Position numbers and translations under genes: made by a program
Assembly: GCA_018894435.1 (NCBI GenBank)
Contig: JAHIPI010000024.1
Coordinates: 1-47,359, forward strand
Direction of reading: 5' to 3'
Origin: Candidatus Omnitrophota bacterium
GTDB taxonomy: Bacteria > Omnitrophota > Gorgyraeia > JAHIPI01
Length of the DNA: 47,359 bases
Shown: piece after piece, positions 1 to 47,359 of the stretch
How the letters are laid out: every line of letters starts with the position of its first letter
How positions within the stretch are numbered: the first letter of the stretch is position 1
The notes under the pieces: generated by a model
The model's database searches: none
Told to the model about the DNA's origin: nothing
The model's input: only the letters and a program-made list of their open reading frames with translations

Positions 1-63
1 ACCTACTTCGTTTTCTCTTAGTCTTACTATTCTTTCAAGTTTTTCTTTAAGTAATTTTTCCAT
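1..63 (-). CDS. Partial gene, N-terminus only
   Basis: An ATG at 61-63 on the minus strand is preceded by a good ribosome binding site (AAAGGAG, about 7 bases upstream). It opens a frame of 21 codons, rich in Lys, Glu, Arg and Leu, that runs off the left edge of the window. The start MEKLLKEKLERIVRLREN looks helical. It is too short to identify. Confidence 0.55.
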   Translation of the reverse strand, partial: MEKLLKEKLERIVRLRENEVG

Positions 64-128
64 TACAATTCTCCTTTAATGTGAGTATATGATAATGCTC
101 TCTTATTTTTTCGCAGGGTAGCACTTTT

Positions 129-141
129 TAGGACGGCACCA
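129..141 (+). repeat. 13-bp inverted repeat, left copy
   Basis: TAGGACGGCACCA at 129-141 is matched exactly, in inverted orientation, by 774-786. The two copies enclose the HEPN-like gene. The core GGACGGCACC resembles short palindromic repeats of the REP type that are scattered through many bacterial genomes; that resemblance is from memory. Confidence 0.6.
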
Positions 142-207
142 CTTTCACGGCAGACTGACCCCACTAACTCCGCCAACGGGGGGGGGTCCGTCCGCTGGAT
201 TGAGTTG

Positions 208-726
208 TTATAGGTTTTTTTTATAAGTTTTCTCATTAATTTTACACAACAATATAACAGATGCAGCCCAGATACATTGTTTTCTATTTTTATAAAATTC
301 TTCTTTTCTACGTAGACTAAAACTCAAACTTTGAACTATTCTTTTTTGTTCACCTCGTGAAAATGACGCTATAATATCCTCTATTGAAGTAGAAATCATT
401 TTTATATTGTGTGCATAAGTATTTCGTAAATCTGCCAAGGCTCGTATAAATTTACGTTCTGATTCATCTAGCAGCAATAATTTTTTTAATAAATGTAATT
501 TGCCTATGGGTTTTGAGCACATATCTAACTTTAAGAAAAAAGATAACAATTCAGGCTTGGCAGAGATTTTGGCAATTAACTCAGACAACAGTGCCTCAAA
601 AATAGCATAAGTCTTAATAATAAAACTCCAATCATTTTCTTCTTTGAGCGAATGGATAAAGCCAGAAGGTAAATTACATTTGGTTTCTAAATCTTGAACA
701 TGTAAGTTAAATTCTAATACACCCAT
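208..726 (-). CDS. HEPN-like domain protein
   Basis: This is a 172-residue, mainly helical, soluble protein. Residues 101-106 read RNTYAH, which fits the R-x4-H motif of HEPN-fold proteins. In ribonuclease toxins of that superfamily (HEPN-MNT pairs, abortive infection proteins) this Arg and His form the catalytic site. The preceding helix (FIRALADL) and the adjacent Asn are typical of the fold. No nucleotidyltransferase partner lies next to it, so it is either a solitary HEPN protein or its partner lies beyond the left edge. The gene sits alone between inverted repeats, downstream of the tRNA-Ser terminator, and is more AT-rich than the neighbouring housekeeping genes, which suggests acquisition. 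The family assignment rests on the motif and helical character only. Confidence 0.6.
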   Translation of the reverse strand: MGVLEFNLHVQDLETKCNLPSGFIHSLKEENDWSFIIKTYAIFEALLSELIAKISAKPELLSFFLKLDMCSKPIGKLHLLKKLLLLDESERKFIRALADLRNTYAHNIKMISTSIEDIIASFSRGEQKRIVQSLSFSLRRKEEFYKNRKQCIWAASVILLCKINEKTYKKNL

Positions 727-773
727 CTTCTATTATTTCCCCTATACCATTCGAAATCAGCTGATAATACATT

Positions 774-786
774 TGGTGCCGTCCTA
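774..786 (-). repeat. 13-bp inverted repeat, right copy
   Basis: TGGTGCCGTCCTA at 774-786 is the exact reverse complement of 129-141. The enclosed segment is 632 bp and holds one gene. No transposase lies between the copies, so any mobility would have to be supplied in trans. Confidence 0.6.
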
Positions 787-861
787 CGTGGCCACCCTAT
801 ATTTCCAGCGTGTCATTTTCGTGTCACGGATTTCGAAAAACAACTAAATATACAAAAAACA

Positions 862-935
862 TATAAACAAATAAAAAACAGCTATCTCCTTTATCTTACT
901 CTAGTTATGTATAAGTTCAAGGATAATAGCTGTTT
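862..935 (-). terminator. Probable Rho-independent terminator after tRNA-Ser
   Basis: On the minus strand, 926-935 (AAACAGCTAT) pairs with 876-885 (ATAGCTGTTT), with extra pairing inside the loop between CCTT and AAGG. The right arm is followed by a T-rich run (about 862-877). It lies directly 3' of the tRNA and would end the transcript containing serS, the metalloprotease gene and the tRNA. The long loop (about 40 bases) makes it less than ideal. Confidence 0.5.
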
Positions 936-947
936 ATAAAATTATAG

Positions 948-1039
948 TGGCGGAGAGGCAGGGATTTGAACCCTGGGTACCCTTACGGGCACTCCTGCTC
1001 TCCAAGCAGGTGCACTAAGCCGGGCTATGCGACCTCTCC
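948..1039 (-). tRNA. tRNA-Ser (anticodon GGA)
   Basis: On the minus strand the acceptor stem is GGAGAGG / CCTCTCC, with an encoded 3' CCA at 948-950. The anticodon stem CCTGC / GCAGG holds the loop TTGGAGA, giving anticodon GGA (1001-1003), which reads UCC and UCU. A long variable arm and a T-arm containing GGTTCAAAT complete a class II tRNA of 92 nt. It begins 19 bases after the end of the metalloprotease gene and lies in the same orientation as serS, so the tRNA may share a transcript with the synthetase that charges it. Confidence 0.97.
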
Positions 1040-1058
1040 TCGCCATATTTTTACTATG

Positions 1059-1784
1059 CTACGAATTTATAAACAATTGCGCGTAAATCTTTTTATATAT
1101 ATCCGCCGTCAAAGTCCAGGCATCACGCATGAATTCCGTGAACGAAAAACCGCTCGTCATAAGTCCGAGTATGCCGGCGATGACGATGACATTGATCGCG
1201 TATATTATTATGCCGGAGGTAAGATACCCCGCCTTCACAAGGTCCGGCTGTTTTGTCTTCAGCACGTCTATTGTCATTATAATATGAAACGCCAGTGTAA
1301 ATCCAAGTAAAAAGAGAAAATATTTATAAGGGAGCGGCGTCTTTAAAAAGACATTGTTCGCTACATATGCCGCTATCGCGAGAAGTATGGCATAAAACGG
1401 CACAAAATAGGGTGCCAGTGAAATAAATATATTATTTTTAGTCGTCGCCACACTTCCCGTAGCCGAATTGACCTTGAAAGATTTTACCCTCCCCAGGCAC
1501 ATCCACGTCGCCAAAGCGTGTACCGACTCATGCCCCAGCACATAAAAATATGACGGCTTAAAAACCAATAGATGCATAATGCAATACACCGCCACTCCCA
1601 GCGTAAAATACTGCTGGCCTACGGTCCAGGGGCTTTCAAAGTTTCCGAACTGCCTGTAAAAGGTAAGCGATATACTTACCACTACCGGAAGAAGCAAAAG
1701 CCCTATGATGGTCTTGAGCGCCTCGCCCGCTTTTGACGAGCCGCGTTTCGGGATTTTATTGTTATTTTTGCCGATTTTAGCCAA
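1059..1784 (-). CDS. Integral membrane HExxH metalloprotease-like protein
   Basis: This is a 241-residue polytopic membrane protein with about five to six hydrophobic segments. HESVH at residues 85-89 matches the HExxH zinc site and is set in or next to a membrane segment, as in site-2-protease-like (M50 and related) peptidases. The second segment group, around FISLAPYFVPFYAILLA, may carry further active-site features, but I see no clear NPDG motif, so the family is uncertain. The start is a TTG that overlaps the last codons of serS by 8 bases, implying translational coupling; no ATG is available before the first membrane segment. The substrate is unknown. It could also be a non-peptidase relative that keeps only the metal site. 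Confidence 0.6.
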   Translation of the reverse strand: MAKIGKNNNKIPKRGSSKAGEALKTIIGLLLLPVVVSISLTFYRQFGNFESPWTVGQQYFTLGVAVYCIMHLLVFKPSYFYVLGHESVHALATWMCLGRVKSFKVNSATGSVATTKNNIFISLAPYFVPFYAILLAIAAYVANNVFLKTPLPYKYFLFLLGFTLAFHIIMTIDVLKTKQPDLVKAGYLTSGIIIYAINVIVIAGILGLMTSGFSFTEFMRDAWTLTADIYKKIYAQLFINS

Positions 1785-3054
1785 TTTTAATTTCTTTCAT
1801 TCTATCCATATAGGGCCAGAGCGCCTTTGGTATAAGGACCGTGCCTGTTTTTGTCTGATAATTTTCCAGAATCGCTATAAGAAGTCGCGCCGTCGCTACT
1901 CCTGAGCCGTTTAATGTGTGTACGTAGGCAAGCTTCTGCGTATTTTTTTCCTTATATTTGATATTTGCCCGGCGCGCCTGAAAGTCCTCAAAATTACTGC
2001 AGCTTGAGACTTCAAGGTGCATTTTGCTTCCCGGCGCCCACAGCTCTATGTCGTAACATTTTGAAGCGGCAAAGCTTATGCCGGCCGTAGAAAGAAGTGT
2101 TACGCGATACGGCAGTTCCAAAAGCTGCAGGACCTTCTCCGCGTTCTTCAATAATGACTCCAGCTCGTCATAAGAATCCCCCGGTTTGACAAATTTTACC
2201 AGCTCTACCTTATCGAACTGGTGCACCCGGATCAGTCCCTTGGTATCTTTGCCGTAAGAACCCGCCTCGCGCCTGAAGCATGCCGTGTAGGCTGTATAAT
2301 AAATGGGCAGGTCCTTCTCCAGAATCACTTCATCGCGATATATGTTGGTAAGAGGAACCTCGGCTGTAGGGATCAAAAAGAGGTCTTCGTCTTTCAGCCG
2401 GTACATATCTTCTTCCAATTTGGGCAGTTGGCCGGTGCCGGTCATGCTTTTTCGGTTCACAAGAAAAGGCGGGAAAATCTCTGTATAGCCATGTTTCTTT
2501 GTATGAAGGTCGAGCATAAAGTTTATAAGCGCCCGCTCCAGCCGTGCGCCTGCGCCCTTATACAAAATGAAAGATGAGCCGGTTATTTTGGATGCCCTTT
2601 TGAAATCGATAATGTCCAAAAGCTCGCAAATCTCAGTGTGGGGCCGCGGCTCAAATAGAAACTTTCGGACTTTGCCAAACTCCTTAACTATCTTGTTTGC
2701 CTCCTTTTCAGGCCCTACCGGTACGCTGGAATTGGGTATATTAGGCACCAAAAGGAGTATATTTTCCAATTTTTTGTCTATGTCCTCCACTTTTGGCTCT
2801 AAATCGTCTATTTTTTGGGAAATCGCCTTTATCTCACCTTTTAAGCTGCTAACATCCTCCTTTTTTGCGATTTTTTGGCCTATTTCCTGGGAAAGGGTGT
2901 TCTTATTATATTTAAAACCCTCCAAATCCTTAATAATAGACCTTCGCTGGACATCAAGCGTAAGTAGTTCATCTATATCGAGTTGCATACTTCTATCTTT
3001 GATGGATTTCCTCACAAGCTCCGCATTTTCCCGTATGAATTTTAGGTCCAGCAT
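1777..3054 (-). CDS. serS: Seryl-tRNA synthetase
   Basis: This cytoplasmic class II aminoacyl-tRNA synthetase charges tRNA-Ser with serine. The 425 residues are the usual length. Residues 1-110 form the N-terminal helical arm that grips the long variable arm of tRNA-Ser (heptad-rich, starting MLDLKFIRENAELV). The catalytic core follows: motif 2 is visible as CFRREAGSYGKDTKGLIR, and motif 3 near the C-terminus as NGSGVATARLLIAILE. The gene lies 11 bases downstream of rtcB and overlaps the metalloprotease gene, with tRNA-Ser(GGA) at the end of the same run of genes. No T-box leader is seen in the short upstream gap. Confidence 0.97.
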   Translation of the reverse strand: MLDLKFIRENAELVRKSIKDRSMQLDIDELLTLDVQRRSIIKDLEGFKYNKNTLSQEIGQKIAKKEDVSSLKGEIKAISQKIDDLEPKVEDIDKKLENILLLVPNIPNSSVPVGPEKEANKIVKEFGKVRKFLFEPRPHTEICELLDIIDFKRASKITGSSFILYKGAGARLERALINFMLDLHTKKHGYTEIFPPFLVNRKSMTGTGQLPKLEEDMYRLKDEDLFLIPTAEVPLTNIYRDEVILEKDLPIYYTAYTACFRREAGSYGKDTKGLIRVHQFDKVELVKFVKPGDSYDELESLLKNAEKVLQLLELPYRVTLLSTAGISFAASKCYDIELWAPGSKMHLEVSSCSNFEDFQARRANIKYKEKNTQKLAYVHTLNGSGVATARLLIAILENYQTKTGTVLIPKALWPYMDRMKEIKIG

Positions 3055-3065
3055 ATATTCTCCTA

Positions 3066-6056
3066 TCAGCCTTTTATGACTCCTAGCGGTCGCATCCGGC
3101 AGACCTTTCTGGCTATACCCGCATTATGGACCACGTCCACCACTTCGTTTACGTTTTTATAGGCATAGGGCGCTTCTTCCGCCAAAGTGCCCTTGCCTAC
3201 CGCCATTACCTTTATACCCTTTGCCGCAAGGTCCTGAAGAAGCGTCTTTCTGCCTTCCGACCTCATGGCCTCGGTCCGCGACATAAGCCGTCCCGCTCCG
3301 TGGCAGGTCGACGCAAACGTCTCTTCTTCCGCCTTCTTTGTACCTAAAAGTAGATACGAGTTACGGCCCATATCGCCCGGTATTATAACGGGCTGGCCTA
3401 TATCCTTATAGACAGCAGGCAGCTCCGGATTCCCGGGGCCGAACGCCCTTGTGGCGCCCTTTCGGTGCACGCACAAAAGCTTCTCCTTGCCGCCTATATT
3501 ATATCTTTCAAACTTAGCTATATTGTGCGCCACGTCCCATACAAGCGACATGCCAAGCGCCTCCCAGCCTTTCTCAAATACCTGTTCAAAGCTCTCGCGC
3601 ACCTTATGCATAAGGCATTGGCGGTTGTTCCAGGCATAGTTGGCGGCGCATTTCATCGCCTTTATGTAGTCCTGGCCGTCATCGGATTTTACCGGCACAC
3701 ACGCAAGCTGCCTGTCCGGAACACTTATGTCGTATTTTGAGAGGAGCCGCACCATGCTCTTTGCATAGTCGTCACATATCTGGTATCCGAAACCGCGGCT
3801 TCCGCTGTGTATCATCACGGTGGCCTGCCCTTTACGAACGCCAAGCGCTATCGCAGCTTCATCGTCGTAAACTTCGTCCACTACCTGCACTTCAAGGAAA
3901 TGGTTACCTGAGCCGAGCGTCCCAGACTGCTTCTTCCCTCGCTCATAGGCGCGCTCCGATACCTTATCCGGGTCCGCGCCTTCCATGCAGCCTTTCTCTT
4001 CGGTGTGCTCAAGGTCGTCTTTAGCGCCGTAGCCGTGCGCCACAGCCCACGCCGCGCCCTTCATCATTATCTTCTTTTCTTCGGCATCGTTTACTCTTAT
4101 ATCGCTAGTCGAGCCGATGCCGGCCGGCACGTGCGAAAAAAGGGTATTAACAATTTTATCAAGGCGCGATACGACATCTTTCTCCGCAAGGTTCGTACGC
4201 ACAAGCCGCAGGCCACAGTTAGAGACGACAAAATTATCGGCTATAAAATTATGATCCTTGTGCCCTACAGTAAAATCATAAACATAATCGTTAAATTCTA
4301 TTTTTGTTATGCTTTCTATTGTATCCCAAACCATGCCGGATTCTTCCATGCCGCAGGATACGTATTTCACAAACTCATCAAAAGTAATAGCGTCGGGGCT
4401 CATCCTCGGCTTGCCCTGCCTTTTTCCATAAATGCTTCTCTCAATAAAGCGCAGGTTGCCAAAATCTGGACCAAGTTCTTTATAAACCGCTTTTGCGTTA
4501 AGGCCAGTGGATGATAGTGTCAGCGCCTTCTCCGCCAAAAATTCTTTTTTTTCTATAACACCTTTTTTCATCTTAAGATATTGCACAGCTATATTTGAAA
4601 GCCGCCGTCTTTTTCGGTTATATTCAAACCCGATTTTTGAGTACAGATTGAGCAGATTTTCCGTCGTATTTGATAGCTGTAACCTTAAGCGCATGGATGT
4701 GGTATTATCTTTGCATTTATACTCTGTCCTGCAGCTCATCGCGTTAGAAACAATGCTAAATTCTTTCAACATCGCTTCTATGTCCTTTAAGAAATCCTTT
4801 CCATTATCAACTATGCTTTCGGTTTTATTCATGGATACTGTGGGACAATAAAAATTATACCCGTAACCTGTCAGCGTTTTGGGAGTCGACATCTCTGCTC
4901 CAAAAAAAGCCGCAAGAAATAATCTCTTCTGCCATAATGGAGCTTTCATAATCCATTGCGGAACGCGGTATGACTGGGCAGTTTTACTGCCAACCGGCGT
5001 ACCGAGGCACGCTAAAAGAGCCGCAAAGGCGCTTGCGCCTACCTTGCACGAAAAGTTTTCGGCAGTAAAACTATATTTTGAATACATCGTTTCTATTTCA
5101 TGCATTCGTTTCCTTGAATAAGCACGTGAGCACGTGAAGCCTATTTTTTCTGCATCCTTTCGTATATCTTCCAAATCATTTTTCTGTCCGTAAAACCAAG
5201 TAAAGCCCTTTCCTCTTTTCCGCAAAAAATAGATGTTTCCATCTCCAAAATTGTATCCCATCATCTTTAAAATATAAGGCAACTGCGGAGAATTATAGCG
5301 CAAAGGAAAAAGATTTCGCTTGCGAAGCTGTATTATAACCTGCTCCAGGCCATGCCCTCGGGAATCTTTTTCTATGCTTAAAAGGTATTTCTTGATATCG
5401 TTTTCATCGACAATTATCTCATCCGATGGTTCCTCGTATTGCACCCCTTCAAACGGATATATGGCGACAACGTCATCCGGATTAAGGCTGCGTATGGGGA
5501 TCATGCCATCGGGCGTCCAGAAAGGATGATCTTCCGTTGCGACAATTCTGTTTCCGTTTAGGGTTTTCATTTCTAAGACACGGTTTTTCGGCCGTATTTT
5601 TAGGAATGCGGCTACCGGCGCTTCTTCTCTATCCTTTTTCTCGAAATTGATGCAGGCAAGATTTTTTTTCTGAAATATCTTCTTGGAATCGCCGATAAAA
5701 ATATATGCTCCGTTCTCTAATAAAATTTTCGTGCTGCCTGAAAGGCAATTTATGTCATAGCCGACACCGCCGGGGGTGATAACGCCGCCTGCTTCAATAT
5801 CCGTCGCAACCACTCCGCCTATCGGAAGGCCGTAGCCCCAGTGTATATCGGGCATCGCCAGCGAATAATTAACTATGCCCGGGAGGCACGCCGCATTCGC
5901 CACCTGCTGGAGCGCCTTGTCGTGGCGTATATCTTTCAGGAGTTTCTCGTCAGCATAAATAAGCCCCGGCACCCTCATGCCGCTCATAAAGGACCGGGGT
6001 ATCTGCCACTTATAATCGCTTATCTTTTCAAGCGGCCCCTGCCAGTCGTTGGCCAT
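3066..6056 (-). CDS. rtcB: RtcB RNA-splicing ligase with an in-frame intein
   Basis: RtcB joins RNA 2',3'-cyclic phosphate (or 3'-phosphate) ends to 5'-OH ends using GTP and Mn2+, in tRNA splicing or RNA repair. The 996-residue precursor consists of extein residues 1-103, an intein (104-613) and extein residues 614-996, giving a mature ligase of 486 residues, the normal size. Hallmarks are GGVGYDIN at the junction followed by C614-G-L-R, GSGNHFLEV, HSGSRGFGYQ, VWDVAHN and HRKGATRAFGPG, the last holding the His that is guanylylated. The Cys that ligates metal is the residue at the splice junction, so the enzyme should be inactive until the intein leaves. The archease gene lies 15 bases upstream, and archease is the known activator of RtcB. 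Confidence 0.96.
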   Translation of the reverse strand: MANDWQGPLEKISDYKWQIPRSFMSGMRVPGLIYADEKLLKDIRHDKALQQVANAACLPGIVNYSLAMPDIHWGYGLPIGGVVATDIEAGGVITPGGVGYDINCLSGSTKILLENGAYIFIGDSKKIFQKKNLACINFEKKDREEAPVAAFLKIRPKNRVLEMKTLNGNRIVATEDHPFWTPDGMIPIRSLNPDDVVAIYPFEGVQYEEPSDEIIVDENDIKKYLLSIEKDSRGHGLEQVIIQLRKRNLFPLRYNSPQLPYILKMMGYNFGDGNIYFLRKRGKGFTWFYGQKNDLEDIRKDAEKIGFTCSRAYSRKRMHEIETMYSKYSFTAENFSCKVGASAFAALLACLGTPVGSKTAQSYRVPQWIMKAPLWQKRLFLAAFFGAEMSTPKTLTGYGYNFYCPTVSMNKTESIVDNGKDFLKDIEAMLKEFSIVSNAMSCRTEYKCKDNTTSMRLRLQLSNTTENLLNLYSKIGFEYNRKRRRLSNIAVQYLKMKKGVIEKKEFLAEKALTLSSTGLNAKAVYKELGPDFGNLRFIERSIYGKRQGKPRMSPDAITFDEFVKYVSCGMEESGMVWDTIESITKIEFNDYVYDFTVGHKDHNFIADNFVVSNCGLRLVRTNLAEKDVVSRLDKIVNTLFSHVPAGIGSTSDIRVNDAEEKKIMMKGAAWAVAHGYGAKDDLEHTEEKGCMEGADPDKVSERAYERGKKQSGTLGSGNHFLEVQVVDEVYDDEAAIALGVRKGQATVMIHSGSRGFGYQICDDYAKSMVRLLSKYDISVPDRQLACVPVKSDDGQDYIKAMKCAANYAWNNRQCLMHKVRESFEQVFEKGWEALGMSLVWDVAHNIAKFERYNIGGKEKLLCVHRKGATRAFGPGNPELPAVYKDIGQPVIIPGDMGRNSYLLLGTKKAEEETFASTCHGAGRLMSRTEAMRSEGRKTLLQDLAAKGIKVMAVGKGTLAEEAPYAYKNVNEVVDVVHNAGIARKVCRMRPLGVIKG
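4218..5747 (-). other. Intein with LAGLIDADG-type endonuclease inside RtcB
   Basis: The 510-residue insertion starts at Cys104 (CLSGSTKILLENG, splicing block A). Block B follows with the TxxH motif TEDHPF. Two LAGLIDADG-like helices, around MMGYNFGDGN and LAAFFGAEMS, mark the homing endonuclease; the second has lost the usual acidic pattern (GAE instead of DAD or DGD), so cutting activity may be weakened. The C-terminal block is HNFIADNFVVSN followed by Cys as the +1 residue. The penultimate residue is Ser rather than the usual His, a known but uncommon variant. Archaeal RtcB proteins carry inteins, which raises possible cross-domain transfer, but I could not compare sequences. Confidence 0.92.
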
Positions 6057-6071
6057 GAATTGTCCCCATCC

Positions 6072-6500
6072 TTAAACGTCAAAAATTACTTGCGCCTCGT
6101 ATCTTTCGCCGTTCTTAATTATCTTAAGTTCATGGCGGGTAGCCGCTTTTATCTCTGCTTTAAGCCGGTTTCTATTCTCGCCTATAAACCGGCCTTTTAC
6201 TTTTGCGGTCAGATTTTTGCCGGTAAGCTCCCCGATATTAAATTCGCTGAATATTATATTTTTTGTATAGAAATTATATAGAAGCTCTTCAAGCCACTCT
6301 ATAAGCAGTTCTTCCTCATCCGGCGCCTCTAGTTTGACCTCTATCTCCGCAGAACTCTTTATCCCCTCAAGGTCGGCAATGATAGTAAACATTCCGAGAG
6401 CCGCGTTTTCAAAAAGTTCCTTCAGTGTATTACCGTATACCTTTATAGCTATATCCGCCGTATGGTCCGTGATCTCAAAACGCCTCTTGCCATTATTCAT
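6072..6500 (-). CDS. Archease, RtcB cofactor
   Basis: Archease (142 residues, normal length) promotes guanylylation of RtcB and allows multiple turnover. The diagnostic N-terminus FEITDHTADIAIKVYG contains the conserved acidic residues of the metal site, and the C-terminal part (KNGERYEAQVIFDV) fits the family. The start codon overlaps the stop of the thioesterase gene by 4 bases (ATGA), and rtcB follows 15 bases downstream, so ligase and activator are made together. Confidence 0.93.
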   Translation of the reverse strand: MNNGKRRFEITDHTADIAIKVYGNTLKELFENAALGMFTIIADLEGIKSSAEIEVKLEAPDEEELLIEWLEELLYNFYTKNIIFSEFNIGELTGKNLTAKVKGRFIGENRNRLKAEIKAATRHELKIIKNGERYEAQVIFDV

Positions 6501-6886
6501 GATAAGGCCTTTTTCATGTCGTCGGGGACGAGCTTTGGCTTAAAATCGCTGCCTATGCATGCGAGGATTATTGTGGCTATAGTTAAAGTGGTATCATCTT
6601 TTTTGATCTCCTGGAAAAACCGGATGGATGCCCTTCCTACATCTTCTATGCGCGTGATTACGGAGATCTCCTCGCCATAGCGCGCGGGCCTTTTATAATC
6701 TATCTCCGCGCGGACGACTGCGAAACCTACTCCGCGCTTTAAGTATTCGGCGACTTCAATGCCTTTTTCGCGCAAAAGCTCCGTACGGCCTTCTTCGAAA
6801 AAATCGAGGTACCTGCCGTAATAGACCACGCCTCCCGAGTCGGTATTATGGTAATATATTCTGCGCTTGATGTGAAAATCTGTCAT
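6497..6886 (-). CDS. ybgC: YbgC-like acyl-CoA thioesterase (hotdog fold)
   Basis: This 129-residue single hotdog-domain protein starts with RIYYHNTDSGGVVYYGRYL, the YbgC/4-hydroxybenzoyl-CoA thioesterase signature with the catalytic Asp in the NTDSGG segment, followed by FFEEGRTELLRE. Family members hydrolyse short- or long-chain acyl-CoA and in many Gram-negatives are encoded with the Tol-Pal genes. Here the gene is instead the first partner of archease-rtcB and lies 7 bases after the decarboxylase gene, so its substrate cannot be inferred from context. Confidence 0.9.
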   Translation of the reverse strand: MTDFHIKRRIYYHNTDSGGVVYYGRYLDFFEEGRTELLREKGIEVAEYLKRGVGFAVVRAEIDYKRPARYGEEISVITRIEDVGRASIRFFQEIKKDDTTLTIATIILACIGSDFKPKLVPDDMKKALS

Positions 6887-6893
6887 AAGTACC

Positions 6894-8075
6894 CTAGATG
6901 TTAATATTCACTATTTTCGCGGGCGGAAAACCGTTAAAGTAGGTGGATGAGGCGATGCTATAGGCGCCGATATTTTCGGCGTATAAGAGATCGTCTATCT
7001 CAAGTTCGGGCAGCTCTTCCGCAACCGAGATCGTATCAAAGGCATCGCAGGTAGGCCCGAATACGGCGCAAACTTTCAGCTCCCCATCCTTAAACGCCTT
7101 AAGAGGATACTGGCAATGGTCAAATACGATGCCCGAGAAGGTGTGATAGACGCCGTCGTCCAGATAATAACACAACTTGCCGTCACGCACGGCTTTTCCT
7201 ATTATTTTCGTAACAAGCGCGCAGGCATTGGCTACCATAAAGCGTCCGGGTTCAGCGAGTATCTCCATAGTATCGGGGAATAATCTTTTGAATTCGCCGT
7301 TTAACTTCCGCGCCAATGTTTTGAATGATTTTACTTTGCTGTGGTACTTTACGGGAAATCCACCTCCGATATCCAATATATTTATTTTGTATCCACGTGA
7401 CTCGGATTCTTTTAGGATGGAAGCGGCAAGCTGAAGCGCCTGCATATAGTTTTCGAAATTGTTGCATTGACTTCCGACGTGAAAACTGACGCCTTCCACG
7501 ACTAGCCCCATATTAAACGCTTCGACTATTAGATCTACCGCCTCGCCGGGATCGGCGCCGAATTTGGACGAGAGCTCTACCATGGATCCTGTATTCGGCA
7601 CCTTTATTCTTAAAGCCAGGCCCGCATGAGGGCAATGTTCCTTTATCTTTTTAAGCTCGGCCAGATTATCATAGGTCACTAGCGGCTTATACTGGTCCAA
7701 CTCCTTCAAGGCCTCGACCTTTTTTATCGTATTGGCGTAGATTATCTTATCCCAGATAAAATCCTGCCGCTCTTTCGGAGGCAGGTTTTTTATGTTTTCG
7801 TGGACGATATTAAATTCGGGTAAAGACGCAACATCAAAACTTGCCCCTAGTTTATAGAGAGTCCTTATTATCTCGGGCGTGGTATTTGCCTTCACCGCAT
7901 AATACGCCTGCACTCTCGGAAGGTTTTCCTTAAACTCTCTGTAATTCTCCCTTATCTTCTCGTGGTCAATGATAAAAACGGGCGTGCCGTGTTTTTTCGC
8001 TATCTCCTCGAGCTCCTCGAGATGTTTTTCTTTACCCGTGTCTATATCTGTATTTTTTTGTTCGGTAACAGCCAT
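6894..8075 (-). CDS. Fold-type III PLP decarboxylase, probably ornithine decarboxylase
   Basis: This 393-residue enzyme belongs to the alanine-racemase-fold family of ornithine/lysine/diaminopimelate decarboxylases. The PLP lysine is K62 in AYYAVKANTTPEI. HVGSQ, the glycine loop LDIGGGFP and the phosphate-binding EPGRF follow. GPTCDAFD near the C-terminus holds the catalytic Cys and the Asp that contacts the substrate amine in ornithine decarboxylases. The gene directly follows a homospermidine synthase-like gene (11 bases apart), which needs putrescine, so decarboxylation of ornithine to putrescine is the most coherent role. Lysine decarboxylation to cadaverine, or carboxynorspermidine decarboxylation, cannot be excluded from sequence alone. 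Confidence 0.85.
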   Translation of the reverse strand: MAVTEQKNTDIDTGKEKHLEELEEIAKKHGTPVFIIDHEKIRENYREFKENLPRVQAYYAVKANTTPEIIRTLYKLGASFDVASLPEFNIVHENIKNLPPKERQDFIWDKIIYANTIKKVEALKELDQYKPLVTYDNLAELKKIKEHCPHAGLALRIKVPNTGSMVELSSKFGADPGEAVDLIVEAFNMGLVVEGVSFHVGSQCNNFENYMQALQLAASILKESESRGYKINILDIGGGFPVKYHSKVKSFKTLARKLNGEFKRLFPDTMEILAEPGRFMVANACALVTKIIGKAVRDGKLCYYLDDGVYHTFSGIVFDHCQYPLKAFKDGELKVCAVFGPTCDAFDTISVAEELPELEIDDLLYAENIGAYSIASSTYFNGFPPAKIVNINI

Positions 8076-8086
8076 TTCACCCAGCC

Positions 8087-9532
8087 TTAATCCCTGAAAA
8101 GGAAATTTTTAAACGCCCACGGGCTCTTTTTGTCTAAGTATTGGTTAGGATTTTCCTTGAAGAATATTTTGTTATTTTTAAACGGCGTCCAGTCCGAAGG
8201 CTCGGAGACCAATTTCCCAAGATATGGCTTCGCTATTTTCAACACATACTCATAAGGAATGTCGTCCGGCACGCAGAAGCCTTTCGTCGGATTTTCTATC
8301 ATCCACATAGCGGCGGAGACAACGCCTATAGCCACCTGCATTGTCGTTGCATTCTGATGAGGAACCAGGCGGCGCGATTCTTCTATACTTAATATGCTGC
8401 CGGTCCACCACGAATTATACCTGTGGCCCATGATGAGGGCGCCCAGGATATCGTCGCCTTTTATTATTTCGTCGCTCATGATGCGCAGTTTCGGCTGCAG
8501 GTCATAACTTCTGATACGGAGTTCATGTAAAGATGCGATGGTCTCGTCGCACGGCATATAAGCGTAATGGACGGTAGGCCTGTAGATAACCTTTTTGTTC
8601 TTCCAGATAGTCAGCTTGTCTGAAATGCTGAACGCCTCTCCGTGGCGTATTACCATTCCGATGATCTCGTAGTAAGGCACCCATGAGCGCACCCACGTGT
8701 TCATGCCCATCTGAGAGAGAAAGATCTGGTTTTTAGGGCCGGTCGGCGGAATATTGGCGAAAGCCGGCAGTTCTTTTTCATGTGTACCCCATCCCATTTC
8801 AGAAGGGGCTACGCCCTCTTCCCTTAAACCCTCTATGCTCCATGTGCCGACAAATTCATTTATCTCTTTGGGCTTATTGGTTATCTGTGTATCTCTTTCG
8901 CTTACGTGTATTACTTTAACGCCGAGTTTCATGGCAAGATGCGCGAATCTTCTCTGGCGTATCATGGTTTCAAGGTTCTTTGCCTCTCTTTTTGGTACGG
9001 CCTTGTCGCGTATCACTTTTGTAGCAATATCCACTATGCCCTTTTTTGTAAAGTGCGATATAAGCCCTGGGTTCGCTCCGTGGTCCACAACTGCAGTCGT
9101 CCCGTCCTTCCAGTTCGCCGTCATCTTCCTGAGTATCATCTGCCTGTAATAGATCGATTTTTCAAAGGGGCTCTTTTTGTCCGCATCGGCATAAGGATCC
9201 CATTCCTCGACGGATGTGTTGACATAGAGGACTTTATTATCATGGCACCAGCTCATAATATCGCCGCAGTCTATATTCCAGGCAAGGTCTATGATGAGGC
9301 CCCCCGGCGATACATATTTTGAAAGGATACGCCTTATGCTTGCCGGCGTTATTCGCTCCTGGGAATATTTGATCCCTTTATTGGTCCAAGATTTAAGCTC
9401 CTTGGCTTTATCGACAAAATCCATTACCGTAATATTTTTGTAGGGAGCTTTGATATGCTTCAAAAGTATCGGCAGTGTGCATCTGGCGACAGAGCCGTAA
9501 CCGATCATTAAAATTTTGTTATTGAACTCCAT
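8087..9532 (-). CDS. Homospermidine synthase
   Basis: This 481-residue protein of the bacterial homospermidine synthase family is related to saccharopine dehydrogenase. The enzyme uses NAD+ to join two putrescines (or putrescine and spermidine) into sym-homospermidine. The N-terminal Rossmann motif is ILMIGYGSVARCTLP (residues 7-21). The central VVDHGANPGLISHF and the length fit homospermidine synthase rather than classical saccharopine dehydrogenase. The gene is followed at 11 bases by the PLP decarboxylase, which would supply putrescine, so the pair forms a two-step route from ornithine. It is preceded by the GMP synthase subunit gene with only a short gap. Confidence 0.88.
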   Translation of the reverse strand: MEFNNKILMIGYGSVARCTLPILLKHIKAPYKNITVMDFVDKAKELKSWTNKGIKYSQERITPASIRRILSKYVSPGGLIIDLAWNIDCGDIMSWCHDNKVLYVNTSVEEWDPYADADKKSPFEKSIYYRQMILRKMTANWKDGTTAVVDHGANPGLISHFTKKGIVDIATKVIRDKAVPKREAKNLETMIRQRRFAHLAMKLGVKVIHVSERDTQITNKPKEINEFVGTWSIEGLREEGVAPSEMGWGTHEKELPAFANIPPTGPKNQIFLSQMGMNTWVRSWVPYYEIIGMVIRHGEAFSISDKLTIWKNKKVIYRPTVHYAYMPCDETIASLHELRIRSYDLQPKLRIMSDEIIKGDDILGALIMGHRYNSWWTGSILSIEESRRLVPHQNATTMQVAIGVVSAAMWMIENPTKGFCVPDDIPYEYVLKIAKPYLGKLVSEPSDWTPFKNNKIFFKENPNQYLDKKSPWAFKNFLFRD

Positions 9533-9549
9533 GATACCTTTTTCTCCTT

Positions 9550-10515
9550 TTACACCGCCTCCATCGTTGAGGGCGGTTTTGATGTTATGTTGTAGGTAAC
9601 GCTTACTACGCCGGGCACTTCCGAAACGATTCTATCCGCCAGTTTCCTCAGTGTATCGTGCGGCAATTTTGTCCACTCGGCGCGCCTTGCGTCAATGCTG
9701 TCCCAGCACCTTATTTCGATCTGCAACCCGAAATCCCTCTTTCCCGCGCGCATGCCTGTAACTCTGTCATTGTGGAGTATCGCCATATACTGGAATGCGC
9801 CGCACCTTGCGAGCATCTCTTCTGTTATGACAGTCGCCTGCCTGACTATCTTTATTTTTTCCGGGGTTACATCGCCTATCACTCTTGCCGATAAAGCCGG
9901 CCCAGGAAATGGCATCCTGTTAAATACCGAACTCGGCAGGCCCAGCGCCTCCCCTACTTTTCTTACGCCGTCCTTACGCAGCTCGACAAGCGGCTCTATG
10001 ATCTTGTATCCGAATGCCTTTTGCGGGTCTATGCCCAGCTGTTCAAATACATTATGCTGGCGCTTTATCCCGGCAACAGTCTCGTCGACATCCGTCAAAA
10101 TGGTACCCTGCAAAAGGTATTTTGCGCCGCTATCCTTTACCAGTTTTCCAAAGACATCTTTATAGAATGTCTGGGTAATCGCCTCCCTTTTTTCTTCCGG
10201 GTCGGTTATACCTTTAAGCGCTTTAAAAAACTTGTCCCGGGCATCTGTAATCTCGACTTTTACGCCCAGTTTTTTAAATACTGCTACGACGGATTCCGGT
10301 TCATTTTCACGCATGATGCCGTTATCTATAAAATAGGTCTTAAGCCGCGCGCCGATCGCCTTATGGCCGAGCATCGTCACGACAGATGAGTCCACGCCGC
10401 CGGAAAGGGCATTTATGACAAGCCCGTCGCCTACTGTTTCAGATATATCTTTTACCTTTTTATCTATAAATTTTTTTGTATCCAGCTCATTTACCGTAAT
10501 CTCCGCTATTTTCAT
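9550..10515 (-). CDS. GMP synthase ATP-pyrophosphatase subunit, no glutaminase domain
   Basis: This protein converts XMP to GMP: it adenylates XMP with ATP and accepts ammonia. The PP-loop is SGGVDSSVV (about residues 37-45), followed by the dimerisation domain with NRMPFPGPALSARV and the C-terminal end SKPPSTMEAV. It is 321 residues and, like archaeal GuaAb, lacks the N-terminal glutamine amidotransferase found in most bacterial GuaA. The glutaminase subunit is not in this window. The start at 10515 is chosen because GGAGG lies about 7 bases upstream; an upstream in-frame ATG lacks such a site. QGTILTDVDET differs from the usual bacterial form in this loop, another archaeal-like trait. A divergent paralogue is possible. 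Confidence 0.85.
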   Translation of the reverse strand: MKIAEITVNELDTKKFIDKKVKDISETVGDGLVINALSGGVDSSVVTMLGHKAIGARLKTYFIDNGIMRENEPESVVAVFKKLGVKVEITDARDKFFKALKGITDPEEKREAITQTFYKDVFGKLVKDSGAKYLLQGTILTDVDETVAGIKRQHNVFEQLGIDPQKAFGYKIIEPLVELRKDGVRKVGEALGLPSSVFNRMPFPGPALSARVIGDVTPEKIKIVRQATVITEEMLARCGAFQYMAILHNDRVTGMRAGKRDFGLQIEIRCWDSIDARRAEWTKLPHDTLRKLADRIVSEVPGVVSVTYNITSKPPSTMEAV

Positions 10516-10570
10516 ATTTATCCTCCGATTTACCCTCACTTACTCGTCCGTAAATCGTCCCGAGCAAGCG

Positions 10571-10590
10571 ACCTTTCGACAAGCTCAGGG
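10571..10590. repeat. Fragment of a dispersed short repeat
   Basis: ACCTTTCGACAAGCTCAGGG lies between two genes. The core TTCGACAAGCTCAGG is one I recall as a dispersed element in many draft and metagenomic bacterial genomes. Only one copy is visible in this window, so repetition cannot be shown here. Confidence 0.3.
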
Positions 10591-10606
10591 GAGCGCGTCG
10601 AGGAAT

Positions 10607-10765
10607 CTATTTATGGCTGCACTTTGCCCCGGGCATGTGCGCCAGCGCGTGTTCTATATTTCCCACTTTGTAATATAGCTCTGCCATTATAACACATGTG
10701 CCTATAACATATACCACAATAGCGGCTATAAGCAACTTTTTAAAAACCGGCCTTATCTTTTCCAT
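10607..10765 (-). CDS. Small single-pass membrane protein (52 aa)
   Basis: An ATG at 10763-10765 with a strong ribosome binding site (GGGAGG, about 7 bases upstream) opens a 52-codon frame. The product starts MEKIRPVFKKLLIAAIVV, with a basic N-terminus followed by one membrane helix (about residues 10-30) and a short polar tail ending KCSHK. It fills the gap between the nucleotidyltransferase gene and the GMP synthase subunit gene. I recognise no family. A regulatory or structural small membrane protein is possible, and its reality rests on the start site and the clean membrane topology. Confidence 0.6.
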   Translation of the reverse strand: MEKIRPVFKKLLIAAIVVYVIGTCVIMAELYYKVGNIEHALAHMPGAKCSHK

Positions 10766-10829
10766 TTCATACCTCCCGATTTTCCTGCTATTTAAATAGG
10801 GTCAATGCGGACTATCATCTATTTCTATC

Positions 10830-11426
10830 TCAAGCACCACGCCTTCTCCTGTGGCCAGCGACAATATCTTCTATATCCTTCCAAACCTCAGGCATCTCTA
10901 AAAACGAAGCGAACTCTTTAACTTTTTTCTTAATGTAAAGCCTGTCGATTTTAGGATTACTATTAACGATCTCCTGGATATCTATGAGATCCACGGGCCG
11001 ATGGGCCACTGCCTTAAATACGATCAAATCTTCCGGCGTTGGCAGATAAAAAGTTAATCCTCCGATCCTATATCTTTTACTGTTCTTTATCGCCTCTTTC
11101 TCGAACGGCAAAAACCCTAAAGATATGTCCACATTGATACCGCTTCCTTTATGCGCCAGGAGCAAAACCCTGTTCTTTTTGGCGAATCCGACAGCGTTTT
11201 TTATGCGCTCCTTAAAACCGTATTGCCGGGATACCCGCAGCATTCTCGCAATATCATCATCTTCCACCAACGCCAGCACATCTACGTCTGCTGTGAATCT
11301 GGGTTTTCCCAGGATACTCGCCGCCACACCTCCAATAATCGCCCATGGGCACCCTGATTTCTTCATTAACTTTTGTATGGAAATCAGGGATCTTAGCAAA
11401 ATTTCGAGCCGCTGCGATCTCTTCAC
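10830..11426 (-). CDS. Nucleotidyltransferase, AbiEii/MNT-like
   Basis: This protein of about 198 residues has the Pol-beta-like nucleotidyltransferase signature: IIGGVAASILG (glycine pair at residues 32-33) followed by RFTADVDVL with the metal-binding D47 and D49. The later DLIVFKAVAHRPVDLIDI segment is typical of AbiEii-type and related proteins. I prefer the GTG at 11426, which overlaps the stop of the 74-residue gene upstream as GTGA; a longer frame begins with GTG at 11456. With that small partner it resembles a two-gene toxin-antitoxin-like unit, but whether it modifies a tRNA, a protein or nothing is unknown. Confidence 0.75.
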   Translation of the reverse strand: MKRSQRLEILLRSLISIQKLMKKSGCPWAIIGGVAASILGKPRFTADVDVLALVEDDDIARMLRVSRQYGFKERIKNAVGFAKKNRVLLLAHKGSGINVDISLGFLPFEKEAIKNSKRYRIGGLTFYLPTPEDLIVFKAVAHRPVDLIDIQEIVNSNPKIDRLYIKKKVKEFASFLEMPEVWKDIEDIVAGHRRRRGA

Positions 11427-11647
11427 CTTCGGCCGCCTTTCTTTAAGAGTATCCACCGTGAGCGCACTCTTAATTTTTGCTGATCTTCTCCAATCTTTAA
11501 TCCCAAACCGGCCCCTATGGCCATAATCGAAGCAAGTTTATACAACCGTTCTTTTATGGACATCCTGTGAAGCTGCTCATCTTCAAGAGCTGCCACCCTC
11601 GCCCAGTTCTTCTTAAACCTCTTCAGTAATAAATTGTCTTTTTTCAT
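11423..11647 (-). CDS. Small partner of the nucleotidyltransferase (74 aa)
   Basis: A basic helical protein of 74 residues begins MKKDNLLLKRFKKNWARVAA. It overlaps the following nucleotidyltransferase gene by 4 bases or more, so the two are probably translated together. The central stretch LASIMAIGAGLGLKIG is mildly hydrophobic. No known domain is recognised. By position it could be an antitoxin or scaffold for the nucleotidyltransferase. Confidence 0.6.
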   Translation of the reverse strand: MKKDNLLLKRFKKNWARVAALEDEQLHRMSIKERLYKLASIMAIGAGLGLKIGEDQQKLRVRSRWILLKKGGRR

Positions 11648-11714
11648 CTTTTTTAACCTCTGCCCTGTGTTACCCGTTCTCTTTCTTCGCCCTCTTATCC
11701 GCCGGCCCCGCGGA

Positions 11715-11981
11715 TTATCCGTGTATGTCCGTGTCTTTCCTTAAGGCCGCCAGTATCTTGCGCTTCTCGCTTTCATTAAACTCTGTTCCGTAAAATCTTA
11801 AAAAGACCTCTATTTTAATTTCTTGTAATGATATTTTAGGTTGTTTTTGGACTATAGAGCTTCTTACTATCTGTTTAGCGCTATCAAACATGGAGCAGCC
11901 CATAAGTAAACGCTCTTGGCAGGATTTCGCCATCATCAGCTTCCTGAATTTAGCCTCAATCGCCGGATGTGTATCGTTCAT
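11715..11981 (-). CDS. Conserved small protein paired with a nucleotidyltransferase (88 aa)
   Basis: This 88-residue protein has a pattern I have seen in many bacteria and archaea next to nucleotidyltransferases: an N-terminal helix, then RLLMGCSMFDSAKQIVRSSI, then VFLRFYGTEFNESEKRKI. No function is established that I can name. Its ATG overlaps the stop of the upstream nucleotidyltransferase by 4 bases (ATGA), strong evidence of a two-gene unit in which it may be the neutralising partner. Confidence 0.7.
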   Translation of the reverse strand: MNDTHPAIEAKFRKLMMAKSCQERLLMGCSMFDSAKQIVRSSIVQKQPKISLQEIKIEVFLRFYGTEFNESEKRKILAALRKDTDIHG

Positions 11982-12523
11982 CGTTTTAACTCCTTAAAAA
12001 TCTCATGCAATCCCAATTTTGCAACCCAAGTTTCGATATGCTTCGGATCTAAATCATCTACCGTGTCCATAATATTGCGCACGTCTTTCAATTGTAGTTC
12101 AGAATGGCTATCTTTAGCCCAAAGCAGCTTTGCTAAAATCAAATCTTCCGCTGAGATAATCCACAGCGGATTATTTGCAATCAGAATTTTTTTTCTTCTG
12201 GAGAAGGCAGCTTCCTGAAACTCTGAGTCCTTTCGGATAATAAAATCGATCTTAACCACATACTTATTGTGAATTAAATTAAACATCCCTTGACGCAGGA
12301 CTTCGCTCCTGACCATTTCTGCGTCTATATAAAAATCGTCTTTAAAAAGATCTGTAAAACGGTTAATATCGATACCTTTTAATTCTATAACGATATCGAT
12401 GTCTCTTGTCATGCGCGGTATGGTATAGTAATTGGCTGCGATTGAGCCGGAAATCATATAATTGATACCTGCTTTGTTTAGCCGTTCTGTAACAATTTTT
12501 AATACTTCTATCTCTTCATTCAT
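11978..12523 (-). CDS. Nucleotidyltransferase, AbiEii/MNT-like
   Basis: This 181-residue nucleotidyltransferase-fold protein has YMISGSIAANYY (residues 22-33), then RMTRDIDIVIEL with acidic D41 and D43. The later segment DLILAKLLWAKDSHSELQLKDV is characteristic of the AbiEii-like group that I know mainly as hypothetical proteins. The start at 12523 is chosen because its ATG overlaps the previous gene's stop (ATGA); an upstream alternative (12574) would overlap that gene by 55 bases. It is followed by the 88-residue partner with another 4-base overlap, so three genes are translationally chained. Confidence 0.8.
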   Translation of the reverse strand: MNEEIEVLKIVTERLNKAGINYMISGSIAANYYTIPRMTRDIDIVIELKGIDINRFTDLFKDDFYIDAEMVRSEVLRQGMFNLIHNKYVVKIDFIIRKDSEFQEAAFSRRKKILIANNPLWIISAEDLILAKLLWAKDSHSELQLKDVRNIMDTVDDLDPKHIETWVAKLGLHEIFKELKR

Positions 12524-13140
12524 CTCGCCAGCTTCTTGACTTCTTTTTCGAAATATTTTTTTATTTCTGCCCACTCTACTTCTTTCAACATCTGCGGCAT
12601 CTCTTCGGGTTCGGCGTCATCAAAATATACTAAACTCTTCATAATGTGCATGGCAGTGGTAGTCAAATTTTTATATTTTCTCTCATAAAGCCGGATAACT
12701 TTATCTAGAGGCGCGGTTTCTTTACAGATAAAATAAAGGTCCACAAAATCTCTCTTGGTTCCGCGGGAAGCAATGGCAGCGATCTTCATCCCTGCAATAT
12801 CCCGTACATCCGAAACATTTATCTTTCCAAACTTTTTGGGAGCATAGAGGGTAGGGTAATTATAATAAAATATGCTAAACCGCACATCGCTAAATTTACC
12901 TAATATCGTCCGCCAAGAAATTTTTTCAAGCTTAAAGTCCGATATTTTTTCAATCTCCGGTAAAAGCATCTGCTCATCAAATTCTATTGGAGTAAAGAAA
13001 TCCAGATCGTATGACAGGCGGTGTCCAAGTTGAAGCGCCAAGGCAGTTCCGCCGGCCAAATAGGTATTCCGAATGATTTTGGTTTTTTCTAATAGGGCCA
13101 GAATTGCTTTTGTATTTCCAGGAAGGACCTGTTCAAACAT
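12520..13140 (-). CDS. Nucleotidyltransferase, AbiEii-type toxin candidate
   Basis: This 206-residue protein carries the AbiEii-family pattern: YLAGGTALALQLGHR (GG at residues 30-31), then SYDLDFFTP with D45 and D47. AbiEii toxins are nucleotidyltransferases that use GTP or CTP and arrest growth. KKFGKINVSDVRDIAGMKIAAIASRGTKRDFVDLYF contains the conserved Lys-Arg-Asp region of the family. The start at 13140 has AGGAG about 9 bases upstream; the longer in-frame start (13179) lacks one. It overlaps the upstream DUF6922-like gene by about 50 bases, the usual arrangement of this toxin-antitoxin-like pair. Confidence 0.83.
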   Translation of the reverse strand: MFEQVLPGNTKAILALLEKTKIIRNTYLAGGTALALQLGHRLSYDLDFFTPIEFDEQMLLPEIEKISDFKLEKISWRTILGKFSDVRFSIFYYNYPTLYAPKKFGKINVSDVRDIAGMKIAAIASRGTKRDFVDLYFICKETAPLDKVIRLYERKYKNLTTTAMHIMKSLVYFDDAEPEEMPQMLKEVEWAEIKKYFEKEVKKLAR

Positions 13141-13391
13141 TTTACACTCTCCTTTTTGACATCTAAAATAAAGGCCCAAAAATTAGCACTTTTTTGCGAA
13201 TACCCGCGATAATTACATAAGGCATTTTTTATCTCTGATTTTTTGAAATTTTTAAACATCCACTCGACTGCCCTTTTGTCTCCGTATTCCAAAATCCGCT
13301 TTATGATGTAAATCTGCCTATTTTGCGGTTTTAGTTCCGTAAAATTCACGTCCCAAAAATATTTTTTTAGACTAGGAGGCAGCTTCTTCAT
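13089..13391 (-). CDS. DUF6922-like protein, antitoxin candidate (100 aa)
   Basis: This 100-residue protein opens LPPSLKKYFWDVNFTELK and continues QIYIIKRILEYGDKRAVEWM, the pattern of DUF6922-type proteins that precede AbiEii-like nucleotidyltransferases in many genomes. It is basic and helical, consistent with DNA binding or toxin binding, though neither is shown. It is the first gene after a strong promoter (13468-13496) and overlaps its toxin-like partner. Confidence 0.72.
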   Translation of the reverse strand: MKKLPPSLKKYFWDVNFTELKPQNRQIYIIKRILEYGDKRAVEWMFKNFKKSEIKNALCNYRGYSQKSANFWAFILDVKKESVKCLNRSFLEIQKQFWPY

Positions 13392-13467
13392 CTTTTTTAA
13401 CTTTTCTCCATGCTATGACTATTATTAAGCAGACTGCATTTTAGTCATGATCAAATTGCACAAAGTT

Positions 13468-13496
13468 AGATTACACTATAAGTGCTTTATTGTCAA
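13468..13496 (-). promoter_or_regulatory. Sigma-70-type promoter for the DUF6922/NTase operon
   Basis: On the minus strand TTGACA (13491-13496) is followed after 17 bases by TAATCT (13468-13473). It lies 77 bases upstream of the 100-residue gene and overlaps the last codons of the 261-residue gene, so the downstream nucleotidyltransferase modules have their own transcription start. Confidence 0.7.
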
Positions 13497-14261
13497 GAAG
13501 TTAGCGAAACCCTTCTTCCAAATTTCCTTCGCAAGACGTTCATCTAAACTAAAATTATTTCCAAATCCAGCTGTTAATACCGGACGATATCGCCGGCCGA
13601 TATACTCAAACTCATTCAATCCGCTATACTTCAACAAATAGTGCGGGATGCGCGTCTTTTTGCCTAATACATAGAAAACCGCGGTAAAGAAGGTGTTCGT
13701 CTCGCGTTGACTGGAGCCTCCGGCACCGCCTATGCCGATCACCTCCCTGTTAGCATGATTCTTTCTAATAAATAAACTCTCAACAGGATTGCGATAGTCA
13801 AATCTAAATTCTTCTCCGCTCTTCCAGTATAGATTGGAGCGTCGATGATATTCCAAGCAAATACGTTTCTTCGTCCAGCGCGCCAGATTAAAAAATTTCT
13901 TGCGGCGCAGCATTTTTATCGCTCGCGGTCGATAATGAATATCCATAATATGCTCATCGATATCTCCGATCTTTCCTTGTGCCTTCGCAGGGCGGTATCG
14001 TTTAAGATAGGCAGCATATTCATTCTGATCTATAAGATGCTTAAATATGTATTCATCCAGCCGCGAGTATACTTCTTCTCTCGAAATATGATAATACTTC
14101 TTTTTGCGCCATGTGGACGGATCGGGATAATCGATTCGTATATGAATAGCCTCCAGATCCTTCGCATAAGGCTTAAGAGTAATAACTCCCTCTTTGATGG
14201 TCGTCTTGAGATATCCCGCGCCGTAAACCAAATTCTTTAAAAGCTCCGAGGTCTCTTTCAT
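13476..14261 (-). CDS. Unrecognised 261-aa protein
   Basis: I do not recognise this protein. It is soluble, basic and rich in Arg, Lys and Tyr. Notable stretches are residues 39-65 (IHIRIDYPDPSTWRKKKYY), the arginine-rich RAIKMLRRKKFFNLARW and a glycine-rich loop IGIGGAGGSSQRETNTFF near residue 180. The charge suggests nucleic-acid or nucleotide binding, but no catalytic motif is clear. It follows the GHKL ATPase gene by 119 bases that hold a relic of another gene pair. The relic's last codons (GATAGG) supply the likely AGG ribosome binding site. The same strand and position at the end of an AbiE-headed cluster suggest it is cargo or effector of that system. Confidence 0.7.
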   Translation of the reverse strand: MKETSELLKNLVYGAGYLKTTIKEGVITLKPYAKDLEAIHIRIDYPDPSTWRKKKYYHISREEVYSRLDEYIFKHLIDQNEYAAYLKRYRPAKAQGKIGDIDEHIMDIHYRPRAIKMLRRKKFFNLARWTKKRICLEYHRRSNLYWKSGEEFRFDYRNPVESLFIRKNHANREVIGIGGAGGSSQRETNTFFTAVFYVLGKKTRIPHYLLKYSGLNEFEYIGRRYRPVLTAGFGNNFSLDERLAKEIWKKGFANFLTIKHL

Positions 14262-14266
14262 AAAAA

Positions 14267-14355
14267 TTACCTATCGAATGACTGCCTAATCTCAAATTTG
14301 ACTATTATTTCGCGCTTTCCATCGCTTCATTAATCCGTTTAAGTGCGGCGTCCAA
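14267..14355 (-). pseudogene. Relic of an AbiEii C-terminus joined to a TIM-barrel N-terminus
   Basis: On the minus strand, 14305-14355 translates to LDAALKRINEAMESAK followed by stop, closely matching the end of the AbiEii gene at 17420 (LDTALKRINKAMENVK). Directly after it, 14267-14305 gives IVKFEIRQSFDR followed by stop, matching MIKFGIRQSFDR, the start of the TIM-barrel gene; the start codon has become ATA. So this gap is a decayed second copy of the AbiEii/TIM-barrel junction, cut short after 12 codons. Confidence 0.85.
14271..14354 (-). repeat. 84-bp direct repeat, decayed copy
   Basis: These 84 bases align without gaps to 17386-17469, with about 15 mismatches that are mostly transitions. 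The copies lie in the same orientation 3115 bp apart and bracket the TIM-barrel, kinase and GHKL genes. Confidence 0.85.
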
Positions 14356-14380
14356 AAAGGTCTGACGATATGCACTATTC

Positions 14381-16174
14381 TTATCTCAGATTCTCCTCCG
14401 CATACAAAGATAACTCTACCAGATGCTCTAAAAATTGCTCGGCAGTTTCTCCTACAAAATTATGAAGTACAAGTTCTTTTGCAAAAAGACGCAAAACGTA
14501 GCGAAGCTTCCTGGTCCGTTCCCTGCCGGCAAAAATGAAGTCTCGATGCCCGCTGTTTATTATGATAATATTGCGTTCTTTATCATAACGCGAACGCCAC
14601 ATACGGCCGGCAGCGCTCTCTAATGTATATGCCGGCAATCCTTTGTTTGAAAACTCACTATTCTCAACAGGCGCTTTCAATAAAGAGTCGATAACGGTGA
14701 TAACAGCCTCCGCTTCGCAGGTGGTGTCTGCCTGCCTCGCGACAAGTCTTAGCTTGCATAATCCGGGCTCATTTGGAGCGTTAAAAATCGCGACTTCGCC
14801 GTCATGCTTGTCAATAGTGCCTACGCCTTCTGAAATGGCCCATTGGTATGTTAACCTCTGCTCTACCTGGCGCTTACTGCGGTCTAACCCAACAGCACGA
14901 AAAGATTTCGCCTTACCTGCCTGAACAAGAGCAGAACCCGGGTGAATCCTGGCAGAAAATAGCGGTCCTGCGATTTCAAAAAACTCTCTTTGCCCATTTC
15001 CTTCTCGTCGCCGTACGTTATTGATTATAGTTGCGCCGCTTTCATCCGTAATATTGTTATTGCTGCCCGAAAAAGCTGTCTTTCTCTGTCCAATATCAAA
15101 CCAATCGTATTCTTCCTGCGGTAAAATCAGCATTGCTTCCCGCAGCGCCTTTTGAACGGAACGGAGTATATTCTTACTCATACGCTCGTCTTCGGCTTTA
15201 CTTTGCTCCAGGCCAATTTTTGTTAAATGTTCTTTAAGGGGTTCTATGCAATCACAAAATTTCGCGAAATGTTCGTCTCTAATAACTCCGTCTCTTGTGC
15301 CTGGAGTAATATGTAAAAACGGCGCGTCGATAATGCCCTGAAAATAACCTGATGTCCATGGTTCACATTGAAAGAAATCGAGCGTAGAGATATTCGGCAA
15401 TAACCGCGTTCCTCCTCGAAAAAGGCTGATACAATTTTCGGCGTTTTTTTCTGAAAGATATATCTCCATATACACATCTCCAAAAGGCGTTGTCATAGCA
15501 GGTAGATTATGAATAAGCTGTCCTTCATACTTACGCGGCTCGACTTCAAGTTCAGAACGACTGGTTCGATCGATAATCTTAATCTTCACGCCTGTATGCC
15601 GGATACGATCTCTTAACTCGGAAGCCAAATATCGCTGAATCTTCTCACCGTTCAAGATGCGTATTCCCGCAAGTAAAGGAGAGATTGTTAACTGTGTTCC
15701 CTTTATCGGCAATAGATGGAACCGGGGAGCAATGCTGTAACCCGGCTTGCCCTTCTCCATGCTCATCTGATAGATTTTGCCATCCTTGCCGGAAGAGACC
15801 ATTAATAATCTATGGCCGACTGTCCAGAAGCTAAGAAGCCCTATGCCGAATTCTCCTTGAATGTTCTGTATTCCTTCATGTTTTAAGCGCGTTTTCAGCG
15901 AGTCGCATATATGGGTCGCTACGTATTTAAAATCGGGCATCCCCTCCTCAGCACATGGAATGCCCTGTCCATCATCGATAACCTTAAGATAATGCTCGCC
16001 GCGTTCTTTGCCGCGGATAATCGTAATATGGCGTGCCTGGGCATCAATACTATTCTCAACGAATTCGGCAATTGCCTTCAAGGGATTAGTCTGCGAAAGC
16101 GCTATAATTGTTATAGCATTCCAGTTGCTGCCTATACGCAGCCGGCCGCGGCCGCTATTATGTTTTCTGGTCAT
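14381..16174 (-). CDS. GHKL (Hsp90/MORC-like) ATPase with Ig-like domain
   Basis: This 597-residue protein has an N-terminal GHKL ATPase domain: N-box AIAEFVENSIDA (E37, N41, D44), G1 motif DDGQGI (67-72) and G2 loop GEFGIG (107-112). An S5-fold transducer-like region follows (to about 320). Residues about 430-500 look like an immunoglobulin-type beta domain (TYQWAISEGVGTIDKHDGEV). The C-terminus (about 520-597) is a conserved-looking helical block with NSGHRDFIFAGRERTRK. GHKL ATPases of this kind dimerise on ATP, as in MutL, Hsp90 and MORC, and occur in several phage-defence systems. The gene lies 9 bases after the P-loop kinase gene and belongs to the AbiE-headed cluster. The exact role is unknown. 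Confidence 0.85.
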   Translation of the reverse strand: MTRKHNSGRGRLRIGSNWNAITIIALSQTNPLKAIAEFVENSIDAQARHITIIRGKERGEHYLKVIDDGQGIPCAEEGMPDFKYVATHICDSLKTRLKHEGIQNIQGEFGIGLLSFWTVGHRLLMVSSGKDGKIYQMSMEKGKPGYSIAPRFHLLPIKGTQLTISPLLAGIRILNGEKIQRYLASELRDRIRHTGVKIKIIDRTSRSELEVEPRKYEGQLIHNLPAMTTPFGDVYMEIYLSEKNAENCISLFRGGTRLLPNISTLDFFQCEPWTSGYFQGIIDAPFLHITPGTRDGVIRDEHFAKFCDCIEPLKEHLTKIGLEQSKAEDERMSKNILRSVQKALREAMLILPQEEYDWFDIGQRKTAFSGSNNNITDESGATIINNVRRREGNGQREFFEIAGPLFSARIHPGSALVQAGKAKSFRAVGLDRSKRQVEQRLTYQWAISEGVGTIDKHDGEVAIFNAPNEPGLCKLRLVARQADTTCEAEAVITVIDSLLKAPVENSEFSNKGLPAYTLESAAGRMWRSRYDKERNIIIINSGHRDFIFAGRERTRKLRYVLRLFAKELVLHNFVGETAEQFLEHLVELSLYAEENLR

Positions 16175-16183
16175 ATTGTTTCC

Positions 16184-16702
16184 TCATCTACAAATAATTT
16201 CTTTGAGCGCTCGTTGATATACCGCCGTTTCGGTCAATTGGCTTGTATCAATATAATAATTTGCCGGAATTTTTTGAAAGCGCTTAAAAAGTTTTCGGAC
16301 AAATTCATACTTACTTTTATATTTAGCGCTGTAAAGCCATCTATTTCTACGATCTTCCTTTTTCTTTTTCCGGATCCGCAAAGCAAGGGTTTTCCGCGAT
16401 GCTTCCAGTTTAATCGTAAACATCTGCTCGAAAGGTAATGCCGCCCTCAAGAATGCTTCCCTGCAATTTAATCCAGTAGTTTCAAGTATGCAATTCTTCC
16501 ACCTGTACCGTGATAGCTCCCGAAATAACGCAACCCATGCATCGGCTTCACCGATGGACGTTTGCGAAAATCGCGCCCTGTGGTAACCGATACGAATCAC
16601 CGGCACTTTTAATACCTTACTCAATCTTCGAGCTAACGCCGTCTTCCCGGCACCCGGCAAGCCGATGATGTGGATAATGGGAATGGTATTACTTTTCTTC
16701 AT
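16184..16702 (-). CDS. P-loop kinase-like NTPase (172 aa)
   Basis: The Walker A motif GLPGAGKT (residues 14-21) lies near the N-terminus, followed by a small alpha/beta kinase core with CILETTGL as a Walker-B-like strand and a basic lid-like helical stretch (LRIRKKKKEDRRNR). The size and order fit the adenylate/shikimate/zeta-toxin-like group of small-molecule kinases. The substrate cannot be read from sequence. The gene begins 10 bases after the TIM-barrel gene and ends 9 bases before the GHKL gene, so the three are almost certainly co-transcribed. Confidence 0.8.
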   Translation of the reverse strand: MKKSNTIPIIHIIGLPGAGKTALARRLSKVLKVPVIRIGYHRARFSQTSIGEADAWVALFRELSRYRWKNCILETTGLNCREAFLRAALPFEQMFTIKLEASRKTLALRIRKKKKEDRRNRWLYSAKYKSKYEFVRKLFKRFQKIPANYYIDTSQLTETAVYQRALKEIICR

Positions 16703-16712
16703 GCACTTGCCT

Positions 16713-17420
16713 TCATCGCATTGTCTTTAACAATTTCAAATCGTTTAACATTCGATCGTGAAATTCGAATAGATACTCCAAGACCACGTTCCCGTCCCAT
16801 TTGCTTTCGATAAGATAGCTTACCACATCTTTACAAAACGTATCAATTGGCAGATGTTGTTTATTCCCTTCTTTGGCCGAAAGATGGACATTCTTAATAT
16901 TTTGTTGGTAGTCCTTAAACAAGCGCCATATTGTTTTTTCATCCAATATATGTGAGGTATCAAGGGTCATCGGCAAATTGAAACTGACCGTTTCATCGGG
17001 AGTAAACACTCGTCTTTTGCCTTCAAAGGTTTCAATACAAAAAACAACTTCGCCGTTATACAAACCAGTAAAATATTCTAAATTTTTAAGCGCTTCTTCC
17101 TGAATCCTCTTATCTTTATTGACATTGTTGGGATGGAGTGTAATAGACCTAGCCCCAAGCGCCTTTGCAAAATCAGCTATTTCCTTTCCCCATATCTTAA
17201 ATCTTTCATCAGTAATGGGAGCCTGAACAGCATGTATGCCAATTACCGTTGTGTTATAAGATTTTATCTTCTCGGCAATCTCCGACAGGTGCCGTCTCAC
17301 CGGTTCATGTATATCCCAGTAATAAGGCAGAGCTACCTCAACGGGTACTCTTATGTTCGCATATCTTTCTTCAATTTGTTCAATCCTATCAAATGATTGC
17401 CTGATTCCAAACTTGATCAT
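16713..17420 (-). CDS. Xylose-isomerase-like TIM-barrel protein (AP endonuclease 2 family)
   Basis: This 235-residue TIM-barrel protein is of the sugar-phosphate isomerase/AP endonuclease IV-like group. Metal-ligand candidates appear at strand ends: SITLHPNN, VFCIETFEG, MTLDTSHI, KNVHLSAKEG and VVLEYLFEFHD. In relatives such His, Glu and Asp residues bind two or three divalent metals. The ATG shares its first base with the last base of the AbiEii stop codon (TAATG), implying translational coupling. Members act as sugar isomerases, epimerases or DNA-repair endonucleases; in this context a role in nucleotide, sugar or nucleic-acid metabolism within a defence-like cluster is possible but unproven. 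Confidence 0.8.
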   Translation of the reverse strand: MIKFGIRQSFDRIEQIEERYANIRVPVEVALPYYWDIHEPVRRHLSEIAEKIKSYNTTVIGIHAVQAPITDERFKIWGKEIADFAKALGARSITLHPNNVNKDKRIQEEALKNLEYFTGLYNGEVVFCIETFEGKRRVFTPDETVSFNLPMTLDTSHILDEKTIWRLFKDYQQNIKNVHLSAKEGNKQHLPIDTFCKDVVSYLIESKWDGNVVLEYLFEFHDRMLNDLKLLKTMR

Positions 17421-17469
17421 TATTTCACGTTTTCCATCGCTTTGTTAATCCGTTTCAGTGCGGTGTCAA
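17386..17469 (-). repeat. 84-bp direct repeat, intact copy
   Basis: This is the functional copy of the junction, spanning the last codons of the AbiEii gene and the first codons of the TIM-barrel gene. It matches 14271-14354 at roughly 82 percent identity without gaps. Confidence 0.85.
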
Positions 17470-18298
17470 GATTAAAATTTTCCTGCTCATCAGGCGTTAA
17501 GACGTCAAATAATTCTTTTTCGATGCGCAAACGCATGTCTTTGATTTCATCCTCCGTACGTCCGAGATTGACACGATATTTCGATAGGTCTGTATTACCC
17601 CTGTCTTCCTCGATTTTTTTCCTAAAAAGCTTCATGACTTCTTTATCTGCCAGGTTGAAGTTGTGCCGCAAAATAAAATCAAGGTCATAAAAATCGCGTG
17701 GAGCGATGATCTTTCTTAAGGCCGCGGCGCGCAATTTCTCGCTTACGACCTCTTTTAAAGAAAGACAAGTCACTCTGCCTGCGTCAAACAGCGGTTCCTT
17801 GGTAAAGGGGTGTAAAAACTTATGCTGCACCGTTTTCTTCTCGACAGGGCAAATCGGGTTAAACCTAAGCCCGATTTCAAACTTGATTATATGCTCTGCC
17901 GGCTGAATGGCTGATTTATACGCAAAGTAATAAATATACTGCTTGGACTCATTGCGTCCGGCTTTTTCCGCGTCATCTATGCGCATATCAAGTTGCTTGG
18001 CAAATCCTGCGATCTTATCCTTTACCGGCTGTATGGATTTACGCCGATTGCCCCGAGTCGTCGTATACTCCGGCAGAAGCATGCTAAAATCCAAATCCTC
18101 GCTCAAACGATAATACGAATAATAGATCTTATTGAGGCACGTACCGCCCTTTAAAATAAGGCCGTCCGAAAGCTCGTGCACCCTGGAAAGGATCAGCGTC
18201 ATATAATAATCCTTTTCAAGAAGCGGCGCTCTGAATCCGGTGCGCTGAACCGTAATATTTATAACATCGATAAATTGATCTTTATCCTCGTGGATCAT
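17420..18298 (-). CDS. AbiEii-type nucleotidyltransferase toxin
   Basis: This 292-residue protein of the AbiEii/AbiGii family shows the hallmark LILKGGTCLNKIYY (GG at residues 51-52), then RLSEDLDFSM with metal ligands D68 and D70, and later SLKEVVSEKLRAAALR...RDFYDLDFIL, the conserved Lys and Asp region. Known AbiEii proteins are GTP- or CTP-using nucleotidyltransferases that cause reversible growth arrest and form type IV toxin-antitoxin pairs with AbiEi. The gene overlaps the antitoxin gene by 17 bases and the TIM-barrel gene by one base. Its 3' end is the sequence duplicated at 14305-14355. Confidence 0.92.
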   Translation of the reverse strand: MIHEDKDQFIDVINITVQRTGFRAPLLEKDYYMTLILSRVHELSDGLILKGGTCLNKIYYSYYRLSEDLDFSMLLPEYTTTRGNRRKSIQPVKDKIAGFAKQLDMRIDDAEKAGRNESKQYIYYFAYKSAIQPAEHIIKFEIGLRFNPICPVEKKTVQHKFLHPFTKEPLFDAGRVTCLSLKEVVSEKLRAAALRKIIAPRDFYDLDFILRHNFNLADKEVMKLFRKKIEEDRGNTDLSKYRVNLGRTEDEIKDMRLRIEKELFDVLTPDEQENFNLDTALKRINKAMENVK

Positions 18299-19079
18299 TA
18301 ATAATGACTCTCCATTTTTTATTGAGCTTGCCTTTGAACAAACCGGTGAATGAACCTATTGCCGTATCTTCAATGCTCTTCACTAGAGGCGCCATGGCGT
18401 CACTAGAATACCCCATTTCTTCTAATAGGACACCGATCCTCTTGCGGGTTTTTATGTTGGGGAATTTTGCCGCAAAACGGATGAACTTCTTGAGATTGCA
18501 GCGCTCTTTCTTGAGCTCGCGTTTAAGGATTTCAAGAGCGCTCATTATTCCGCCGACCGGCTTATTAAAATACACTAAATCCACCAGCGTGCGCTCCAGT
18601 GAGCTAATAATGACTTCTCTGCCTTCAATATCGATCTTTTCTAAACCATACATCCGGCTTTCCGGGATCCTTAGAAAGTTAAACGCTACCTGGCATATTT
18701 TCTTTTTTCGCTGCAATGAGGTATTCAAAACATACACCACCTGAAAGAGCTGCTCCGTCAAGCTGTAGTAGTTGTACATCGTGGAATAACCGATATAATA
18801 ATTGCCTTTCGGGAAGAATTGCGGCGGGATAAGCATTTCGTTGACGGCCGCTCCCTTTTCGCCATACTCAAGGGGCGAGAAAACATATACCCCTCTTTTA
18901 ATGGTGGAAAAGATACCTTTCTTTTTCAGGCGATATACAGTTTTATTGCGCTCGATATCGTCGAACTTAAAGAGGGTGTTCAAATCTTCTTTAGTAACAA
19001 TGCGCTTTTTCTCGTAGGAAAGGCGGGAAATAACCTCGATTTCCTTCTCGCCCAGACGAGTCCTTTTTTTATTATCCAT
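18282..19079 (-). CDS. AbiEi-type antitoxin/regulator
   Basis: This protein of about 265 residues has an N-terminal winged helix (residues about 10-70: VTKEDLNTLF...VYRLKKKGIFSTIKRGVYVFSP), as in AbiEi antitoxins, which repress their own promoter. A C-terminal antitoxin domain follows, with the signature YYIGYSTMYNYYSLTEQ and ISSLERTLVDLVYF. The start at 19079 is preferred because AAGGGGG lies about 5 bases upstream; an in-frame ATG-like start further up lacks this. It is encoded just before the AbiEii toxin, overlapping it by 17 bases, the standard AbiE order. Confidence 0.9.
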   Translation of the reverse strand: MDNKKRTRLGEKEIEVISRLSYEKKRIVTKEDLNTLFKFDDIERNKTVYRLKKKGIFSTIKRGVYVFSPLEYGEKGAAVNEMLIPPQFFPKGNYYIGYSTMYNYYSLTEQLFQVVYVLNTSLQRKKKICQVAFNFLRIPESRMYGLEKIDIEGREVIISSLERTLVDLVYFNKPVGGIMSALEILKRELKKERCNLKKFIRFAAKFPNIKTRKRIGVLLEEMGYSSDAMAPLVKSIEDTAIGSFTGLFKGKLNKKWRVIINDPRG

Positions 19080-19121
19080 AATACCCCCTTGAGGAATTAT
19101 CATTAATTACTTTATAGATAC

Positions 19122-19149
19122 AAGATACCATATTCCCGCTACAAGTCAA
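19122..19149 (-). promoter_or_regulatory. Probable promoter of the AbiE-headed cluster
   Basis: On the minus strand TTGACT (19144-19149) is followed by TATCTT (19122-19127) with a 16-base spacer, 43 bases upstream of the AbiEi start. AbiEi proteins bind inverted repeats near such promoters; no clear inverted repeat was recognised here. Confidence 0.45.
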
Positions 19150-19176
19150 TAAAAATCTGACCCGATTATAAATCGC

Positions 19177-19204
19177 TTGCTATAGTATAAAAATATTGTA
19201 TAAT
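19177..19204 (+). promoter_or_regulatory. Probable promoter of the plus-strand glycosyltransferase
   Basis: TTGCTA (19177-19182) and TATAAT (19199-19204) are separated by 16 bases. The start codon at 19214 is only 9 bases after the -10 element and has no ribosome binding site, so this promoter would give a leaderless or nearly leaderless mRNA. A weaker alternative -10 (TATAGT at 19181) would give a longer leader. Confidence 0.5.
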
Positions 19205-19213
19205 AATACTGCT

Positions 19214-20932
19214 ATGAAGCTAACTGATAACTCGATAAAGATCCTGTTATTTGCCGTTTGCGCGATTATGTTTTTGTACCACCTCGGCAGTGCTCTTCCC
19301 ATAATAGAGATGGAGAAATTCTATTTCCAGAGCGTAAAGGAGATGTTCTCAGGGCACGACTGGATAACCCCATATTACCACGGTCAATTCAGGTTCGCCA
19401 AGCCCATCCTCTTCTACTGGTGCGTCAGTCTCTCCTATATTGTGTTCGGTATTAATAATTTTGCCGCGCGTTTTCCTTCGGCAGTCTTCGCCATCTTTAC
19501 GATAATCCTTACTTATAGTATAGGCAGGAGGCTCTTCAATCAAAAGACAGGGTTATTGGCCGCGCTCATGGCCGCTACGTTCCCTATATTTTTCATGTAC
19601 GCGCGGTATTCTTCGCCCGACATAGCGATGACATTTTTAATAACCTTTGCCATGTATCTTTTTATAAGAAAATCTTTTATCCCCTTTTTCGTCGTACTGG
19701 GGCTCGCCATGGCGACAAAAGGGCCGTTGGGATTTATCATCCCTCTCGTCGCTGTCTCGGCCTATATGATCAGCACAAAAGACCGGGCGACCCTTAAGTC
19801 AATGAATATGCCGCTCGGTATTGCAATCATCGCGGCAATAGGCCTTCCGTGGTATATATTGATGTACAAACTGCACGGAGACGTATATCTCAACCATATA
19901 ATCGCTAAAGAGGCACTGGAGCGGATGTTCTATTCTCCCGGAGACAAAACGGGATCTGCGGCCCTTTTGAACTACGCTAAACACTTCTTCGATTACGTAC
20001 CGGCCCTTTTGGCGTTTTTTATTCCGCATTCGCTCTTTTTGCCGGCATCGCTTATTGATGCTTTTAAAAATAAGAAAAGGCCCGCGGCCGAAAAAGATTC
20101 TTACAAGTTGGTCTTAAGCTTTTTTCTCACCATATTTGTACTTTTCACTCTTATCTCATCAAAGATATACCACTATATGCTGCCGATATCACCGTTTTTT
20201 GCCATTCTTGTCGCCGCATATCTAACCAGGTTAGAAGAGAGCGGGTCTTTATTCAAATCGCCGAATTTCAGGGTAATGTACACGCTTGTGATAATAACTT
20301 ATTCGTTAGGCATAACGGTCCTTCTCTACACGATGAGGCATCTTTATCCTGCCCAAGTGCCGCTCTACAATTACGGACTTATTTTTGTGCCTTTGCTTTT
20401 GGCCGTACCGTATTGGAAGAAAAAAGGTTCCGTGGCGCTCTTCGCGATACCGCTTGCAACGGCCATAGTCATGATATTTTTTGCCGGGAAGGCGCTGCCT
20501 CTATTAAACGACAATAGCCTTTCCGTGTTCGCCGATGAAATAAAAGTGACACTGAAAGAGGGCGACAGGGTAGGCGTAGGGTCTATGGACATCAGCCAGC
20601 AGCGGCTCGGCTTATATCTGAACATGCGAATTGAAGAAGTGAATGTAAAATGGAAAGATACGGAGAAGGCCCTGCCCGCGCACAGGCAAAAATTGGAGCA
20701 ATTTATTAATTCCGGCGCAAAGGTTTACCTTGTGATTTCGGAGGATGATTACAAAAAAGCCGTACCCGATGAGCTTAAACCAAAACTTTTGGTACTCGAC
20801 GAGCGGGATACTTGGAAGTCAAGGCTTAAAAACGGATTTAAGAAAGATACTCTTCGGGATATATTGAACGGAAAAAAGGATCTGCTTCGTGATGTGCTGC
20901 GGCATAAACTCTATTTGCTAACCAATAAGTAA
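19214..20932 (+). CDS. ArnT/PMT-family membrane glycosyltransferase
   Basis: This 572-residue integral membrane protein of the GT39/GT83 type transfers a sugar from a polyprenyl-phosphate carrier to a lipid or protein on the outer face of the inner membrane. The N-terminal half has about a dozen membrane helices. Motifs include HDWITPYYHGQFRFAKPILFYW, with the acidic and KP-x-YW residues of ArnT-like enzymes, and later YARYSSPDIAM. The C-terminal 130 residues form a soluble domain. It is the only clear plus-strand gene in the window and is divergent from the AbiE-headed cluster. The first frame codon at 19196 is less likely than the ATG at 19214, which starts a normal basic-then-hydrophobic N-terminus. 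Confidence 0.85.
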   Translation: MKLTDNSIKILLFAVCAIMFLYHLGSALPIIEMEKFYFQSVKEMFSGHDWITPYYHGQFRFAKPILFYWCVSLSYIVFGINNFAARFPSAVFAIFTIILTYSIGRRLFNQKTGLLAALMAATFPIFFMYARYSSPDIAMTFLITFAMYLFIRKSFIPFFVVLGLAMATKGPLGFIIPLVAVSAYMISTKDRATLKSMNMPLGIAIIAAIGLPWYILMYKLHGDVYLNHIIAKEALERMFYSPGDKTGSAALLNYAKHFFDYVPALLAFFIPHSLFLPASLIDAFKNKKRPAAEKDSYKLVLSFFLTIFVLFTLISSKIYHYMLPISPFFAILVAAYLTRLEESGSLFKSPNFRVMYTLVIITYSLGITVLLYTMRHLYPAQVPLYNYGLIFVPLLLAVPYWKKKGSVALFAIPLATAIVMIFFAGKALPLLNDNSLSVFADEIKVTLKEGDRVGVGSMDISQQRLGLYLNMRIEEVNVKWKDTEKALPAHRQKLEQFINSGAKVYLVISEDDYKKAVPDELKPKLLVLDERDTWKSRLKNGFKKDTLRDILNGKKDLLRDVLRHKLYLLTNK

Positions 20933-20942
20933 GTACTTACTT
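20927..20942. repeat. 16-bp palindrome across two convergent stop codons
   Basis: AAGTAAGTACTTACTT is a perfect palindrome that includes the TAA of the plus-strand glycosyltransferase (20930-20932) and the TAA of the minus-strand epimerase (20937-20939). It has no loop or T-run, so it is a poor terminator by itself. Confidence 0.6.
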
Positions 20943-22010
20943 CTCCCCCTGCCAGCGCTCCACATTCAAATCATAAATCTCGCCAAGGATTTTCGGCACA
21001 TCATATTCTATGTGCCAGGCGGGATAGTGGCTCATAAACTTCGCGACGCTCGATATCCACCACATATGGTCGCCGACGCGGTTCGTATCGGAATAAGTCC
21101 ACTTCATTTTCTTCGCGGTAATTTCTTCGCATATCTTGACAGCTTCCAACATGGAGCAGTTTGAGTATCTTGCCCCTCCCATATTGTAGACTTCTCCCGC
21201 GCGCGGCGCCTTAAAGAATTCATGAAAGGCGCGTATCAGGTCGTTGCTATGAATATTGTCCCGCACCTGTTTGCCTTTGTAGCCGAAGACGGTGTAGGGT
21301 TCGTCTTTTGCGGCGCACTTCATAAGATAGGCGAGAAAGCCGTGCAGCTGGGTGGGCGAATGGCGCGGCCCCGTAAGACAGCCGCCGCGAAAAGAGGCCG
21401 TATACATCCCGAAATAGCGGCCGTATTCCTGCACCAATATATCAGCGGCAACTTTTGACGCACCGAAGAGACTGTGCAGATTCTGGTCTATGGACATATC
21501 TTCTCGTATGCCTTCATGATAGGTGTGGCTCGGGTCTATTTCAAAACGATATTCCTTCTCAATCAATGGCAGGCGGTTCGGGGTATCGCCGTAAACTTTA
21601 TTGGTAGAGGTAAAAATAAATACCGCCTTCGGGGCATGGAGGCGTGCCGCTTCCAGTATATTGAGCGTGCCATTGGCATTTACCGTAAAATCCGTTATCG
21701 GCTCGCGCGCGGCCCAGTCGTGCGACGGCTGCGCGGCAGTATGTATTATAAGTTTTATGTCGGAGGCGTACTTTTTGAATATCTTTTCTATTGCGGCGTA
21801 ATCTCTTATGTCGGCGTCTACATGGCAGTATTTCTTGCCGAGCTCCTTTTCCAGATGTTCGCGCTGCCATTTGGTGGAGGCGTTGTCGCCGAAAAATGTG
21901 CGACGCATGTCGTTATCTATCCCGACCACATCAAAACCTAAGCGGACAAAAAACGCCGATGCCTCCGAGCCTATCAATCCGGCCGAACCTGTTATTATCG
22001 CGACACTCAT
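20937..22010 (-). CDS. NAD-dependent nucleotide-sugar epimerase, CDP-tyvelose epimerase-like
   Basis: This 357-residue extended SDR enzyme has the NAD-binding motif TGSAGLIGS at residues 7-15. The opening [18 protein letters not shown] closely fits the CDP-paratose/tyvelose 2-epimerase group. [16 protein letters not shown] and [18 protein letters not shown] follow. In the active-site YxxxK motif the Tyr is replaced by Phe (SLFGASK); a nearby Tyr may substitute, or the enzyme may use another mechanism. It is the last gene of the glycosyltransferase run and probably prepares a sugar nucleotide for glycan synthesis. The exact substrate is not clear. Confidence 0.82.
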
Positions 22011-22061
22011 ATTTATCCTTCCGATTTCTAACCTGGTTAGATCTGTCAGGTTAGAGCAGGC

Positions 22062-22805
22062 TTATTTTTTACAATAATCATTTTTTTTAAACAACGCAAG
22101 CCACAATGCATAAAACATCACCTGCACGTAGCCCCATCCGACCTGAAAGAGCTTAAATTTAGATTTTCCCATCTGGGGGCTGCGGTTGATCCAGGCGACC
22201 GGCACCTCGCCTACCTCGTAGCCGAATATTATAGGCAAGATTCCCGTCTCGGCGTTCATCGAAAAACCGCCGCTTTTCCACGGCATCTTCCGCACGATGT
22301 CCGCCTTATAAAGTTTAAAATTGTTGGTGAGGTCTTTCTGCTTTATACCGAAAATGATCCGCACAATAGCGTGCCATCCGCGGTTCATAAGTTTCTTATC
22401 CCCGGGGTAGCCCACGAGCCGGCCGCCTTCTGTAAAGCGCGACCCTATGACTCCGTCGAGTGATTTCTTCTCCAGCTCATTTATCATCGCGCGTACATCT
22501 TTGACATTTTCCAGAAAATCGCTGTCCATGGAAAGGACGTATTCGGCCCTGGGACTTACATTACGAAAACCCGTCCTAATTGCGTACCCAACACCCGAAG
22601 GAGCCCCTTTTCTTACGAGTTTGACTTTGCCGCTATTTTTCGCCCGCGATCCTACGACAGCGGAAGTGTTGTCGGTGCTTGAGTCGTCAACGGCAACGAT
22701 CTCCAGAAGCTCTTTATCATAATTGGCAAGAAGGGCATCTATCATCTCACCTATCACCGCTTCTTCGTTATGTGCGATTAAGACTATGGAGAGGTTCTCT
22801 TTCAC
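22062..22805 (-). CDS. Family 2 glycosyltransferase, dolichyl-phosphate-sugar synthase-like
   Basis: This 247-residue GT-A enzyme has the N-terminal pattern LSIVLIAHNEEAVIG, then VAVDDSSTDNT, then LSMDSDF, giving the nucleotide-sugar and metal-binding acidic residues. It resembles polyprenyl-phosphate sugar synthases, which make the lipid-linked donor used by GT39/83/87 enzymes such as its neighbours. The GTG at 22805 is preferred as start: it overlaps the stop of the upstream gene (TAGTG) and has AAAGG nearby; the longer frame to 22874 would add 23 residues with no family resemblance. Confidence 0.85.
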   Translation of the reverse strand: MKENLSIVLIAHNEEAVIGEMIDALLANYDKELLEIVAVDDSSTDNTSAVVGSRAKNSGKVKLVRKGAPSGVGYAIRTGFRNVSPRAEYVLSMDSDFLENVKDVRAMINELEKKSLDGVIGSRFTEGGRLVGYPGDKKLMNRGWHAIVRIIFGIKQKDLTNNFKLYKADIVRKMPWKSGGFSMNAETGILPIIFGYEVGEVPVAWINRSPQMGKSKFKLFQVGWGYVQVMFYALWLALFKKNDYCKK

Positions 22806-24040
22806 TATGCCTTTCTTGTCGCAGGCAACATCAGAGTAGCCACGGCGCCCAGCCAGAAAAGAAGAGTAGTCCAAAAAAGTACGGAGATATTATTTAAGAA
22901 GCGCACCGCGATAGAATAACTCCCTATTATTAAGATAATAGCCAATATCCGCAAAACTGCTTTTTGGTCGGCGGGTGTTTCCGGCCGGCCGATATAGTTG
23001 AATACGGCGAAATATATTACAAAAAGCCAAGCCCATGTGTAATAAATGCAGTACTGCGGCAATAATAACGCCAAAATAAGGAAGATCGCATACTGCAGCC
23101 CCTGAAAAACGTCTTTTCTCCCCTTCCACGCGGCTAGAAGTGAGAAAAATACAATAAGCCCTGCGGAAATCCTGATTATAAAATGGAGCACCACGGGAGG
23201 CAAAAGATACGTAAACTGCCATGTTTTACCGAACGCGAAGAGCTTTCCTACTGCGCTCGGCAGCGACTGACTGCTTGCCCTGAGGTCAATATAACTCGCG
23301 TATGAAGTGGTCAGGGAAAATGGTTTCAGCGTCCGGACAAACCACTCCCTGAGAAGGAAATTATTGAATTCGAACCCGAAAAAGAGAGACGGAACTGCGA
23401 CAAATACAATAAGGAACGCCGGAATAAAACTGATAATATATTCTTTCTTCCTTATAATAAAATACAGCAGGAAAAATACAAGCGGAATATATACTGTTAT
23501 TGCCAGGCTGAACAAAAGCGCCGATATAAAGAGCCTGTTCTCCTTGAAAAGTAGAAGCGCTGCCAGTATAAAGAAAAGCGCCATTATCTTATTCTGGCAA
23601 TTTGCCAGCTCATAACCTATGAGCGGCAAAGTAAGAAGGAAACTTAATTTCAGGTTGTGATTACCGATCTCTTTAGAAGGCGCCGGAATAAGCCTGAGAA
23701 GCATCTTTGCGCTTAACGCGAGCAATAAAACTTGAGTCCAATACCACGCAAGTATGGAAGGGGTAATATTGACGAATTTAAAAGGCTGGTACATTTTACT
23801 TTCGAGCATAAAAGGCCACTGCAGTATGGCAAAACCGGGCGCATAACGGAAAAGCGACCTGTCGACGTCGGTGGGGTTTTCGTAGGGAGTCCTTTGGTTC
23901 TTTATCTGCTCTATCCCGAACAAGCCGACCCTTAAATCCTTGCCGTCTCTCACCACTGTAACTATTGCCAATGAAATTACGAAAGTAACTATTATGATCC
24001 CGAATATAAGTCCGGAATCAATTATCTTTTTAAATATCAC
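22805..24040 (-). CDS. GT87-like integral membrane glycosyltransferase
   Basis: This polytopic membrane protein of about 411 residues has 10 or more helices. An extracytoplasmic segment, PYENPTDVDRSLFRYAPGFAI, with its conserved acidic and RY residues and FRYAP-x-G, is typical of DUF2029/GT87 mannosyltransferases that use polyprenyl-phosphate sugars. GTG at 24040 (GAGG about 8 bases upstream) is the favoured start; a TTG at 24064 would add 8 residues. It lies between the small membrane ORF and the GT2 gene and overlaps both, so these genes form one translational chain. Confidence 0.75.
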   Translation of the reverse strand: MIFKKIIDSGLIFGIIIVTFVISLAIVTVVRDGKDLRVGLFGIEQIKNQRTPYENPTDVDRSLFRYAPGFAILQWPFMLESKMYQPFKFVNITPSILAWYWTQVLLLALSAKMLLRLIPAPSKEIGNHNLKLSFLLTLPLIGYELANCQNKIMALFFILAALLLFKENRLFISALLFSLAITVYIPLVFFLLYFIIRKKEYIISFIPAFLIVFVAVPSLFFGFEFNNFLLREWFVRTLKPFSLTTSYASYIDLRASSQSLPSAVGKLFAFGKTWQFTYLLPPVVLHFIIRISAGLIVFFSLLAAWKGRKDVFQGLQYAIFLILALLLPQYCIYYTWAWLFVIYFAVFNYIGRPETPADQKAVLRILAIILIIGSYSIAVRFLNNISVLFWTTLLFWLGAVATLMLPATRKA

Positions 24041-24158
24041 GCTTTTTCCTCGCCTTTCCGCCAAGGCCTTTTTTGAGTATCCTTGTGAAGCAGAATATAG
24101 CCAATGAGATTATCGCTGCCCAGGAAAATATAATAAAAATCCAGCCGCTCGGCCTCAT
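24030..24158 (-). CDS. Small single-pass membrane protein (42 aa)
   Basis: An ATG at 24156-24158, preceded by AGAAAGG, opens a 42-codon frame. The product has a short polar start (MRPSGW), a strongly hydrophobic helix (IFIIFSWAAIISLAIFCF) and a very basic tail with KKGLGGKARKKRD. It fills the only gap between the TreT gene and the GT87-like gene and overlaps the latter in another frame. I recognise no family. A small membrane partner of the glycosyltransferase is conceivable. Confidence 0.55.
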   Translation of the reverse strand: MRPSGWIFIIFSWAAIISLAIFCFTRILKKGLGGKARKKRDI

Positions 24159-24173
24159 AGGAGCCTTTCTCGT

Positions 24174-25385
24174 TTATAAATATACGACGTCTTCCGGATG
24201 ATACAAAGACAAAAATACCAGCATATAGTCCCTGAGATGGCGCGTAAGAAGAAAATTGTTCCTTATATGTTCGCGGCCGTTCTCGCCTAATTTTTTGGCA
24301 TATCCCGGGCTGTGTAAAAGCTGTTTTATTCCAAAAGCCGCGCCCTCTACGGAATGACACAAGAGTCCCGAATATTTGTGTTTTATCTGCAGGGGAATAC
24401 CTCCTACGTTCGAGGCAACTACCGGCTTCCCCTTCCATAGTGCCTCGGAAACAGTCAAGCCAAAGCCCTCTTTTAGCGACTTCTGGACAATGACAGTTGA
24501 CGCTCTCTGGAGAGCATTTATCTCTACATCATTTTGCGGCAAAAGCAGGATGTGTATATCTTTGTCCCCTCCGGCCTTTTCTCTTACTTCCTCAAGGACT
24601 TGTATGGCCTCCGGATCATCTGCCGCGGTTCCGCCCGCCAAAATTAGCTGGCAATCTATGTGCCGCTTTACGTTCTGGTAGGCCTCAATAACACCTACAG
24701 GGTCTTTCAACCTGTCAAAACGGGATATCTGCGTCACAATTGGTTTATCGGTCGTGATATTATATTTCGCCAATACGCCGTCTATTACATCCTGAGGCAA
24801 TTCTTTATTTTTGTCGCTCAAAGGATCTATAGAAGGCGCTATCAGAAACTGGCGGATAGCCAGCTCACGCGAAAAGCTCGGCGCGGAAAAGACAGCGGAG
24901 TCGTATTTGAGTATGAAATCCAAAAGAAATCCCCACACCTTTTGATCGGGGTCGGATACGTCGATATGACAGCGCCATATCCATTTATTATCGGCTTTCT
25001 TTTCGACAAGCGCTATCGGCTGAGGGTCGTGAATAAAGACAATATCGCCGTATATATTGACTTCTTCTATATTCATTCGGCTCGTCTCCATAAAGATGTC
25101 GAAATCGTGCTGAGTGAGCCCTTCATTTCTCCCGTGCAGGGCATTGTGGAATTTTTTAGTCACTTCGAAAAATTGTTCGCCGCCCTTTATAAGGTCCCAC
25201 CTTGCATCCACACCCAGATCCCTTAAAAGCGGCACCATGCGGTTAAGTATCTCCGCCACTCCCCCTCCCACGGAGGTGGAGTTTACGTGCTGGATGACCT
25301 TTCCTTTCAGCCTTTCGCTTAAAAGCTCTAGATCATCTATGACTGATTGACCTACTATAGGAATATACTCTTCTATCTTTGCCAT
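24174..25385 (-). CDS. treT: TreT-type trehalose glycosyltransferring synthase
   Basis: This 403-residue GT4 (GT-B) glycosyltransferase resembles TreT, which makes trehalose in one step from NDP-glucose and glucose. Markers are VIQHVNSTSVGGGVAEIL at the acceptor side, WDLIKGGEQFFEVTKKFHNALHG, the donor-site SRFDRLKDPVGVIEAY and EGFGLTVSEALWKGKPVVASNVGG, the E-x7-E motif of GT4. It follows the DUF5752 gene by one base. In some relatives the same fold makes trehalose phosphate or other disaccharides, so the exact acceptor is inferred. Confidence 0.88.
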   Translation of the reverse strand: MAKIEEYIPIVGQSVIDDLELLSERLKGKVIQHVNSTSVGGGVAEILNRMVPLLRDLGVDARWDLIKGGEQFFEVTKKFHNALHGRNEGLTQHDFDIFMETSRMNIEEVNIYGDIVFIHDPQPIALVEKKADNKWIWRCHIDVSDPDQKVWGFLLDFILKYDSAVFSAPSFSRELAIRQFLIAPSIDPLSDKNKELPQDVIDGVLAKYNITTDKPIVTQISRFDRLKDPVGVIEAYQNVKRHIDCQLILAGGTAADDPEAIQVLEEVREKAGGDKDIHILLLPQNDVEINALQRASTVIVQKSLKEGFGLTVSEALWKGKPVVASNVGGIPLQIKHKYSGLLCHSVEGAAFGIKQLLHSPGYAKKLGENGREHIRNNFLLTRHLRDYMLVFLSLYHPEDVVYL

Positions 25386-25386
25386 A

Positions 25387-26058
25387 TTAATCCGCTATTC
25401 TCTTTTTTACCATTTTTATTACATTTTTTCTCAGGTCTTCCAAAGTATACGTATAGGGGTCCATTTTGGCTATCTTGTCGGCAAGCTCTTTGTCGCCGAG
25501 AGAGGTATCGATCCAGTATGAAAAGTCGTTTGTCTTCTTTTCAAGCCGCAAGCGCGCCTCAAAGATATGGAAATATATGGAATCAATAGTGACTTTTTTC
25601 AATATCGCCACAAATTCTCTTAGGTTAGTTGCAACATACTTGGTCGAAATTATAAAACTTATGGATTTAATAAAATGAAATTCGTTGTCACTGTCGGCAA
25701 ATCTTGCCTTAGCCCGGGGGTTATCTTTCAGATAACTCTCTATTGTTCTGGCTATCTTCTCCCTGAGGGCGTGTATGGTCGAGTATTGAATAGTATCTAT
25801 GCTTGCTAGCTTCTCGCCCAATTCATCTTCCACGAGAACGCTGGTCACCCAATACGCAAAGTCATTCGGCGGCTCGGGCGAAAGGTACTGGTGCTGTTGT
25901 AAGAACCTATGGGTATGGTGATAAATTGAAGAACCGGGAACAGTCTTGATCAAGTCCAGAAGCTCCTCCAGTGTCTCGGCCTTCAAGCCTGTCAACTCCG
26001 ACAGATGAAGCCGCGTATAGAATTTAAAAGGTTCCTTCGCCTTTACGGGCTTTTTCAT
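25387..26058 (-). CDS. DUF5752 protein in the trehalose operon
   Basis: This 223-residue protein has a repeated architecture of two similar halves: FYTRLHLSELTGLKAETLEELLDLI...IYHHTHRFLQQHQYL...NDFAYWV, and later ...SIYFHIFEARLRLEKKTNDFSYWIDTSLGDKELADKIAKMDPY. This matches DUF5752, which I associate with genomic neighbourhoods of TreT and trehalose phosphatase. Conserved His and aromatic residues appear in each half. No enzyme activity is known to me. It sits between otsB (4-base overlap) and treT (1-base gap), so a regulatory or accessory role in trehalose metabolism is the simplest guess. Confidence 0.82.
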   Translation of the reverse strand: MKKPVKAKEPFKFYTRLHLSELTGLKAETLEELLDLIKTVPGSSIYHHTHRFLQQHQYLSPEPPNDFAYWVTSVLVEDELGEKLASIDTIQYSTIHALREKIARTIESYLKDNPRAKARFADSDNEFHFIKSISFIISTKYVATNLREFVAILKKVTIDSIYFHIFEARLRLEKKTNDFSYWIDTSLGDKELADKIAKMDPYTYTLEDLRKNVIKMVKKRIAD

Positions 26059-26855
26059 ATTTTCTTATCCTCTAGCGAGGCTATCATTTTAAGGAATTTT
26101 ATGACTTCTCGGCTATCATCAAGATAATATTTTGCCTTTGAGAGCAAGTTATTACCTACAAAGACAGTGATGCCCCGTTTTCTAAGCGCCTTAAAGGCGT
26201 CTTCGTCGGTAACATCGTCACCTACATAGACAGGCATTACGGCGCCTTCTACATTGTAATGGCTCCGGGCCAAAAGCCACATAACCGCCTTGCCTTTATC
26301 CCACCGAAGCGGCGGCCTTACCTCAAAGACTTTCTTGCCGGAAGTCACGCGTACAGCTCTTTTTTCAATATATGGCCGAACGCTATTGTGAAATATCGTA
26401 TTTACCGGAAGTTCGTCTTTCTTCTTAACCTGCCTAAAATGTACGGATAAAGTAAGGCCTTTGTCTTCTATTATAACGCCTTCTATTTTTGAAAGACCGG
26501 CTGCCAATTCCCTCTTTATCTTCCTGAGAGTGCCCATATACGCGTCTGGAACCGGGCATCTGAATCTTATTTTCGGGCCTTCTATCTCCAGGCCATGGTT
26601 CCCCACATATAAAATATCGCGGATGCCAATGATCTTTTTTATGTCCCCAAGCGAGCGGCCGCTTATTATCGCGATTTTGCTGCGGCCTTTTTTGGCAAGC
26701 CGCTTCAATACCTTCTTCGCTTCGGCCGATATTTTTGCTTCCCGGGGTGTCTTTTTAATCGGCGTAAGTGTACCGTCATAGTCCAAAAAAATAAAGAGCG
26801 ATTTTGTTTTTAAATCTTTCTTTAGCTCGTTCCATCTATCAAAAAGATAATGCAT
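26055..26855 (-). CDS. otsB: Trehalose-6-phosphate phosphatase
   Basis: This 266-residue HAD-superfamily phosphatase hydrolyses trehalose 6-phosphate to trehalose. Motif I is FLDYDGTLTPI with the nucleophile Asp at residue 24 or so; motif II is IAIISGRSL; the late motif is YVGDDVTDEDAFKAL, binding Mg2+. The family-specific VGNHGLEIEGP is present. It follows the OtsA fusion gene by 15 bases and overlaps the DUF5752 gene. Confidence 0.94.
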   Translation of the reverse strand: MHYLFDRWNELKKDLKTKSLFIFLDYDGTLTPIKKTPREAKISAEAKKVLKRLAKKGRSKIAIISGRSLGDIKKIIGIRDILYVGNHGLEIEGPKIRFRCPVPDAYMGTLRKIKRELAAGLSKIEGVIIEDKGLTLSVHFRQVKKKDELPVNTIFHNSVRPYIEKRAVRVTSGKKVFEVRPPLRWDKGKAVMWLLARSHYNVEGAVMPVYVGDDVTDEDAFKALRKRGITVFVGNNLLSKAKYYLDDSREVIKFLKMIASLEDKKI

Positions 26856-26870
26856 AAATTTATTCGTACT

Positions 26871-29105
26871 TTAGCTCTTCTTCAGCGAAGTGAGTTCTGT
26901 GATGATACTGCCCGCCCAGCGGTAGACATTGTTTTCGGCTATTAAACTGCGCATATTCTCCATGCGCTTTTTCTTCTCTTCGTCGGGCAGCTCAATCCCG
27001 AATTTTATGGCGTCTGCGAATTCCTCTATAGAATAGGGGTTGATCGGGACTGCGTCGGTCAATTCCCTGGCGGCTCCCGTAAACCGGCTTAAAAGCAAGA
27101 CCCCGCTCGAATCGGACCTGGACGTAACATACTCCTTAGATACCAGATTCATCCCGTCGTGCAGAGAGCTTACTATGCACATGTCGCCAAGTACGTAGTA
27201 GGGCCTGATCTCTTCGGGCGAAAAATGCCTTTTCAGATATATTATCGGCTTCCAATTTCCGTCGGAATATTTCCAATTCTTTTTTTCTATCAGATCATCT
27301 ATCTCTCCCATCAATTCATGATAGCGCTTTATATGCGTGCGGCTCGGCGCGGCCAACTGGATGAATACAAATTTATTTATATATTCGGGGTACTTTTCCA
27401 GGAATCTGTCAATAGCGAGTATGCGCTCTATTATGCCCTTGGTATAATCTATCCTGTCTACAGCCACGGCTATAAATTTATCTTTGAGCTCGAGTTCTTG
27501 CTTTATTTTTTTTACTTCTTCCTCGCTTACCTTTGGAATGTTGCCCGACATATACCCGTCCACGCTTATGGGAAAAGCCCTTACAAATGTCTCTTTATTG
27601 CCCCTTACGATACTGAATTTTTCCGTATCTACGCGGCACTCGATAAGCCTGTTTGCGGTATCTATAAAATTGTTGCATTGAAACTGAACGTGAAAGCCTA
27701 TTAAGTCGCAGGCCAGCATACCGTCCAATATTTCCTGCTGATAAGGACAGATGGCGAAGACCTCGGGATTCGGCCAGGGAATATGCCAGAAAAGCGCTAC
27801 AGTAGCGTCGGGGCGCTTCTCCTTTATCATCGCGGGAAGCAGAGTAAAGTGGTAATCCTGTATAAACACAAAGGGATTATTGGCCGGCAGCTCCTCAAGC
27901 ACGCTTTCGGCAAACTTAAGATTTACTTTCTTATACATCTGCCAATCGGTTTCGCGGAAAATAGGCCTTGTGTGCGTAACATGGCAGAGCGGCCACAAAC
28001 CTTCATTGGAAAAACCGTAGTAATAACCTTCTTCCTCTTTCTTTGTAAGAAATACTCTCTTCAATATATAGCGGTTGTCTTTAGGGGGAACGCCCAGTTT
28101 ATTTTTTGAATTAACAAATTTTTTGTCTTCTGTGCCGCTGCCGTGGGCTATCCACGTACCGCCGCAGGCGCACAATATGGGGTCTATCGCGGTGACTACG
28201 CCGCTTGCGGGGCGTATGCACTTGGCAGCGCCTGTTATACTGTCTATAACATTCATATACGGCTCGCGGTTTGACACCACAAAAAGCGCGTTATCGCCCA
28301 GTTTTGCGTGGATAAGGTCGCGCAGTTTGTTTTCCGTCCAGCTTTCATCTTTCTGCACGCGTTCATGCGCCTCATCGGTCACTACTTTTCTTGCCACCCG
28401 CAGGCTCAATGCGACCTGTTCCACCTCGCTTATTAATTTGCCGAACTCGCCCTTCTCTTCGAAGGGTTTCAATTTATCTATCTCGCCCTTTTGAAAATGC
28501 TTAAACCACTGCGTAAGGCGGCGCATGGGCAGTACGAACATCTGCCATTGTATTAACAAAACGATCGCGGTCACAAGAGATAATAAAACTATCAGCGTGA
28601 TGCTTATACTCCTCCACAACTGGGTCAGTACAGTGAACAAATAAGAGGTATCATAAATCACCTCTACCAAACCCAGCGGATTGCCGTCGTCGCCTGTAAC
28701 AGGAATTATGTAACTGTAAACGGAATACTCCTTATACCTCATCAATGTGCCGCGGCTCTTTTTATCGGCCAACGCCTCTTTTATGTACGCCTTATCTTTT
28801 TCCCGCCAGTCGGCAATGCGCTCGGTAATTGCGAGGGTCTGGCCGTCTTGATCGTAAATAGCACAGCCCTGGAGCCGTTCCCTTTTTTGAAAACTCTCTA
28901 CCAGCCGGTTAGCGGACCTTAAATCGTTATTCATAAGAGTGTATTTTGCGGATACTTCTATACTCTCGCCGACGGCCTTGGCCTTCCTCCTCAGGTCGTC
29001 CATCTGCTTTTCGTCCTCAAATTTGACCTGCATAATACCGAATATCGTAAATCCTACGGTCACAATGATTAGAATAGGCAGAAGAAATAGAAGTATTCTT
29101 TTCAT
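26871..29105 (-). CDS. otsA: Membrane sensor-HAMP-trehalose-6-phosphate synthase fusion
   Basis: This 744-residue fusion has a signal-anchor helix (residues about 4-26), an extracytoplasmic sensor-like region (27-164), a second membrane helix (165-187), a HAMP-like linker (188-240, with VLPMRRL and a later acidic EFGKLISEVE) and a full GT20 trehalose-6-phosphate synthase (about 273-744). The GT20 part contains VVSNREPY, GGTWIAHGSG, FWHIPWPNPE, GFHVQFQCNNF, VDRIDYTKGI and LHDGMNLVSKEY. OtsA makes trehalose 6-phosphate from UDP-glucose and glucose 6-phosphate, and free OtsA is about 470 residues. The sensor half resembles that of chemoreceptors and histidine kinases, suggesting direct allosteric control of synthesis by an external signal. 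Its start overlaps the MscS stop (ATGA). Confidence 0.93.
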   Translation of the reverse strand: MKRILLFLLPILIIVTVGFTIFGIMQVKFEDEKQMDDLRRKAKAVGESIEVSAKYTLMNNDLRSANRLVESFQKRERLQGCAIYDQDGQTLAITERIADWREKDKAYIKEALADKKSRGTLMRYKEYSVYSYIIPVTGDDGNPLGLVEVIYDTSYLFTVLTQLWRSISITLIVLLSLVTAIVLLIQWQMFVLPMRRLTQWFKHFQKGEIDKLKPFEEKGEFGKLISEVEQVALSLRVARKVVTDEAHERVQKDESWTENKLRDLIHAKLGDNALFVVSNREPYMNVIDSITGAAKCIRPASGVVTAIDPILCACGGTWIAHGSGTEDKKFVNSKNKLGVPPKDNRYILKRVFLTKKEEEGYYYGFSNEGLWPLCHVTHTRPIFRETDWQMYKKVNLKFAESVLEELPANNPFVFIQDYHFTLLPAMIKEKRPDATVALFWHIPWPNPEVFAICPYQQEILDGMLACDLIGFHVQFQCNNFIDTANRLIECRVDTEKFSIVRGNKETFVRAFPISVDGYMSGNIPKVSEEEVKKIKQELELKDKFIAVAVDRIDYTKGIIERILAIDRFLEKYPEYINKFVFIQLAAPSRTHIKRYHELMGEIDDLIEKKNWKYSDGNWKPIIYLKRHFSPEEIRPYYVLGDMCIVSSLHDGMNLVSKEYVTSRSDSSGVLLLSRFTGAARELTDAVPINPYSIEEFADAIKFGIELPDEEKKKRMENMRSLIAENNVYRWAGSIITELTSLKKS

Positions 29106-30166
29106 GGCTTACTTCCCTCTTTCTCCTGTCCGTAGTTTATGGCTCTGATCGGGTAAGGGATATTTATGGATTCTTTAGCATACTCCTCATGAAGCCTTTT
29201 TACAAATTCGTGCTTGACCAGATACTGGTCCACGAATTCCTTGGCCCTTAAGATAACGGTGAAATTTATACTGAAATCGTCAAAGGTGTGATAGCGGATA
29301 AACGGGTCAAATTCCGGAACGCCGCCCTTAACTTCTTTCATAACCTCTTTGGCCACTTTACAGGTGACCTTCTCCACTTTTTTGAGGTCGCTGTCGTAAT
29401 GGACACCCAGATTGACCAGCACCGCCATATCTTTTTCGGGCAGACAAAAATTGGTAACTATGGATTTGCTCAGTTTCTCGTTCGGCACAAGGACTATATT
29501 GTTAGGCAGCATCCTGATCTTGGTTGTGCGCCAGTTGATATCTGTAACGTATCCCTCTTCTCCGGAGTCAAGCTTCAGGTAATCGCCGACCCTGATCTGG
29601 CGTGTCAATATTATATGGAAGCCGGCGAAAAGATTGGAAAGCGTGTCCTGTAAAGCCAGCGCAACCGCCAGGCCGCCTATGCCAAGGGTGGCGAGAATCG
29701 GGGTTATGGATATGCCAAGCGCGTTTAAAATTATTAAAATACCGATGGCAAATATGATTATGCTGCTTATATGCTGCGTAAGCGAGGTAACCGGCAGGGT
29801 TGATTCGAGTTTACGGGAATACGCGTTTATTAAATTGCTGGCCATGCTGGCCAAAACAAAGGTGACGGAAAATATAGCAAGAATCAGTAATGATCTATCT
29901 ATAATGCGTACCACGCCTGCGGGAATAGCTGTAGTTTGCAGCGCAAAATACAAACCAAGCATGAGGGACCATATTATAGACGGCCCCCTTAGCGCCTCAA
30001 CAATGATATCATCAATAGGCGTTATGGTCTTTTTAGCCCAGTGGGCAAGCCGCACAAAAATGATCTTCCTTACGATAAGCCCTAAGAATAAGGTGAGTAA
30101 AAATATGCCTAACGGCATAAGCATATTAAGGTGCTCTTGTAATGAAAATCCTGAGATTTGGTCCAT
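29102..30166 (-). CDS. MscS-family mechanosensitive channel
   Basis: This 354-residue MscS-like channel has three to five N-terminal membrane helices and the pore helix pattern LATLGIGGLAVALALQDTLSNLFAGF, followed by the beta domain (RQIRVGDYLKLDSGEEGYVTDINWRTTKIR) and the cytoplasmic vestibule domain. Such channels release solutes when turgor rises. The start at 30166 is chosen because GGGGAG lies about 5 bases upstream. It is the first gene before the OtsA fusion and overlaps it by 4 bases, so solute release and solute synthesis are co-expressed. Confidence 0.92.
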   Translation of the reverse strand: MDQISGFSLQEHLNMLMPLGIFLLTLFLGLIVRKIIFVRLAHWAKKTITPIDDIIVEALRGPSIIWSLMLGLYFALQTTAIPAGVVRIIDRSLLILAIFSVTFVLASMASNLINAYSRKLESTLPVTSLTQHISSIIIFAIGILIILNALGISITPILATLGIGGLAVALALQDTLSNLFAGFHIILTRQIRVGDYLKLDSGEEGYVTDINWRTTKIRMLPNNIVLVPNEKLSKSIVTNFCLPEKDMAVLVNLGVHYDSDLKKVEKVTCKVAKEVMKEVKGGVPEFDPFIRYHTFDDFSINFTVILRAKEFVDQYLVKHEFVKRLHEEYAKESINIPYPIRAINYGQEKEGSKP

Positions 30167-30200
30167 GGTCTCCCCTTTTCTATAATTTTGGTAATATAAT

Positions 30201-30229
30201 ACTATATCACTTGGGCGGGTAAAATACAA
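30201..30229 (-). promoter_or_regulatory. Probable promoter of the mscS-trehalose operon
   Basis: On the minus strand TTGTAT (30224-30229) and TATAGT (30201-30206) are 17 bases apart, 35 bases upstream of the mscS start. No separate regulator site was recognised. Confidence 0.5.
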
Positions 30230-30231
30230 GG

Positions 30232-30255
30232 GCAAACGGGGACGTCTCTATTTGG
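30232..30255. repeat. REP-like fragment
   Basis: The core AACGGGGACGTCTCTATTT resembles the GGGGAC-type repeats I recall near REP-associated transposases in many uncultured bacteria. Only one copy is visible here, so it is recorded as a fragment. Confidence 0.3.
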
Positions 30256-30271
30256 CATTTTGTAGTTGTCT

Positions 30272-33200
30272 TCAGCCATTAGCAAACTTTCTTTCCTTAA
30301 TCCAGCAATATAAAACAGGGACCAAAATAAGATTGGATAATGTCGCCGTAACAAGGCCTCCCACGGTAGGAGCGGCCATCGGTTTCATGATTTCGGAGCC
30401 GGTGCCGGTAGACAGCATGACCGGGAGAAGAGCAATGATAGTCGTCGTGGTAGTCATCATTGCAGGCCGCACTCTCAATAACCCGCCCTCTATCACGGTA
30501 GCTCGTATTTCAGCCACTGTTTTTGGCATCTTGTTCTTGAATAAATCATCCAAGCATGAAACCAATACCACCGCATTATCCGTCGCTACGCCAAATAAAG
30601 CAATAAAGCCCACCCATACGGCGGTTGAGAATTTGAAGCCTAAAATGAATAAAAGTATAATACCACCCATGAGCGATACTGGAATGCCGGTGCTGACTAC
30701 AGCTAGGGAAGTAAAGGAATTGTTGAACGCTACATAGAGAAGCAACAATATAATGGCTAAACATATAGCTAAGGATGGGATCAGTTTTTTACGCGATTCC
30801 ATTTCCGACTCAAACTGGCCTGACCAGCCGATATAATATCCCGGCGGAAGATCGATCTTCCCGCTTTTTATCGCCTCGTTCACGACTTTCTGCGCGGATT
30901 TTACAAAATCCACCAGCCCTACGACGTCCTGGTTAACATTTATGAATATGCGCGCATACGGCAGAGTATTTTCCGATTGAATCATAGACGGCCCCGTAAC
31001 CTTCACCAATTTTGCTACCTGGCTCAAAGGCACCTGCTCGCCCATCATACTCGAAACAAATATTCTTTCCAGAGCCTCGGGCCGATCCCTTAACTCACGC
31101 ATATATCTTACTCTGACGGGATAGCGCTCTCTTCCTTCTACCGTCGTAGTAAGGTTTTCTCCGCCGATAGCGGTCATAATAATATCCTGAATGTCATCTA
31201 TCCTTAATCCGTAGCGGGCGGCCTTTGCTCTGTCTATCTCAATTTCAAAATAAGGCAGACTGCCGAAACGTTCGGCAAAAGGCGAAACCGCGCCTTTAAC
31301 TTTGCTTACTATTTTTTCCAATTCTATGGCTATCTCTTCTATCTTTTTCAAATCCGATCCAAAAACTTTGATGCCTACCGGCGTCTGAATTCCCGTCGCC
31401 AGCATATCGATGCGGTTTCTGATGGGCTGTGTCATTATGGGGCTTACGCCGGGTATCTCTGTCTTTTCCTGAATTTCCCGTATCAACTTCTCTCTTGTCA
31501 TTCCCCTCCGCCACATCTTTTGCGGTTTCAAATGAATAATCGTCTCGAGCATTATTATGGGCGCCGGATCGGTTGCAGTTTCTGCGCGGCCTAATTTTCC
31601 TACAACCCATTCAACCTCATTGGGAAATTTCTCCTTTATTATCATATCCTGCGTTTTTAAGACTTCCTGTACCTGCGTCAAAGATGCTCCGGGTAATAGA
31701 ATGGGCATGAAGAGCAGGTCCCCTTCATTGAGCGGAGGCATAAATTCCTGTTTCATCGAGACGGCCAATATGCCGCCTATAAGTAATACCGCAAGAGCAA
31801 TTAACACAACGGTCTTTTTGCGGTCTAATGCCCACTTTATAGCAGGTTTGTATATCTTAAAAAGAAATCTGGAAGTAGCGTTATCTTCGGCTAATCTCAG
31901 TTTTCCCCTTAATAAATAATATGACAACGTCGGCAGCAAAGTTAATGCGATAAGCGCGGCGCCGAACATGGCAAACGTCTTTGTGAACGCAAGCGGCCTG
32001 AATAATTTTCCCGCCTGGCCTGTCAATACAAAAACCGGGATAAAGCCGACTATTGTCGTAAGTAGGGCAAACAAGACGGGCCTGCCTACTTCCTGGGCAG
32101 ATTTAATGCACACTTCAAGGCGTTCCTCAGCGGGCAGTTGAGGCAGGCCTCTTTCGTTGCGGCGTTCGGCGATTTTGCGGTACATATTCTCTACCAAGAC
32201 GCAGCCGGAATCAACCATAACGCCGATGGCGATTGCTATGCCGCCCAAAGACATGATATTGGCATCGACCCCTATCTGCCGCATTAATATAAAAGCTATT
32301 AAGACCCCTATCGGAAGCACAATGGATATGATGATACTGCCCCAGAAATGGAGCAGGAATACCGCAATGACAAATATGGTAATAATTATTTCCTGAATTA
32401 ACGCGCTGGTTAATGTGCTGATGCACCTTTTAATAAGGCCGGTGCGGTCATAGAAAGGCACGATTCTGACTCCGGGCGGCAATCCCACTTTTAATTCTAC
32501 GATCTTCTTTTTTATATCATTAATCACTTTTAACGGATTCTCTCCGTAGCGCATCAGGACAACGCCGCCGGTAACCTCTACGCCTTCTTTATCCAATGCC
32601 CCTCTTCTGAATTCCGGCCCCAAAGTAACAGCGCCGATATTTTTTATATAAACGGGCGTACCCGCGTGGCTTGATATGACTATATTTTCAATGTCCGTAA
32701 CGTTTTTAATGAAACCGACGCCGCGAACTATATATTCTACCTGCCCCTCCTCAAAGACCTTGGCCCCTACGTCTATATTGGAGCGCTTGACCGCTGTCAG
32801 CACATCCATTAATCTTATGTTATACGAAAGCAATTTATTGGGATCGACGTCTACCTGGTACTGCTTGACATAACCGCCAACGGAGCCTACTTCCGAAACA
32901 CCCGGAACAGCATTTAATTGATACCGCACATACCAGTCCTGCAGGGAACGCAGCTGGGATAAATCGTATTGGGAGGCAATAAGCGGATTTTTATCTATAG
33001 GACATAAACCCGGCTTATCGTAAGATTCCTGGGGATGGTCGGGACAATAGTAACCGTTTTCTACGGTATACCAAAAGATCTGCCCTATGGCCGTGGCATC
33101 TGGGCCTAAAGAGACCATTGCCCCTTCGGGCAAACCGGCGGTAGCAAAATTAAGCCTTTCCAGAACGCGGGTTCTCGCCCAATAGTAATCGACATCCTCT

Positions 33201-33493
33201 TTGAAAATGAGATAGACCATGCCGATGCCGAAACCCGATGAGGAGCGTATAACTTTTACGCCCGGTGTGCCCAAAAGGCGGGTGGTAAGAGGGTAGACCA
33301 CCTGGTCTTCGACATCTTTAGGGCTTCTCCCCGGCCAATCGGCGAAAACGATGACCTGCAGTTCACCGATGTCAGGGATCGCGTCAATTGGCGTATTTTG
33401 TATCGAAAAGATGCCCCATATGATTATGAGAGCGAATGCCGAAATTACTAAAAAACGGTTCTTTAGACATGTCTCTATTATTTTGTCTATCAT
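30272..33493 (-). CDS. cusA: CusA/CzcA-type RND heavy-metal efflux transporter
   Basis: This 1073-residue inner-membrane RND proton antiporter exports metal ions through a tripartite pump. It has the usual 12 helices with two large periplasmic loops. Typical landmarks are PIDAIPDIGELQVIVF, the helix 4 region IAIAIGVMVDSGCVLVENM and EFMPPLNEGDLLFMP. Met-rich sites and the neighbouring CusB-like adaptor favour Cu(I)/Ag(I) over Zn/Co. Residues about 146-176 form an added loop with C150-P-D-H153 and C164-P, resembling a small heavy-metal-binding module, absent from E. coli CusA as I recall it. It follows the adaptor gene by one base. Confidence 0.93.
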   Translation of the reverse strand: MIDKIIETCLKNRFLVISAFALIIIWGIFSIQNTPIDAIPDIGELQVIVFADWPGRSPKDVEDQVVYPLTTRLLGTPGVKVIRSSSGFGIGMVYLIFKEDVDYYWARTRVLERLNFATAGLPEGAMVSLGPDATAIGQIFWYTVENGYYCPDHPQESYDKPGLCPIDKNPLIASQYDLSQLRSLQDWYVRYQLNAVPGVSEVGSVGGYVKQYQVDVDPNKLLSYNIRLMDVLTAVKRSNIDVGAKVFEEGQVEYIVRGVGFIKNVTDIENIVISSHAGTPVYIKNIGAVTLGPEFRRGALDKEGVEVTGGVVLMRYGENPLKVINDIKKKIVELKVGLPPGVRIVPFYDRTGLIKRCISTLTSALIQEIIITIFVIAVFLLHFWGSIIISIVLPIGVLIAFILMRQIGVDANIMSLGGIAIAIGVMVDSGCVLVENMYRKIAERRNERGLPQLPAEERLEVCIKSAQEVGRPVLFALLTTIVGFIPVFVLTGQAGKLFRPLAFTKTFAMFGAALIALTLLPTLSYYLLRGKLRLAEDNATSRFLFKIYKPAIKWALDRKKTVVLIALAVLLIGGILAVSMKQEFMPPLNEGDLLFMPILLPGASLTQVQEVLKTQDMIIKEKFPNEVEWVVGKLGRAETATDPAPIIMLETIIHLKPQKMWRRGMTREKLIREIQEKTEIPGVSPIMTQPIRNRIDMLATGIQTPVGIKVFGSDLKKIEEIAIELEKIVSKVKGAVSPFAERFGSLPYFEIEIDRAKAARYGLRIDDIQDIIMTAIGGENLTTTVEGRERYPVRVRYMRELRDRPEALERIFVSSMMGEQVPLSQVAKLVKVTGPSMIQSENTLPYARIFINVNQDVVGLVDFVKSAQKVVNEAIKSGKIDLPPGYYIGWSGQFESEMESRKKLIPSLAICLAIILLLLYVAFNNSFTSLAVVSTGIPVSLMGGIILLFILGFKFSTAVWVGFIALFGVATDNAVVLVSCLDDLFKNKMPKTVAEIRATVIEGGLLRVRPAMMTTTTTIIALLPVMLSTGTGSEIMKPMAAPTVGGLVTATLSNLILVPVLYCWIKERKFANG

Positions 33494-33494
33494 A

Positions 33495-34871
33495 TTACTT
33501 TCTCAATGTCGGTGCGGGGGGTGTTTTTTCTTCTTCTGTAGTCAGCGCGCCACCGTAAGCGCCGCTTATTCCTCCGCTTAACTGGCTTTGCGAATCTATC
33601 AAGAAATTTGATTTGGTTACGACTTTGTCGCCTTCTTTTAGACCGCTTAAGACGGGATAAAACTTCTGTTCCTGGTCGTCGACTTCAGCGCTTGCCTCAG
33701 GGCCGAGTTTTACTTTTTTGCCTATAAAAGCGCCTCCCCCGATATCCACGTAAACTATCTTCCGCGCGCCCGTATCCAAAACCGCGTCTTTAGGAATGGC
33801 TAAAGTCATGTGCGAACCATCAGTATTCACATACATGCTTTCTATAATTACATCGGCATACATCTCCGGCTGCAGCTTCCTATCTTTATTATCGGCTTCT
33901 ATCCTTATCTTCGCGGAGCGGGTCATCGGATTGATTACGGGACTTATTGACTTTATCACGCCGTCAAATCTTTCGCCCGGATAAGCCGTAGTAGTTATTA
34001 AAACGCCCTGCCCTACTTTTATCCATCCCAGTTCATATTCATAGATATCCGCGTATACCCACGCCTTTTCCTCCGGCAATACTAAATTCATCTGGGCTAT
34101 TCCCTCTTCCTCCAACGCTCTTATCTCGTCATCGCCCATTCCGAGAAGCCTCAATCTGAATTTCGATTTTTCAACAAGGTCGTCGGCCCTTTTTATGACG
34201 CCCTGGTCAGAACTATTTTTCACCTTCTCGCGCGTCTCAAGGGCGGTAAGGAATTCTTCTTGTGATACGGCTAACTCCGGATCAAATGCCACTTTGCCCA
34301 CAGTGCGTATAAGCTTGGAAAGGTGGCGTTTTATTATTTCCTCAGTCTTAACGCCGGCTAATTCTATCTGTTCGGGGCTAAGCTTAACTCTTGAAAGGAC
34401 TTCTCCGCCCACCGGCTGATCATCCGCCTCTTCATATACAGGGATAAAATCCATGCCCATAGAATCTTTCATGGGAACTTCCGATGTAATAGCGGGATTC
34501 ATCGGGTTGCGGTAATATAAGATTTTCCGCTGGACTGTTTTTTGTGTCTTTTTGGCCAGGGGCGTTGTCTTTGCCGTGTCTTGCGGTTCTATCTTCTTAA
34601 GTGGCTTTTTGCAGACCGGGCAATTCATTGGCTTATCCGTCTTCATAATAAAAGAGTGGCCGCCGCAAATACATTGCGTATCCGGTTTCCCCTCGTCGCA
34701 ATGCGGGCAATGGCCTTCTTCCCTTACTCCACAGCCATAATACGCTTCTGTCGTTTGCGGTGTTTCGGTCCTTAGCGGTACTTCTTTGGCAACCTGTTCC
34801 TGCCCAGTTTTTTTCGCGCAACCTGACGCAGCAAATAGAAGCACCATAATTAAAACGATGATTTTCCGCAT
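33495..34871 (-). CDS. cusB: CusB-type periplasmic adaptor (lipoprotein) with metal-binding N-terminus
   Basis: This 458-residue membrane-fusion protein links the RND pump to the outer-membrane channel. A lipoprotein signal ends in AASGC (Cys18). Residues about 46-93 are Cys/His-rich (CGVREEGHCPHCDEG, then CICGGHS, then CPVCKKP), resembling zinc-ribbon or metal-binding knuckles. Residues about 117-147 match the heavy-metal-binding domain common in CusB proteins (YYRNPMNP, then MKDSMGMDFIPVY). Barrel-sandwich and beta-barrel domains follow, with VWVYADIYEYELGWIKVGQ-like features. The start at 34871 has AGGGGAGGG upstream. Confidence 0.9.
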   Translation of the reverse strand: MRKIIVLIMVLLFAASGCAKKTGQEQVAKEVPLRTETPQTTEAYYGCGVREEGHCPHCDEGKPDTQCICGGHSFIMKTDKPMNCPVCKKPLKKIEPQDTAKTTPLAKKTQKTVQRKILYYRNPMNPAITSEVPMKDSMGMDFIPVYEEADDQPVGGEVLSRVKLSPEQIELAGVKTEEIIKRHLSKLIRTVGKVAFDPELAVSQEEFLTALETREKVKNSSDQGVIKRADDLVEKSKFRLRLLGMGDDEIRALEEEGIAQMNLVLPEEKAWVYADIYEYELGWIKVGQGVLITTTAYPGERFDGVIKSISPVINPMTRSAKIRIEADNKDRKLQPEMYADVIIESMYVNTDGSHMTLAIPKDAVLDTGARKIVYVDIGGGAFIGKKVKLGPEASAEVDDQEQKFYPVLSGLKEGDKVVTKSNFLIDSQSQLSGGISGAYGGALTTEEEKTPPAPTLRK

Positions 34872-34886
34872 AAAATACCCTCCCCT

Positions 34887-34974
34887 ATCCGCCTTCGCCG
34901 AATACTTCCGCCTACGCCACATTGCTTTCGCGCGTGGCTTCGTCGGACAAGTATTGTGTTTGGCTTCGGCGGAT
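34887..34974. repeat. Long imperfect palindrome (MITE/REP-like) between cusB and the channel gene
   Basis: Outer arms 34887-34906 (ATCCGCCTTCGCCGAATACT) and 34950-34974, and inner arms 34907-34920 and 34934-34947, can fold into an 88-bp imperfect cruciform. The TTCGGCGGA core resembles dispersed palindromic repeats seen in uncultured bacterial genomes. It may act as an intra-operon attenuator or an mRNA-stability element. Confidence 0.55.
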
Positions 34975-34980
34975 GTCGCC

Positions 34981-36264
34981 CTAAAAAATATCTGCAGGGC
35001 TCCACAAATCCGTACCTACTGCCTCTTCCAGGTCCGCCTTTGCTGTTTCCAGTTCAAAAATTGTCTTATAGTAATCCAGTTTTATATCCAAAAACATTCT
35101 CTGGCTGTCCAGAAGATTCAAAAAGTCCACCTGCCCCGCTTCATAGCCCGTAAGAGAGGCTTTAAGCGCCTGCTCTGCCTGCGGGATAAAGGACGTCTCA
35201 AATGTTTCTACCAGCTTTTTGTATGATTCCGCCTCGGCATAAGCGTATTTTACTTCAAAAAGCGCCATATTTTCCATCGTATTGTAATCCGCGCGTATCA
35301 TATCGAGTTCTGATTGTTTTTCTCTGACTCCCGGCACCTGTTTCTCCATGAACCATATGGGGATGCTGACGCCCAGCATGCCTTTCCATCTGCCGCTTGC
35401 GTCACTGGCTATCATTTGCTCAAATTTGCCGGAGAGATCGGGTAAAAATTCATTCCACGCAAGCATATAGGCAGTTTTGCCCCTTTCCACGGCATATTGA
35501 AACGCGCGAAGTTTCGGCCGGTATTCCTTGGCCGCCGCAAATAGTTCGCTAATGGATTCCGCTACATCTTTTCTTTCCAAAACGTCCTCAATGCGTAATC
35601 CCTCATCCGGATCTTTATTTAAAAGTATGTTCAATTTTGCTTTGGCAATCTGAAGTTTCTGATCCAACAAAATCAGTGAATTGTCTACCTTAGCTATTTC
35701 CACATCCGCTTTTAAAACATCCTGCTGGCTTCCCTTATTAACCGAATAGCGCGCCGCCGCGCTTCGCGCAAACTGTTCCAGGATGGCTTTGTTCTCATCG
35801 GTCACACCCTCGGCTTTTTCCAGATACCAGATTTCAAAATATGCCGATTTTACCCGCGCTATTATGCCGCGCTCTTTCTCGCGGTAATTTTCATACGAGA
35901 TCTTAGCGTCTTTGGATGCGATCTGCGAACGGAGTAAAAGCTTTGTAGGAAACGGCATTTTTTGGGAAATCGCCCAGCTCTTCATCCCTTTTCCGGCTAC
36001 TCCCGGAACACCTGCGCGCATTTTGTCATAGATAAATTCTGCGGTAGGATCATCGGGCATAAGTTCCTGGGATACTTTTGTTTTCGCTGCTTCGTAGTTT
36101 TTCTTAGCGGCTAAAATCTCGGGATTGGCTCTAAGCGCTTCATCTATGGCCGCTCTTAATGAGAGGGGTGGTTCTTCGGCATAGGAAATTAAGACATTGA
36201 CGCAAGCAAGCATTGAAAAAAGAAGAACACATAAGGATAATTGCACGCCGTGTTTTTTCTTCAT
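34981..36264 (-). CDS. TolC-like outer-membrane efflux channel (CusC role)
   Basis: This 427-residue outer-membrane factor has a signal peptide (residues 1-29, ending ISYAEE), followed by the helical and beta segments of the TolC/CusC fold (two repeated halves, with SLRAAIDEALRANPEILAAKKNYEAAK at the start of the first). Such proteins form trimeric channels that carry ions from the RND/adaptor complex to the outside. Its place directly before cusB, separated by the palindromic repeat, and the shared orientation support a CusC role. The YHS-domain gene ends 11 bases upstream. Confidence 0.88.
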   Translation of the reverse strand: MKKKHGVQLSLCVLLFSMLACVNVLISYAEEPPLSLRAAIDEALRANPEILAAKKNYEAAKTKVSQELMPDDPTAEFIYDKMRAGVPGVAGKGMKSWAISQKMPFPTKLLLRSQIASKDAKISYENYREKERGIIARVKSAYFEIWYLEKAEGVTDENKAILEQFARSAAARYSVNKGSQQDVLKADVEIAKVDNSLILLDQKLQIAKAKLNILLNKDPDEGLRIEDVLERKDVAESISELFAAAKEYRPKLRAFQYAVERGKTAYMLAWNEFLPDLSGKFEQMIASDASGRWKGMLGVSIPIWFMEKQVPGVREKQSELDMIRADYNTMENMALFEVKYAYAEAESYKKLVETFETSFIPQAEQALKASLTGYEAGQVDFLNLLDSQRMFLDIKLDYYKTIFELETAKADLEEAVGTDLWSPADIF

Positions 36265-36274
36265 CGCGATATGT

Positions 36275-36604
36275 TTATTCTTTCTCTTTGTTTATTATAT
36301 CTATATATTTCTGCGGGTCTTTTTTGAAGTCATCTATGCACATAGGGCAGCAGAAATTATATATTTTACCCTCATAGGCATAGGTGGCTTTTGTTTTTTC
36401 GTCTATCTTCTCGCCTGTAACCGGACATATTGTATTGCCGACATCGACCAGTTTTGTTTCCTGAGTCTTGCTATGGCCGGGATCCATATGGCCGGCATGA
36501 ACATTGCCGCTCTCTTCCGTGCCGCACATCGCAGCATAAGATGCATTTTTAAATCCGAATATTGCTACCCCAACCAACAATGCTATCAACAGCTTTTTCT
36601 TCAT
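36275..36604 (-). CDS. Secreted YHS-domain protein (metal binding)
   Basis: This 109-residue protein has a signal peptide (residues 1-24, ending NASYA). The mature protein has a His/Met-containing linker (GNVHAGHMDPGHSK), then a YHS domain with CPVTGEKID, then NFCCPMCIDDFKKDPQKYI. YHS domains bind Cu, Fe or other soft metals and often accompany copper-handling genes. It is the first gene downstream of the csoR gene and lies 11 bases before the channel gene, so it is probably a periplasmic metal scavenger or donor for the pump. The ribosome binding site GAGGAGG is strong. Confidence 0.85.
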   Translation of the reverse strand: MKKKLLIALLVGVAIFGFKNASYAAMCGTEESGNVHAGHMDPGHSKTQETKLVDVGNTICPVTGEKIDEKTKATYAYEGKIYNFCCPMCIDDFKKDPQKYIDIINKEKE

Positions 36605-36630
36605 CTCGTCCTCCTCTACTATTACATAAC

Positions 36631-36636
36631 ATTATA
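36631..36636 (-). promoter_or_regulatory. -10 element upstream of the YHS/efflux genes
   Basis: TATAAT on the minus strand lies 27 bases upstream of the YHS gene start. The -35 region is weak, which is common for activated or regulated promoters. A nearby G-run (GGAGGG, about 36639-36644) could be part of a CsoR-type operator. Confidence 0.45.
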
Positions 36637-36668
36637 CACCCTCCATATAGTTTTCCTATATTTCTATT

Positions 36669-36956
36669 TTAACCTCTTGTTTTTCTGAACCTTGATATTA
36701 ACTCCATAATCTCATTTATTTTTTTCTGCTTCTCTCCCGCGGATTTCCCCTTTAAGGCGTTTACAACGCAGCTATCCAAGTGCTTCTTGAATATACTATC
36801 TTCTATGCGGTATAATGCGCCGATAACCGAATGAATCTGGGTAACAATATCGATGCAGTACCTCTTTTCTTCGATCATCTTTTGAAGGCCACGGACTTGG
36901 CCTTCAATCTTTTTTAAAAATTCTAATTGCTCCTCATGGGTAGTAACCTGTTTCAC
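36669..36956 (-). CDS. csoR: CsoR/RcnR-family metal-sensing repressor
   Basis: This 95-residue all-helical repressor of the CsoR/RcnR/FrmR family shows the sequence GQVRGLQKMIEEKRYCIDIVTQI, then KKHLDSCV. The Cys in RYC, the His in KHL and the Cys in DSC (about residues 34, 59 and 63) are the canonical Cys-His-Cys ligands of Cu(I)-sensing CsoR proteins. Metal binding releases the repressor from G-tract operators. The start is GTG at 36956 with AGAGGTGG upstream. Its own promoter contains such a G-tract, and the efflux genes it probably controls lie directly downstream. Confidence 0.92.
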   Translation of the reverse strand: MKQVTTHEEQLEFLKKIEGQVRGLQKMIEEKRYCIDIVTQIHSVIGALYRIEDSIFKKHLDSCVVNALKGKSAGEKQKKINEIMELISRFRKTRG

Positions 36957-36975
36957 TTCGCCACCTCTTGACCCA

Positions 36976-37005
36976 AGTATACCATACCCCCCTACCCCAT
37001 GTCAA
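36976..37005 (-). promoter_or_regulatory. csoR promoter with embedded G-tract operator
   Basis: On the minus strand TTGACA (37000-37005) and TATACT (36976-36981) are 18 bases apart. The spacer reads TGGGGTAGGGGGGTATGG, containing the T-A-flanked G-runs typical of CsoR/RcnR operators. Repressor binding there would block RNA polymerase directly. Confidence 0.78.
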
Positions 37006-37013
37006 GCATAATT

Positions 37014-38171
37014 TCACTTACCATAAGGGGATATTTCCCTCAGGCCTTTTATCACAGACGGGAGCTCGTCTATTATATAATCTATTTCCTTCTCGGTGTT
37101 ATATCTGCTTAAACTGAAACGTATGGAACCCTGGATAAAAGTAAAAGGGATACCCATAGCCCGCAGGACATGCGATGGCGTTAATGAACCAGAAGTGCAC
37201 GCAGAACCGCTTGAAGCCGCAATTCCTTTTTCGTCAAGCTTGAGGAGTATCGCTTCTCCCTCAATAAACTCAAATGAGATATTGCAAGTATTGGGAAGCC
37301 TATACTCCCTATGGCCGTTTATTTTTGAATTGGATACTGTTTTAAGTATAGCGCCTTCTAACTTATCGCGGAGTTTTTTAACGCGCGCATTCTCTTCCCC
37401 GATATTCTTTTTGGCCAATTCGCAAGCAACACCCAGCCCGACAATAGACGCTACGTTCTCTGTCCCGCCGCGCCGGCCGTGTTCCTGATGGCCCCCTACC
37501 AAAAACGGAGTAAATTTTGTGCCTTTGCGCACACAAAGCGCGCCCACGCCTTTCGGCGCATGTATCTTATGCCCTGAGATGGATAAAAGATCGACCGGAA
37601 GCTTTGTCAATTGAAAAGGAATCTTTCCTGCCGCCTGAACCGCGTCTGTATGAAATACGGCTCCTCTTTGCCTCGCGATTTCGGCGATCTCTTCAATGGG
37701 AAAGATCACGCCCGTCTCATTATTGGCGTACATCACGGAAATAAGCGCCGTATCGTGGTCTATAGAGGCTTTGAGCTCGTTCAGGTCTATCATGCCTTCG
37801 GTGTTAACATTGAGATACGTCACTCGATAACCGGCCGTTTCAAGGTACTGGCACAGATTCAACACGGCCGCGTGTTCTACTTTTGTAGTGACGATATGCC
37901 GCTTCTCCGGATAAGACCGAAGCGTGCCTATTATCGCGGCATTATCGCTTTCGGTGCCGCAGCTTGTAAATATTATTTCGGAAAGGCTGCTCGCCCCCAA
38001 AAGGTCCGCTACGCTCTGCCGCGCGCTTTCTACATTGCGATGTACTGCCCCGCCGAAGGTGTGCATGCTTGAAGGATTTCCGTATCTTTCGGTAAGAAAC
38101 GGCTTCATCGCCTCGAAGACTTCGGGCGCAACCATGGTAGTCGCATTATTATCGACGTATACTACTTTCAT
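37014..38171 (-). CDS. nifS: NifS-like cysteine desulfurase
   Basis: This 385-residue PLP enzyme takes sulfur from cysteine as an enzyme persulfide for Fe-S cluster assembly. The PLP lysine is K202 in SISGHKIHAPKG; the mobile Cys is C325 in SSGSACTSGS. Both fit group I IscS/NifS desulfurases. It overlaps nifU by 4 bases (ATGA), so scaffold and sulfur donor are co-translated. No nitrogenase genes are present, so the pair probably serves general Fe-S assembly, as in other anaerobes with a NIF-type system. Confidence 0.95.
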   Translation of the reverse strand: MKVVYVDNNATTMVAPEVFEAMKPFLTERYGNPSSMHTFGGAVHRNVESARQSVADLLGASSLSEIIFTSCGTESDNAAIIGTLRSYPEKRHIVTTKVEHAAVLNLCQYLETAGYRVTYLNVNTEGMIDLNELKASIDHDTALISVMYANNETGVIFPIEEIAEIARQRGAVFHTDAVQAAGKIPFQLTKLPVDLLSISGHKIHAPKGVGALCVRKGTKFTPFLVGGHQEHGRRGGTENVASIVGLGVACELAKKNIGEENARVKKLRDKLEGAILKTVSNSKINGHREYRLPNTCNISFEFIEGEAILLKLDEKGIAASSGSACTSGSLTPSHVLRAMGIPFTFIQGSIRFSLSRYNTEKEIDYIIDELPSVIKGLREISPYGK

Positions 38172-39025
38172 TCCTTTACCTCTTCCACTACTATACTTTC
38201 ATCGACGAATTCTCTTAATTTCGATTCTACAAGGACTTTCAGCGTAACGCCCGTCGCGGGGCAGCCCAGGCATGTGCCCAATAATTTCACATAAACTTTG
38301 TTGCGGTCTATATCGACGACTTCTATGTTTCCGCCGTCGGCCTTAAGGCTGGGGCGGATCTCTCTGTCTATCGTTTCCTGTATGGCGGCAATTCGCTGGA
38401 GATTGGTAAGTTTAAACTTCGGCAGCTCTTTTTTATATACGGCCTTACTTCCTTCTTTCTTCCAGAATTCGTTAAGTAATTTTTCTATCTCCGGCTTGCA
38501 TTTGCCGCAGCCGCCGCCGGCTTTAGTATAATTGGTTACTTCTTCTACCGTATGGAGATTATTCTCCTTTATGGCGCGGATTATCTTCTTGTCGGTAACG
38601 CTGAAACATTTGCAGATGATTTTTTCTTCGCCCACCATTTCTTTTTTAGCCGGCGTACCTCTGTAATTGGATATCGCCGCCTCAAGCGCCTCCATACCCA
38701 TTACAGAGCAATGCATCTTCTCTTCGGGCAGGCCCCCAAGATAGTCAGCGATATCTTTATTTGTAACGCGGGAGGCCTGTTCTATGGTCATACCCTTGAT
38801 GATTTCTGTAAGCGCCGAGGATGAAGCAATGGCGCTGGCGCAGCCGAAAGTCTGGAATTTGGCGTCTTTTATAATACCGGTGGATTTCTCTATGCGTAGG
38901 GTAAGCCGCAGCGCGTCGCCGCATATTATGCTGCCTACTTCGCCTACGGCGTCAGGATTTTCAATCACGCCTGTGTTGTGCGGGTTTTTGAAAAACTCTT
39001 TTACTTTGTCAGAATAATCCCACAT
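38168..39025 (-). CDS. nifU: NifU three-domain Fe-S scaffold
   Basis: This 285-residue scaffold has three domains: an IscU-like N-terminal domain with C35, C62 and C106, a central BFD-like [2Fe-2S] domain with C138, C140, C173 and C176 (ICKC and CGKC), and a C-terminal Nfu domain with C252-x-x-C255. This is the complete NifU arrangement, rather than the single-domain IscU used by most aerobes. It is encoded 21 bases after the D-lactate-dehydrogenase-like gene and just ahead of nifS. Confidence 0.95.
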   Translation of the reverse strand: MWDYSDKVKEFFKNPHNTGVIENPDAVGEVGSIICGDALRLTLRIEKSTGIIKDAKFQTFGCASAIASSSALTEIIKGMTIEQASRVTNKDIADYLGGLPEEKMHCSVMGMEALEAAISNYRGTPAKKEMVGEEKIICKCFSVTDKKIIRAIKENNLHTVEEVTNYTKAGGGCGKCKPEIEKLLNEFWKKEGSKAVYKKELPKFKLTNLQRIAAIQETIDREIRPSLKADGGNIEVVDIDRNKVYVKLLGTCLGCPATGVTLKVLVESKLREFVDESIVVEEVKE

Positions 39026-39046
39026 AGTATCTCCTGCGAGAAGTAT

Positions 39047-40072
39047 TCAATTTGCCGGGTTTACGACATTTATCGGCGATCCTTTTAAGAAACTCTTAAT
39101 ATTCTCTACGGTAGTATCTAAAATCCTCTTTAGCGCTTCTTTGGAATAAAAAGCGATGTGAGGAGTGAAGACAACGTTTTCCCTTTGTAGTATAAAAGCG
39201 TTTCTTAAAGTCAATTGAAGCTTCTCGGGATTATATAGTTCCTTTTTCTTTCTCAATAGCTGCTTCTCTTCCAGGATGAGATCCTCGCCCTCCAGGACGT
39301 CAAGGCCGGCTCCGGATAATATGCCTTCATCAAGCGCTTTAGTGAGGGCAATGGTGTCCACCAACCCCCCGCGGGCTGTATTAATAAGGACGGCTCCTTT
39401 TTTTATCAACCCCATATTCCCCTCATTTATCATATGGTGCGTCTTTTTGCCGTAAGGTGCGTGGAGCGTTATTATATCCGATTCCCTGAGAAGAGTCTCA
39501 AAATCCACATATCGAAACCCGAGTATTTCCGATAAAAACTGGTTCTCTGTCGGGTCGAAAGCGAGAACCTTCATGCTGAAGCCTACAGCCATTTTTATAA
39601 CTCGCAGTCCGATGTGGCCTGTGCCGACGACCCCGATGGTCTTACCCTTAAGGTCAAAGCCCATAAGTTCCTTTATGGAAAAATCTCCCTCGCTGATTTT
39701 AAATTGGGATTTTTTGAGGTTCCGCGCAACCGATAAGATAAGAGCAAATGTGTGTTCTGCGACGGTATTCTCCCCGTATGTGGGAACATTGGAGACCACG
39801 ATACCCTTTGATTTCGCGTAGGCAGTATCTACGTGGTCAAAACCCGTTGAGCGCGTGGTTATAAACTTGAGATTAGGCATGGCGTCTATCATCTCTTTAT
39901 TTACCATTGAATGTATAAACGGGGAAAGGATAGAGGCGTCTTTGATTTTGTCCAACACTACATCTGCCGTCTCATCGAAGGTCTTGACAGAGCCCGTCTC
40001 GCGCAATGAGTTGCCAAGATACTCCCCCTCCCACGAATCTTCAATATCTACAAATGACATTACAGGTTTCAT
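39047..40072 (-). CDS. D-2-hydroxyacid dehydrogenase (D-lactate dehydrogenase-like)
   Basis: This 341-residue NAD-dependent enzyme has the Rossmann motif GKTIGVVGTGHIGLRV (residues about 143-158), the catalytic Arg in INTARGGLVD and the His in FTPHIAFYSKEAL. The catalytic Glu is within the GLDVLEGED region. The N-terminus (RSTGFDHVDTAYAKSKGIVVSNVPTYGENTVAEH) fits D-lactate dehydrogenases. It would reduce pyruvate or another 2-oxoacid. Its ATG overlaps the STAS gene stop by 4 bases, an unusual pairing for which I have no functional explanation. Confidence 0.88.
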   Translation of the reverse strand: MKPVMSFVDIEDSWEGEYLGNSLRETGSVKTFDETADVVLDKIKDASILSPFIHSMVNKEMIDAMPNLKFITTRSTGFDHVDTAYAKSKGIVVSNVPTYGENTVAEHTFALILSVARNLKKSQFKISEGDFSIKELMGFDLKGKTIGVVGTGHIGLRVIKMAVGFSMKVLAFDPTENQFLSEILGFRYVDFETLLRESDIITLHAPYGKKTHHMINEGNMGLIKKGAVLINTARGGLVDTIALTKALDEGILSGAGLDVLEGEDLILEEKQLLRKKKELYNPEKLQLTLRNAFILQRENVVFTPHIAFYSKEALKRILDTTVENIKSFLKGSPINVVNPAN

Positions 40073-40449
40073 GTATTAGTCTTTTTTATCTCTTCTTTTA
40101 TTATTTCGTCTATGTATTTGTCAGCCTCGCCCATATCGTCAAATATGTTGAAGATAGGCAGTATTTTCATCACGTCAAGCACTCTCTTGATCTGAGGCTG
40201 CAGGTTTATTATCGCGAAGGCCGCCTGCTTTCTCTTTAGCGCTTTTTCGGTAGAGATAATGACCCTTATGCCGGCCGAGCTTAGGTAGTCGACGCCTCCC
40301 ATGTCTAAAGCGAGGGCCCTTATATTATCATCATTTATTTCGGTTATCTCGTCTTCCAGCTCTTGGTACGTCTCCGAGTCAAGTGACCCCGCAAGTTCAA
40401 TGTTATACACATAGTTCTTCTTCTTAACCACCTTGATATCCAGCGCCAT
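40069..40449 (-). CDS. STAS-domain anti-anti-sigma factor-like protein
   Basis: This 126-residue single STAS domain has the phosphorylation-loop sequence MGGVDYLSSAGIRVIIS, where the Ser in LSSAG is the site phosphorylated by anti-sigma kinases in SpoIIAA/RsbV proteins. It would bind an anti-sigma factor when dephosphorylated. No kinase or phosphatase partner is seen nearby. It has its own strong promoter (40487-40515) and overlaps the dehydrogenase gene. Confidence 0.88.
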   Translation of the reverse strand: MALDIKVVKKKNYVYNIELAGSLDSETYQELEDEITEINDDNIRALALDMGGVDYLSSAGIRVIISTEKALKRKQAAFAIINLQPQIKRVLDVMKILPIFNIFDDMGEADKYIDEIIKEEIKKTNT

Positions 40450-40486
40450 ATTGTTCTCCTATCTTTATTTAACTGCCCTATTTTGC

Positions 40487-40515
40487 ATTATATAAGGCGG
40501 AGACGCTGTTTGCAA
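40487..40515 (-). promoter_or_regulatory. Sigma-70-type promoter for the STAS gene
   Basis: On the minus strand TTGCAA (40510-40515) and TATAAT (40487-40492) are 17 bases apart, 38 bases upstream of the STAS start codon. The match to consensus is good (five of six bases or better at the -10). Confidence 0.65.
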
Positions 40516-40536
40516 TGAAAAACTCCTATATTAGTC

Positions 40537-41187
40537 TTAGCTTTTCTTCACATAGATCTCTTTAGCAACGTCCTCTTCCAGGGCCAACTGAGTCTCTTCG
40601 GCGCGTATAACAACCGAGGGAAAGACCTGATGCACAAATACCCTGACGCCCGGAAGGATCCCCAGAGACATCAGCTTATGAAGCTGGGGGTGTTTACGGG
40701 TCAGGATATAAAGGACCTTGCCGGATTCGCCCGGCTTGAGTTTCGATAGGGGAACGGCTATGCTTTCAAGGAAATCTTTTGCCTTTTGACAGCAATCGCC
40801 GGCCGGTATGGCGAGGCCGTGCGGGCATTCCACGGGGTGACCCAGCAATGTACATATGCTTTCCTCTACCTCTTTCGACAGTATATGCTCAAATTCGCAC
40901 GCCGAATAATCCATCTCGCGTCTATCAAGCTCCAAAACGTCGGTGAGCAGGCGTTCGGCCAGGCGTTGGCGCCTGATTATATCTTTTGCTTTCTCTTCTC
41001 CTGGGCCCGTCAATTTAACCAGTGTGCCGCTTACCGTAACATACCCTTCCTTTACAAGGTCATCAAGAATGTCCTCTTTAAGCTTTTCATAAATACGGGC
41101 CCTTACAGCGGCATCACCGCCTACCTTCTTTTCCCGCTCTTCCCACACTATGCTTAAGGCTTCCTCTATCTTTTGTTCTCTTTCCAT
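40537..41187 (-). CDS. DtxR-family metal-dependent regulator with FeoA domain
   Basis: This 216-residue regulator has an N-terminal winged helix, a dimerisation and metal domain with DYSACEFEHILS and LLGHPVECPHG (residues that would bind Fe2+ or Mn2+) and a C-terminal FeoA/SH3-like domain (LSKLKPGESGKVLYI...LHKLMSLGILPGVRVFV). It follows feoB by 27 bases, so it may both sense iron and repress its own operon. The N-terminal helix-turn-helix is less standard than in IdeR or MntR. Confidence 0.85.
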   Translation of the reverse strand: MEREQKIEEALSIVWEEREKKVGGDAAVRARIYEKLKEDILDDLVKEGYVTVSGTLVKLTGPGEEKAKDIIRRQRLAERLLTDVLELDRREMDYSACEFEHILSKEVEESICTLLGHPVECPHGLAIPAGDCCQKAKDFLESIAVPLSKLKPGESGKVLYILTRKHPQLHKLMSLGILPGVRVFVHQVFPSVVIRAEETQLALEEDVAKEIYVKKS

Positions 41188-41214
41188 ATGGCCCCTGCCT
41201 TTCGCCTTTATATT

Positions 41215-42960
41215 TTAGATAACAGAAATACCCAATTTAAAAATCATGTAGCGCAATACAAAATTTAATACGCCTCCGAACGCAAACGCAAATACAAATA
41301 CAAACGCCGCGATAATAAGGGCTGCCTTCAGCCCTCTCTCTTTTATCATAACAAAAAACTGCGCTATGCACGGTACGAATAAAGTAATAACTACCAGGCT
41401 GACCAAAACCTGTATCTTATCAAGCGCGCCGGACTTAGAAAGCATGTATAAACCTGCCGCGCCGTAATCTCTCCTTAAAAAACCGATGATGAAGGCATCT
41501 GCGGCTTTTTCGGGCAAGCTCAGCATATTTACCACCAGCGGGCTAAGTAAGTGCTCTAACCATTTAAGGATGCCTATTTTATTCGTTACAAAAAGAACCA
41601 GTGTCCCCGCCACAAATAAAGGCACGGCTTCCTTAAGATACCATTTAAGCCGCGCGAGCGTCTTTGATAAAATATTGCTTATCTGCGGCAGCCTGATAGG
41701 GGGGATCTCCTGGATAAAAGGCGAGCGCGCGCCGGGTATTATTTTGGAAGCTACAAAACCGACCGCGATTATGACGAAAAGTATCGCCGACATCCAAATC
41801 ATAAGCGCCCTGCCGGACAAACTGCTGAGAATGCCCATGATTACGCCCAGCTGCGCGGAACAGGGTATAGCGAGCGCGAGCAGTAAAGTCACCAATATGC
41901 GCTCTTTCTTGGTATCCAGGATCCTTGTTGTCAATGTCGCCATAGTCCCGCAGCCAAGTCCGAGTATTATAGGCAAAACGGCCCTGCCGTTTAAACCCAT
42001 CGTCCGGAAGATCCTATCGGATAGTATCGATAATCGCGGCAGATATCCTGAATCCTCCAGCACGCCGAAAAAAATGAAGAAAGCCGTAACTATGGGAAAT
42101 ATAATAGCGAAAGCATAAGTAAGGGCCATCGTAAGAATCCCGTAATCGCCCACGAGAAGCTCCTTTACAATGCCCATAGTTACATATTTGTCTATGATAT
42201 TTGTGAAAAACGGGTTTATTATTTTTCCGAAGACCGTATTTTCAAAAAAATCCACGCCTGCGCCTGCGGCAAATTTTCCGACGAAGTAATACATAAAAAC
42301 CAATACGAGGATAAGTATGGGTACGCCTGTTACGGGCCTCATAGTCAGGCGGCTTATGATTTCCGCCACATCCTTCTTCAAAGGTTTTGATACCTGCAAA
42401 ACCTCTTCCGCCAGATAGGCGGCTATTCTATTCCTGGCGTGCCTTTTCTCTAAAATATCCTCTATGCGGGGGTGCGGAATTCTGGCTTTCGGTATAGCCG
42501 CTCTGAGTTTCGGAAGGCCTTCGCCGGTTACCGCTACGGTCTCGACCACATCTATTCCCAATCTTTCGGACAGTTTCTTCGTGTCTATCTTCATGCCCCG
42601 CTCTCTCGCTTCATCAGTCATATTCAGATTTAAGACAAGGGGCAGATTGAGTTTTATAAGCTCCAGAGTAAGAAGTAGTGATCTTCGCAAATTCTTACTG
42701 TCGGCCACTTGAATTATGCAGGCGATATCGCCTTTAGACAGTATATCGCGGGTCACTCTCTCGTCCTCGGAGTACGGCGTCAGGCTATTCACGCCCGGCG
42801 TATCTACGATCGAGAATTTTTGGCCTCCGAACTTACCTATACCTTTCGATATATCTACGGTCGTGCCGGGATAATTCGACACTGTGACGTAGCTTTTGGT
42901 CAGCGTATTGAAGATTACACTTTTACCGACATTGGGATTTCCGACTAATACGATATTCAC
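41215..42960 (-). CDS. feoB: FeoB ferrous iron transporter
   Basis: This 581-residue Fe2+ importer has an N-terminal G domain with G1 GNPNVGKS, G3 VDTPGVNS and G4 NMTDEA. The switch-I region reads SNYPGTTVD. A short helical GDI-like spacer follows, then two Gate domains and a Core domain with about eight membrane helices. It is shorter than typical FeoB (about 700-770), mainly in the spacer. The start is GTG at 42960, with GGAG upstream. FeoA function is probably supplied by the FeoA domain of the next gene. Iron import under Fur/DtxR control is the expected role. Confidence 0.93.
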   Translation of the reverse strand: MNIVLVGNPNVGKSVIFNTLTKSYVTVSNYPGTTVDISKGIGKFGGQKFSIVDTPGVNSLTPYSEDERVTRDILSKGDIACIIQVADSKNLRRSLLLTLELIKLNLPLVLNLNMTDEARERGMKIDTKKLSERLGIDVVETVAVTGEGLPKLRAAIPKARIPHPRIEDILEKRHARNRIAAYLAEEVLQVSKPLKKDVAEIISRLTMRPVTGVPILILVLVFMYYFVGKFAAGAGVDFFENTVFGKIINPFFTNIIDKYVTMGIVKELLVGDYGILTMALTYAFAIIFPIVTAFFIFFGVLEDSGYLPRLSILSDRIFRTMGLNGRAVLPIILGLGCGTMATLTTRILDTKKERILVTLLLALAIPCSAQLGVIMGILSSLSGRALMIWMSAILFVIIAVGFVASKIIPGARSPFIQEIPPIRLPQISNILSKTLARLKWYLKEAVPLFVAGTLVLFVTNKIGILKWLEHLLSPLVVNMLSLPEKAADAFIIGFLRRDYGAAGLYMLSKSGALDKIQVLVSLVVITLFVPCIAQFFVMIKERGLKAALIIAAFVFVFAFAFGGVLNFVLRYMIFKLGISVI

Positions 42961-43059
42961 TTCTGCGTCTCCGATTTGCCTATTTTAGTTATTTTACCAC
43001 AAATTGATTATAACTGCACTTATTTTCCCGAATATGCCCCGCTACATTCTGTCTCCCCC

Positions 43060-43788
43060 TTATAATAATGGTATTCCTATAATTAATCTAGCCTGCAGGT
43101 CATCGCTTCTTTTATTGAGCCCCGCTACCGCTCCAAGCGATACCCAGAATTTATTCGTTGACCATGATACTGTAGGGCCTGCGTAATATTTTCTGCCGGC
43201 ATAATTGCCCTTTGATTCAACTCCGACCTTAAACTGCGGGATTATGCTGTAACTAATACCTGCGGCGTATTCATGCTCTGTCTTGCCGCCGGACGCTAGC
43301 TCCTGCTTTAGTATAAAGTTATAGGCAAAGTTAAAATCCCCCATATCTTTAGCAAGTATGACTTTACCTTCCAGTACATTATGCTTTTCCAGATTATCGT
43401 TCCTTATATATTCAAGGTAGAGCAGCGTATCAAGCGGCAGCTTATTCTTCTCAAAGAGCCTATATCGGGTCCTGATCTTAAACCCATCATATTCAAATGT
43501 ATTAGATGAAGCGGTATTGGACTGCTTAAATTGCTGGTACATGCTTATATCCCAGTGGTCCGTTATTCCGTATTCCAATTCAACCCAGTGCTTCCAGGTG
43601 TTGGGCTTTGCCCTCTCTATATTCTTCTGCTCCTCCGTCAAATAGTATTCAATCTCCGCATGGCCATTAGGCATGGTTTGGTATTCGTACGTCCAGACAT
43701 AGCCCCTTCTATCCGCACCTGCTTCCTTCGCCATACCTAACACTAATAACAACGCTGCCGCCGAAACTGCAATCTTACTCTTCCACAT
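43060..43788 (-). CDS. Fur-box-preceded beta-barrel-like outer-membrane protein
   Basis: This 242-residue protein has a signal peptide (residues 1-25, ending GADRRG). The mature part alternates hydrophobic and polar residues and is rich in Tyr, Trp and Gly, with strands such as WVELEYGITDHWDISMYQQF, LPLDTLLYLEYIRND and FWVSLGAVAGLN, and ends in a hydrophobic residue (IGIPLL). This is the look of an 8-12-stranded outer-membrane barrel. A perfect palindromic Fur box lies 26 bases upstream, and the FeoB gene is 99 bases downstream, so a role in iron entry is plausible. No TonB box or plug domain is present. Confidence 0.75.
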   Translation of the reverse strand: MWKSKIAVSAAALLLVLGMAKEAGADRRGYVWTYEYQTMPNGHAEIEYYLTEEQKNIERAKPNTWKHWVELEYGITDHWDISMYQQFKQSNTASSNTFEYDGFKIRTRYRLFEKNKLPLDTLLYLEYIRNDNLEKHNVLEGKVILAKDMGDFNFAYNFILKQELASGGKTEHEYAAGISYSIIPQFKVGVESKGNYAGRKYYAGPTVSWSTNKFWVSLGAVAGLNKRSDDLQARLIIGIPLL

Positions 43789-43813
43789 ATTACTACTCTC
43801 CTTTTCTCTCTTT

Positions 43814-43838
43814 GTTATTGAAAATCATTTTCAATAAC
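43814..43838 (-). promoter_or_regulatory. Fur box upstream of the outer-membrane protein gene
   Basis: GTTATTGAAAAT at 43814-43825 and its complement at 43827-43838 form a perfect 25-bp palindrome about a central base. The ATTGAAAAT half-sites match the Fur-box pattern. Binding of Fe-Fur here should repress the gene under iron-replete conditions. Confidence 0.85.
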
Positions 43839-43852
43839 TTTTTAAAAAAATA

Positions 43853-44293
43853 TTACCCTTTGCACTTCCTGCATATGCCGAATATTTGTAATCTGTGTTT
43901 CAATGGTATGAAGCGATTTTCTTTGGCCAGTTTGTCTTGAAGTTTCTCTATCTCCGGTTTCATCACTTCTACATAACTCCCGCATTTCGTACAGATAAGG
44001 TGGTCGTGGTGCCCATGTTCATATTTATGCTCAAACCTTGCTATACCATCACCGAAATCGATTTCGTTACAAAGACCTGCCTCTTCCAGAAGCTTCATCG
44101 TTCGGTATACGGTAGTATAACCTATGGCAGGGTTTTTCTTCCTCAGTATCTTATGCAGTTCATCTGCGGAGAGATGTTTTTCTGTCGAGAGGAACGCCCT
44201 TAGCACTTCCTCTCTCTGCGGTGTATACCTAAGCCTCTTTTCCCTGATAAACTTTTCTAATATCTCAAACTCTTTTCTCACGCTGTTATCCAT
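43853..44293 (-). CDS. fur: Fur-family metal uptake regulator
   Basis: This 146-residue Fur protein has an N-terminal winged helix with RYTPQREEVLRAFL and IGYTTVYRTMKLLEEAGL, then the dimerisation and metal domain with HHDHLICTKCGSYVEV (sensory His and a zinc CxxC) and a C-terminal CRKC. It represses iron-uptake genes when Fe2+ is bound. It sits directly upstream of the Fur-box-preceded gene and has its own palindromic box overlapping its -10, so it is probably autoregulated. The start codon is uncertain: ATG at 44293 has AGAGG touching it; a GTG at 44281 is better spaced. Confidence 0.93.
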   Translation of the reverse strand: MDNSVRKEFEILEKFIREKRLRYTPQREEVLRAFLSTEKHLSADELHKILRKKNPAIGYTTVYRTMKLLEEAGLCNEIDFGDGIARFEHKYEHGHHDHLICTKCGSYVEVMKPEIEKLQDKLAKENRFIPLKHRLQIFGICRKCKG

Positions 44294-44306
44294 CCTCTTT
44301 TGCGCA

Positions 44307-44331
44307 ATTATTGAAAACCACTTTCAATAAT
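44307..44331 (-). promoter_or_regulatory. Fur box overlapping the fur promoter
   Basis: ATTATTGAAAAC and the facing ACTTTCAATAAT form a 25-bp near-palindrome with two mismatched pairs, sharing the ATTGAAA half-site with 43814-43838. It overlaps the -10 at 44327-44332. Confidence 0.78.
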
Positions 44332-44356
44332 ATCACAAAAAATAACCTTTTGTCAA
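44327..44356 (-). promoter_or_regulatory. fur promoter
   Basis: On the minus strand TTGACA (44351-44356) and TATTAT (44327-44332) are 18 bases apart, with the Fur box over the -10 and start point. Confidence 0.72.
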
Positions 44357-44427
44357 TAAAAATATTTCGTTTGGATTATTTTTTCAAGTTCTTAAATAGC
44401 TTTTTGTGGATAACCTGCCGAGCTCGA

Positions 44428-45360
44428 TCAATTGCGCTTTCGAGGAACCCACACCGCCCCTTTGCGTTGGGGCGTTTGGGTCTTCTTTTCTTGCGGATGC
44501 CTTATGAGTTTTTTAAAAAAATCTTGATATTCTTTGAAAAGCGGGTCATTATTCAATTGCCGTAATTCTTCCGCTTTTCTGTAGTCATCCCAACTTTTAC
44601 CATATTCTTTCTTTTCGTAATACGCGACTGCCCGCTCAAAGAAATAATAACTACTATTCGGGTCCAGCTCAATTGCTTTGCTGCATTCGGATACGGCGCT
44701 ATCGTATTGACCCGTATTGCAAAGCATAATTCCCAAGCGGCCATATGCTTCTGCATTTTTTGGATTAATTTCTATGGCCTTTCTAAAATCAGCGATGGCC
44801 TGATCGTATAATTTTTTCTTGGCATATAGATCCCCCCTGTCCAGTAATGCTCTGATATGGTCCGGATCTATTTCCAGCGCCTTTGTATAATCGCTTATAG
44901 CTTTATCGCCTAAACCCTTATTTTCATACGCTGCCCCCCTGCCATCGTAAGCACGGGCGTATCGTGGATCTATTTCTATTGCCTTATTGTAATCGGAAAT
45001 GGCCTGATCATAGAGGCGCTTTACGCTGTAGGCATTGGCTCGCCCCATGTATGCATTAATGTATCTCGGATTTAGTTCTATTGCCTTTGTAAAGTCAGTA
45101 ATGGATTCGTCATATTTACCCTTTTGCTGATAAATTAGCCCCCGAGTAGCATATGATTTAGCTAAAGCCGGGTCTAGTTCGATCGCTTTATTAAGATCGG
45201 TTATAGCCTGGTCATAGAGGCCCTTTTTTAAATAATCAAGTCCTCTATTGTGATAAAATACCGCATCCTTTGGAGTTTTTTCATCAATGTCTTCCTCTGC
45301 AGCCAAAGAATACGAAATAAAAGAGCATGCTATCAGAATTAAAATTAGTATCTTCTTCAT
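44428..45360 (-). CDS. Secreted TPR-repeat protein
   Basis: This 310-residue protein has a signal peptide (residues 1-20, ending SLA-AE) and seven or eight tandem 34-residue TPR units from about residue 31 to 275, each with the pattern G-x-Y-x-Q-A-I-x-D-x-x-K-A-I-E-x-D-P. TPR arrays bind peptides or assemble complexes, here in the periplasm or at a membrane. The C-terminus is polar and basic. It follows the spermidine-synthase-like gene by 19 bases; no specific partner can be named. Its repetitive DNA is due to the protein repeats. Confidence 0.9.
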   Translation of the reverse strand: MKKILILILIACSFISYSLAAEEDIDEKTPKDAVFYHNRGLDYLKKGLYDQAITDLNKAIELDPALAKSYATRGLIYQQKGKYDESITDFTKAIELNPRYINAYMGRANAYSVKRLYDQAISDYNKAIEIDPRYARAYDGRGAAYENKGLGDKAISDYTKALEIDPDHIRALLDRGDLYAKKKLYDQAIADFRKAIEINPKNAEAYGRLGIMLCNTGQYDSAVSECSKAIELDPNSSYYFFERAVAYYEKKEYGKSWDDYRKAEELRQLNNDPLFKEYQDFFKKLIRHPQEKKTQTPQRKGAVWVPRKRN

Positions 45361-45379
45361 GGTTTTTGCTCTCCTCGTT

Positions 45380-47359
45380 TCATAAAATAAGATCGACCGC
45401 TAAATAGCACAGCGCCCCGATAATCAATCCGGCAGAGAAGCCGTGTGTAAGAGAAATCGCAATCGCGCCGACCGATCCAAGCACCGACGCGACACCGTTA
45501 ATGCCGTACATCCATGGGATAAAGTGCCCTAAACCATTTTCATACATTAAATTCATGGCTGCTGGAAATGGGATTCCGAGCAGAAATCCTAAAGGAATCA
45601 AAAAAGACGAAGCTATGAGGCTTTTGACTATAACGGTATTCGCTAAAAAAGCGTTTAGTATAAACTTGTGTACAAAAGATATGGCTATTACCGATATAAA
45701 TATAAGTAGAGCCGCCATTTTTATCCTCTTCATGTTATCTTTAAAAAGCCTTTTGCCGTAAAAGCTCCCTGCGCCCATGCCGGATAAAAGCGATCCTAAA
45801 AGTACGGCAAGCGATATTGTCGGTGAGCCGAGAAATAGCGTAAGTTTTTGAAAAAATGCGATCTCTATCAGCATAAATCCTGCGCCGAGCAGCACAAATA
45901 AGACAATTGAATTGACGATCTTTATATTGATCCTCATAAATATGGCCGGCAGCACTATTATCAATACACAGACCGACAATACTACCTGCAGAAGAAATAG
46001 GACTTCGGCAGTGAGCCCTTTTTGATGTTTAAAGAAGAACGGTTTATCATCTTTAGCCGGACTTATGTCCGTGCGCACGCGCTCTATTATTTTATTCAAG
46101 TTAGGCTTTTCTTTTAACAAATCCGCCATGGTCATATTAAAAAATGCTGTGTCGGAACTCATATCCATACCATGCCCCATCTTAGTGTGATCCATCTTAG
46201 TGTGATCCATCTTAGTATGATCCATCGGCGGCGTAGCAGGCGCCTGCGCATGCCCCATCTTAGCATGATCCATATGATCCATTGGCGGCGACTGAGAGGT
46301 TTCTACTGAAGGCATCACGGCAGCGGTTTGTTTATCGGCATATTCTTTCAATTGCCGTTCATACGGCATGTAAGAGTAGTAAACATCGTCGCCTTTCAAT
46401 ATCTGCTTTATTTTATAGTTATCTTCCATCTCCTCATAGGTAAAAGGTTTTTTCTTCAACACCACTACCGGATTCATGCCTTTCCCGATTACATAAAAGC
46501 AGTTCATCGCATCTTGATGCTTTATACCTCTTTCTCTAAGCGCTGTCAATAAAGTCGTGATAAAACGCAGCGTTTCGGGCGCATGATGAAAGACGCCTAT
46601 CATCCTGCCTTCGTCCGTCAAGTGATCAAGATACTCCCCGACCGACTCGACAGTGAATAGATAATTCTCCGTCAGAGCAAATCCTTCGAAACTCCTTGAT
46701 GTCTTTGTGAGCGGAATCGTAATCATTATGATGTCATATTTTTTGTCGGAACCCCTTACGAAACTCCTCCCTTCGTTAACGACTATATCTACATTTTCAA
46801 AATCCGTGTATATTCCTCCGTTATAGTCTCTGTATTCCTTAACAATGTCAACGAAATCGGGATTGATTTCCACGCCTGTAATATCTTTTACGCCGGCAAG
46901 CAGTCCAAGCAAAATCTCCCGGCCGCCGCCAGGGCCGATAACAAGCAAGCTGTCTTTTTCGTAATTTTTCAAAGGGAGAAAAGGCAGCCCGCCCGAAAAA
47001 CCCAGGGTTAACGCCGATGCCAATCTGCCGGCTTTCTTTAAATCACCGTCAAACCTATACATCGCCGTGCCTGCCGCTCCGTCTATAAAAAGATGCATCG
47101 CGGCATTGTCATCTTTGTACGCCACTAAATCAGTGCGGCCGAACGCGCTCCATTTGCTTTCCACAAGCTCCATATTAGAATCCGGATCGCTTAACATCCC
47201 GTACAAGTCCTTATTGGGATCCTCGGCTATGGGGACTTCGTTTAAGACCGGGAAGGACAGGTCTGCGAAAAATAAAAGTATGCATATGACGGACGCTATC
47301 ATTGGGATCTTAAACGACAATATTTTTCTGCCGCCTGCAAGAAAAAAAGATGCGGCCGA
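45380..47359 (-). CDS. Membrane protein with spermidine-synthase-like domain and His/Met-rich insert (5' end outside window)
   Basis: The frame is open to the right edge, so the first part lies beyond the window. Numbered from the codon at 47320, a membrane segment (about 5-25) leads into a Rossmann methyltransferase-like domain: LLVIGPGGGREIL (125-137), GVEINPDF (149-156) and VNEGRSF. It resembles spermidine synthase, but the catalytic DSSDP-like segment is replaced by MITIPLTKTS, so aminopropyl transfer is doubtful. Residues 347-387 are a low-complexity insert of M-D-H-T-K units. About six membrane helices follow (430-646). Fused spermidine-synthase/transporter-like proteins of this kind are common but uncharacterised. 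The insert could bind Cu or other metals. Confidence 0.8.
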   Translation of the reverse strand, partial: SAASFFLAGGRKILSFKIPMIASVICILLFFADLSFPVLNEVPIAEDPNKDLYGMLSDPDSNMELVESKWSAFGRTDLVAYKDDNAAMHLFIDGAAGTAMYRFDGDLKKAGRLASALTLGFSGGLPFLPLKNYEKDSLLVIGPGGGREILLGLLAGVKDITGVEINPDFVDIVKEYRDYNGGIYTDFENVDIVVNEGRSFVRGSDKKYDIIMITIPLTKTSRSFEGFALTENYLFTVESVGEYLDHLTDEGRMIGVFHHAPETLRFITTLLTALRERGIKHQDAMNCFYVIGKGMNPVVVLKKKPFTYEEMEDNYKIKQILKGDDVYYSYMPYERQLKEYADKQTAAVMPSVETSQSPPMDHMDHAKMGHAQAPATPPMDHTKMDHTKMDHTKMGHGMDMSSDTAFFNMTMADLLKEKPNLNKIIERVRTDISPAKDDKPFFFKHQKGLTAEVLFLLQVVLSVCVLIIVLPAIFMRINIKIVNSIVLFVLLGAGFMLIEIAFFQKLTLFLGSPTISLAVLLGSLLSGMGAGSFYGKRLFKDNMKRIKMAALLIFISVIAISFVHKFILNAFLANTVIVKSLIASSFLIPLGFLLGIPFPAAMNLMYENGLGHFIPWMYGINGVASVLGSVGAIAISLTHGFSAGLIIGALCYLAVDLIL
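46181..46225 (-). repeat. Three 15-bp tandem repeats encoding MDHTK
   Basis: The unit CTTAGTGTGATCCAT occurs three times in a row (46181-46195, 46196-46210, and 46211-46225 with one change). It encodes M-D-H-T-K repeats in the spermidine-synthase-like protein, with looser copies nearby. Repeat number could vary by slippage. Confidence 0.85.

Follow-up and report, generated by a model that had tools for sequence, protein, structure and literature searches.

The locus described here is rather probably a shuffled set of cargo genes, anchored by a toxin–antitoxin (TA) pair and drawn from an exchangeable pool, and not one machine; the repeated recapture of cargo behind TA pairs is real. The locus lies in a contig of 47,359 nucleotides from a little-known, uncultured Candidatus Omnitrophota bacterium (JAHIPI010000024.1), referred to as the window.

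Organization of the locus

Five minus-strand ORFs are present in the order AbiEi, AbiEii, TIM, kinase (KIN) and GHKL. Along these genes, overlaps of 17 bases and 1 base are followed by gaps of 10 and 9 bases, exactly as an earlier note on this DNA had described, and the domain assignments given there (AbiEi, AbiEii, TIM-barrel, P-loop kinase and GHKL) were upheld by Pfam and PADLOC matches. The features are listed below in window coordinates.

18282–19103, minus strand: predicted AbiEi antitoxin / winged-helix repressor (PADLOC AbiEi, E = 5.7e-44)
17420–18298, minus strand: predicted AbiEii nucleotidyltransferase (NTase) toxin (PF08843, E = 1.8e-29; PADLOC AbiEii, 8.5e-36)
16713–17420, minus strand: TIM, predicted AP-endonuclease-2/xylose-isomerase-like metalloenzyme, 235 aa (PF01261, E = 4e-8)
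16184–16702, minus strand: KIN, predicted small P-loop kinase (AAA_18, E = 7.6e-8; SKI, 2e-5)
14381–16174, minus strand: predicted GHKL ATPase, HATPase_c_3, MORC/MutL-like (PF13589, E = 1.3e-10)
14270–14352, minus strand: decayed AbiEii–TIM junction, second copy (83-nt direct repeat; blastn, translation)
13476–14261, minus strand: w261, 261-aa cargo protein of the same gene pool (no Pfam or PADLOC match)
13089–13391, minus strand: DUF6922 gene (Pfam; TA-rich island)
12520–13179, minus strand: AbiEii-like gene behind DUF6922 (Pfam; same island)
11978–12574, minus strand: NTase-like gene (Pfam; same island)
10830–11456, minus strand: DUF2204-like gene (Pfam; same island)

The decayed junction at the low end of the interval (14267 onwards) and the sixth gene, w261, had been missed by the earlier note. 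The further nucleotidyltransferase genes at 10830–13391 on the minus strand are a continuation of the TA-rich island. Glycan-type genes near TIM were read from the sequence at 19196–25385.

The AbiE pair

AbiEi and AbiEii are a standard type IV TA pair: their order and families, the short overlap between them and the NTase motifs all agree with that system. The PADLOC match to AbiEi spans residues 17–269 and covers both the winged helix and the C-terminal domain, and the Pfam models AbiEi_4 and AbiEi_1 score just under cut-off. Translation of AbiEi probably starts either at the ATG at 19103 or at a later in-frame ATG at 19079, the start taken by the earlier note. AbiEii scored 103.8 bits against PF08843 (cut-off 22.5), and its NTase motifs (KGGTCLN...SEDLDFS...EKLRAA...RDFYDL) are intact when read against the published motif description (PMC3985639). 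AbiEi lies upstream of AbiEii and overlaps it, and the same arrangement was found in about 20 other loci, in which AbiEi is 49–85% identical and the overlap is mostly short likewise. In the survey set of 384 Omnitrophota genomes, AbiEii was found in 59 (E ≤ 1e-40).

Described AbiE loci are bicistronic, and AbiE systems have been reported to stabilise mobile elements and to confer phage resistance in other hosts (PMC3985639). Unlike these, the window carries further genes after the pair, overlapping or separated by a minimal gap. Cargo genes stood directly behind the AbiE pair in 1 of the approximately 20 surveyed Omnitrophota loci, most pairs having none, and the other genes behind AbiE are diverse (restriction, Fic, RadC and DUF4143-type ATPase genes).

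The cargo proteins

TIM belongs, by its score and its modelled fold, to the AP endonuclease 2 superfamily. It scored 33.6 bits against PF01261 (gathering threshold 31.1), and its predicted structure (pLDDT 87) matched YcjR, UlaE and endonuclease IV with a probability of 1.0, so that the fold resembles nuclease and sugar-epimerase groups alike. However, TIM is only 13–17% identical to these proteins and smaller (235 aa), and its substrate is not predictable. Residues H63, H96, E130, D154, H157, H179, H189 and E215 are invariant across relatives, and the conserved His/Asp/Glu residues are of the metal-ligand type seen in CbiR, the cobamide-remodelling phosphodiesterase. CbiR is the top curated model, but the score of 45.6 bits is under its cut-off of 105, and no cobamide biosynthesis genes were recognised among the TIM neighbours read in the fetched loci, a set of genes annotated in part.

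The kinase has the Walker A motif GLPGAGKT. In sister loci it stands beside a NinI-like phosphatase (phrog_246, E = 1e-46), an arrangement reminiscent of Pnkp kinase-phosphatase RNA repair and of NinI-like phosphatases. Unlike in Pnkp systems, the phosphatase reached only 17 bits against the Pnkp model, the kinase did not match it and no RNA ligase was recognised.

GHKL combines intact Bergerat motifs and an N-terminal HATPase_c_3 domain, as in MORC-like/paraMORC ATPases and MzaB, with a conserved C-terminal domain of its own, and differs from these families in scoring at most 42 bits against any curated model. The earlier note had proposed an Ig-like domain, with which a beta-rich block at residues 406–495 of the low-confidence predicted model (pLDDT 55) is compatible. 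Membership of the MZA system was rejected, as the MzaB score of 14–15 bits (E about 0.002) is far under the NCBIfam cut-off of 850. Sequence searches of solved structures returned no relatives of TIM or GHKL and only weak matches for the kinase.

TIM, the kinase and GHKL occur in 13, 11 and 14 of the 384 genomes, respectively, and mostly separately from each other; the GHKL relatives are 53–74% identical over the full length. Purifying selection acts on the cargo genes (dN/dS 0.05–0.16; about 0.1 for TIM and for the kinase), and their neighbours turn over fast. The analysis turned up neither an integrase nor an attC site nor a target duplication. With regard to integron gene cassettes, the repeat comparison revealed no attC-type repeats at gene borders and Rfam gave no match. 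A phage origin was rejected, because IMG/VR viral contigs held no GHKL relatives and no confirmed TIM relatives and phage records held no TIM, as was a plasmid origin, since neither protein had a match in the plasmid search. In an empty-site synteny comparison, the surroundings of the homospermidine-synthase-like flank gene were rearranged in relatives.

Recurrence of cargo behind TA genes

TIM lies directly behind an NTase-type TA gene in 10 of 19 loci, compared with 10 of 431 control genes from the same loci (Fisher p about 2e-10), TA adjacency being about 20 times rarer for the controls; this broader test is inflated because some of the TA markers were picked from TIM loci, and the loci in this and the following test are not phylogenetically independent. 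An AbiE-only test that excluded the window and is free of TIM-derived marker choice placed TIM directly behind AbiE in 5 of 18 loci versus 2 of 445 controls (p about 1e-6). Moreover, the NTase-type TA genes upstream of TIM come from several TA families, and within a single clade of close TIM relatives what stands upstream varies between an AbiEi-like/NTase pair, a lone AbiEi-like gene, MNT-HEPN and a transposase. The kinase and the NinI-like phosphatase recur together behind TA pairs, as in G313 (AbiEi-AbiEii-phosphatase-kinase). GHKL is found repeatedly behind MNT-HEPN or DUF4143 ATPases and is close to a TA gene in few loci.

Co-occurrence of cargo with AbiE, which the earlier note had proposed to check, thus held in part: it was found for TIM in the AbiE-only test and in G313 and G329, but not for the five-gene set as a unit. 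The absence of any AbiE neighbourhood, which would have spoken against that note, was not observed, because TIM, kinase and GHKL arrangements recur beside AbiE and other NTase TA genes.

Remnants of former partners

The 83-nt junction at 14270–14352 is 83% identical to 17385–17467, the AbiEii 3' end and TIM 5' end, and translates to the AbiEii C-terminus (DAALKRINEAMESAK*) and the TIM N-terminus (VKFEIRQSFDR). This decayed copy adjoins w261, a gene found in only 3 of the 384 genomes and adjoining TIM or a kinase remnant/GHKL in all three. Fragments of w261 also adjoin TIM in L144, where TIM is joined to w261, and in L047. In L017, 26 kinase residues are left between w261 and GHKL, and G329 has the order w261, kinase remnant, GHKL, AbiEi, AbiEii. 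Furthermore, the AbiEii tail still precedes TIM in L043 and L141, where other genes are now upstream, and a phosphatase 3' end still precedes TIM in L046.

Proposed model and alternatives

In the model we propose, cargo genes would have been captured into a transcript that begins with a complete AbiE pair. The pool consists of TIM, the kinase, GHKL and w261, and elsewhere also of the NinI-like phosphatase and two metallophosphoesterases. Its members, which would be separately mobile, are selectively maintained and are repeatedly located behind NTase-type TA modules (AbiE, AbiEi-like/NTase and MNT-HEPN) in Omnitrophota and a few other phyla. Co-transcription may proceed from an AbiEi-repressed promoter, and cargo may be swapped by recombination near TA/cargo junctions. 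The cargo is probably retained by addiction to the linked TA pair and co-expressed with AbiE. It would contribute a metal-dependent phosphodiesterase or isomerase, a small-substrate kinase and a GHKL ATPase. As in defence/TA islands and TA-linked mobile-element cargo, patchy mobile genes lie amid TA modules with decaying remnants of neighbours; unlike in those, a particular small pool recurs here immediately after NTase-type TA genes, in many cases with an overlap, and no mobile element was recognised.

NTase TA families are writers of phosphodiester-linked nucleotides. The cargo enzymes, as phosphodiesterases or phosphatases (TIM, the NinI-like phosphatase and the metallophosphoesterases) and a kinase, could be their functional partners that reverse, repair or tune nucleotide marks on RNA or protein, which we consider unlikely though conceivable. 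TIM follows several distinct NTase TA families, phosphoester chemistry is predicted for several members of the pool, the nearest curated TIM model is a phosphodiesterase, and more than half of the kinase loci pair it with a phosphatase. Published work describes modification of HEPN by MNT (PMC7641770), extension of tRNA by MenT (PMC10435456) and, in keeping with such a partnership, neutralisation of some NTase toxins by phosphorylation (PMC7205606, PMC11375011). However, most NTase TA pairs have no cargo, several TIM loci have no TA (L048, L049, L050, L132 and L137), and the genes that follow AbiE are as mixed as those of any variable island. There is a small chance that TIM, the NinI-like phosphatase, the metallophosphoesterases and the kinase would be interchangeable third components of NTase TA systems, serving as erasers or regulators of the phosphodiester marks that NTases write and swapped among AbiE, AbiEi-like/NTase and MNT-HEPN.

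Chance stacking, in which TA and the three cargo genes gather in the same variable islands and tight spacing reflects a compact genome style, would fit the diverse island neighbours, the many non-TA neighbours of GHKL and the kinase, and the use of the miaB-miaA-hflX region as a site by several of these genes. It is nonetheless improbable, given the approximately 20-fold difference between TIM and controls, the AbiE-only result and the constant company of w261.

That TIM is a surface-sugar enzyme of polysaccharide clusters with TA genes as accidental neighbours is quite improbable. Glycan-type genes were read near TIM in the window, L048, L049, L051 and L138, and the nearest folds include YcjR and UlaE, but this explanation accounts neither for TIM directly behind TA genes in L042, L044, L135 and L136, where no glycan genes were recognised, nor for the resemblance to CbiR and the additional conserved histidines.

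The five-gene anti-phage system suggested by the earlier note draws on AbiE phage resistance elsewhere (PMC3985639) and on the occurrence of GHKL/paraMORC ATPases in restriction-modification neighbourhoods (PMC3710099). It is very improbable, since no second genome among the 384 carries TIM, KIN and GHKL behind AbiE, these three genes persist apart under purifying selection, and PADLOC defence models matched none of them above noise.

Implications

TA pairs are usually regarded as closed two-gene units. Here, one TIM family lies directly behind unrelated NTase TA families far more often than neighbouring genes do, and scars of former partners are preserved. Either TA pairs would anchor a specific pool of cargo in a large uncultured phylum, as in the model we favour, or the enzymes may act on the products of the NTases.

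Gene content of the cluster

In the window, the five minus-strand ORFs that the earlier note had proposed as an undescribed AbiE-headed defence system match its description exactly in strand and spacing (overlaps of 17 bases and 1 base, then gaps of 10 and 9), and Pfam and PADLOC profile searches bore out the domain assignments. A sixth gene, the cargo gene w261, follows.

18282-19103 (-), AbiEi
17420-18298 (-), AbiEii
16713-17420 (-), TIM-barrel protein (TIM)
16184-16702 (-), P-loop kinase
14381-16174 (-), GHKL ATPase
13476-14261 (-), w261

The five-gene defence reading was left without support, as TIM, kinase and GHKL were clustered in no other genome among the 384 surveyed. Individually, 14 genomes had GHKL, 13 had TIM, 11 the kinase and three w261, and neighbourhood maps placed TIM, kinase and GHKL each in many settings. 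The cargo genes are not one system, and their settings are not random. The source genome is a 1.57-Mb assembly of 96 contigs.

Judged by sequence, the AbiEi-AbiEii pair is an ordinary type IV toxin-antitoxin (TA) module, with nucleotidyltransferase (NTase) motifs present in AbiEii. Such pairs with a short overlap occurred at ~20 more of the surveyed loci, where the genes downstream differed widely, and AbiEii relatives in 59/384 Omnitrophota genomes. Further NTase genes run through 10830-13391 (an AbiEii-like gene behind a DUF6922 gene, a DUF2204-like gene and others); with them, 10.8-19.1 kb forms a TA-rich island. The ORF at 9550-10539 (329 aa) appears to encode a GMP synthase cut down to its ATP-pyrophosphatase/dimerisation half, with no amidotransferase domain recognisable in the same ORF.

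Nature of the cargo enzymes

TIM is a member of the AP endonuclease 2 superfamily; sugar epimerases and endonuclease IV matched its predicted fold about equally well. Eight residues of metal-ligand type (His, Asp or Glu) do not vary across ten sequences, one of them an outlier with 28% identity, and are similar in number and order to the endonuclease IV metal site. The nearest curated model was the CbiR phosphodiesterase (PMC7733943), with a score well under the cut-off. The kinase is a small P-loop kinase, an assignment at class level only. GHKL is a MORC/MutL-like ATPase that has a conserved C-terminal domain of its own; its predicted structure was too poor for use. The cargo proteins are conserved (dN/dS ~0.05-0.16). 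TIM and GHKL had no match in the plasmid collection or IMG/VR, and TIM was not found in phage records.

Association with NTase-type TA genes

An NTase-type TA gene lay directly ahead of TIM in 10 of 19 loci, and directly ahead of 10 of 431 control genes in the same loci; counting TA genes up to two genes away, the figures were 12 of 19 and 16 of 431. The family labels of the NTase, MNT, HEPN and DUF4143-type neighbours were read from sequences, mostly without Pfam confirmation. Because part of the marker set in this broader test was drawn from TIM loci, which favoured the result, the test was rerun with the window AbiEi and AbiEii as sole markers; with the window excluded, TIM directly followed AbiE in 5/18 loci versus 2/445 control genes (p ~1e-6). 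NCBIfam gave no useful match for NTase263, its AbiEi-like partner or one DUF4143-type ATPase.

TA genes at TIM in surveyed loci
AbiE: L042, L043, L135 (Syntrophaceae record), L136, L144
AbiEi-like/NTase pair: L044, L046
MNT-HEPN: L047; L051, with w261 in between
Lone AbiEi-like gene: L045

The TA types were scattered over the branches of the TIM tree, and in one close clade each tip had a different upstream neighbour. In L043 (genome G330), AbiEi-AbiEii-TIM is followed by a different GHKL/HSP90-like ATPase (3-758, minus strand, truncated at the contig edge); this is the second locus, after the window, with a GHKL protein downstream of AbiE and TIM.

At some loci the kinase or GHKL also followed TA genes. 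L097 and L098 carry AbiEi-like, NTase, NinI-like phosphatase and kinase genes, then genes reading as miaB and miaA, with a putative hflX after these in L097. The kinase adjoins metallophosphoesterases in L100 to L103, and L111 (G313) has the order AbiEi-AbiEii-phosphatase-kinase fragment. GHKL lies behind MNT-HEPN in L015, MNT only in L016 and DUF4143-type ATPases in L018, L022 and L024. Five loci (those three, L138 and L141) have a DUF4143-type AAA ATPase as the immediate upstream neighbour of GHKL or TIM, versus 1/431 control genes. The miaB-miaA-hflX region, repeatedly adjoining inserted TA and cargo genes (L097 and L098 in G338 and G365; L019, L020, L025), is possibly an insertion hotspot in Omnitrophota.

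Remnants of earlier gene neighbours

A decayed second copy of the junction where AbiEii ends and TIM starts lies between GHKL and w261 (14270-14352, 83 nt); it shares 83% identity with its intact counterpart at 17385-17467. In L144, an internal part of w261 is fused to the first 119 bases of TIM; L047 retains the w261 start after TIM, and L043 and L141 retain the AbiEii tail ahead of TIM, where the genes upstream are now different. The junction copy and these remnants point to an ancestral AbiEi-AbiEii-TIM unit whose TA and cargo genes were exchanged later. L017 (G329) has the order w261 (a 3' fragment at the contig end), kinase remnant, GHKL, AbiEi, AbiEii, metallophosphoesterase fragment; the remnant (26 residues, 92% identity) ahead of GHKL shows that these two genes were neighbours there too.

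Proposed basis of the association

The data support repeated capture of one particular cargo pool behind NTase TA genes, which to our knowledge has no prior case. Titles and abstracts in a partly covered literature on AbiE operons and their partners, TA genes in Omnitrophota and enzymes accessory to TA systems described nothing of the kind. In the most likely mechanism, AbiEi would autorepress the pair and the pair would stabilise DNA linked to it, both of which have been shown for other AbiE systems (PMC3985639); by a further, inferred step, overlapping or nearly touching cargo genes would be expressed together with the pair and retained alongside it. A closer link in function may exist, with phosphodiesterases, phosphatases and the kinase acting on the nucleotide marks that NTases write. 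Such a link fits the variety of TA types and the kinds of enzyme in the pool, although many NTase pairs do without these cargo genes.

Follow-up and report, generated by a model that had tools for sequence, protein, structure and literature searches.

The spermidine-synthase-like (SpdSyn-like) membrane protein encoded at 45,380–47,359 on the minus strand is interpreted here, tentatively, as a copper-linked, periplasm-facing, methyltransferase-like membrane protein that carries a putative copper-binding loop and takes part in how this Candidatus Omnitrophota bacterium responds to copper. It probably has a role in copper handling that has gone unrecognised. The copper link is supported by the finding that both members of its close clade that were found are encoded near the sole csoR gene of their genome, one of them inside the same operon. 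The window, that is, the whole stretch of 47,359 nucleotides that was analysed, is the entire contig C24 of an assembly (G000) of 1.57 Mb in 96 contigs.

The gene is an open frame that runs off the contig edge, so that 659 residues are present and the 5' end is lost. Residue 1 of the window protein aligns to residue 187 of the frame of its closest relative, L021, whose ATG is frame residue 14. Because the alignment begins at residue 187, the TTG listed for the window frame is not a real start, and about 173 residues, from TM1 to within TM6, are therefore missing; when the window's own assembly was queried with the N terminus of L021, the window itself was the only match. The part present comprises a SpdSyn/methyltransferase-fold domain (46,325–47,227, minus strand; residues ∼45–345, bounds set by eye) that is predicted to be extracytoplasmic and in which GPGGGRE replaces GGGDGG, a His/Met insert of 44 residues (46,157–46,288, minus strand; residues 358–401), and seven C-terminal transmembrane (TM) helices, TM8–TM14 (45,386–46,009, minus strand), assigned from hydropathy, Lys/Arg counts, and predicted models. 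The SpdSyn stop is followed after 19 bp by the start of a TPR protein (44,428–45,360, minus strand) that has six TPR stretches and an N terminus resembling a signal peptide by eye, and the two genes are probably co-transcribed.

Topology and motifs were compared in a set of 34 aligned rows, which are open frames of at least 480 residues with E values up to 1e-20 to L021; an L021 duplicate was left out, as were two open frames that belong to a single fusion protein from genome G012. Averaged hydropathy gave seven TM helices before the domain and seven after it, with two broad peaks split by hand, and the predicted model of L021 also has a 7 + 7 arrangement. The models of the window protein and L021 are of moderate confidence (mean pLDDT 63 and 61, respectively, with five sequences per alignment). 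In all 34 rows Lys and Arg lie mainly on the N-terminal side of the membrane (8 versus 0 in the part of the window protein that is present), which, by the positive-inside rule, argues that the domain and the insert are outside the cytoplasm; both are predicted to face the periplasm. The bias is carried by topology loops L6-7 (mean 2.35) and L8-9 (mean 3.24), beside the helices that flank the domain, and the mean count in L1-2, an outside loop, is 1.12. These counts leave out the domain loop, which has 3.21 Lys/Arg in its 30 flanking residues, and use segment bounds set by hand.

The insert, PPMDHMDHAKMGHAQAPATPPMDHTKMDHTKMDHTKMGHGMDMS, contains 7 His, 9 Met, and no Cys in its 44 residues, and its DNA includes a tandem repeat with a 15-bp unit that codes for MDHTK units (46,177–46,226, minus strand; 3.3 copies with 97% match by TRF). 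The initial annotation, made from the sequence of the window, had described a His/Met-rich insert of this kind between the domain and the membrane helices, and the description was borne out: the insert reaches 15 His + Met per 40 residues, a density attained in none of 2000 shuffles of the protein (maximum 13), and it has four MxHxxM motifs as compared with a mean of 0.04 and a maximum of 2 in 2000 shuffles, together with one full MxxMxHxxM ("MDH") motif. At the DNA level, the MDHxKM pattern has four sites in the 1.57-Mb assembly, every one inside the insert. Among 704 other open reading frames of at least 60 residues, none reaches 11 His + Met per 40 residues or two MxHxxM motifs. Of these, 274 lie within 8 kb downstream of 54 csoR-type promoter elements that are described below and 430 in the wider loci L065–L096; copper operons of the class therefore do not, as a rule, carry such repeats. 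Residues 348–401 have pLDDT values below 50 in the predicted model. A similar His/Met linker had also been attributed to the YHS-domain protein of the window (36,275–36,604, minus strand), but the likeness is weak: that protein, which contains a short HAGHMDPGH stretch, has at most five His + Met per 40 residues and no MxHxxM.

The MDH motif MxxMxHxxM is reported to mark the copper proteins CopA and CopB, with 5–14 copies in CopA (PMC3056050), and a disordered His/Met region is described as required for the function of PcoB in copper resistance (PMC12509749). Because the insert has the motif of CopA/CopB and PcoB needs its His/Met region, we take it as a periplasmic copper-binding loop and infer, by analogy, that it may bind copper. 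As in proteins of this type, MxxMxHxxM/MxHxxM repeats occur in a region that is predicted to be extracytoplasmic and modeled with low confidence. In contrast to them, the repeat is carried by a membrane protein of SpdSyn fold whose one Pfam match is a weak hit to Spermine_synth, with none to multicopper-oxidase or outer-membrane-barrel families, and it contains one full MDH motif rather than the several of CopA.

The repeat was present in the window protein and absent from all relatives scanned, and the insert is therefore not a conserved core of function. The loop of L021 at the same position, SYIPHIEQQTILHRHEGELHEFSMF, is His-rich and lacks the repeat; with 8 His + Met per 40 residues it ranks second after the window protein (15), and the other scanned homologues have 4–7. 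The initial annotation held that absence of the insert from close homologues would speak against it, and that absence is what was found for the repeat, but not for the His-rich character of the loop, which L021 shares. The repeat does look like an expansion by slippage. A rival reading takes the protein to be an ordinary membrane SpdSyn-like protein with no copper role, placed near the cus genes by chance, and the insert to be a neutral outcome of slippage in a loop that varies. It is unlikely in our judgment but has evidence on its side: the tandem repeat with its 97% match and its absence from the scanned homologues agree with it, whereas the composition of the insert, which follows the copper MDH motif, and the His-rich loop in a relative encoded inside a csoR-cus operon argue against it. 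The genomic setting of the two genes bears on this reading as well.

In the window, a csoR-YHS-cusCBA operon lies on the same strand as the SpdSyn gene. It encodes a CsoR-type repressor (36,669–36,956, minus strand) that is the sole PF02583 match in the genome and has a Cys ... His-x3-Cys arrangement, which we take to be the ligand pattern; the YHS-domain protein; a CusC-like outer-membrane efflux protein (OEP; 34,981–36,264, minus strand); a CusB-like adaptor (33,495–34,922, minus strand); and a CusA-type RND pump (30,272–33,493, minus strand). The pump matches TIGR00914 with 1041.5 bits (cut-off 701.45), no other match in the assembly exceeds that cut-off, and Escherichia coli CusA is its best match in the PDB. 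Between the end of the SpdSyn gene and the start of csoR are 8.4 kb, which hold nifS/nifU, a dehydrogenase, a STAS protein, DtxR-FeoA, FeoB, a protein without a Pfam match, Fur, and the TPR protein. This distance, with iron genes in it, is compatible with neutral slippage and chance proximity. On the other side, csoR is single-copy both in this genome and in that of L021 (G399; 74% complete), and the sole csoR is near the SpdSyn gene in both, at 8.4 kb in the first and in the same operon in the second; by a post hoc estimate, a sole csoR would fall within 8.4 kb by chance in ∼1% of placements in 1.57 Mb.

L021, which is also from Candidatus Omnitrophota and comes from the same class as the window genome, is 50–56% identical to the window protein. 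Its contig encodes, in order, a PII protein (start at 64), the SpdSyn-like protein (410), an ICMT/PEMT-type methyltransferase (2801), CsoR (3454), and a cusC-like frame (from 3740 to where the contig ends); the distances between successive genes are −17, +42, −4, and +1 bp. The cusC-like fragment has no Pfam match and no CusC match in the locus comparison, and its name rests on its look and its place. One type of PII protein, PII-NG, has been described next to pumps of the CzcABC type (PMC7726332). At the head of the L021 operon (L021 positions 3–30, plus strand) is a copy of a 28-bp promoter/G-tract element that precedes csoR in the window (36,978–37,005, minus strand), the two copies differing by one base. 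The 28-mer, TTGACAT(A/G)GGGTAGGGGGGTATGGTATA, has by eye a σ70-like −35 and −10 and an 18-base spacer that contains a G tract. CsoR/RcnR operators are described as G-tract elements (PMC3902906), and the 28-mer does not fully match the type 2 CsoR/RcnR consensus of the literature.

With up to three mismatches, the 28-mer was found at one site each in 56 of 384 genomes of the class, and the reversed-pattern control gave 0 among the matches listed. All sites except those of the window and L021 genomes were followed up (54 sites, loci L162–L215). The next gene on the same strand is csoR in 52 of the 54, at less than 200 bases in 50 and less than 690 in the other two, and in many of them cusC, cusB, and cusA then follow. 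Of the two sites without csoR, one has 33 bp of sequence left and the other (L168) is followed by a response-regulator-like frame within the 1,221 bp available. The position of csoR next to 52 of 54 sites argues that, as judged from sequence, the element very probably serves as the promoter/operator of csoR in the class and that the L021 SpdSyn gene is under it; control of the L021 operon by CsoR is predicted on this basis. In the window genome the one site found is that at csoR, the SpdSyn gene's own promoter being off the contig. A search of DNA folding of the promoter element found nothing. Shorter forms of the element were less specific: a 14-base core with three mismatches had four sites in the window as compared with 2.69 expected, which is no commoner than chance, and the reversed control of a 16-base core with two mismatches matched in genome G002. 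For these reasons the long element alone was used as evidence.

When 37 family queries were run against both strands behind the 54 other elements, none matched a SpdSyn gene there, and each of the 37 recovered the two positive controls. The sequence available behind each element ranged from 33 bp to 15.1 kb and was at least 5 kb in 36 of the 54 and shorter in 18. L021 is thus exceptional, 1 of 55 elements besides that of the window, which favors the reading of neutral slippage and chance proximity and counts against the copper link. Also against that link are the small number of clade members (two), the occurrence of the repeat in one protein, the intervening feoB and fur of the window, and a 10.6-kb stretch around the Chloroflexi relative L024 in which no metal genes were found. 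Relatives of the window's Fur (74% and 53%) also occur downstream of csoR-cus operons in L163 (∼12.9 kb past the element) and L191 (∼13.5–15 kb), the latter with a relative (59%) of the protein encoded at 43,060 in the window as well, hinting at a possible iron/copper island; in the window these two genes are in the stretch 43,060–44,293 (minus strand).

In the tree of the 34 rows, the window protein groups with L021 (100/100) and then with L024 (100/99). No further members of the close clade were found in the 384 class genomes, where 22 matches had E values up to 1e-30 and those beyond the close pair were 28–34% identical, nor in two overlapping draws of 384 genomes of the phylum, in which G399 was not among the matches; some membrane SpdSyn-like match was present in 121 of 384 genomes of one phylum draw. 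No relatives were found in a viral collection, and PHROGs gave no match at E 0.01. Plasmid relatives were matched in 20 records (23–33% identity), those annotated being named spermine/spermidine synthase or methyltransferase, and no annotated csoR or cus genes were seen in the five of 20 plasmid neighborhoods viewed (H1, H2, H4, H8, and H18; 28–31% identity). Plasmid H1 has a cytochrome oxidase assembly gene nearby, and H2 has, as well as a ccdA-tlpA pair, an M56 peptidase next to a regulator annotated as "BlaI/MecI/CopY family"; both are too weak to serve as evidence.

A copper link of the whole family was considered and is not supported, as 32 wider loci (L065–L096; flanks up to 10 kb, many ended by contig ends) gave no CsoR match. 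In one of these, L094 (G002, contig C41, 1282–10,623), a radical-SAM-like gene and a distant SpdSyn paralogue are immediately preceded, on their own strand, by cusC, cusB, and cusA (CusA 73%), an adjacency that may be chance or a second case; L068 and L089 have RND genes with CusA at 22–26%. The pair of a distant SpdSyn-like membrane paralogue and a radical-SAM-like protein, the latter presumably AmrS-like, is seen both in L094 and in L095 (G001, contig C99, 648–4176), and both genomes belong to the family of the window genome. The SpdSyn-like membrane protein of L019/L092 (G012, contig C52) is a 1287-residue open frame with a C-terminal HxHxDH motif, like that of a metallo-β-lactamase-fold hydrolase.

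The soluble domain has the SpdSyn fold. Foldseek returned spermidine synthases and aminopropyltransferases as the best matches of both models (E 3.6e-7 for L021 and 1.6e-4 for the window protein), and the solved relatives in a sequence-profile search were aminopropyltransferases, mostly spermidine synthases (best 3o4f, E 7.5e-9). Scores to curated models are below the cut-offs: 18.2 bits (window) and 21.4 (L021) to PF01564 (cut-off 22.9), 27.9 for the window protein to TIGR00417 (SpeE; cut-off 249.55), and 32.9 for L021 residues 16–283 to NF002956 (PRK03612; cut-off 472). The acid of GxG(D/E)G is gone in all 34 rows (Gly in 30, the window protein among them, and Ala in 4), whereas the acid after the second strand, which has a role in ribose binding, is kept (Glu in 32 and Asp in 2). 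In DSxDP, the catalytic-acid motif of spermidine synthase, the first acid is Asp in two rows and Thr in the window protein, and the second is Asp in 24 rows, Leu in the window protein, and Val in L021. The catalytic acidic motif is thus missing, as the initial annotation had stated, but the loss of the motif-I acid in 34 of 34 rows makes that part a family trait. Judged from these alignments, the domain keeps a SAM-type nucleotide-binding pattern without the aminopropyltransferase residues.

Loss of the GxG(D/E)G acid has a precedent in NHMT (AN4663), which is described as a fungal protein of the endoplasmic reticulum with seven TM helices and a SpdSyn-like domain lacking this D/E, and which methylates the copper-binding His1 of LPMOs; the acid is needed for dcSAM binding in spermidine synthases, and its loss was used as an argument that NHMT is a methyltransferase rather than a spermidine synthase (PMC10349129). 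The window family resembles NHMT in having seven TM helices, as seen in the L021 model and the averaged hydropathy, followed by a SpdSyn-like domain without the motif-I acid, and NHMT too has a copper link, through its substrate. We consider it quite unlikely that the window protein is a bacterial counterpart of NHMT whose domain would methylate metal ligands, histidines or others, in copper proteins of the periplasm, with the insert bringing copper or copper proteins to it. The shared loss of the acid with retention of the second-strand acid, and an ICMT/PEMT-type membrane methyltransferase encoded in the L021 operon, are consistent with such a role. However, the acid is lost family-wide, in members without copper genes too; the 7TM sequence of NHMT is called unique to filamentous fungi (PMC10349129), and the likeness drawn here is one of published description; and any catalytic reading faces the difficulty of how SAM would be supplied beyond the cytoplasm. 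NHMT as described also lacks a C-terminal TM block and modifies secreted fungal LPMOs in the endoplasmic reticulum. A true membrane-bound aminopropyltransferase that makes polyamines is highly improbable and was rejected: the SpdSyn fold, the N-terminal TM region (in L021), and the weak speE matches recall NF002956/PRK03612 and SpeE enzymes, but the scores are far below the cut-offs, the catalytic and dcSAM-binding acids are lost, seven extra TM helices follow the domain, the domain is predicted to be outside the cytoplasm, and AdoMet decarboxylase (PF02675) has no match in the window genome (95% complete), although the L021 genome has one.

We return to the tentatively favored reading, that of a copper-linked, methyltransferase-like membrane protein. 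The metal-linked role put forward in the initial annotation gains most from the position of L021 in a csoR-cus operon headed by the csoR-type promoter element; the MDH-type motifs, the presence of a Cus/CsoR operon on the contig, and the predicted location outside the cytoplasm add to it. Of the two forms suggested for that role, copper transport has no direct support, and a transporter was rejected as there is no transporter family match in Pfam or NCBIfam. Metal-dependent transfer is possible as methyl transfer alone, because the aminopropyl residues are gone and the window genome has no PF02675. No SpdSyn-like protein in a copper operon was found among the best matches listed in a literature search that had most subscription papers outside its scope.

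As part of the copper response of the bacterium, the protein would be an inner-membrane protein of 7TM + SpdSyn-fold + 7TM architecture with its soluble domain and insert toward the periplasm. A flexible periplasmic loop, grown by expansion of the 15-bp repeat, would bind copper and could capture or buffer it beside the membrane, near the site at which the Cus pump acts; we infer copper capture or buffering at the membrane to be the most economical role. If the SpdSyn-fold domain is catalytic, methyl transfer would be the most likely reaction, by analogy with the action of fungal NHMT on a copper-binding histidine. A more elaborate proposal, which we regard as a long shot, would make the protein a bacterial parallel to fungal NHMT: a SpdSyn-fold methyltransferase in the copper regulon that would face the periplasm, modify metal-binding side chains of copper proteins, and carry its own copper-capturing loop, its 14-helix membrane part perhaps also transferring the methyl donor to the other side.

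Regulation can be approached directly through the shared csoR-type promoter, and the nearly invariant 28-bp element is a ready-made copper-regulon marker for the class. If the domain faces the periplasm and one branch of the family serves copper, the names spermine synthase and spermidine synthase would mislead, and the function of an extracytoplasmic SAM-fold domain would become a testable question.
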